A DNA stretch of 32,216 nucleotides from an uncultured Chlorobiaceae bacterium (GTDB lineage: Bacteria > Bacteroidota > Chlorobiia > Chlorobiales > Chlorobiaceae): contig CAIRXW010000024.1 of NCBI GenBank assembly GCA_903882665.1, positions 1 through 32,216 on the forward strand, in the 5' to 3' direction. How positions within the stretch are numbered: the first letter of the stretch is position 1; each line of letters opens with the position of its first letter. Shown in pieces: positions 1 through 32,216 of the stretch. Under the pieces are notes generated by a model that saw nothing but the letters and a program-made list of their open reading frames with translations, had not been told where the DNA came from and ran no database searches. Made by a program: the position numbers and the translations under genes.

Positions 1-230
1 AATTTTTTTGGTTAGCTCCATTCGTGAATAAACCATTTTCTTTTGCAGCAGATAGATCAGAATTCACCTATTTCACTGATTGGACATTTGGCATTGAGCT
101 CTTCCTGCTTTTGCTGGCTCTCTCACTGTTGAATATTAGATCGGAAGTTCCAGAAGGAAACGAACGAAAAATCCCCATAACAGTTTATTTCAATTTTATT
201 TACGCTTCAGAGCCAGTTTTTTCCTTGTGA
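1..230 (+). CDS. C-terminal tail of an unknown membrane protein, possibly IS-disrupted
   Basis: An open frame enters from the left edge and runs to a stop at 228-230. It encodes a hydrophobic stretch (IELFLLLLALSLLNI) that could be one membrane helix, then a polar tail. No start is visible because the window cuts it. Its last codons overlap the 3' end of the convergent IS1634-type transposase relic, so the final ~20 residues may be IS-end DNA rather than native coding sequence. I do not recognise the family. It may be a host gene truncated by the insertion, or only a chance frame. Confidence 0.25.
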   Translation, partial: FFWLAPFVNKPFSFAADRSEFTYFTDWTFGIELFLLLLALSLLNIRSEVPEGNERKIPITVYFNFIYASEPVFSL

Positions 231-695
231 CTACATCGACATTTTTGGCATCAATGATTGAAGGAAGTGTAATTCCGGCAGCGGCCAGCAACTCCCCGGC
301 AAGTCCTTTTGACTGAGGAATTTTCTGACAGCTTGACTCTTTGAGGGTGACAATCGTACTGCGTATGGCCCCAAGTTCATCAATTCCTTCCGGCACCGTG
401 CATTCACATTTTTTCCAGAGCTCTGATAGCAGCCTCTCAATTTTATAGGCAAGCATGACGGCAAAGACATGACCACTGGTACTTGCTTCGGTTCGTACAT
501 GAACCGGTCTGATTTCAAGATGACTTTGTTTTAATGTCCGGAAAGCATGTTCCACTTTTGCCAGATCTTTGTACCGGTCATGAACTTCTTTGGTCGAAAG
601 GAGCTCTTTCTTCACATCAGTTTTGATCACATAACACCCATCGAGCAAAGCTGCGCCTTTCAGGATTTCTTCATTGAGCGTTACCTTGAAAACTG
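196..695 (-). pseudogene. IS1634-type transposase, C-terminal fragment
   Basis: The frame encodes the C-terminal quarter of an IS1634/IS4-superfamily DDE transposase. Recognisable blocks are LDGCYVIKTDV, a YKDLAKVEHAFRTLKQ helix that carries the usual catalytic-Glu region, and RPVHVRTEASTSGHVFAVML, ending in a basic tail. A full family member is roughly 500-600 residues; only about 165 are left. Reading upstream, transposase similarity stops near 690-705, where the frame meets the truncated 35-codon gene start at 702-809. The N-terminus and the first catalytic aspartates are absent, so the element cannot be autonomous. Confidence 0.8.
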
Positions 696-701
696 AACTT
701 G

Positions 702-809
702 CTATATCTCGACTATAGCTGTGACTGCCGCCTGGAAGTTGATACCTCCGGCAGTGGCAGTGGCGCTGCCGCCACCAGCCACAACGACCTTCTTTGCCTT
801 TTTTATCAT
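702..809 (-). pseudogene. Truncated gene start, 35 codons, glycine-rich N-terminus
   Basis: An ATG at 809 is preceded by a good ribosome-binding site (AGGAAG, 6 nt spacer). The short frame begins MIKKAKKVVV, continues GGGSATATAGGINFQAAVTA, and stops at 702-704 just where the IS1634-type fragment begins. The basic start followed by a Gly/Ala segment and 'NFQAAVTAI' looks like the N-terminus of a larger protein cut off by the IS. It faintly resembles the starts of restriction-endonuclease-like defence proteins, but that is a weak impression. It is probably not functional. Confidence 0.4.
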
Positions 810-1073
810 CTGTATCTTCCTGGCGGCTTTTTTGATTTCTTCATTCCATCGTCAAACTGTATCTACAAAGTAATCACATCAAGTACAAGAAACACATTGA
901 GTTACAAGAATTGCAAGAAAAAGAAATAACGCGATTATAAGTACAGCGGGATGACATGCGTAATTTGATATCGATAGCTTAAATGAATTGACAAATTCTC
1001 CGCCAGCTCAGCCAAAAATGTTCCTGTAAATGTTTGAGTATCATACATTTTGCCTTGGGTATTACCACTTTTT

Positions 1074-1215
1074 TGTGGTGATCTCCTTGAACATCTGAAT
1101 ATCAAAAGCCTGATTGGTTACCAGTTTTTTCAGACACAGGTTTTCATCTTCCAGGTCTTTCAGGCGGCGAGACTAACTGACTTCCATCACGCGTCAATGT
1201 TCATGATGGAATCTC
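1074..1215 (-). pseudogene. IS3-family OrfA relic
   Basis: On the minus strand the segment reads MEVS, a stop, then SRRLKDLEDENLCLKKLV and TNQAFDIQMFKEITTKKW. This is the leucine-zipper/C-terminal part of an IS3-family (IS407/IS51-like) OrfA. The typical pattern is 'GGMEVSEARRLKDLEDENRRLKKLVADQALDI-LKE--KKW'. There is an in-frame stop between MEVS and SRRLK, and neither the helix-turn-helix start nor OrfB is nearby. It is a dead remnant. Confidence 0.65.
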
Positions 1216-1588
1216 TCGGAATTTTATAGCCTGCTCATATCGGCGGAATATTGATTCGCAACAGCTTTATCCGTTAAGCTTCGCAAGATGTCATGGGCGA
1301 TGCTAAAGGGCCCTCTGGATTCGATTGAAAAACTGAATGTCCGCCTCTCATAAAGGTTGTCGACAGGGGGCGGTCCAGTGCATGGGTTCTCAAATCAGGT
1401 TGCTCTGTTGGGCTACGTTGATGAGAGGGATTCGGCCTCTTTGTGGAAAAAGCGGGCAACAGGGGTTCTTCTTTCCTGTTGCAGTATAACAAAATAAGTT
1501 CAGCTTAACCAAAAAGCATACGTCCGAAAACAGCAGAATTACATCGTAACGAAACAACTCTTTTCTGCAACCTGCCCGCCGAAAATAA
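1216..1588. other. Gene-poor stretch with no supported feature
   Basis: Only short overlapping frames occur here, with no codon pattern, ribosome-binding site or family similarity that I can recognise. It probably consists of decayed IS or flanking DNA between the OrfA relic and the EamA-like gene. Confidence 0.4.
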
Positions 1589-2002
1589 TCAGAGAATAAT
1601 GAGAATTGAGCCGCCAACAATGAAAAGCGCTCCAAGAATCACTTTCAGCGAAACAACTTCATGCAGGAGCACCACGGAGAGAAAAATAGTTAGCGCGACG
1701 CTCAGTTTGTCGACCGGAGCGACCTGTGAGACATTGCCCAACTGCAGCGCCTTGAAGTAAAAAATCCACGACAGGCCGGTGGCAACTCCCGAGAGGCCGA
1801 GAAAAAGCCAGTTGTTGCTGGATATCAGGGCAATGCCGCTGGTTTCTTTGCGGGCAAAGACAATGCCCCAGGCAATCAGCAGAATAAATATGGTACGTAT
1901 TGCTGTTGCCAGATCGGAGTTAATCCCCTTTACGCCAACTTTGGCCAGTATGGCTGTGCACGAGGCAAATAAGGCTGAGAGTAACGCATAAGTCCACCAC
2001 AT
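1589..2002 (-). CDS. Half-size EamA/DMT-superfamily membrane transporter
   Basis: A 137-residue very hydrophobic protein with four to five predicted membrane helices: residues ~3-22, ~33-50, ~58-80, ~90-110 and ~115-136. It resembles one EamA repeat (drug/metabolite transporter superfamily); 'GLSWIFYFKALQLGNVSQVAPVDKLS' is the characteristic region. Full EamA proteins carry two repeats and ~290 residues, so this is a single-repeat member that probably works as a dimer, like small multidrug transporters. The ATG at 2002 is chosen because AGGAG sits 6 nt upstream; a longer frame reaching 2038 has no site. It lies 36 nt downstream of macB and may be the last gene of that operon. The substrate is unknown. 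Confidence 0.75.
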   Translation of the reverse strand: MWWTYALLSALFASCTAILAKVGVKGINSDLATAIRTIFILLIAWGIVFARKETSGIALISSNNWLFLGLSGVATGLSWIFYFKALQLGNVSQVAPVDKLSVALTIFLSVVLLHEVVSLKVILGALFIVGGSILIIL

Positions 2003-2038
2003 TTTTTTCTCCTGGTTTATCTGTTTTTTGCAGTTCAC

Positions 2039-4015
2039 CTACTCGTACCTGAGCGCTTCGAGCGGTTTGAGTTCAGCAGCTTTGCGGGCAGGCCAGAGTC
2101 CAAAAAATATGCCGATGAGGGCAGAGAATACCGTTGCAACGGCAATTGATACCATTGAGCTTTTTACGGCCCAGCCCGCAAAAATAGCCAACAGAAGAGA
2201 GATGCCGACACCGGCAATGATCCCGATAAGACCCCCGCTGATGGTGAGTCCAACCGACTCGACCAGAAATTGCAGCATGATATCCCCTTTTCTGGCGCCT
2301 ATAGCTTTCCGGAGGCCGATTTCACGTGTCCGTTCGGTTACTGATACCAGCATGATGTTCATAATACCGATACCTCCGACAACGAGCGATATAGCAGCAA
2401 TGGAGCCCAACAGCAGGCTCATGGTCTGTGTGGTGCTGCTCAGCATCTTCTGGATCTCGGTCATATCACGGATATTGAAGGAGTCATCTTCAGCCTTCAA
2501 ACGGTGCCGTTTGATAATCAGTTCGTTGATCGCGCTCTTGGTCTGTTCAATCCAGGTGGGCTGCGAAACCTCCACGAATATGCCGCTGAGGTAGTCTTTG
2601 CCAAGTACCCGGAACATGGCGGTCGTTACCGGTATAAGCACCAAATCATCCTCATCCTGCGGACCGGAAAAGCCTTTTGCCGGGGCAATGCCAATTACGG
2701 TGAAGTTTATCCGGTTGATCTTGATGGTTCTGCCAACCGGATTACTCTCTCCGAACAGCTCTTTGACGACCGTTACACCGATGATGGCCACCTTGTCGCG
2801 TTTGCGGATCTCCTCTTCGTTAAACCACCGCCCTATCGCTGGAATTGTCGCCCGCATGGTACCGTACTCATAGCCGACTCCGGAAAGATTTGTACTCCAG
2901 TTCTTGTTGCCGTAAACAATCCTGCCGCTGCCGTTTACCACTCCGGCAGCACTTTTCACCAGCGGTTTGAGTGCTGAAATTTTATCCGCATCGCTAAAGG
3001 TGAATCGCGCAACCGCACCGGCTCCCTGGGTGGCACCCCTGATTCTGGCCGATCCGCCCCTGATAGAGAGCATGTTGGAGCCCATGGATTTGAGCTGTTC
3101 CTGCATGGATGCTTTGGCGCCCTCACCAAGCGCCATCATGGCGATCACCGAGGCGACTCCGACCATGATACCAAGCACCGAGAGAAACGAACGCATCTTG
3201 TTGGCCAGTATGGCCTGAAAGGCCTGCGCCATAAAGCCGATAAAGCGTCCGTCCTGCCATAATGATACCGGTTTTACTCCATGGGGATCAAATCCCCGAT
3301 CTCCGGGATCTACCACAACGGGAAGCTGCGGGCTACGGCGTTCATCGGAGAGAATAACACCATCTCTCATGGTTATAACCCGCTTTGCATAGTCGGCAAT
3401 CTCATGTTCATGAGTCACCATAACAATTGTTTTTCCTGCTTCATGCAGCCCCTTGAAAATTTTCATGATCTCGGACGAGTTTTTCGTATCAAGATTTCCG
3501 GTCGGCTCGTCAGCAAAGATGATCAGCGGATCGCGCAGCAGAGCCCTCGCTATGGCCACACGTTGCTGCTCACCGCCGGAGAGCTGGTTGGGAGTATGAT
3601 CCATTCTTTGCTCAAGGCCTACCTGTATAAGCCTCTCTATCGCTTCCTGACGAAAATCACCTTTGAGCCCGCTGTAGATATGCGGCAACCGCACGTTTTC
3701 AACAATGCTCATGCGCTTGAGCAGGTGAAACTGCTGAAAAACAAATCCGGCAACATTGTTGCGTACTCCTGCAAGCTCATCTTCACTGAGGGTATTGACG
3801 TTCTTGCCATGCAGCAGATAGTCACCCTTGTCGGGAGTATCAAGCAGACCGAGTATCTGCATCAGGGAGGATTTGCCTGATCCGGACGGCCCCATGATGG
3901 CAACAAAATCGCCCTGTTCTATCGACACCGAAACGCCTCGCAGCGCCTGAACAGTACTCTCCCCGATCTGGTAGGTACGGTGAACATCAATAAGTTCAAG
4001 CAGCGGTTTTGTCAT
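2039..4015 (-). CDS. macB: MacB-type ABC transporter: fused ATPase and FtsX-like permease
   Basis: A 658-residue protein of normal MacB length. An N-terminal ABC ATPase (~4-225) has Walker [10 protein letters not shown] (42-50), signature [15 protein letters not shown], Walker [13 protein letters not shown] and the switch MVTHEH. It is followed by a first membrane helix ([19 protein letters not shown]), a periplasmic core and three C-terminal helices typical of FtsX. MacB proteins are mechanotransmission pumps that work with a periplasmic MacA adaptor and an outer-membrane TolC channel to expel toxins, peptides or siderophores. It overlaps macA by 4 nt (ATGA), indicating translational coupling. 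The usual TolC partner survives here only as a relic upstream of macA, so the channel must be encoded elsewhere if the pump works. Confidence 0.92.
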
Positions 4016-4983
4016 GATCTCCTTCGGTTACGCTGAGGGGCGAAGGGATTTGATCCTCCGTTCTCTTTCGGCAGCACAAAGGAGGAATCCGGCAGAAGAA
4101 CAACAGAACTATCGTTAAGGCCTTCAAGAATTTCAATGTTCCCCTCATCCTGCAGCCCGGTCTTGACCGGATGGAAACGAGGCCTCTTGCCTCCCTCTTC
4201 TCTTTTCTGCAGAACACCCGTTCTTCCGTGCCTGCTCTGAACCGCCTTTAGCGGCAAAAGCAAAGCCGCGCTTTTTTGCTGAACAATGATGCGAATGTTG
4301 GCGCTCATACCGGAACGGAAAACATCGGGTATGCGCTCAGGCAAAATATCGACGTTGTATATACTCACATTGTTCTGCAAACGGGACTCGTAGTAGATAT
4401 GGCCGACAACTCCATTGACCTGAATTCCGGGATAGGCGTCAAGACCAATCACCGCCTTCTGGCCTTCCTTTACCCGCCCGATATCGGTTTCATCAACATA
4501 GGCTTTGACAATAAGATGGTCGGAGAGGACAAAGAGGGAGTCGCTCATCGTAACGGTCCGACCGGGATCGACGCTGCGAACAATAACCTGGCCATCCATT
4601 GGAGCTATGACTGCGGTTTTTTTATAGACATTGTTCCAGTAACTCAGCTCGCTTGTTCCCTGCAACTTGGCCGCATCAAGCAGTGCTGCCCGTTCGGTCG
4701 AACTGAGCATGGCAAGCACCGTCCCTTTTTTGACCAACTGCCCCTCTTCGACAAGAATCTCCTCCACTCTTCCTCCGACCGAAGACTGGATTTTAACCCG
4801 GTTCTGCGGCTCGACTGCACCGGTTGTCGATACGGATGAACTTATGGCGCCTCTTGTTGGATGGATCTCATCAAAACGACTCTCTGTGCTCCGGCCTCCC
4901 TTGAGGAAAAGAAAGCCTGCTGCTCCAACAGCAATGACAGCAACAACAATAGTGATAAAAATCTTACTTCTCTTGACCTTCAA
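4012..4983 (-). CDS. macA: MacA-like periplasmic adaptor (HlyD/membrane-fusion protein)
   Basis: A 323-residue adaptor with one N-terminal membrane anchor ([21 protein letters not shown]), a biotinyl-lipoyl-like hairpin ([20 protein letters not shown] and [15 protein letters not shown]), a beta-barrel segment and a C-terminal membrane-proximal region. The helical hairpin is short. I prefer the TTG at 4983 because AAAGGAGG lies just upstream and translation then opens with MKVKRSK before the anchor; an in-frame ATG at 5001 and a start at 5022 lack such a site. It would link MacB to an outer-membrane channel. Its first 20 nt overlap the end of the TolC relic, the normal tolC-macA-macB order. 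Confidence 0.88.
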
Positions 4984-5167
4984 CTCCGCCTCCTTTTGCA
5001 TGAATCCATTGAGCCTCGGCAATCAAGAGATCTGCCCCGGCATTGAGAAACTCTTTTTTTGCACTGACAAGATTGTTTTCAGCATTATGCTCGCTCACCA
5101 CCGCCATCGCCCTCGATACACGCGCTTTTCCTGTTCCTCCTTCATAAATCGGCACCGAAACACTGAT
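4964..5167 (-). pseudogene. TolC-family outer-membrane channel, C-terminal relic
   Basis: About 67 codons that read ISVSVPIYEGGTGKARVSRA, then a helical stretch (NNLVSAKKEFLNAGADLLIAE) and a stop inside the start of macA. 'S-P-I-GG---A-V--A' followed by 'F--G-A-LL-AE' is the repeat pattern of TolC-family efflux proteins, which are normally 400-480 residues. More than 80% of the gene is missing. The relic starts immediately after, and in the same frame as, the stop codon of the upstream ABC exporter gene, so a deletion has fused the two. The only potential start (GTG, 5155) has no ribosome-binding site. Confidence 0.75.
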
Positions 5168-6994
5168 CTAAATTGCCACACCCTTGAACTGGCTCAGGTA
5201 GAGGTTGCTGTAAATCCCCTGACCGGCAAGCAGCTCATGGTGCGTCCCTTTTTCGACAATAGTGCCCTTGTCGATCACCAGTACCTGGTCGGCATCGCGA
5301 ATGGTGCTGAGCCTGTGGGCGATAACAAAGCTTGTACGTCCTTTCATGAGGGTCAGCAGGGCTTTCTGGATACGGAGCTCGGTGCGGGTATCGACGCTGC
5401 TGGTTGCTTCATCAAGAATCAGGATGTCGGGATTTGCCAGAATAACGCGGGTAATGGCCAGCAACTGGCGCTGCCCCTGGCTCAGGTTGCCTGCACGCTC
5501 TGAGAGCACCGTCTCATACCCCTGTGGTAACTGACGGATAAACTCGTCGGCTTCGGCAAGCTCTGCGGCATGGATACAGGCGTTGTCGGTGGCGTCGAGC
5601 CGACCGAAGCGGATATTTTCCATCACGGTGCCGGAAAAGAGAAAGGTATCCTGAAGCACCAGACCAAGCCTGCTCCGCAGGGCTGCCTTGCCAAAATCGC
5701 GGATATTTATGCCATCAATGGTAATGGCTCCGCTGTTGATCTCATAAAATCGGGTCAGGAGATTTATAATCGTGGTCTTTCCTGCCCCTGTGGGACCAAC
5801 CAGAGCGATGGTTTTGCCCGGCTCCGCAACAAAAGTCATATCCCGTACTACCACAGCTCCCTTGTCGTATGCAAAAGTTACCCGGTCGAAGCTGATGGTA
5901 CCTGCAATGGTCGATGGTACCGTTTCATGCGCATCATCAACCTCCGAAGGAATATCAAGAATTTCAAATATCCTCTCACTCCCTGCAAGAGCTGATTGAA
6001 TGGTGTTGTACATATTCGCAAGCTGGCGAAGGGGCTGGATAAAGTTTTGTCCATAGATGATGAAGGTGGCAATAACACCGACCGTAACCAGCCCTTTCAG
6101 GGCAATCCACCCGCCAACGGCTGCAATGACAATGACAAAGAGGTTTCCAAGAACGTTGGTCAGCGGCATGAGCATCATGGCGTAGCTGTTGGCATAGACG
6201 GCCGCCTCAAAAACTTTTTCGTTCTGACTCTGAAACCGCTCAATCACTTCGGCGTTTCGCCGGAATGCCTTGATCACTTTGAGCCCGCTGATGGACTCTT
6301 CCATAATGCCATACATCTCTCCAAGCTGTTTTTGCAGCTCCCTGAAGCCTTTGCGGGTGTTGCGGGCAACAAACTGCGTGAACCAGAACATGATAGGAAT
6401 AACAAGCAGTGCGGTCAGGGCAAGCCATACATCAAGCAGGAACATGGCTATCATGATACCAATCAAAGAGAGGACGCTGGCCACCAGAGAGGTAACGTTC
6501 TGGGAGACCGCCTGATTGATCGCATCGATATCGTTGGTCAGCCGGCTCATCAAACCACCTGATGAATTATGATCGAAATAACTGACCGGCAGGGTTTGTA
6601 TGTGGGTAAAGAGATCGCCGCTCAACTGCCTCAGGGCGGTTTGGGAGACTTTGGCCATAATCCATCCTGCAATCAGTTGAAAGAGGTTGTAGAAGAGATA
6701 GACCGCAATCATCAACAGGGCAATTTTCTCCAGCCCGATAGCATCTTTTTTCAATATGAAGCCATCTATGGCACGACCGATAAGGTAAGGCCCGCTCAGT
6801 CCGAGTAAAGAGTAGAGCACAACCAGAATGGCAACGACCACTAACTTCAAGCGGAAGGGAGAGAGATATCGAAGCAGTCGCTGAACGGCTGCCGCCGAGT
6901 TCCGGGGTTTTTCAATTCTTCCGGGTTGAACCGCCGCATTACCGATACCGATATGTTTGCGATTGTCTCGTCCATTGGTCTGGTAACTACTCAT
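5168..6994 (-). CDS. ABC exporter half-transporter with canonical ATPase site (heterodimer subunit)
   Basis: A 608-residue type-IV ABC exporter half: six helices in ~45-330, then an ATPase domain with Walker A GPTGAGKTT, signature LSQGQRQLLAITR and Walker B DILILDEATSSVD carrying the catalytic Glu, plus H-loop IAHRLST. It resembles MdlB/LmrD/TM288-type proteins. The ATG at 6994 is preferred over 7000 because it overlaps the TGA of the upstream gene (ATGA) and is correctly spaced from GGGAGG. The partner gene lacks the catalytic Glu, so the two should form a heterodimer with one active and one degenerate site. The N-terminus has a ~35-residue polar extension. The substrate is unknown; the family handles lipids, peptides and drugs. 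Confidence 0.92.
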   Translation of the reverse strand: MSSYQTNGRDNRKHIGIGNAAVQPGRIEKPRNSAAAVQRLLRYLSPFRLKLVVVAILVVLYSLLGLSGPYLIGRAIDGFILKKDAIGLEKIALLMIAVYLFYNLFQLIAGWIMAKVSQTALRQLSGDLFTHIQTLPVSYFDHNSSGGLMSRLTNDIDAINQAVSQNVTSLVASVLSLIGIMIAMFLLDVWLALTALLVIPIMFWFTQFVARNTRKGFRELQKQLGEMYGIMEESISGLKVIKAFRRNAEVIERFQSQNEKVFEAAVYANSYAMMLMPLTNVLGNLFVIVIAAVGGWIALKGLVTVGVIATFIIYGQNFIQPLRQLANMYNTIQSALAGSERIFEILDIPSEVDDAHETVPSTIAGTISFDRVTFAYDKGAVVVRDMTFVAEPGKTIALVGPTGAGKTTIINLLTRFYEINSGAITIDGINIRDFGKAALRSRLGLVLQDTFLFSGTVMENIRFGRLDATDNACIHAAELAEADEFIRQLPQGYETVLSERAGNLSQGQRQLLAITRVILANPDILILDEATSSVDTRTELRIQKALLTLMKGRTSFVIAHRLSTIRDADQVLVIDKGTIVEKGTHHELLAGQGIYSNLYLSQFKGVAI

Positions 6995-8772
6995 GACCAT
7001 GCCTCCCTCTCCACCAATGCGTTGGCGTTGGCCTCAGCCTCTGAGCCACCCAACTGTGAATCGTAGATTTCGCGGTAGACGGTGCAACTTTGCATAAGCG
7101 AAGCATGGTTGCCTTGGCCGACGATGCGACCTTTATCGAGCACAATGATTTTGTCGGCATTAAGAACAGAACTGACCCGCTGGGCAACCACAAGCAGCGT
7201 GCAGTTTGCGTTTTTTATCGCCAGTTCATCCTGTATTCTGCTCTCCGTGTCGATATCAACGGCACTGGTGCTATCGTCAAGAATGAGGATTTCAGGAGAT
7301 GCAAGCAGCGCCCGTGCAATGGCAATTCGCTGTTTCTGCCCGCCTGAAAGGTTAACGCCGCGCTCTTCAACGCGGGTATCGTATCCCTGCGGCAATCCGA
7401 GAATAAAATCATGAGCCTGGGCGGAGCGGGCGGCCTCAATGACGCGCTGCTGACTTGAACCGGGGACTCCGTATCGGATGTTGTCGCGAATGGTACCCGA
7501 AAAGAGAATGGTTTCCTGGGGAACGATGGCAAGCCGTTTCAGAAGTGAGTCCTGGGTCACCTCACGGATATCAAGACCGTCAATCAGGATTCTGCCTGAA
7601 GAGACATCGTAGAATCGTGGAATGAGGTTCACCAGCGTCGATTTTCCTGCACCGGTTGCACCGAGAATGGCAAGAGTCTTCCCGGGCTCAGCCACAAAAC
7701 TGACCGCATCAAGCAGCAGGAGATCGGACTCTCTGTTATAACGGAAGGAGACATTCTCGAAAACAATCCGTCCCGGTTTGTATGCCGTCATTGGCTTTGC
7801 GGCTCCTTGATCCTGAATGTCGGGTTGAATGTCGAGCACTTCGGCAATACGCTTTGATGAAGCCATACCGCCCGCCCAGACGTTGGTCAGGTTGGCCATA
7901 AAGATCAGCGGAGCCATGGTTGTCAACAGATAATTGGTAAATGCAACAACCTGACCAATCGTCAGCTTTCCGGCTATGGCATCAAGCCCGCCTACCCAGA
8001 TAACCAGAACCATGCCTGCGTTGATGCAGAGTGTCAGCAGGGGCGGCATACTTGCCATAAACTTCATAACGCTTATGGAGTCGCTGGCAAACGCCTGATT
8101 TGCCTTGTTAAACCGGGCAAACTCAAATTCACCTCTGACAAATGCCTTGATGAGGCGGATACCTGCAATATTTTCTTGCAAAACGGTACTCAGACGGTCG
8201 AGCTGACGCTGAACCGAGCTCCACAAGGGCTCCATTTTCACCACAAAGAAGATGATGATGACGGAGGTTATGAGGAGTAACGGCAGAATGGTCAGTGCAA
8301 GAGCGCTGCTGGTTTTGATCATCAAAATGAGGCTGCCGATCATCAGCAGGGTCGATCGCGTTCCGATGCGCAACGAAACCTGGGCAACACGCTGCACCGC
8401 AGAGGTATCGCTGGAAAGACGAACCATGAGCTGCCCGGTATTGAGCCGATCGATATTGCCGAATGAAAAGGAGTGGATTTTCAAAAACAACGCCTCCCGA
8501 ATATCACGGGCAACACTTTCACCAACCCTCACCGACAAAATGTGTGAACTGACGGCAAAAATAACGCTCAACAAGGTGATGGCAAGCATGAGCAGGCCGG
8601 TATTGATGACCATCTGCTGGTTGTGCTGATGAATACCCTGATCGATGATTTTCTGTATCAATCGCGGAATACTCAGATCCATCCCCACAACTGTGGTCAG
8701 CAATAAAAGAGAGGCAAACGCCTCTTTTCGATAGGGTCTTACAAAAGAACTGAGCCTGAAAATGTTTCGCAT
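6991..8772 (-). CDS. ABC exporter half-transporter with degenerate ATPase site (heterodimer subunit)
   Basis: A 593-residue ABC exporter half with membrane domain ~15-315 and an ATPase domain carrying Walker A GATGAGKST, signature LSGGQKQRIAIARALL and Walker B EILILDDSTSAVD. The residue after the Walker B aspartate is Asp instead of the catalytic Glu, and the switch region reads VVAQRVSS instead of the usual AHR. Both changes mark the degenerate site of heterodimeric exporters such as TM287/288. The start is preceded by GGGGGGAG at 8 nt. It overlaps the next gene by 4 nt. The SsuB-like ATPase gene ends 65 nt upstream with no clear terminator between, so co-transcription with the importer operon is possible. 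Confidence 0.92.
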   Translation of the reverse strand: MRNIFRLSSFVRPYRKEAFASLLLLTTVVGMDLSIPRLIQKIIDQGIHQHNQQMVINTGLLMLAITLLSVIFAVSSHILSVRVGESVARDIREALFLKIHSFSFGNIDRLNTGQLMVRLSSDTSAVQRVAQVSLRIGTRSTLLMIGSLILMIKTSSALALTILPLLLITSVIIIFFVVKMEPLWSSVQRQLDRLSTVLQENIAGIRLIKAFVRGEFEFARFNKANQAFASDSISVMKFMASMPPLLTLCINAGMVLVIWVGGLDAIAGKLTIGQVVAFTNYLLTTMAPLIFMANLTNVWAGGMASSKRIAEVLDIQPDIQDQGAAKPMTAYKPGRIVFENVSFRYNRESDLLLLDAVSFVAEPGKTLAILGATGAGKSTLVNLIPRFYDVSSGRILIDGLDIREVTQDSLLKRLAIVPQETILFSGTIRDNIRYGVPGSSQQRVIEAARSAQAHDFILGLPQGYDTRVEERGVNLSGGQKQRIAIARALLASPEILILDDSTSAVDIDTESRIQDELAIKNANCTLLVVAQRVSSVLNADKIIVLDKGRIVGQGNHASLMQSCTVYREIYDSQLGGSEAEANANALVEREAWS

Positions 8773-8837
8773 ATCAGTGACTCCCCCCTGCGAGCGTGCT
8801 GCGTGAACTTGATTGCAGCGGTTTCTGTTTGAATGTA

Positions 8838-9617
8838 TCAGATAGCATAGGCAAAAGGATATTCTGTTTCAAGATGGAACTCTTTGAGTATCTCGGCCTT
8901 GATCTGCATAAATGCTGAAGACGCTCTGTCGCGTGGCCTTGGAAGAGGGACATCAATGATTTTTTTAATAATGCCAGGACGGGAAGACATAATAACCACC
9001 TTATCGCTCAGGTATATCGCCTCTTCTACATCATGCGTCACCATAATCATTGAGATTTTTTCAAAGAGCCATATTCTTTCAAGCTCTTTTTGCATATACA
9101 TTCTTGTCAGTGCATCAAGAGCTCCAAGAGGTTCATCCATAAGGAGTATCTCAGGTTTGCTCGCCAATGCTCTGGCAATAGCAACCCGCTGAGCCATTCC
9201 CCCGGAAAGCTGGGAGGGATAGGCACTCACAAACCCACTGAGGCCGACCAGTTTCAAATGTTCATCAACGATCAGCTTTTTCTCTTTGCGTTTAAGCTTT
9301 TCAAGTCCAAACGCAACGTTTTCACCAACAGTAAGCCAGGGAAGAAGGCGGTGATCCTGAAAAACTATTCCCCGGTTTAATCCAGGGCCAACAATTTTTT
9401 CACCATCTATTAATGCATCACCTTCGTATTGGGTTTCCAGACCCAACATAATTCGCAGCAGGGTTGTCTTTCCACATCCGCTGGAACCAACAATTGATAT
9501 AAAAGCACCCGCAGGAAAGACAATATTGATATTGTTTAAAATCTGTAATGGATTACCATCAACAATAAAGCTTTTACTCAGCGCTTTGATTTCAAGTGTA
9601 CCTTTTTCAATTGACAT
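8838..9617 (-). CDS. ABC importer ATPase, SsuB/TauB/NrtD type
   Basis: A 259-residue ATPase with Walker A GSSGCGKTT, Q-loop IVFQDHRLLPW, signature [16 protein letters not shown], Walker B ILLMDEPLGALD and switch MVTHDVEEAIYLSD. The 'LLPWLTV-ENVAFGL' and 'EPLGALDALTR' patterns are those of the nitrate/sulfonate/taurine importer family. The ATG at 9617 is chosen because it lies just after the stop of the adjoining permease gene, and the conserved ABC domain begins ~8 residues later; upstream in-frame starts would overlap the permease. It energises the two permeases encoded immediately upstream and is the last importer gene of the porin-led operon. Confidence 0.92.
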   Translation of the reverse strand: MSIEKGTLEIKALSKSFIVDGNPLQILNNINIVFPAGAFISIVGSSGCGKTTLLRIMLGLETQYEGDALIDGEKIVGPGLNRGIVFQDHRLLPWLTVGENVAFGLEKLKRKEKKLIVDEHLKLVGLSGFVSAYPSQLSGGMAQRVAIARALASKPEILLMDEPLGALDALTRMYMQKELERIWLFEKISMIMVTHDVEEAIYLSDKVVIMSSRPGIIKKIIDVPLPRPRDRASSAFMQIKAEILKEFHLETEYPFAYAI

Positions 9618-9633
9618 GGTATCTCTTTTTATG

Positions 9634-10416
9634 TTACGATTCTTTACGGATGGCTCTTCCACGATCCAATACTTTTGCAATTTTTTCGGCGGTCAATGTC
9701 ATGGCAAGCCCAAGAAAACCGACGGTTATGATTCCGGTAATAACCAATGGCATATTAAATTTTTCACGGCCAAGCTGAATTCTTGTTCCGATCCCGTCGA
9801 ATGTTTCTATAAATAGTTCAGCGGCCATCAACATTGCCCATGACATTCCAACACTGAGTGATATACCGGTCAGAATCGAAGGAAAAGCAGCAGGCAAAAC
9901 TATTTTTCTGATAAACTTTAATCGTTTATACCCATAAACAGCACCAAGTTCAATGTATTCCTTTGAAACACTTCGCACCCCGGAAAAAGTATTAAGCGTT
10001 ATCGGATAGAACGCAGCAATGGAAATAATAATAATACGGGGCAACTCTGTCATTCCGCACCACATGACAATTAAAGGTATCCATCCAATAATCGGAACTT
10101 GCCGTATAACATGAAACGTTGGTGCCAAAATTTTCTCCGCAGTTTTTGACAAGCCCATAAGCAATCCAAACAAAAAACCCGTCACACTGCCAATCAGAAA
10201 TCCAAATAATACCCGCTTTAAACTGACGAGAATATGAAGCAGAAATCCCTGTTCAACAAAAAGCTTTACAGTGTAATGAAAAAGGGTGCCTGGAGAAGGC
10301 AGAAAATGTGAGGAGACATACCCTCCGGAAGTAACTATCTGCCAAACAAGAAGGAGCACTATCGGAATTACAAGAGTACTCAATCTGTTTTTTATATTCT
10401 CACTAATCTGTATCAT
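9634..10416 (-). CDS. ABC importer permease, SsuC/TauC type (second permease)
   Basis: A 260-residue inner-membrane permease of the BPD/SsuC family with about six helices. The EAA-like coupling region reads ELGAVYGYKRLKFIRKIVLP, followed by AAFPSILTGISLSVGMSWAM. It lies 2 nt after the preceding permease gene and 16 nt before the ATPase. Having two different permease genes in the operon suggests a heterodimeric channel, whereas SsuC and TauC normally form homodimers. It would pass the ligand delivered by the binding protein encoded at 11294-12313. Confidence 0.9.
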   Translation of the reverse strand: MIQISENIKNRLSTLVIPIVLLLVWQIVTSGGYVSSHFLPSPGTLFHYTVKLFVEQGFLLHILVSLKRVLFGFLIGSVTGFLFGLLMGLSKTAEKILAPTFHVIRQVPIIGWIPLIVMWCGMTELPRIIIISIAAFYPITLNTFSGVRSVSKEYIELGAVYGYKRLKFIRKIVLPAAFPSILTGISLSVGMSWAMLMAAELFIETFDGIGTRIQLGREKFNMPLVITGIITVGFLGLAMTLTAEKIAKVLDRGRAIRKES

Positions 10417-10418
10417 GC

Positions 10419-11213
10419 TTATGCAATCCCCCCTTCAAAAGATCTGCGCCATGAAAAAAGACGCTTTTCAATTATTTCCAGGATAAAGTTCAAAACAAAC
10501 CCTATTGCTCCAATTACGACAAGTCCCGACATAACAAGATCAATCTGAAACATCTGGCGACCCCAGATCATCATATACCCGATACCTGAGTCACATCCAA
10601 AAAGTTCTGCCCCGACAACAAACATCCATGACAAACCAAGACTCAATCTGATGCCTGTAAAGATAGATGGCAATGCTCCAGGAATTATGACTTTTGTGAG
10701 ATACCGATAATTTTTATAATTATAGACGTTGGCCAGTTCATGATAATTTTTTGGCACACCACTAATTCCCTGAAAGGTATTGAAAACCATAGGATAAAAA
10801 GCTCCTATCGCTATAAATATTATTTTGGGAAGTTCACCAACGCTGAACAATATGATCAGTAATGGCATCCATGCATACTCCGGCACCTGCTGAACAGATT
10901 TTACAAGAGGAAGTAATGTTCTCTTTAAAAATGGTGACAATCCCATTACAATTCCCAGAATAAATCCCGATGAAGCGCCGACAAGAAATCCAATAACTAC
11001 CCGTTGCAGACTGACTATAATGTTATCAGTCAGTTCACCAGAACCGACAAGATCTGCAAGCGTATGAAATAAGGTCAGAGGAGGAGTCAGTATAAGCTCT
11101 GAAACCAATTGCAAAGGCCCGGCACTCTGCCAGAGTATCAACAAAAGCAAAGGCACAATCAAAGCCAGAAGCTTGTCTTTCCATTGAAAGTGTTTAATAA
11201 AACTTTTACTCAT
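10419..11213 (-). CDS. ABC importer permease, SsuC/TauC type (first permease)
   Basis: A 264-residue permease homologous to the next gene, with about six helices and coupling loop ELANVYNYKNYRYLTKVIIP, then GALPSIFTGIRLSLGLSWMF. The two permeases share layout and several blocks ('PSI-TGI-LS-G-SWM', 'P-I-F-A-GAFYP') but differ over most of their length, so they are old paralogs rather than a recent duplication. A strong hairpin (11232-11264) separates this gene from the upstream binding-protein gene, which would give less permease than binding protein. Confidence 0.9.
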   Translation of the reverse strand: MSKSFIKHFQWKDKLLALIVPLLLLILWQSAGPLQLVSELILTPPLTLFHTLADLVGSGELTDNIIVSLQRVVIGFLVGASSGFILGIVMGLSPFLKRTLLPLVKSVQQVPEYAWMPLLIILFSVGELPKIIFIAIGAFYPMVFNTFQGISGVPKNYHELANVYNYKNYRYLTKVIIPGALPSIFTGIRLSLGLSWMFVVGAELFGCDSGIGYMMIWGRQMFQIDLVMSGLVVIGAIGFVLNFILEIIEKRLFSWRRSFEGGIA

Positions 11214-11231
11214 AGCCTTTTTGGATTATTG

Positions 11232-11264
11232 AAAAAGGGCGAAATAAGGTATTTCGCCCTTTTT
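11232..11264 (-). terminator. Perfect 14-bp hairpin between binding-protein and permease genes
   Basis: A perfect inverted repeat, AAAAAGGGCGAAAT / ATTTCGCCCTTTTT, with a 5-nt loop. Read on the minus strand it is GC-rich in its middle and ends in five U residues, so it can act as a partial intrinsic terminator inside the operon. The likely outcome is high expression of the binding protein relative to the membrane subunits, common in ABC importers. It could instead protect the 3' end of a processed mRNA. Confidence 0.75.
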
Positions 11265-11293
11265 TCAGGTTATAAACCACACGTAGACTCTTC

Positions 11294-12313
11294 TTACTTC
11301 CAATAATTTTCGAGGCCGAGCTCTTTCAATGCTACTTCTGAGTAGCTCTTGTCAAACCATTGGTCAACATCAAATTTCTGCCTGATCAGTTTGCTTCTGA
11401 ATGCAAAGTCAACGATATCCTTGAAAGAGGCTACCGAACTGGCATTGAGTGTTGGATTGTATTTTTCTTTTAAATTCTGACCGGCAAGATCTACAACAAG
11501 CGATTGACGTGAACTACCGGTTTTTGTTTCGACTGCATACAAGGCCTCCTTGTTCTTCTCCTGTGATGCCCAGTAGGCAGCTCGTATATGTGCCTTTACG
11601 ACCCGTTTTACGATGTCAGGATATTTTTTTGCAAACTCTTCCGTAACAAGCAGCGCACCTCTCCCCTTGTTCTGAATAGGATCTTTTCTTGTATCATAGA
11701 CGTCTACAGCAAGGCCCTGTTGTACCAAGGGACGATCAGCTCCACCGATAATAGCGTCAACACTTCCTGTCGCAAGGGCAGCCGAGGCATCAGCTCCCGA
11801 GAGATTAACAAGCTTGACATCACGTTCAGTCAATCCAACCTGAGCCAGCAATCTGTTAAGAGTAAGATGTGTCTTGGTTCCTTTACTCACCGAAATACGC
11901 TTTCCTTTCAGATCCCTGAGTGAGTGAATATTTGCTTGAGGAGCTGCAATGATGTAAGAATTCACTCCATTATCCCGCCCTAAAATGTACCTGGTTTTCA
12001 ATCCTCCTGCTCGGCCAATAACGCAGGGAAGGTCACCAATACTGGCGATATCGAGCTTTCCTGCAGCTAACGCCTCGTTCACCGCCGGGCCAGCACCTTT
12101 ATACAACGTGAGCTGGATCTGAATACCATCATTCTTGAACTCCTGCTGCAAAAGGCCCTGATCCTGCACAATACCATTAATTCCTCCTGCAAATGGCTTG
12201 CCACTACTTCCGACTGCACCGACACGGATTACTGCGGGTTTGTTTGCTGCCTGTGCAGCAACCGTCATTGAAACCAGGCCTGCAATAGTTAAAAATCTTA
12301 TCCACTTTTTCAT
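11294..12313 (-). CDS. Periplasmic binding protein of an SsuA/NMT1-like importer
   Basis: A 339-residue secreted protein. The signal peptide (MKKWIRFLTIAGLVSMTVAAQA) is likely cleaved after AQA. The mature part has the NMT1/SsuA signature: 'IRVGAVGSSGKPF' at the start, 'AGKLDIASIGDLP', 'DLKGKRISVSKGTKTHLTLNRLLAQVGLTERDVKLVNLSGADASAALATGSVDAIIGG', and a helical C-terminus. Family members bind sulfonates, nitrate, taurine, thiamine precursors or aromatic acids. The regulation upstream of this operon favours a sulfur-containing ligand, but the binding pocket cannot be read. AAAGGAG precedes the ATG; the porin gene ends 28 nt upstream. Confidence 0.88.
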   Translation of the reverse strand: MKKWIRFLTIAGLVSMTVAAQAANKPAVIRVGAVGSSGKPFAGGINGIVQDQGLLQQEFKNDGIQIQLTLYKGAGPAVNEALAAGKLDIASIGDLPCVIGRAGGLKTRYILGRDNGVNSYIIAAPQANIHSLRDLKGKRISVSKGTKTHLTLNRLLAQVGLTERDVKLVNLSGADASAALATGSVDAIIGGADRPLVQQGLAVDVYDTRKDPIQNKGRGALLVTEEFAKKYPDIVKRVVKAHIRAAYWASQEKNKEALYAVETKTGSSRQSLVVDLAGQNLKEKYNPTLNASSVASFKDIVDFAFRSKLIRQKFDVDQWFDKSYSEVALKELGLENYWK

Positions 12314-12341
12314 TATTTTCTCCTTTAGTTTTTTATATCAG

Positions 12342-13706
12342 TTAAAATCCATACTGGAATTGGGCAACAAAATCATTCTGGTGTAAATCGCTGTTGCTTC
12401 TTTCATGACGAACATTATAGTTGAACTGCAGTTTTGTTGTCTCAGCAAAAAACACATTAAAACCATAGGTAACTATTGAGGTATCATCTCCTGAAACCGC
12501 TTTATCAGGGTCATAATGATCAAAGCGCACAAATGGCTGATATGTCGTTGGCCAGTAATCATCTTGACGAGACTCAACCCGGGCATTTTTCAGGAACTGA
12601 TCTCCAAAATTATAGAAAACCGTAAGCGTGTAGCCATCACTTTTTCTTGTTGGCTTTACTATGTTTGCTTTTGTTGTACCTGAAAGATACTGGCTCTCCT
12701 GGGAAGCATATTCCGCAGTAAACCCTATTGGAGTGGCGACATAAGCCAGATCGACTCCGTACAGGTTTCTTGAGCCGATATCTTTAATGGTTGAGGTGCC
12801 TATTGTCTTGGAAATATCATCCTTCCCTCTATAAAAAGAACCTCCAAGAGAGAGGCCCCGGTAACTCGAATTATAATCTACCGGTGCATTGATAATAATC
12901 CTTCCGCCAATATCCTTTTGCTTGTTTGTATCAAGTGCATTCGGACCGGAACCATTAAAAATACCGATAGAATACTCAATAAGCGGAATACGGTAGTTGA
13001 ACCCCAGATCGAGCGTCGGAGAAATATCACCACGCAGCAGAATACCAATATCGCGTTTTGATACATTGAGCTTGGAAACGAATGTAGCGCTATTGATCGT
13101 TGGTTTTTTATCATCATTTGTTGTTGCCTCAAGACCAAATGGCTTTTTCTGTTGACCAAACTGGACATAAAAAAGAGGCTTTTCATTGTCAAGCGAGGGA
13201 AAAATCGAGTACTGCAGATAAGCATCTGTAGGTTGCACATAATTGGTAACAGTGCCAGATGTCGTTGTTGCCAGGCTTAAAACGTAATCCAGATTACGTC
13301 CTTCTGCGTAGTCTTTTTTAAGGTTTCCTTTAAATGAAAGGGTTGCTGATCCTCCGGAAAAAGTCGGAATTGGATCCGGCGATGCATTCGACGATGTCGG
13401 TATTGAATAACTGCTCGATAAGGTACCGGATATCTTCAGCGACCGTTGACTGTTGGCTATATTATTCGCAAGAGTACGATCATAGGCATCTTTAAGAACC
13501 GCTATTTCATTCCTGACACCTTCAAAATCTTCACGGGTTATAGGTTGTTGTGGTTCAGTAACTCCTGCCGACGATGCATTTTCTGTACTAACCTCTTCTC
13601 CTTTTGTTACCTGGGTCTCAGTATTTGAATTCTCGGCAGCTTGAAGAGACGCATTACCTATCATCAGACTACCGAGAAAAAGTAGTGTAAACTTTAATTT
13701 ACTCAT
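12342..13706 (-). CDS. OprP/OprO-like outer-membrane porin
   Basis: A 454-residue outer-membrane beta-barrel. The N-terminal signal peptide (MSKLKFTLLFLGSLMIGNASLQA) is followed by an acidic, low-complexity linker and a short helical segment (EDFEGVRNEIAVLKDAYDRTL), as in trimeric porins. The barrel part begins KISGTLSSSYS, contains YVQFGQQKKPFGLE (the OprP/O family region) and ends in alternating residues with terminal Phe (VAQFQYGF), the outer-membrane assembly signal. OprP-type porins favour anions such as phosphate. Here it heads the importer operon behind a cysteine-rich leader, which suggests a dedicated route for an anionic ligand. Confidence 0.85.
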   Translation of the reverse strand: MSKLKFTLLFLGSLMIGNASLQAAENSNTETQVTKGEEVSTENASSAGVTEPQQPITREDFEGVRNEIAVLKDAYDRTLANNIANSQRSLKISGTLSSSYSIPTSSNASPDPIPTFSGGSATLSFKGNLKKDYAEGRNLDYVLSLATTTSGTVTNYVQPTDAYLQYSIFPSLDNEKPLFYVQFGQQKKPFGLEATTNDDKKPTINSATFVSKLNVSKRDIGILLRGDISPTLDLGFNYRIPLIEYSIGIFNGSGPNALDTNKQKDIGGRIIINAPVDYNSSYRGLSLGGSFYRGKDDISKTIGTSTIKDIGSRNLYGVDLAYVATPIGFTAEYASQESQYLSGTTKANIVKPTRKSDGYTLTVFYNFGDQFLKNARVESRQDDYWPTTYQPFVRFDHYDPDKAVSGDDTSIVTYGFNVFFAETTKLQFNYNVRHERSNSDLHQNDFVAQFQYGF

Positions 13707-13742
13707 TCTATATTTTTCCTTTTTTGATGGTTATTTTTCTAT

Positions 13743-13777
13743 AAAAAAAGGCCGAATCTGACAACAAGAATCGGCCT
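13743..13777 (-). terminator. Attenuator terminator before the porin gene
   Basis: On the minus strand AGGCCGA pairs with TCGGCCT. An inner TCT/AGA pairing follows after a T-T mismatch, the loop is TGTTGTC, and the stem runs into seven U residues. It sits between the stop of the cysteine-rich leader peptide (13804) and the porin start (13706), where an attenuator terminator belongs. Its sequence is clearly related to the hairpin at 20053-20089 (shared GCCGATTCTTGTT-TCAGA). It could also stop read-through from the reductase operon. Confidence 0.75.
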
Positions 13778-13785
13778 GCTTTATA

Positions 13786-13811
13786 ATATTTAATTACATA
13801 TAATCAAATAT
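13786..13811 (-). promoter_or_regulatory. AU-rich hairpin overlapping the leader stop codon
   Basis: On the minus strand ATATTTGATTA pairs with TAATTAAATAT (11 bp with one G-U pair, loop TATG). It covers the stop codon of the cysteine-rich leader and lies just before the terminator. This is where a pause or competing structure of an attenuator would sit; the role is inferred. The second locus has only a small counterpart (GGTTATATAACC at 20100-20111). Confidence 0.4.
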
Positions 13812-13899
13812 CAGAAACAGCGAATACTTTTATATCACCATAATCCACAAAAAAGCAACAACATCGCTTTATTCTCTTGAAAACGACCGTCAAAACCAT
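13804..13899 (-). CDS. Cysteine-rich leader peptide of the porin/importer operon (31 aa)
   Basis: A 31-codon frame starts MVLTVVF and contains KRCCCFFVDYG, with three consecutive Cys codons (TGT TGT TGC, residues 13-15, positions 13855-13863). The ATG at 13899 has an ideal ribosome-binding site, AAGGAG with a 5-nt spacer. The stop at 13804 is 27 nt before the terminator hairpin. The second leader at 20137-20202 has the same design and a similar start (M-LT-V/I), although the peptides otherwise differ; conservation of the Cys run is what an attenuator needs. Inferred action: ribosomes stall at the Cys codons when Cys-tRNA is scarce, preventing terminator formation. The peptide itself probably has no other function. 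Confidence 0.8.
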   Translation of the reverse strand: MVLTVVFKRIKRCCCFFVDYGDIKVFAVSDI

Positions 13900-13966
13900 A
13901 CCATCTCCTTAATTATTACAGATGCAATCAAACACAATTTCGAAGCATCAAGAAAAAGAATATTGT

Positions 13967-14008
13967 GCAGATTGTAAATCCCGTTTAACCGGCATATTCT
14001 CTACCATA
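13967..14008 (-). promoter_or_regulatory. Promoter/operator element shared with the reductase operon
   Basis: On the minus strand it reads TATGGTAGAGAATATGCCGG then TTAAACGGGATTTACAATCT, ending GC. All but about five of the first 33 positions match the element at 20321-20361. The stretch contains a -10-like GAGAAT (13996-14001) at the place where the other copy has TATAAT, followed by the strictly conserved AACGGGATTT. Transcription would start near 13990, about 95 nt before the leader peptide. This much noncoding conservation upstream of two different operons suggests a shared activator or repressor site as well as a promoter. Confidence 0.65.
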
Positions 14009-14040
14009 TATGAGTTACCGCAATAAACCATACCGATATA

Positions 14041-14152
14041 CTAACCAAGCATTTCAATAAATGCATTGATACGGTTCAGCAACTGCTCACTCTGTTCTGA
14101 GCCAGACTCATTCTGCTCGATAACCATGGTCGGTATGCCCGTATCCCTCTGT
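14041..14152 (-). pseudogene. 3' fragment of a third copy of the 464-aa reductase subunit gene
   Basis: Directly after the HgdB-like gene, the minus strand continues in another frame with KQRDTGIPTMVIEQNESGSE and then QSEQLLNRINAFIEMLG, a stop following at 14041. This matches the last ~36 residues of the two intact 464-aa subunits (for example IKRDSGIPTMIIEQHEGGSE). There is no start and nothing of the rest of the gene. It is the stump of a third gene copy, apparently lost when the HgdB-like gene was recombined in front of it. Confidence 0.85.
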
Positions 14153-15346
14153 TTATACTGCAACCTCTGCTGCTGATTCCGCCTTGATCTTGATCATCTC
14201 TACGAATGCCTCGACTCTTGTTCTCATTGCCTCGTAATCGGAACCGGCATACTCGGTATGAATCTCCAGTAGCGGAATACCCGACTTAGCCAGAACATCC
14301 TTGGTCTCCTTGGCTTTGAAGGTGAATGGGTCACAGTAACGCAGCGTGTGGTAAATGACCCCCTGGGCTTTGCTCTCGTCGATAAGCTCATGGAGCTTTT
14401 TCAGGCGCCGGTCGCTCTCAAGATCAAGGTATGGAAGCGCTGCGTGAGGAGTCCGGTTCAGGTAACCAAGGGCAACTCCTGCTGGTGAAATCTCTTTGAT
14501 ATCAAGGTCAAGATGAGGCAGAATACCTGTCCAGAGATCATCACCAACAATACGACCTCCAACAGCATTGATGATACCGATCAGTTTCCGGTCTCCCCGG
14601 GGTATAAGGCTGCCTGAAATAAAGATTCGGCCATCAGCGCCATCGGCTTCGATCACCGGATCAGGCTGAAGCTCCTGCAACTCTATCAGCGTCTCTTGCA
14701 GCAGTATGAGGTACTCTTTTTTGTCAAGCAGATCACCAGCCTGTATCAAGTCAAAGACCTCTTCCCAGGAGATCACATTATCTTTGGCTGCCTGAAAGAA
14801 GTAGATGCTTTTGAGTGTCTTGCGAATGTCGTTATACAAGGCTACCGATGCAGCCAGTTTCACGGTATCGAGCTTGGCCCCGGCCCGCTCTTCAAGCAGA
14901 CGGGTAAACTCATTAGCCTCGTTGACAAAGTACTCCTGACCCTCTTCCCAATAGAAGTTGCGGGGCACACCCAGCACAACGACATCCCGTTTAAAGTAGT
15001 ACTCGATGACTTCGGCAGCACGGAAGTTCTGCAAACAGGTGGCATCAAAGGCAAGCACATCCGTTTGCTGGATGTATGGATCCTCATTTTCGGCAAAGGC
15101 TCCGACAATTTCACGAATAAACACACAGTTTTTGCTGGAGGCATATCGACCTCCCACCTCTACCAGCCGATCATCTCCACCAATGGCAATCCTGATTGGA
15201 ATAAACCCTAATGCATGGATAATCTCTTCAGGAACATTATATCCCGTCCAGCCAACTACTTTTTGACCATTTGCACGAGCTTTTCTCAATTCATCAGGCC
15301 GCTCATCGAGCCGTTTTCTGATTACTTCCAGTGTTTTAACCGTCAT
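14153..15346 (-). CDS. HgdB/BcrB/FldC-like subunit of a 2-hydroxyacyl-CoA dehydratase-family enzyme
   Basis: A 397-residue protein of the HGD-D family. The start has the family block GWTGYNVPEEIIHALGFIPI. Only three cysteines are present: C74 (SSKNCVF), C104 (DATCLQNF) and C338 (LRYCDPFTFKA), at the places where family members hold one [4Fe-4S] cluster. Relatives include the beta subunits of 2-hydroxyglutaryl-CoA and phenyllactyl-CoA dehydratase and benzoyl-CoA reductase, which receive one electron at very low potential from an ATP-driven activase. It is the third intact type of gene in the operon and has one copy, while the partner subunit and activase have two. A start with AGGGAA upstream is used. 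The actual substrate is unknown. Confidence 0.85.
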   Translation of the reverse strand: MTVKTLEVIRKRLDERPDELRKARANGQKVVGWTGYNVPEEIIHALGFIPIRIAIGGDDRLVEVGGRYASSKNCVFIREIVGAFAENEDPYIQQTDVLAFDATCLQNFRAAEVIEYYFKRDVVVLGVPRNFYWEEGQEYFVNEANEFTRLLEERAGAKLDTVKLAASVALYNDIRKTLKSIYFFQAAKDNVISWEEVFDLIQAGDLLDKKEYLILLQETLIELQELQPDPVIEADGADGRIFISGSLIPRGDRKLIGIINAVGGRIVGDDLWTGILPHLDLDIKEISPAGVALGYLNRTPHAALPYLDLESDRRLKKLHELIDESKAQGVIYHTLRYCDPFTFKAKETKDVLAKSGIPLLEIHTEYAGSDYEAMRTRVEAFVEMIKIKAESAAEVAV

Positions 15347-15391
15347 GATTCAATTCCCTTTTTCTATGGTTAGTCTTATAAATTTTTATAC

Positions 15392-16783
15392 TTAAAGCAT
15401 TTCGATAAAAGCATTGACTCGATTGAGCAACTGTTCGCTCTGTTCGCTTCCGCCCTCATGCTGCTCTATAATCATGGTTGGTATACCTGAATCCCGCTTG
15501 ATGGTGTCGCACAACATCCTGGCAATGGCCGACTGCGTGTTGCATCCCCACTGGTATAAAAAGAGGACACCGTCAGCACGCGATTTTTTGAGTTGTTCTA
15601 TTGTCCACTCCGCCCGTTTCTCAATGGATTGTTCATAAGGATAGGAGAGAATGGCATGAGCCAGGTTCTGGTAGGGATCTCCCTCTTCCGCGACGAGAGT
15701 GCTGATGTCGCTCCAGTGATTATCCTGACCAACAATGATGGCCCCCGCCTCCTCAATTCGAAAATCGTTTGGAAAAACGCACGAGCCGCAGACAAAGAGA
15801 CGAATCGGTTTATCGACGACCCCTTCCGCCTTGATGCCCCTCTTTACCCGCTCACGGATATAAGCGTTCGATTCTCGAAGCACCGTCAAACTGGCGCTTG
15901 GATCTCCATGAATCTCCATGCCTCCCATCTGATAAAGGGCCCGACGATCTACCCCGTTGGTTGGAGGCAGATCTGCCGACCACCAGAGTTCAGCAGTGTC
16001 AATTGCCAGTCGGCGACCTTCGTTATGCAGCTTTATCTCTTTCGTCAAATCATCGTCAGTTACTTCTCTCCCTGCCCTTTTGCCAATCTCACTGGTCAAT
16101 CGACGCAGATTCCGGGCAAAGTATTCAACGGCCCAGGGCTTGTCTGCCTGATGACGCATGGGATAATCGATGTTCATCAGCTTTACCGCTTTATTTGGGC
16201 CGTGCCGGTGCGCTTCAACCCCATAGGAGATATCGGAGCAACGCAAGCAGGTAAACGGAGCAACCATGTCAACCGGAAGATCATCCTCCTGAATGTTGGC
16301 ATATCCGGCGGTCTGGCAAGCTTCAAAACTGATAGCATGATTAGCCTTTTCTCTCTGATTGCGACTTCTTATCGCCTCTTCATTCAATCCAAGTCCTTCA
16401 TGTCGTCCTCTGGCCCATAGACCCACACTGGCAGGACGCAATGCAATTCCGCCTGCGGCGTAGTAGGGATCGACACTTTGCCCACCCTGCACGAAGATGA
16501 CCGGAGCACCATTCTCTCGACTTTTGTTGATACGGTCGTTCATCGTGAGAAGAAGGTAGTGGTTCTTTATAGCGCTTGGAAGATGGATATCTCTTGACAA
16601 ACGACTGCCTGCATACTTCTTCTGCGTATAGGCAAAAGGGTATCTCTTCGGCCCGATTTCTGTCATAAAATGCCATACGTCCGCCGCTGTCGCCCGCGAT
16701 CCGTCACGAAAATGAATATCTTCAGTTGCTTCAAACTCTTCACGCAACTCTGCCGGATACTCGTATAGAGCCGTCTTTGCCAT
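15392..16783 (-). CDS. Multi-cysteine HgdA/BcrC/double-cubane-like reductase subunit, copy 2
   Basis: A 463-residue HGD-D family protein, longer than HgdB-type subunits because of an N-terminal extension (EEFEATEDIHFRDGSRATAA...). It has seven cysteines, all conserved in copy 1: C156, C179 and C182 (TCLRC), C332 and C335 (CGSC), C414 (WGCN) and C425. A single [4Fe-4S] site needs about three; six or seven is what a double-cubane [8Fe-9S] cluster, as in DCCP proteins, would need. This cluster assignment is inference. It lies 45 nt before the HgdB-like gene and 68 nt after its activase. About 90% identical by eye to copy 1. GGAG precedes the ATG. Confidence 0.85.
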   Translation of the reverse strand: MAKTALYEYPAELREEFEATEDIHFRDGSRATAADVWHFMTEIGPKRYPFAYTQKKYAGSRLSRDIHLPSAIKNHYLLLTMNDRINKSRENGAPVIFVQGGQSVDPYYAAGGIALRPASVGLWARGRHEGLGLNEEAIRSRNQREKANHAISFEACQTAGYANIQEDDLPVDMVAPFTCLRCSDISYGVEAHRHGPNKAVKLMNIDYPMRHQADKPWAVEYFARNLRRLTSEIGKRAGREVTDDDLTKEIKLHNEGRRLAIDTAELWWSADLPPTNGVDRRALYQMGGMEIHGDPSASLTVLRESNAYIRERVKRGIKAEGVVDKPIRLFVCGSCVFPNDFRIEEAGAIIVGQDNHWSDISTLVAEEGDPYQNLAHAILSYPYEQSIEKRAEWTIEQLKKSRADGVLFLYQWGCNTQSAIARMLCDTIKRDSGIPTMIIEQHEGGSEQSEQLLNRVNAFIEML

Positions 16784-16851
16784 GCTGATTTTTCTCCATG
16801 TTATTTTTTCACAAATTCACAGAAACTTCTTTTTGCTTTCCCGTGGGACAC

Positions 16852-17661
16852 TCAGGCCCATAGCCCCTCTTTTTTTGAAAAGCTGCGGGCAAGCACCGCT
16901 GCGCCGAGAGCACCGATAAGCTGAGGATCAATTTCAGGTTTGACAATGGTGACTTTCAACGCCTCTTCGATGGCCGTTTTCATACCGGTATTTTTGGCTA
17001 CTCCTCCCGAGAAAAAGACATCGCTTGCAATGCCCACTCTTGCAAAAAGTCCTGAAATACGATTGGCGATAGCATGATGGATCCCGTTCAGGATATTTGC
17101 AGGCTTTTCACCCCTTGCGACGAGCGAGATAGTTTCCGACTCTGCAAAGACGGTGCAGGTGCTGCTCATGGGCACAAGCTCCGTTGCCGAAAGGGCCAAA
17201 GCTCCAAGATCCTCAAGCTTTACCTTAAAAACGCCAGCCATCACCTCAAGAAAACGACCAGTGCCTGCCGCGCATTTATCATTCATGGCAAAATCGACTA
17301 CCGCTCCATCCTGATCAATCCGTATAGCCTTACAATCCTGACCACCCATATCAATAATGGTTCGAACCGAAGGGTGGAGGTAATTGGCCCCCTTGGCGTG
17401 ACAGGTAATTTCAGTAACCGCTTTATTGGCATAAGGGGCAGAGACGCGACCGTAACCGGTTCCAACGATATAGGTAAGATCCTCCTGTATCAGTCCTCCC
17501 GTCTCCAGAGCCAGGTTCAATGCTTTCAATCCACTCTCCACAGAATCAACTCCGCTCGGAACAAGGCCGGTAGCAAAGATTTCTCCATCTTCCAGAATCA
17601 CCGATTTTGCTGCCAGTGAACCCACATCAACACCTGCAAAAAAATTCCTTTTTATCGACAT
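16852..17661 (-). CDS. ATP-dependent activase (HgdC/BcrD-like), copy 2
   Basis: A 269-residue ASKHA-fold activase. Phosphate-binding loop GVDVGSLAAKSVIL (9-22), IDMGGQD (103-109), and the two cysteines that hold the bridging [4Fe-4S] cluster of the homodimer, C130 (KCAAGTGRF) and C169 (SSTCTVFAESE), plus FFSGGVAKN near the end. Such activases hydrolyse ATP to push a single electron at very low potential into the partner dehydratase/reductase. The ATG at 17661 is chosen over an upstream start at 17754: it aligns with copy 1 and has GGAG upstream; the longer start would overlap the neighbouring gene. Confidence 0.92.
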   Translation of the reverse strand: MSIKRNFFAGVDVGSLAAKSVILEDGEIFATGLVPSGVDSVESGLKALNLALETGGLIQEDLTYIVGTGYGRVSAPYANKAVTEITCHAKGANYLHPSVRTIIDMGGQDCKAIRIDQDGAVVDFAMNDKCAAGTGRFLEVMAGVFKVKLEDLGALALSATELVPMSSTCTVFAESETISLVARGEKPANILNGIHHAIANRISGLFARVGIASDVFFSGGVAKNTGMKTAIEEALKVTIVKPEIDPQLIGALGAAVLARSFSKKEGLWA

Positions 17662-17722
17662 CCTATACTCCAGATTTGAGGTTATTTTAAATTGAACAAA
17701 GAAGATTCCAGTCGTTTGATCT

Positions 17723-19117
17723 TTATCCGAGCATTTCAATAAACGCATTGACACGATTCAGCATTTGCTCACTCTGTTCGCTACCACCTTCATGATCCTC
17801 GATAATCATGGTTGGTATTGCTATCTCTCTTTTGACCGTGTCGCACAACATCCGGGCAATCGCAGATTGTGTATTGCATCCCCACTTGTATAAAAACAAG
17901 ACACCGTCGGCACGAGATTTTTTGAGTTGTTCAACGGTCCATGCAGCCCTTCCCTCAACGGATTGTTCGTAGGGATAGGAGAGTATGGCATGAGCCAGGT
18001 TCTGATAGGGATCTCCCTCTTCCTTCACAAGCGTACTAATGTCGCTCCAGTGATTATCCTGGCCGACAATAATTGCGCCTGCCTCCTCAATACGAAAAGC
18101 GTTCGGAGAGACACATGAGCCGCAGACAAACAGGCGAATCGGTTTATCAATCACCCCATCAGCCTTGATACCCCTCTTTACCCGATCCCGTATATAGGCG
18201 TTCGACTCTCTCAGCACCGTCAAGCTGGCGCTCGGGTCTCCATGAACCTCCATTCCCCCCATCTGATAAAGTGCCCGGCGATCAACACTATTTGTCGGCG
18301 GAACATCTGCCGACCACCAGAGTTCAGCAGTGTCGATAGCGAGACGGCGACCTTCATTGTGCAACTTTATCTCTTTCGAGAGATCCTCATCAGTTACTTC
18401 ACGCCCAGCCCTTTTGGCGATCTCACTGGTCAATCGGCGAAGATTTTGCGCAAAGTATGTAACAGCCCACGGCTTGTCAGCCTGATGACGCATGGGGTAA
18501 TCAATATTCATCAGCTTTACGGCTTTATTTGGCCCATGCCGATGCGCTTCAACGCCGTATGAGATGTCGGAGCAGCGCAGGCAGGTATATGGAGCCACCA
18601 TATCAACAGGAAGGTCACCTTCCTGGATATGCTCGTATCCAGCAGACTGGCATACCTCAAAACTGATGGCATGATTGGCCTTCTCTTTTTGCTTGTGGCT
18701 TCTGACAACCTCCTCATTCAATCCAAGTCCCTCATGCCGCCCTCTTGCCCATATTCCAACACTGGCAGGACGCAGAGCAATACCGCCCGCAGCATAATAG
18801 GGATCAACACTTTGTCCGCCCTGGACAAAGATGACCGGTGCACCGTTCTCTCGACTCTTGTTGATACGATCATTCATCGTCAGCAAGAGGTAGTTGTGCT
18901 TGATCGCGCTCGGAAGATGAATATCACGCGATAAACGCCCCCCGGCATACTTCTTTTGTGTGTAGGCAAAAGGATATTTTTTCGGCGCAACTTCGGTCAT
19001 AAAATGCCAGATATCCGCTGCTGTTGCTCGAGAACCATCTCTAAAATGAATATCATCTGTTGCTTCAAACTCCTCCCGCAACTCGGAAGGGTACTCGTAT
19101 TGCTCTCTCTTTGCCAT
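17723..19117 (-). CDS. Multi-cysteine HgdA/BcrC/double-cubane-like reductase subunit, copy 1
   Basis: A 464-residue paralog of the product of 15392-16783 with all seven cysteines kept (CQSAGY, TCLRC, CGSC, WGCN, LCD). Differences concentrate in the first ~80 residues (MAKREQYEYPSELREEF versus MAKTALYEYPAELREEF), around the first cysteine, and at the C-terminus, which has one extra Gly. The ATG at 19117 is used because it aligns with copy 2; an upstream ATG at 19150 would add 11 unmatched residues. Two diverged versions in one operon may have different substrates, or form a heteromer with each other or with the HgdB-like subunit. Confidence 0.85.
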   Translation of the reverse strand: MAKREQYEYPSELREEFEATDDIHFRDGSRATAADIWHFMTEVAPKKYPFAYTQKKYAGGRLSRDIHLPSAIKHNYLLLTMNDRINKSRENGAPVIFVQGGQSVDPYYAAGGIALRPASVGIWARGRHEGLGLNEEVVRSHKQKEKANHAISFEVCQSAGYEHIQEGDLPVDMVAPYTCLRCSDISYGVEAHRHGPNKAVKLMNIDYPMRHQADKPWAVTYFAQNLRRLTSEIAKRAGREVTDEDLSKEIKLHNEGRRLAIDTAELWWSADVPPTNSVDRRALYQMGGMEVHGDPSASLTVLRESNAYIRDRVKRGIKADGVIDKPIRLFVCGSCVSPNAFRIEEAGAIIVGQDNHWSDISTLVKEEGDPYQNLAHAILSYPYEQSVEGRAAWTVEQLKKSRADGVLFLYKWGCNTQSAIARMLCDTVKREIAIPTMIIEDHEGGSEQSEQMLNRVNAFIEMLG

Positions 19118-19186
19118 GCTGCTCTCTTTCAATGTTTTTAATGACACCATTTCATCGGAGTAATTCCTCCCTTCTTTCCTGTAACG

Positions 19187-19996
19187 TCAGCTCCAAAGTC
19201 CCTCTTTTTTTGAAAAGCTACGAGCAAGCACCGCTGCACCGAGAGCGCCAATAAGCTGAGGGTCAATTTCAGGCTTGACAATAGAGACTTTCAAAGCCTG
19301 TTCAATAGCATGTTTCATGCCGCTGTTCTTGGCCACTCCGCCGGAAAAAAAGACATCACTCGTTATACCGACTCTTGCAAAAAGTCCGGAAATACGATTT
19401 GCGATAGCATGGTGAATCCCGTTCAGAATGTTTTCAGGCTTCTCACCCCTTGCTACAAGCGAGATGGTTTCCGACTCTGCAAAGACTGTGCAGGTACTGC
19501 TCATGGGGACAAGTTCCGTCGCTGAAAGCGACAGGGCACCAAGCTCTTCAAGCTGCACCTTGAATACACCGGCCATTACTTCCAAAAAACGTCCAGTGCC
19601 TGCAGCGCACTTATCATTCATGGCAAAATCGACTACCGCTCCATCCTGATCGATGCGAATAGCTTTACAATCCTGACCGCCCATATCAATGATGGTCCGA
19701 ACCGAAGGGTGCAGGTAATTGGCACCCTTGGCATGGCAGGTAATTTCGGTAACAGCCTTATTGGCATAAGGCGCAGAGACACGACCGTAACCCGTTCCAA
19801 CGATATAGGTCAGATCCTCCTGCTTCAGTCCACCGGTCTCCAGAGCAAGGTTCAATGCTTTCAAGCCACTCTCCACAGAATCAACCCCGCTTGGCACAAG
19901 ACCAGTTGCAAAGATCTCTCCATCTTCCAGAATAACCGATTTTGCTGCCAGTGAACCCACATCAACACCTGCAAAAAAATTCCTTTTTAACGACAT
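19187..19996 (-). CDS. ATP-dependent activase (HgdC/BcrD-like), copy 1
   Basis: A 269-residue activase, first gene of the reductase operon. It has the same ASKHA motifs as copy 2, with cluster cysteines C130 and C169 and extra cysteines C87 and C110. Only about 12 residues differ from copy 2, mostly after residue 145. GGAG lies 6 nt before the ATG. The leader attenuator and its terminator end 57 nt upstream, so this gene sets the level for the whole operon. It is named an activase by family; its partner is most likely the subunit encoded next (17723-19117). Confidence 0.92.
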   Translation of the reverse strand: MSLKRNFFAGVDVGSLAAKSVILEDGEIFATGLVPSGVDSVESGLKALNLALETGGLKQEDLTYIVGTGYGRVSAPYANKAVTEITCHAKGANYLHPSVRTIIDMGGQDCKAIRIDQDGAVVDFAMNDKCAAGTGRFLEVMAGVFKVQLEELGALSLSATELVPMSSTCTVFAESETISLVARGEKPENILNGIHHAIANRISGLFARVGITSDVFFSGGVAKNSGMKHAIEQALKVSIVKPEIDPQLIGALGAAVLARSFSKKEGLWS

Positions 19997-20052
19997 CTTT
20001 TACTCCAACTTTTTAATTATTCAAAATTGATCACGATACTATCCGGAAAGAG

Positions 20053-20089
20053 AAAAAGCCGACTCTCTGATAACAAGAATCGGCTTTTT
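20053..20089 (-). terminator. Attenuator terminator before the reductase operon
   Basis: On the minus strand AAAAAGCCGA pairs perfectly with TCGGCTTTTT (10 bp, 17-nt loop with a further TCT/AGA pairing). It sits between the leader peptide stop (20137) and the activase start (19996). There is no minus-strand structural gene upstream that it could terminate, so its function must be in the leader. It shares GCCGATTCTTGTT-TCAGA with the hairpin at 13743-13777. Confidence 0.8.
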
Positions 20090-20136
20090 TCATAAACCAG
20101 GTTATATAACCAGGCACTACGTTGCGGCAAATAATT

Positions 20137-20202
20137 CTATATCAGGATGCTATAGGGCAAGCAACAACAACATAGCGTATGCAACAGAATAGTTAATTTC
20201 AT
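20137..20202 (-). CDS. Cysteine-rich leader peptide of the reductase operon (21 aa)
   Basis: A 21-codon frame starts MKLTILL and contains HTLCCCCLPYS, with four consecutive Cys codons (TGT TGT TGT TGC, residues 11-14, positions 20161-20172). The stop is 48 nt before the terminator. The ribosome-binding site is weak (AAGAG, distant). The Cys-codon DNA can also pair over 5 nt with GCAAC of the downstream leader RNA (20121-20125), a possible start of an alternative fold. With the leader at 13804-13899 it forms a matched pair controlling two operons. Inferred role: sensing charged Cys-tRNA by transcription attenuation. Confidence 0.78.
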   Translation of the reverse strand: MKLTILLHTLCCCCLPYSILI

Positions 20203-20320
20203 AAAAGTGCAACTCTTGAATTTATTACCGATATTGAAACAGAATTATTGTTTTAATCCTGAATTTCGATCAACAAACAGCTTAATACAATTCCTGTTGA
20301 TCAATAAAACAAATAAAGAA

Positions 20321-20361
20321 GCAGATAAAAATCCCGTTGATACGGCATATTATATACCGTA
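20321..20361 (-). promoter_or_regulatory. Promoter/operator element of the reductase operon
   Basis: On the minus strand it begins TACGGTATATAATATGCCGT, an imperfect 21-nt palindrome that contains a consensus -10 box, TATAAT (20349-20354). It continues AACGGGATTT and ATCTGC, both conserved in the porin-operon copy at 13967-14008. A weak -35 candidate, ATTACA, lies 18 nt further upstream. Transcription would start near 20342, about 140 nt before the leader peptide. The palindrome over the -10 suggests repression in addition to attenuation. Confidence 0.65.
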
Positions 20362-20380
20362 AATAAGCTACCTGTAATTA

Positions 20381-20454
20381 AACGATCAATGCCGTCCTTC
20401 GTGCCCTTGGCGTGAAAATTGCAGTTGATTCGGATCACCCGTCTTGATTTATGA
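20381..20454 (+). pseudogene. Possible relic of an addiction-module antitoxin C-terminus
   Basis: The plus strand encodes TINAVLRALGVKIAVDSDHPS followed by a stop. 'LRALG-K--V' is the usual end of HigA-type addiction-module antidote proteins. Nothing upstream continues the frame because the reductase promoter region begins there. It is short, so the assignment is tentative, but it fits with a toxin-antitoxin pair starting 180 nt further on. Confidence 0.35.
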
Positions 20455-20631
20455 GGCTTTCATTTTCGTGGAAGAAGGTGCTCGTTCCCTGCGGGATCAG
20501 TTGATGAAGGATTGACGTATCTATTCTACTGGATTTACTATCAGGGTTGCCATGAATGTTGGCTTTAAGAGTGGTTACTGGTGTAATAAATTTTGTTGCA
20601 AAGTATAGCACTTAGTGATATCTTTGTTGCG
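20455..20631. other. Intergenic region before the toxin-antitoxin pair
   Basis: Frames here are interrupted by stops. A -10-like TATAGC near 20604 could start the toxin transcript. I see no other feature. Confidence 0.3.
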
Positions 20632-21021
20632 ATGAGAGTTTTTACAAATAAATGGTTTTCCCGCTGGGCTGACGATGAAGAGTTTTCTGACTCTGTTTTG
20701 TGGGCAACGGCCAAGGATGTCGTAGCCGGGAATGTTGAAGGTTCCTTGGGAGGGTGCTTGTTCAAGAAACGAATCCCTCGGGAAGGCGGAGGCAAACGTT
20801 CCGGTTACCGCATTATTGTCGGATACAGAAAGAGTGATGGGAGCAGGGTGGTTTTCCTCTATGCTTTTGCTAAAAACGACAAAGCTAACATTTCAAACAA
20901 AGAGAAAACCGCGCTTCAACTTACAGCAAAAGATTTTTTAAGTGCAACAAACAAACAGTTACAGGCACTTTTATCGACAATGAAATACAGGGAGATAACA
21001 GCTCATGAGCAAGATTCTTGA
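20632..21021 (+). CDS. RelE-like type II toxin (PF06296 type)
   Basis: A 129-residue protein that starts MRVFTNKWFSRWADDEEFSD and has the family core GGCLFKKRIPREGGGKRSGYR, YRKSDGSRVVFLYAFAKNDK and NISNKEK. This is the RelE/HigB-like toxin family, mRNA interferases that act at the ribosome. The ATG at 20632 matches the conserved start of the family; an upstream TTG at 20593 would add 13 unmatched residues. It overlaps the antitoxin gene by 17 nt. The toxin-first order is typical of the HigBA/NadS arrangement. Confidence 0.85.
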   Translation: MRVFTNKWFSRWADDEEFSDSVLWATAKDVVAGNVEGSLGGCLFKKRIPREGGGKRSGYRIIVGYRKSDGSRVVFLYAFAKNDKANISNKEKTALQLTAKDFLSATNKQLQALLSTMKYREITAHEQDS

Positions 21022-21307
21022 TATAGCCCATGAAATGGCCAAAGACCTTTTTGAGGTCGGAGCAATGGACGAAGTAACGATGCGTACAGTCGAATCGCTT
21101 TGTTTGCCGGAAAAAAAGGTTTTTCTGCCGGAGGACATCCGTCGCATTCGGACAACAAACCATCTCAGCCAGCCTGTTTTTGCTTTGATGCTCGGGATTG
21201 GAAAAACGACCGTTCAGCAGTGGGAGCAAGGGGTCAAAAAGCCTGGTGGAGCTGCCAAGCGTTTATTGGACGTGATCGATCGAAAGGGTATTGCGGTACT
21301 GAGCTGA
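21005..21307 (+). CDS. XRE-family antitoxin (HigA/NadS-like)
   Basis: A 100-residue protein. After a helical N-terminus (MSKILDIAHEMAKDLFEVGA) the C-terminal half is a Cro/XRE helix-turn-helix: LPEDIRRIRTTNHLSQPVFALMLGIGKTTVQQWEQG, then GGAAKRLLDVI. This is the usual NadS/HigA-2 architecture. It should neutralise the overlapping RelE-like toxin and repress the pair's promoter. Confidence 0.88.
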   Translation: MSKILDIAHEMAKDLFEVGAMDEVTMRTVESLCLPEKKVFLPEDIRRIRTTNHLSQPVFALMLGIGKTTVQQWEQGVKKPGGAAKRLLDVIDRKGIAVLS

Positions 21308-21664
21308 AGTAAAACATACTCGATTCTACCAAAGCTATCTGCAGACCATGCGGACACTGTCGTCACAATTGTAGCTTGCTTGAGATATGTATCTGCTCAC
21401 GAACCGGACAAAATAGCACGGCAAGCACTTTATAGCGGTATAATAGGATCGTTTTATCGTTAGCGCTTGTTAACAAATAACTGTAACAATTGATTTGTAA
21501 TTCCGCTCTATTTTTTGGTTCAATTTGTCATGGAACTCATTTTTTTAAAATATCTTGTCTTATGATAAAGATAATTCAATGTTCGTATTTTTGAAGAATT
21601 TTGTTACAGTATTTCTCTAACGATTACTTAGCACACACTTTTTTCCGAATTCTGAGGTGACCCC
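21308..21664. other. AT-rich noncoding stretch
   Basis: No coding frame or recognisable family. The last ~20 nt, TTCTGAGGTGACCCC, are a diverged direct repeat of the TTCTGAGGCGGCCCC at the inner end of the adjacent inverted repeat, as in the multiple terminal repeats of IS21-family elements. Confidence 0.4.
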
Positions 21665-21694
21665 ACTTTAAATTCCCTTTTCTGAGGCGGCCCC
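21665..21694 (+). repeat. Left arm of a 30-bp perfect inverted repeat (IS21-like end)
   Basis: Starts ACTTTAAATTCCC and ends TGAGGCGGCCCC. The exact reverse complement lies at 25338-25367, 3.7 kb away. Outside the arm is a related TTCTGAGGTGACCCC, the repeated-motif pattern of IS21 ends. Confidence 0.85.
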
Positions 21695-21699
21695 AATAA

Positions 21700-21985
21700 A
21701 AGCCAGATAGAGTGGGCAGAGATGTTTGGCGACGAGGTTGATCGGCTGCTCTACAAATGAAGACTCCCCGCCGCAAGCAGCGGGGTATCTGGATTTAGAA
21801 AAAGCTTAACATACTTCACCTCAAGCGGTGGGTAATTGAACCCTGAGAGATTAAACTGACCGACAAGAGCTATCGGCTCGAACACCGTACCAGCATTTTC
21901 TATCAACAACAACCGACGGAAGGAAGGGGCAAGCGTAGAAAAAAGAAACTACCGCTTCAAAAAATAGTAGGAAATCATTATAAAA
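21700..21985 (+). pseudogene. IS21-family IstB fragments, interrupted
   Basis: After the left repeat arm, SQIEWAEMFGDEVDRLLYK precedes a stop at ~21760; from 21853 the frame KLTDKSYRLEHRTSIFYQQQ continues. The two pieces correspond to the C-terminal region of IS21-type IstB ATPases ('W-EMFGDE...DRL-H...LT-KSYRLEHR'). Between them lie ~90 nt with a GC-rich hairpin (21766-21785), apparently a secondary insertion. IstA and most of IstB are missing. Confidence 0.55.
21766..21785. repeat. GC-rich hairpin inside the IstB relic
   Basis: CCCCGC CGCAAGCA GCGGGG: a 6-bp GC stem embedded in AT-rich DNA. Hairpins of this kind mark ends of IS200/IS605-type elements or REP-like repeats, which fits its position inside a broken gene. 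Confidence 0.5.
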
Positions 21986-22061
21986 TGACGTATTATAAAA
22001 ATGATGCATAGCACAGCCTGTCTTAATGAATTTTTATCTTCCGGCACTCATCCACCATACT

Positions 22062-22150
22062 GAGGCGGCAAAAAACAGCATATCTTTACCGACCAGATCA
22101 GCGGATCGAAAGCTAAAAGGCCGGTACTTGCCGAGTGCCTGAGAGAATTG
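22062..22150 (+). pseudogene. Serine resolvase fragment
   Basis: The frame reads GGKKQHIFTDQISGSKAKRP then VLAECLRELDKS, the N-terminal region of resolvase/invertase-type serine recombinases ('IF-D-ISG-KA-RP-L---L--L'). It lacks the catalytic-serine start and the whole DNA-binding end. A related but not identical fragment lies on the other strand at 25372-25605. Confidence 0.65.
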
Positions 22151-22189
22151 GATAAATCATTGTTCATGTTATTTTTGCGAGCGCGCTAA

Positions 22190-22545
22190 GTGGTTTTCTT
22201 TGGGCAGAATTCCGTCAACGCAAGGGAGCCATCAAATTGCACTACCTCTAAGATCATCGAGGCTCGCGACCTGCATTCATGGTCATGACAGATGCTAAAC
22301 ACCATGATGTCCGGGTTTCAAGAAGCGAAAAGAAACTTGATTTTCACCTGTTGCCGGACAGCATCATTTCCTTTGACCGGGCCTGCATCGATTTCAAGTG
22401 GCTGTTCACCCTCCAGCGCAAGGTCTGGTTTGTGGCACGCTCAAAAACAAACATCCAGTACCGAATCATCGGACAGCATCATCCGATAACAAACCAGCAG
22501 GTGACACGAAAGGACAAAATTGAACTGGTTGTTGAACATTTATGA
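22190..22545 (+). pseudogene. IS4-family transposase fragment
   Basis: The frame LWAEFRQRKGAIKLHYL, a stop, DHRGSRPAFMVMTDAKHHDV, then PDSIISFDRACIDFKWLFTLQ and VWFVARSKTNIQYRII is the core of an IS4-type DDE transposase. The block around 'FDRAYIDF-WF' carries the second catalytic aspartate (FDRACID). An in-frame stop near 22247 and missing ends make it nonfunctional. Confidence 0.75.
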
Positions 22546-23127
22546 GCTTCAAGTTTGACGAGAGTATCTTGGGTTATATGTTATCTTTTCAAGCAGAAAA
22601 TGCCAGTCAAGCATGCATAAAGGATTGATGTTATTCATGATAAAGGGCGAAATGAGATTATTTCCTTTAAAGCACGAAATATTCCCTTTATCTCATGATG
22701 CTAAATCATATCTTTTTGGGCATTCGCGGAATTTAATGGGTTGAAGTGAAACGTTAATACGTCATCATACGGTAAGACGGATCAGTTTTTAAGGTAAAAG
22801 ATTATTTCGGTTTGGTAGTTCTTGAATACTTCGCAGAGGTGTTGCGAAGGTAGATTTAGCTGTATAGGCATACTCCTGCTGCCTTGGTTGTTTTGTGCTT
22901 GCATAGTTGAAGATGTTGTCTCTATGGCTTTTCGGCATGGTCTTCACCTTCATCATAGGTTTATGTCCTGACACATTCTATGAATTGAGATTACGCTAAG
23001 CTAAGCTCTTATTACCCTATTTTCATTAAAATCACCGAAGAGCCATCTTTTTAATGGATACGTTATTTGAGGATAAATAACGGTGTTCTTATATTTGCAT
23101 AATAATAAACTATAAATACTGATAAAT
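22546..23127. other. Intergenic region before the AT-rich gene pair
   Basis: No supported gene. A minus-strand 61-codon frame at 22789-22974 has no recognisable family. Near 22625-22700 the words AAAGGGCGAAATgAgATTATTTCC and ATTCCCTTTATCTCATGATG partly repeat each other. The stretch just before 23128 (TATAAATACTGATAAAT) is AT-rich enough to hold a promoter. Confidence 0.4.
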
Positions 23128-24849
23128 ATGGATTCCAACATGGAATATCAGGCAACGCTGGCCAAGTTGCTTTATTTGGTGCTGCGCTCAATTAATTTTA
23201 ATAGATTAAGGTTGTATATTATAGATCGGCAGCAGCATATATCTATATTGCGTTGTGCGGTGGATATTGATAAGGGAAGCGTTGATACATCTTCTTTGAA
23301 TGTATATCGTGGTTTGTATAGAATAGAAGGATTACATCTTTATAAGCTTCATAATATAGGCCTCGGGTATGATCCGGATTTGACAGATTATAAAGATTTT
23401 ATAGCTAGGTTTAAATATGATGATGTCTTTTCTATTGATCTAACAAAGCTTAGGACAGATACTATACCGTTGCCCGTGCAAGAATTTCATGAATATTATA
23501 AGGTACGTAATATAGCTGTTGTTTCAATTTGGGAGAACGATCAGAAAAGAAATTTTTTTGGATATATAGCGGCTGATAAAGGCGAAAGTCTCTTGACGCC
23601 TGAAGATTTGAATTTGCTTTATACTAATATTGAATTAATATCAAAAACAATTGTGGCAATTGTAAATAATCAGGAATCTATCTCGCAACAGAAGAAACTC
23701 ATTGAAAAAAGTGATGAGCTTATTAAAAAAATGAAAAAGGATAAATATGATATAAAAGAACTTATAAATTACTTATTTGAAATAGTTTTCGAGGTTTGTC
23801 CGGAAAGTGATATTGTACAGATTAAGCAAGTATTTTCTACTAAAAACGATCATGAGTATAAGTGTAAGTATTGGTATGCAAGAATTAACCCTTTGTCAGT
23901 TGGTATAAATGATGATAATAAGAAGTTGGTTGAGTCGCTAAATAACAAGGAATATTTATTGACTGAGAGTACTGATTGGGTGACAGTAAGTGTATATGAG
24001 GAAAGGAGCGCGAAATTTATACCAAATATGAGACTTTATCCGGATAAGTACAATGTAGATAAGGTAAGTGATGAAAAGGATGCTCGCGCATTTATTAGAA
24101 AAAGAAATAATAGTGAGATTAATATTCCTTTTAGAATTGGGAATGAAATATCTGGCGTATTAGATGTTCATGGGAGAAGGCCATATTCGCTAAATGAAAA
24201 TACGATGCATGTGCTTAGAGATATTGCTTTGTGGTTTGGTGTTATATTGACAGATATTGAACAATCAAAATATGTAAAGCGATTAGATGAATCTGTTGGA
24301 TTTGACTATAGTATGATTAGTAACGCTATAAAAAGGGCTGTGCCTTCATCAATCATTGACAAGAATAAGATTCGGTATATTGATGATGGCAATGTTCAGA
24401 AAATGTTTGAAAAAAACGTATATACAATGGGAGATGTGTACATAGATATCAATTGTTTTTGTGATCAGGCAAATCAGATAAATGTGGATGCTAAATATTA
24501 TGACAATCGCAGTGTGAATGTTATTAATAATTATTTTCATAATAATATTATTTATGCTGATGGCTCTGCAAAATACAAGACCATGAAAAGATTTGCTAAA
24601 TATATGTATATTATTTCTTGGGTGATGATGCCGTTTTCTTTTGTTACGGAAATAGGTTTTATAATTCCTCTTCTTCCTTTGATGGGGATAATATTTTCTG
24701 CATCATTTTATAAGATGGCTTCGGTTGGTTTTAAGGAATTTAAAGGACTTTATGAGCGAAATAAGGGATCATATGAACATAATCTTCCGGACTTTTTAAA
24801 GAACCAAACATCTCTTGAAGAAATAATAAAAGTAATTGATAATAAATAA
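23128..24849 (+). CDS. Two-GAF-domain membrane protein of unknown function
   Basis: A 573-residue protein. Residues ~8-180 look GAF-like (ends with YIAADKGESLLTPEDLNLLYTNIELISKTIVAIV). A lysine-rich coiled coil follows (~183-207). A second GAF-like domain covers ~210-375, with the clear signature INIPFRIGNEISGVLDVHGR then RPYSLNENTMHVLRDIALWF. After a ~115-residue unknown region come two membrane helices (~492-528) and a cytosolic tail. No kinase, cyclase or nuclease motif is visible. Its DNA is much more AT-rich than flanking operons, a sign of transfer. The ATG at 23128 has no clear ribosome-binding site. It pairs with the small membrane protein 14 nt downstream. It could be a small-molecule sensor, possibly of a defence or stress system; the function is unknown. 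Confidence 0.75.
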   Translation: MDSNMEYQATLAKLLYLVLRSINFNRLRLYIIDRQQHISILRCAVDIDKGSVDTSSLNVYRGLYRIEGLHLYKLHNIGLGYDPDLTDYKDFIARFKYDDVFSIDLTKLRTDTIPLPVQEFHEYYKVRNIAVVSIWENDQKRNFFGYIAADKGESLLTPEDLNLLYTNIELISKTIVAIVNNQESISQQKKLIEKSDELIKKMKKDKYDIKELINYLFEIVFEVCPESDIVQIKQVFSTKNDHEYKCKYWYARINPLSVGINDDNKKLVESLNNKEYLLTESTDWVTVSVYEERSAKFIPNMRLYPDKYNVDKVSDEKDARAFIRKRNNSEINIPFRIGNEISGVLDVHGRRPYSLNENTMHVLRDIALWFGVILTDIEQSKYVKRLDESVGFDYSMISNAIKRAVPSSIIDKNKIRYIDDGNVQKMFEKNVYTMGDVYIDINCFCDQANQINVDAKYYDNRSVNVINNYFHNNIIYADGSAKYKTMKRFAKYMYIISWVMMPFSFVTEIGFIIPLLPLMGIIFSASFYKMASVGFKEFKGLYERNKGSYEHNLPDFLKNQTSLEEIIKVIDNK

Positions 24850-24863
24850 CATATTTGCATGCT

Positions 24864-25364
24864 ATGGAAAAGTTTACTTTTGATATAGACGTGAACCAAC
24901 TATTGTCTATTCTTTCATTGTTTTTTATGTTGGTTAGTATTTATTTAATACGTGACAGGGTTCCTTTAAAAAAAATCCCGGTATTTAATGAGCAAAAAGA
25001 AGCTGCTGAGGGAATCTTTAAAGAAATGATGAAATTCATTGATTTTATACTGAAAAAGGATGGCTTGACTCTTGAGGCGATAAATTTTATGGGTTTTTTA
25101 GGGGTGTTAGTTGTAGGTGTGTTGTTTTTCGTGGTATATTTTCATCATGAATTAATATGTATTTTTTTAGCTTACATTGGTTCTTTTTATGGGGTCAAAG
25201 TTCATACGGGAGAGCCAGGGGCGGTTAATATATTTGTATTTTTAGTAATATTTTTAATTCTTTTGGTGTTTTTGCTAATGTTTTCATTCATGACGATAGT
25301 CTTTCATAACCAAAAAATGGCTAAATTAAGTCTGCAAGGGGCCGCCTCAGAAAAGGGAATTTAA
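24864..25364 (+). CDS. Small membrane protein with at least three helices, partner of the GAF protein
   Basis: A 166-residue protein from the ATG at 24864 (a TTG at 24855 would add three residues). Helix 1 ~ LLSILSLFFMLVSIYLI; a cytosolic amphipathic stretch (KKIPVFNEQKEAAEGIFKEMM) follows; then two or three helices (FLGVLVVGVLFFVVYF, LICIFLAYIGSFYGV, IFVFLVIFLILLVFLLMFSF). The last residues, QGAASEKGI, are encoded by the right inverted-repeat arm, which supplies the stop codon, so the native C-terminus may be cut. It is AT-rich like its neighbour and is likely co-transcribed. I do not recognise the family. Confidence 0.7.
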   Translation: MEKFTFDIDVNQLLSILSLFFMLVSIYLIRDRVPLKKIPVFNEQKEAAEGIFKEMMKFIDFILKKDGLTLEAINFMGFLGVLVVGVLFFVVYFHHELICIFLAYIGSFYGVKVHTGEPGAVNIFVFLVIFLILLVFLLMFSFMTIVFHNQKMAKLSLQGAASEKGI

Positions 25365-25367
25365 AGT
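25338..25367 (-). repeat. Right arm of the 30-bp perfect inverted repeat
   Basis: GGGGCCGCCTCAGAAAAGGG continuing to AATTTAAAGT is the exact reverse complement of 21665-21694. It overlaps the 3' end of the small membrane protein gene. Outside it the resolvase relic resumes at once, so this arm marks a clean insertion boundary. Confidence 0.85.
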
Positions 25368-25371
25368 ACGT

Positions 25372-25605
25372 TTAGCAACTGTTCGACAATATCGTTCAGG
25401 TTCCTTAGTGAGCGGCCGATCCGATCAAGACGCCAGATGATGAGGGTATCGCAATTTTCAGCTCTTTCAGGCATTCGGTAAGTCCTGGCCATTCAGCTTT
25501 AGAGCCGCTTATCTGGTCGGTAAAGATATGCTGCTTTTTGCAGCCAGCATATTTGAGCACATCAAGCTGCAGGTTCAGCGTTCTATCATAACCGCCACCA
25601 TTTGT
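25372..25605 (-). pseudogene. Serine resolvase relic, frameshifted
   Basis: Minus-strand pieces read LNLQLDVLKYAGCKKQHIFT, DQISGSKAEWPGLTECLKEL, then after a frameshift near 25455 CDTLIIWRLDRIGRSLRNLN and DIVEQLL. This is the N-terminal catalytic domain of a resolvase-type serine recombinase ('D-L--W-LDR-GRS---L'). The beginning with the catalytic serine is replaced by the end of the radical SAM gene, and the DNA-binding end is cut by the inverted-repeat arm. Confidence 0.75.
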
Positions 25606-25610
25606 TGCAC

Positions 25611-26252
25611 TCAAGATAATTCCCGCACCCTGAACGATGCGCCAAGTGAATGGGCAAGTTCACGGCAGGCATCCAGATCGAGACCCGAAACATTGACAAC
25701 ACTCGCAATCACATCGGGGATCTGTTTTGTTGCCAAACGCATAAAATCGCAAACCGCGCGGAATCCCTCTGCACCGAAAGGGGTATTGCATAAGCGCATG
25801 TAGGTGTCGGCATCAGGCGCATTCAAGCTTACGGAAATGCAATCCACCAACCCGGCCAGTTCCGGAATGATATTGCGGCCATGAACGAGGTTAGCCTGAC
25901 CATCGGTATTGATGCGAATGCTGCCGTTATAGTGTTGCTTGAGTTCCTGTGCAATGCGCACAACCAGATCGAGCCTGATCAGCGATTCCCCAAACCCGCA
26001 AAAAACGATCTCCTCAAATTCCGTTGGATCGCCAACAGCAGCCATAACCTCTTCGAATGAGGGCTCCACTTCGAGCAGCAAATTATTGCCATACAGTTTG
26101 TACTGACCAAACTTTGGGCAGAAAACGCAGATGTTGGAACATCGATTGGTGATGTTCAGGTAAAGAGCGTTACGGATTTGATAGGCGATGACGGGCTCTT
26201 CCGCATCTTTTCCGGTCAACTTGTTTTTATGCCGACATCGAGTCATCTTCAT
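25611..26252 (-). CDS. Radical SAM protein, TatD-linked type
   Basis: A 213-residue radical SAM enzyme. The cluster motif is CSNICVFC (CX3CX2C), in NITNRCSNICVFCPKFG, followed by FCGFGESLIRLD, RINTDGQANLVHGRNIIPEL and CISVSLNAPDADTY. This matches the small TatD-associated radical SAM family. The ATG at 26252 is chosen since earlier in-frame starts would run through the HMA-like gene; no strong ribosome-binding site is seen. The C-terminus ends FRVRELS directly at the resolvase relic, so the last few native residues were probably replaced. Reaction unknown. It sits 22 nt behind the HMA-like gene. Confidence 0.82.
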   Translation of the reverse strand: MKMTRCRHKNKLTGKDAEEPVIAYQIRNALYLNITNRCSNICVFCPKFGQYKLYGNNLLLEVEPSFEEVMAAVGDPTEFEEIVFCGFGESLIRLDLVVRIAQELKQHYNGSIRINTDGQANLVHGRNIIPELAGLVDCISVSLNAPDADTYMRLCNTPFGAEGFRAVCDFMRLATKQIPDVIASVVNVSGLDLDACRELAHSLGASFRVRELS

Positions 26253-26274
26253 AGTGATCAAAAGATTAACATTG

Positions 26275-26514
26275 CTAAACCAGAACTGCGGCAAACCCTG
26301 CGTTACCCATTGCCTCCTTGAGTTGTTGCAGACCGATACGGCCATCATCAAAGCATACCGTCACGGTTTTCAGCAGCAAATTCACCCGTACACCGCGAAC
26401 CTCTGCAATTTCTTCAATTGCCATACCCACTTTTTCGGCACACTCTTTTGATTCGATGGCAGGGACTGACCATTCCACCTCCATAAACTCCTTATGCTTG
26501 CATGTACATTCCAT
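26275..26514 (-). CDS. HMA-like small protein without the metal-binding CxxC
   Basis: A 79-residue protein that folds like a heavy-metal-associated domain: WSVPAIESKECAEKVGMAIE, VRGVRVNLLLKTVTVCFDDG, then LKEAMGNAGFAAVLV. Typical HMA domains carry CxxC in the first loop; here that place reads SKECAEKV, with a single Cys, while CTCKHKE at the N-terminus offers a different cysteine pair. It may bind metal in another way or not at all. GGAG stands 8 nt upstream. Together with the radical SAM gene it forms a small unit behind the exporter genes. Confidence 0.75.
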   Translation of the reverse strand: MECTCKHKEFMEVEWSVPAIESKECAEKVGMAIEEIAEVRGVRVNLLLKTVTVCFDDGRIGLQQLKEAMGNAGFAAVLV

Positions 26515-26650
26515 GATGATAACTCCATTTTTTGTCTTTTTTCAGGCCAGCTTCCACTCTTGTTGAGCTTTATTCATTTCGGCCTTGAGCATACTCCATC
26601 CTGAAGGCAAATTATGCTGAAGAGTAACCTCTCTCCTTGCAATGTTTCGT
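26515..26650 (-). other. Spacer between exporter pair and HMA-like gene
   Basis: 136 nt. A 16-codon frame (MLKAEMNKAQQEWKLA, 26541-26591) has AGGA upstream, but nothing else supports it. No hairpin terminator is evident, so transcription may run from the exporter genes into the HMA-like gene. Confidence 0.3.
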
Positions 26651-28438
26651 TTATGAGCACAGCTCACTTCCGACTCTCAATGCAGCGGTTTCCTCTTCCA
26701 GTATCCCGGCCTGATGCAACCGCCAGTAATAGCCCTGCAGCCTGAGCAAATCGCCATGTGTGCCACTCTCAACAATCCGCCCCTGTTCGAGCACACATAT
26801 CGTATCCATCTGCTGTACGGTCGACAAGCGATGGGCAATGACCAGCAGGGTTCGACCTGCCGATACCCGATGAATGGCTTGCTGAAGAACCTCTTCAGTC
26901 CGGGAATCGAGGCAGGCCGTCGCCTCATCAAGGATCAGTATCTTCGGGTTAAAAATCAGGACACGGGCAAAAGAGAGCAGTTGTCGTTCACCCGCCGAGA
27001 GCGTGCTGCCGCGCTCGGAGAGGATGGTTTCGTATCCCTTGGGTTGGCGCAAAATAAAGGGCTCTGCCCCCACCAGCCTGCAAGCCTCCCTGACCCGCTC
27101 CTCTGAAATCCCGGACTGGAAAAAACGGATGTTGTCAACAATCGTTCCGGAAAAAAGGGTGACGTCCTGCTGAACAATACCAATGGTTCGACGCAGCACA
27201 TCCAGTGGCCACTCCCGAACATCTTTACCGTCAATGACCACCGCGCCTGACGTGACATCGTAGAACCTTGTCACCAGATTCATGATGGAGCTTTTGCCAG
27301 CTCCAGTGGCCCCGACAAACCCGACACGCTCTCCGGGCTTAATAGTCAGGGAAATGTTTTGCAGGACAGGGTGTCCCGAACGATAAGCCAGAGAGACCCT
27401 GTCCAGCTCAATTTTGCCGGCAACAGCAGGCGCTTGTGCACCGGCAAGCTCTTTGATATCGGGGATTTCCTGCAAGGTTCGAGTGATACGCTCCGTCGCA
27501 ACGATAGAGGACTGTAACGTATTCATCTGCTGCGAAAGGGTATTGATTGGCTGGAAAAAGCGCCGGATATAGCCCACAAATGCATACAAAACGCCAAAAG
27601 AGATGGTTCCCCCAAGCACTCCTCTTCCACCATACCAGACGAGAGCCGCAATGGCAAGGTCTCCCAACAGTTCGGTGATATTGAAAAAGAGCAGAAACAA
27701 CTGATTTTCCAGAATGGTCGATTGCAGCAGAGCCTTGTTCCGTTCATCAAGACGCCTCTGTTGTTTTGCTTCCTGATGAAAAATCTGCACAATGGGCATT
27801 CCACTGAGATTCTCGGCCAAAAAGCCGATAAGGACGCCCAGCCGATGCCGTACTTCGGTGTTGACCGACCGGATTTTTCTCTGAAAAAAGAGTGCCAGCA
27901 CGACGACCAATGGCACCAGCAGAAAGCAGTTGAGTGCAATGGTTACGTTCAAGCGAAGCATAAAGAACATGATCAGCAGCAGCGTGAAGGCACCTCTGAG
28001 CGTCGTGGCCAAAAACTGGGTAAAGAAATTGTTGAGCGCTTCGGTATCGCTGACCACATTGGTGATAATACGACCGGCACTGTTTTGGTCGAAGTAACGC
28101 AACGCCAGCCGCTGAATGTGGCGGAAGAGGTCAATGCGGATAGAGCGGACGATCGACAACCCTATCCGCTGCAACAAAATATCCTGATAATAGGTCAGAC
28201 CAAAAGCAAGCAGCACGAGCCCCATATAGGCAAAAGCCATTCGCACCACCGCTCCGGAATCAGGATTTGAGACCGTCACATAGCGGTCAATAGCCTCCTT
28301 GACCAGCAATGGCTGTATCAGATCAATAACCACAACGGTAACCACCAGGGCAAAAACAAGTGCCAGCCTGGTTCGATGCGATCGTATATAGGGGGAAATC
28401 GCGGCAAACGTTCCCCGAGTTGATGATTGTCGGTTCAT
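26651..28438 (-). CDS. ABC exporter half-transporter with canonical ATPase site (second pair)
   Basis: A 595-residue ABC exporter half with membrane domain ~15-315 and an ATPase with Walker A GATGAGKSS, signature LSAGERQLLSFAR (a variant of LSGGQ), Walker B ILILDEATACLD with the catalytic Glu, and H-loop IAHRLST. It is closest in layout to the MdlB/TM288-like member of heterodimeric exporters. It overlaps the partner gene by 4 nt. Paralogous to the pair at 5168-8772 but clearly distinct. Substrate unknown. Confidence 0.92.
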   Translation of the reverse strand: MNRQSSTRGTFAAISPYIRSHRTRLALVFALVVTVVVIDLIQPLLVKEAIDRYVTVSNPDSGAVVRMAFAYMGLVLLAFGLTYYQDILLQRIGLSIVRSIRIDLFRHIQRLALRYFDQNSAGRIITNVVSDTEALNNFFTQFLATTLRGAFTLLLIMFFMLRLNVTIALNCFLLVPLVVVLALFFQRKIRSVNTEVRHRLGVLIGFLAENLSGMPIVQIFHQEAKQQRRLDERNKALLQSTILENQLFLLFFNITELLGDLAIAALVWYGGRGVLGGTISFGVLYAFVGYIRRFFQPINTLSQQMNTLQSSIVATERITRTLQEIPDIKELAGAQAPAVAGKIELDRVSLAYRSGHPVLQNISLTIKPGERVGFVGATGAGKSSIMNLVTRFYDVTSGAVVIDGKDVREWPLDVLRRTIGIVQQDVTLFSGTIVDNIRFFQSGISEERVREACRLVGAEPFILRQPKGYETILSERGSTLSAGERQLLSFARVLIFNPKILILDEATACLDSRTEEVLQQAIHRVSAGRTLLVIAHRLSTVQQMDTICVLEQGRIVESGTHGDLLRLQGYYWRLHQAGILEEETAALRVGSELCS

Positions 28439-30306
28439 GATGCCTCCTCCAGACGGCCTGCTTCCAAAGCCTCCATCTCAACATCAAGGTCAAGAGGAGA
28501 GGCATCTCTCTCTCTTTCCGTATCAGCACCATCCGGGTCACGCTCCTCTGGCTCTCCAGCCTGCATGAACCACTGTTGGGCATATATCCCGCCCCGGGAG
28601 ATCAATGATGCATGATTGCCTCGTTCAACAATGCGACCCTCTTCAAGCACCACGATTTCATCGGCATACTGAACCGCACTCAACCGGTGGGAGATGATGA
28701 TGGTCGCCTTGAGCGCTTCTTCCTGCAAGCCGGAACGCGACTTTGACAATTCGCGCAGATTGTGCAGAATCAGGCGCTCGGTAGTGGTATCAACTGCGCT
28801 CAGGGAGTCATCCATAATCTGGAAAGGAGCATCTTTGTAAATCATTCGCGCAATGGCAATGCGCTGTTTCTGGCCGCCAGAGAGCCGCACTCCCCTTTCG
28901 CCAATCTCGGTATCATACTGCTCGGGAAACGCGAGGATATTATTATGAACAGCAGTAATGAGTGCACAACGCTCAGCCCGCTGTCGATCAGGATATTCGT
29001 CGGAAAAGCCGATATTCTCCAGCACCGTTGTTGAAAACAGAAAGCCATCCTGTGGCACATAGGCAATCCCCTCCCTGAGGCGTGCAAGCGGATAGTGCAG
29101 GATATCCTCTCCATCAATGAAGACCGTCCCTTCGGGAGGTTCGTACATCCTCAGAAGCAGATCTGCCAAAGTGGACTTGCCGCTTCCCATGGCTCCAATG
29201 ATACCAATGGTTTGGCCCGGCTCGACCGAGAAGGTGATATCGTGCAGTACCTCCCGATCACTTCCGGGATAACGGAATGAAACCCCCTTTACCCGAAGAG
29301 CCCCCTGAAGCGGACGATCAAACAGTGGCCCTTGCCTGTCGAGCACTTCGGGCACAACATGAAGCAACTTGTCAATCCTGTTCAGGGAAGCAGTTGAACG
29401 CTGAACAACGTTGAGCACATTACCCATCTGTTCCAGTGGCTGGCGCAACATGGCCACGTAAAGGGTAAAGGCAACAAAATCTCCAAGGGAGATCACCTTC
29501 AGGGTCACCAGATACCCTCCATAACCAAGAACAGAGATAAAACCAAGATTGACCATCAACGGCACCAGAGAACCAAACAGCGCGGAGAGACGAACGAGAC
29601 GCATCTTCTCTTCGACGATGGCATCCACCCTCTGCTCAAAACGACTGATCACCACATGCTCCGTACCAAACGCCTTGACCGCCCTGATACCTCCAATAAC
29701 CTCTTCGGTCGTCTGGGCCATGGCTCCAAGAGCCTCCTGTGAACGCTGTGACTGTACCCTGATGCGGGGGCCAAGCACTTTTACCAGCAGCGGAATAAAC
29801 AAAAGAGGGCCGAGACCGGCGAGCGTCAGTCGCCAATCCACATGCACGGCCATAAGCCATGTTGCTCCAATCAGCATGGCAAACCCGCTGGCTCCCTGAT
29901 TAATCCCCTGGGAAACCAGTTCACGCACAACCTCCACGTCACTCAAGGCGTGGGAGATCATGTCACCCACACTGTGGCTATGATAGTAGGAGGGAGAAAG
30001 CGTGCTCCATTTTTCAAACAACTCTTTGCGCAGTTGCCAGGTCAGTTGACGCCCCTTGCGATGAACAAGAATGCGCCCGCACCAGGCTGCGGAAACCCGT
30101 ACCACCCCGATCACAATAATCAACCCGACATAACCGGCAATCTCCGACGTACCGAGCGTACCATTCCGCAAGCTGTCGGTAACTCGCCCAAGCAAACGCG
30201 GAATCTGTGCTGCAAAGAGGCTGCCGGCAGCAACCAGACTGATACCGGTTGCATAGACGATCCAGTTCCGCCTGATATAGGAACCAACAATCAGTAATCC
30301 TGTCAT
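28435..30306 (-). CDS. ABC exporter half-transporter with degenerate ATPase site (second pair)
   Basis: A 623-residue ABC exporter half with Walker A GAMGSGKST, signature LSGGQKQRIAIARMI, and Walker B FQIMDDSLSAVD, in which the catalytic Glu is replaced by Asp. It is the degenerate-site half of a heterodimer with the product of 26651-28438. The H-loop ISHRLSA is intact. An acidic tail (EPEERDPDGADTERERD...) extends the usual C-terminus by ~40 residues. It starts 4 nt after the importer lipoprotein gene, so it is in the same operon as that importer. Confidence 0.92.
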   Translation of the reverse strand: MTGLLIVGSYIRRNWIVYATGISLVAAGSLFAAQIPRLLGRVTDSLRNGTLGTSEIAGYVGLIIVIGVVRVSAAWCGRILVHRKGRQLTWQLRKELFEKWSTLSPSYYHSHSVGDMISHALSDVEVVRELVSQGINQGASGFAMLIGATWLMAVHVDWRLTLAGLGPLLFIPLLVKVLGPRIRVQSQRSQEALGAMAQTTEEVIGGIRAVKAFGTEHVVISRFEQRVDAIVEEKMRLVRLSALFGSLVPLMVNLGFISVLGYGGYLVTLKVISLGDFVAFTLYVAMLRQPLEQMGNVLNVVQRSTASLNRIDKLLHVVPEVLDRQGPLFDRPLQGALRVKGVSFRYPGSDREVLHDITFSVEPGQTIGIIGAMGSGKSTLADLLLRMYEPPEGTVFIDGEDILHYPLARLREGIAYVPQDGFLFSTTVLENIGFSDEYPDRQRAERCALITAVHNNILAFPEQYDTEIGERGVRLSGGQKQRIAIARMIYKDAPFQIMDDSLSAVDTTTERLILHNLRELSKSRSGLQEEALKATIIISHRLSAVQYADEIVVLEEGRIVERGNHASLISRGGIYAQQWFMQAGEPEERDPDGADTERERDASPLDLDVEMEALEAGRLEEAS

Positions 30307-30310
30307 GAGG

Positions 30311-31306
30311 TTACTTTTTTATGGCTGACTTCGTGAGGAACTGCTCATCAACAATCTGGCGGGCAGTAATCTGAACGTCGGGATTGATATCACCCAGCTC
30401 TTTGAGGATTTTAATGGCATTATCGGTTCCAACAAAATCAATCCGGCCCGTCGTATCCCACTGAGGAATCTCTTTTTGGTAGACCTTTGTATAGGGCTTC
30501 TCATCCTGTTGCAACTCTTTTACCGCAAATTGGATAGCTTCATCAGGATGAGCCTTGATATACTCGAGTGTTTTGCGGTAGGCTGCAAGAAATCCTCTGA
30601 CTGCTTCCGGTTTTTCCTTGATAAAACTGTTCGTCGCAAAGATGAACGAGTGCTGATAATGACCAAAATAATCGACAGCCCGTTCCAGTATCTTGCCGAA
30701 TCCCTCCAACTCTGCTTTCACCCCGACAACCTCCCCGGCAATGATTGCCTCAACCCTGCCCGCCTGCAGGGCAGCCAGAGAGTTCGCACTGGGGCCGGCA
30801 TTCATCAACTGAAAATCTGAACTTTTGAACCCCTTGGCTTTGGCGATCATGACAAATGCATCGCTGGAACCACCCCCGACATTGCCGGGACTGACCGTTT
30901 TCCCCTTCAACTCCGCAAAGCTCTTGTATTGCGGTTTTGCTATCAAGACAAAATTCTCTCCTGAATGTGGTGGCGAGGCGACAATCGTGATCGGCACTCC
31001 AGCAGCAATTCCAACAAGAATGGGCGACCCCATGCCGCCAAAGTCAGCTTCACCGGATGCCGCCGCCGTAACACTGGCAGGGCCACCGGCTATCGTTACA
31101 ATCTTCAGATCAATCCCCTCCTCTGCGAAGTAACCCTTCTTTATGCCGAAGTTCAGGGGAAGATTGCCCGCCGTTGTAGCAAACCTGATGAGGGTTTTGG
31201 GCTTTTCGCCTTGCACGGCTGCTGTTTCAGCGTTACTGGCGCAACCGGTCACCAGCCAGGGAAGCAAAAACAGGGAAAGTATTTTTATTCTGTTCAGTAT
31301 CTGCAT
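30311..31306 (-). CDS. Lipoprotein binding protein of a second NMT1/SsuA-like importer
   Basis: A 331-residue lipoprotein with signal peptide and lipobox LVTGC (Cys22). The mature part has the SsuA/NMT1 pattern: LIRFATTAGNLPLNFGIKKG, FAEEGIDLKIV, GEADFGGMGSPILVGIAAGV, FAELKGKTVSPGNVGGGSSD and LAALQAGRVEAIIAGE. Ligands in this family are small organic anions or pyrimidines; which one cannot be read here. It is unlike the binding protein at 11294-12313, which is soluble and differs in its start and middle. The permease gene ends 35 nt upstream. Confidence 0.88.
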   Translation of the reverse strand: MQILNRIKILSLFLLPWLVTGCASNAETAAVQGEKPKTLIRFATTAGNLPLNFGIKKGYFAEEGIDLKIVTIAGGPASVTAAASGEADFGGMGSPILVGIAAGVPITIVASPPHSGENFVLIAKPQYKSFAELKGKTVSPGNVGGGSSDAFVMIAKAKGFKSSDFQLMNAGPSANSLAALQAGRVEAIIAGEVVGVKAELEGFGKILERAVDYFGHYQHSFIFATNSFIKEKPEAVRGFLAAYRKTLEYIKAHPDEAIQFAVKELQQDEKPYTKVYQKEIPQWDTTGRIDFVGTDNAIKILKELGDINPDVQITARQIVDEQFLTKSAIKK

Positions 31307-31341
31307 GATAGTAAGTCCATTTAATAGTTTTGGTTATGATT

Positions 31342-32151
31342 TCAATGCACAGGAACTTCGCCGCGCCACCGGTCGAAATGGCGCCCAAGCCGGTCAAGCG
31401 AAAAATCAAGCGTTATCCCGCTTACCGCCACAACCAGCACACCGGCGAAGACCTTGTCGGTCTGGAAGGTGGAACCGGCATACTGAATCATGTAGCCGAT
31501 ACCTTCAGCTCCCCCGAACACCTCTGCCACAATGACCCCCAAAAGTCCCCGCCCTGCGGCCAGTCGCAAACCCGTCATCAAAAACGGCAAGGAGGTCGGG
31601 AAAGCGATACTGTGGAATATTTGCCAGCGGGAAGCTCCGTAGGCACGGGCAACATGGACAAGGTCAGCATCAATCGTCGTCATGGCAACCCGAAGATTGA
31701 CAATCAGCGGAAAAATGGCGCTCATCAAGACGACCACAATCTTGGAGGTAATACCAAGTCCAAACCAGATGATGAAGAGTGGCATCAGCGCCACACGGGG
31801 GGTCGCCTGAAGGGCCGCAATGAATGGCCCGAAAGAGCCCCTGACCAGCTTGAACCATCCCAGAATAATGCCAAAGGGAAAGCCGATAAGAACGGCTGCA
31901 CCATATCCAAGAAGAAACTCTTTGGCACTCACGGTCAAATTTTTGAGCAGAGAGCCATCCTTGATCATTGCTATTTCAGCAAGAACTACCCGGGAAGGTG
32001 CGCTGATAAAGAGCGGATTGACTATTTTTAACTGAAAAAGAAGTTCCCAGCCAACAAGAAAAAGAACGATGACACTTGACCCCAACAGAAGGTTGAGAAC
32101 CTTCTCCCTTTTTGCCACCGTTGATTTTGGAAATACCGTCAGATGCCTCAT
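31342..32151 (-). CDS. Permease of the second SsuABC-type importer
   Basis: A 269-residue inner-membrane permease with about six helices and coupling loop HVARAYGASRWQIFHSIAFP, followed by TSLPFLMTGLRLAAGRGLLG. This is the SsuC/TauC family. Unlike the first importer, only one permease gene is present, so it probably works as a homodimer. It overlaps the upstream ATPase gene by 4 nt (ATGA). Confidence 0.9.
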   Translation of the reverse strand: MRHLTVFPKSTVAKREKVLNLLLGSSVIVLFLVGWELLFQLKIVNPLFISAPSRVVLAEIAMIKDGSLLKNLTVSAKEFLLGYGAAVLIGFPFGIILGWFKLVRGSFGPFIAALQATPRVALMPLFIIWFGLGITSKIVVVLMSAIFPLIVNLRVAMTTIDADLVHVARAYGASRWQIFHSIAFPTSLPFLMTGLRLAAGRGLLGVIVAEVFGGAEGIGYMIQYAGSTFQTDKVFAGVLVVAVSGITLDFSLDRLGRHFDRWRGEVPVH

Positions 32152-32216
32152 ATACCACCCCCAATATTTGCGTTACCTTCAATGACTCTCCATATTGTGC
32201 TTACCAGCTCCCGGAA
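32148..32216 (-). CDS. C-terminus of an ABC ATPase (partial, right edge)
   Basis: The last 22 codons of a frame entering from the right edge: FRELVSTIWRVIEGNANIGG then a stop that overlaps the permease ATG. 'FRELVSTIWRVIE' fits the C-terminal helix of SsuB/TauB-type ATPases, and its place directly before the permease gene completes an ATPase-permease-binding protein operon. Too little is visible for motifs. Confidence 0.7.
   Translation of the reverse strand, partial: FRELVSTIWRVIEGNANIGGGI

Follow-up and report, generated by a model that had tools for sequence, protein, structure and literature searches.

Cysteine-codon leader peptides probably control sulfur-scavenging operons in Chlorobiaceae

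The window analysed here is a 32,216-nucleotide stretch of DNA from an uncultured Chlorobiaceae bacterium (contig CAIRXW010000024.1, positions 1 to 32,216). Two of its operons, one for HGD-D family proteins with their activases and one for a porin with an SsuABC-type importer, are each headed by a short ORF carrying a run of cysteine (Cys) codons:

20137..20202 (-), leader peptide 2, MKLTILLHTLCCCCLPYSILI, Cys codons 20161-20172, the Cys run being kept in orthologous leaders
19187..19996 (-), BcrAD/BadFG-type ATPase (activase), first gene after leader 2 (PF01869 4e-65, TIGR00241 5e-80)
17723..19150 (-), HGD-D family protein, 475 aa, family with four invariant Cys
16852..17754 (-), second activase, 96% identical to the first
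15392..16783 (-), HGD-D family protein, 463 aa, of the same 463/475-aa family with four invariant Cys
14153..15346 (-), HGD-D family protein, 397 aa, family with three invariant Cys
13804..13899 (-), leader peptide 1, MVLTVVFKRIKRCCCFFVDYGDIKVFAVSDI, Cys codons within 13852-13863
12342..13706 (-), outer-membrane porin (Porin_O_P), first gene after leader 1 (PF07396 8e-10)
11294..12313 (-), SsuA-family substrate-binding protein (TIGR01728, 173.8 bits vs. a cut-off of 163.5; predicted substrate class)
10419..11213 (-), SsuC/TauC-type permease (profile match)
9634..10416 (-), SsuC/TauC-type permease (profile match)
8838..9680 (-), SsuB/TauB-type ATPase (profile match)
5168..8772 (-), two ABC exporter half-transporters (6991-8772 and 5168-7000) downstream of the importer, placed in its operon by strand and spacing and thus putative members of it

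With PF06050 subunits and a PF01869 activase, the enzymes fall in the 2-hydroxyacyl-CoA dehydratase/class I benzoyl-CoA reductase/double-cubane superfamily, which shares their HGD-D subunits and BcrAD-type ATPase activase, but they differ from it in adjoining sulfonate-type importers under predicted cysteine control and in having three to four invariant Cys. An earlier, sequence-only reading of this DNA had called them double-cubane-like, a label that has to be dropped: the three proteins score 176.3, 73.3 and 68.3 bits, far under the NF040772 cut-off of 350 (NCBIfam), and since the invariant Cys number only three (397-aa family) or four (463/475-aa family), there is no site with the six ligands for [8Fe-9S], as described for BzdN (PMC11971306). 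They look like HGD-D/2-hydroxyacyl-CoA dehydratase-like enzymes, which is the safer name from their sequences.

Between each leader and the first structural gene lies an intrinsic terminator (~37 nt before the porin start codon and ~54 nt before the activase start codon), accompanied by further structural elements:

20329..20358 (-), palindromic operator-like element GGTATATAATATGCCGTATCAACGGGATTT upstream of leader 2
20134..20144 (-), antiterminator arm 2, TGATATAGAAT, whose predicted partner is the terminator 5' side plus loop (ATTCTTGTTATCA), with 14 bp to the terminator 5' side in the minimum free energy fold of the truncated RNA
20096..20115 (-), small hairpin 2, between the two antiterminator strands
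20053..20086 (-), intrinsic terminator 2, AAGCCGATTCTT-gttatca-GAGAGTCGGCTT-T
13972..14005 (-), palindromic operator-like element GGTAGAGAATATGCCGGTTAAACGGGATTTACAA upstream of leader 1
13818..13836 (-), antiterminator arm 1, GATATAAAAGTATTCGCTG, predicted to form 17 bp (-16.8 vs. -14.6 kcal/mol for the terminator)
13782..13813 (-), small hairpin 1, from folding
13743..13777 (-), intrinsic terminator 1, AGGCCGATTCT-tgttgtc-AGATTCGGCCT-T

Both leaders fold more stably than their shuffles (z-scores of -3.6 and -2.9). A covariance model trained on 12 leaders, Cys codons included (R1), finds them far above chance (E = 8e-18 and 1e-11), both sequences being members of its training set. Together with the recurrence described below, this bears out the original observation of CCC and CCCC leader ORFs followed by related terminators. 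The M-LT-(V/I) start that the two peptides were said to share is a chance resemblance, as related leaders agree in little beyond the Cys run, and "twin" attenuators undercounts them: the window genome has at least four leaders, a third just beyond the window end (G000:C24:33015-33130) and a fourth with CCCCCC on contig C47, preceding a DUF4395-metY-cysK locus.

Searching Chlorobiaceae genomes with R1 returned 90 copies of the element, with up to eight copies per genome, and 27 of the 98 genomes of the class contain it at E <= 1e-3. The search of Chlorobi proposed in the sequence-only reading, for HGD-D operons with a Cys-run ORF and terminator upstream, has thus yielded a whole leader family, with HGD-D/activase genes among its first genes. 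Cys runs are not lost from orthologous leaders: at least two tandem Cys codons are found in 80 of the 90, the run typically comprising 3–4 codons and up to 7, and both codons are used (TGT 209, TGC 42), so that Cys is kept through synonymous change. An in-frame ATG is present in the Cys frame of 82/90 leaders (vs. 8/90 and 23/90 in the other two frames), and the stop codon usually lies ~48 nt after the start of the run. Outside the run the peptides are unconserved, with flanking residues all at or below ~31%. No conserved Shine-Dalgarno was found for the leaders (a simple pattern matches 7/90 only), nor a promoter at fixed distance from the leader ATG, where conservation above 60% is limited to T at -1 and -2 and A at -12. 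Some copies are apparently decayed, without ATG or proper Cys run (G037:C100:9002, G038:C47:17372 and G067:C18:37467).

Because Cys codons were part of R1, we controlled for circularity with a Cys-blind model lacking them (R2), which recovered the same leader set. Six of nine weak R2-only matches carry CC or CCC(C) ORFs; the other three (G007:C68:26060, G003 and G045) have no Cys ORF and resemble unrelated terminators. Weak R2 matches also led to polycysteine leaders of the same architecture heading the DUF4395-metY-cysK locus, where such a leader precedes DUF4395 at 25 of 27 readable loci (adjoining metY, cysK and a putative cysE); in single-contig genomes, a CCC leader before DUF4395 was absent at four loci. 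Although many copies are paralogues that sit together on one island, chance ORFs ahead of ordinary terminators, duplicated along with their operons, are rejected by the recurrence and the frame bias, as well as by the retention of Cys among highly diverged leaders and by the independent metY-cysK leaders reached from the Cys-blind model. It is likewise extremely unlikely that the ORFs encode functional Cys-rich small proteins, such as metal or cluster binders: up to seven consecutive Cys would suit such a role, but the peptides differ freely in length and sequence beyond the run, some peptides stop directly after it, and the RNA structure overlaps the end of the ORF.

The RNA structure itself is conserved. 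Terminator and small hairpin covary, with 14/18 pairs changed on both sides and a covariation of 0.300 vs. 0.222 +/- 0.007 in shuffles (0/500 as high). The antiterminator shows 74.7% complementarity (31–53% in slid controls), arm and terminator of the same leader form a duplex of -9.70 kcal/mol vs. -8.28 +/- 0.22 for permuted pairs (0/5000), and at least six arm-terminator pairs form in the truncated RNA for 75/87 leaders. Covariation of the antiterminator alone was not above shuffles (124/500); this pairing rests on complementarity and duplex energy among sequences that are related. A second, "protector" pairing between the Cys codons and the arm reaches 80% complementarity (34–50% when slid), with covariation not above shuffles. 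In about a quarter of the leaders the stop codon directly follows the Cys run, and protector pairing would therefore be needed there. The element thus unites a short ORF with a control-codon run, a terminator before the first structural gene and a predicted, mutually exclusive antiterminator; judged by these features it is a classical ribosome-mediated attenuator composed of Cys-codon ORF, antiterminator arm, small covarying hairpin and terminator. Rfam covariance models run on the window gave no family at gathering score, and no T-box or SAM riboswitch.

We propose that, when charged tRNA-Cys is plentiful, the ribosome would pass the Cys codons and reach the stop codon, where it would cover the antiterminator arm or allow the arm to pair back with the Cys-codon region; with the arm sequestered, the terminator would form and transcription would end before the operon. 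When cysteine is short, the ribosome would stall on the Cys run; the arm (cTGACAtcAAAG...GC.CC) could then pair, across the small hairpin, with the 5' side and loop of the terminator (GG.AGCCGATTCTTgcTGTCA), and the operon would be transcribed. Control by another route is very unlikely, be it by translational coupling, by Rho or through some signal (e.g., redox state) other than the charging of tRNA-Cys. Mycobacterial polycysteine ORFs, with Cys-codon runs ahead of sulfur-assimilation genes, do work without terminators (PMC1262725; Canestrari, 2020), and a comparative study found no conserved terminator hairpins there (PMC1262725); the Chlorobiaceae leaders, in contrast, have a conserved, covarying intrinsic terminator with an alternative pairing, and their first gene comes with an SD-like GGAG of its own, all of which speaks against another route. 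The mycobacterial parallel drawn in the sequence-only reading therefore holds for the Cys runs before sulfur genes and is imperfect for the terminators.

The uORFC-8-2 motif, found upstream of cysS in Rhodobacterales and proposed to act by ribosome-mediated attenuation (PMC8632094), similarly has tandem Cys codons in a short uORF, together with RNA stems and an intrinsic terminator. It occurs only before cysS in Alphaproteobacteria and has two Cys codons, whereas the 90 leaders found here are all from Chlorobiaceae, have no first gene identified as cysS, carry longer runs and an upstream operator, and occur in multiple copies per genome, which places them outside that motif.

Leader-peptide attenuators of the trp, his and ilv operons also use control codons, mutually exclusive hairpins and a terminator before the first gene; the Chlorobiaceae leaders differ in their predicted signal, cysteine, in serving a multi-operon scavenging regulon, and in a conserved terminator loop sequence that forms part of the antiterminator. 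Cys-codon attenuators are thus already known as a kind, while this family and its regulon appear undescribed in the literature searched, where we found no such leaders in Chlorobi. What is added is a compact cysteine attenuator with a well-defined antiterminator.

First genes after the 90 leaders include porin (25 of the Porin_O_P type), radical SAM, activase, RND adaptor, NifH-like, PPOX, SsuB, ASST, SDR and HGD-D clusters. The predicted regulon would comprise porin/SsuABC importers, HGD-D/activase operons, radical-SAM genes, MarHDK-like proteins and an arylsulfotransferase. The palindromic element, a candidate operator for a cysteine/sulfur transcription factor, lies upstream of most leaders and also 30–65 bp ahead of cysK in six genomes. 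That the same leaders and operator precede metY/cysK, that leaders precede MarHDK-like and arylsulfotransferase genes, and that importer, activase and HGD-D genes form one cluster in Paenibacillus (with no known riboswitch or T-box at that locus) all support the earlier proposal of one cysteine-controlled system. Relatives have NifH/D/K-like proteins under predicted leader control whose best match among solved structures is MarD (9FMG, 7.6e-43, next 6.5e-18), a component of the methylthio-alkane reductase MarHDK of anaerobic sulfur salvage (PMC12552129); these genes lie outside the window and their function is putative.

Our main reading, at a probability of about 80%, is that the ORFs are leader peptides of a cysteine-codon attenuator family, and that the operons they switch take up and reductively process organic sulfur for cysteine synthesis. 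Once cysteine is exhausted, the leaders would probably switch on genes for scavenging sulfur and for making cysteine; in the window, the HGD-D/activase operon and the porin plus SsuABC-type importer operon would together most likely import and reduce an organic sulfur compound. Of the earlier interpretation, Cys-codon attenuation, common control of porin, importer and HGD-D genes, and organosulfur scavenging are supported, and the double-cubane label is not. That cysteine shortage induces the importer and the HGD-D enzymes is well supported on comparative grounds, by the leader family, the operator and the regulon content. It is unlikely, yet conceivable, that cysteine is sensed as described while the HGD-D/activase operon helps in sulfur starvation in some way other than releasing sulfur from an organosulfur compound, e.g., by taking up an aromatic or other carbon compound and reducing it, or by sparing sulfur. 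HGD-D proteins include dehydratases and benzoyl-CoA reductases without sulfur chemistry (PMC11971306), SsuA-family binding proteins are broad, and eight leaders stand ahead of RND efflux genes, for which a part in sulfur metabolism is not evident; set against this are the repeated clustering of HGD-D/activase genes with SsuABC-type importers in two phyla and their predicted co-regulation with cysK/metY, MarHDK-like and arylsulfotransferase genes.

Within the organosulfur reading, it is tempting to speculate, at somewhat less than even odds, that HGD-D/activase proteins are a new class of ATP-driven, low-potential, C-S-cleaving reductases that liberate sulfur, fed by a dedicated porin and SsuABC importer, and form an organosulfur-assimilation branch of the benzoyl-CoA reductase/hydroxyacyl-CoA dehydratase superfamily common to Chlorobiaceae and Paenibacillus. 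The leader offers a reporter of cysteine shortage that can be read from sequence across a whole bacterial family. For HGD-D/activase operons, a radical-SAM family (NF045502), Nif-like proteins and porin-importer systems, which cannot be placed by homology alone, it thereby indicates a role in physiology. It also points to HGD-D, an iron-sulfur enzyme family that is poorly understood, as part of sulfur scavenging, and makes the role of orphan members of the benzoyl-CoA reductase/dehydratase superfamily directly testable. Green sulfur bacteria are known for sulfide oxidation; the regulon suggests that freshwater members also have the means to draw on organic sulfur when little sulfide is available. 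A PAPS_reduct-domain protein is encoded in 26/27 leader-bearing genomes vs. 30/59 others (p = 2e-5).

Both leader ORFs and both terminators proposed by the sequence-only reading were found in place, and a third Cys-codon leader lies immediately outside the window on the same contig (G000:C24, G000 being the genome that contains the window):

13804-13899, minus strand: leader 1, peptide MVLTVVFKRIKRCCCFFVDYGDIKVFAVSDI, heading the porin/importer operon
20137-20202, minus strand: leader 2, peptide MKLTILLHTLCCCCLPYSILI, heading the activase/HGD-D operon
16852-17754 and 19187-19996, minus strand: two activase genes of one operon, 96% identical
G000:C24:33015-33130, minus strand: third Cys leader, peptide MKSPGMSHLTFCCCCRQVHTVRKVFGTM

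Leaders 1 and 2 and their operons lie on the minus strand throughout. After leader 1 come a porin (Porin_O_P), a binding protein that scores above the SsuA-family cut-off, a pair of permeases, an ATPase and two half-transporters of an ABC exporter; leader 2 is followed by a BcrAD-type activase, a 475-aa HGD-D, the second activase, a 463-aa HGD-D and a 397-aa HGD-D; the near-identity of the activases suggests a recent duplication or gene conversion. The third leader heads a second SsuB-SsuC-SsuA and ABC exporter set, the 3' part of which forms the right end of the window (genes 26651-32151). Adjoining leader 2 on the opposite strand are a RelE-type toxin gene and an HTH/MqsA-like antitoxin (20593-21307, plus strand).

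To describe the family, we built a covariance model (R1) from 12 leaders that precede orthologous activases or the window porin. This yielded 90 matches in 86 Chlorobiaceae genomes (E < about 1e-3, a rough value, as for R2 below), up to eight per genome, many being paralogues in what are mostly draft MAGs, and none in 12 genomes from other families of the class. An ATG-started ORF runs through the Cys codons at 82 matches (8 and 23 for the other two frames), and 80 of the 90 carry at least two tandem Cys, most commonly three; no peptide conservation was found in this set beyond the Cys run. Because R1 includes the Cys codons, a Cys-blind model (R2) was restricted to the small hairpin and terminator, and recovered the same leader set. 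Three leaders look decayed, with the RNA element retained and the ATG missing or the Cys run broken (L078:9002-9120, L087:10093-10213, L113:501-618); their host genomes carry two operon copies.

In the terminator and preceding small hairpin, both sides changed in 14 of 18 pairs, and all five covariation measures exceeded 500 of 500 shuffles. The terminator loop (GTCA) is unusually conserved because it would also pair in the predicted antiterminator, formed by an arm 3' of the Cys codons (consensus cTGACAtcAAAGtttttGCgCC) and the terminator 5' side and loop, spanning the small hairpin. Arm and terminator are complementary in 74.7% of cells (31-53% in slid controls), and pair at -9.70 kcal/mol within a leader vs. 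-8.28 for permuted partners (0/5000 permutations, leaders' relatedness uncontrolled). With the RNA folded to end at the loop, at least six such pairs form in 75 of 87 leaders; leader 2 has 14 pairs and leader 1 has 17. Since the stop codon most often lies about 48 nt past the start of the Cys run, a ribosome completing the leader would cover the arm and small hairpin, and with a ribosome stalled on the Cys codons the arm would stay available. Where the stop codon directly follows the run, the Cys codons could themselves pair with the arm and so substitute for ribosome covering; the two are complementary but show no covariation. The evidence for this system is comparative throughout. For Rhodobacterales cysS, attenuators that combine Cys codons and a terminator had already been predicted (PMC8632094); mycobacterial cys leaders lack conserved terminators (PMC1262725). 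We found no earlier report of such leaders in Chlorobi in the literature searched.

Most leaders are also preceded by a palindromic, operator-like element (consensus TTATGGTATGCAATATGCCGTTTAAACGGGATTTACAAA), shared with cysK as GGTAT..ATGCCGTTTAAACGGGAT:

13972-14005 and 20329-20358, minus strand: element before leaders 1 and 2
G000:C47:11320-11339, plus strand: element before cysK, on another contig of the same genome

Its 22-base core occurs with at most four mismatches upstream of 59 of 88 leaders (best shuffled sequence, six), and at two or fewer mismatches has five sites in G000 (reversed control, zero): one before each of the three island leaders, one 62 bp before cysK and one elsewhere. 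The element also lies 30-65 bp before cysK in five other genomes, a second genus included, which suggests one cysteine or sulfur transcription factor common to leaders and cysK.

The cysK locus has polycysteine leaders of its own. Weak R2 matches in three genomes (G053, G037, G082) fell behind CCCC or CCC ORFs upstream of a DUF4395 gene; 77 of the 86 genomes carry this gene. Of the 27 DUF4395 loci readable among the best 30, 25 are preceded by an ORF with tandem Cys, in runs of up to seven; no CCC leader was found at the loci of four single-contig genomes (G016, G025, G001, G002), and the leader is therefore not universal. The G000 copy reads:

L226:551-1229 (G000:C47): DUF4395-locus leader with a CCCCCC run, peptide MKSMTSITLMMCCCCCCHKLHYSGKRISEKRL

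Downstream of it come a terminator, the DUF4395 gene, a metY-type O-acetylhomoserine sulfhydrylase, a regulator of LuxR type, cysK, a hexapeptide acyltransferase, which we take to be cysE, and an enzyme of the cystathionine gamma-synthase type, a setting suggesting that DUF4395 functions in sulfur metabolism. These leaders share the main family's architecture; their antiterminators come to about -22 to -31 kcal/mol and their terminators to about -19 to -23.

The proposed double-cubane identity of the HGD-D subunits was rejected: scores fell far under the curated cut-off, and invariant Cys are too few (three in the 397-aa family, four in the 463/475-aa family), the numbers expected of single [4Fe-4S] sites like those of the dehydratase/BzdO type; in BzdN the double cubane is held by six Cys (PMC11971306). 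Substrate and reaction of the window enzymes remain putative. Sulfur chemistry is not foreign to the HGD-D superfamily, since 4-thiouridine monophosphate desulfidase belongs partly to it (PMC11971306). Other work has suggested that a dicubane protein is linked to selenium or methyl-sulfur gene clusters (PMC10418091). Close relatives of the window HGD-D protein come from Chlorobiaceae metagenome assemblies, including Chlorobium sp. L227-2013-55, and from one Paenibacillus. The P. forsythiae cluster (L152:4009-10310) has neither a Chlorobiaceae-type Cys leader nor an Rfam element, and encodes SsuBC, activase, HGD-D (66% identical), binding protein and a second HGD-D.

Of the 90 leaders, 11 are directly followed by an activase with HGD-D, the operon type for which the sequence-only reading had proposed a search in Chlorobi and other anaerobes. 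The rest precede a porin with SsuABC-type importer (25), radical-SAM family NF045502 (19), RND efflux genes (8), a NifH-like gene and its Nif-D/K-like partners (8, and 2 more with an SDR in front), a PPOX flavoprotein (6), SsuB (5), an arylsulfotransferase (3) or other genes once each. For the NifD-like protein, the match to methylthio-alkane reductase MarD (9FMG) reaches 7.6e-43, and that to the next distinct nitrogenase-type protein 6.5e-18; Mar is known as an enzyme of anaerobic sulfur salvage (PMC12552129). A PAPS_reduct-domain protein, our proxy for sulfate assimilation, occurs in 26 of 27 leader-bearing genomes vs. 30 of 59 others, which fits living at low sulfide; sulfate assimilation occurs in photoferrotrophic Chlorobi (PMC5498476). 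The NF045502 proteins are found under Cys leaders as paralogues in tandem, together with PPOX flavoproteins and SsuABC (L093, L094, L114, L140, others), and the eight RND leaders precede an adaptor and pump (L083, L102, L108, L119, L134 and other loci).
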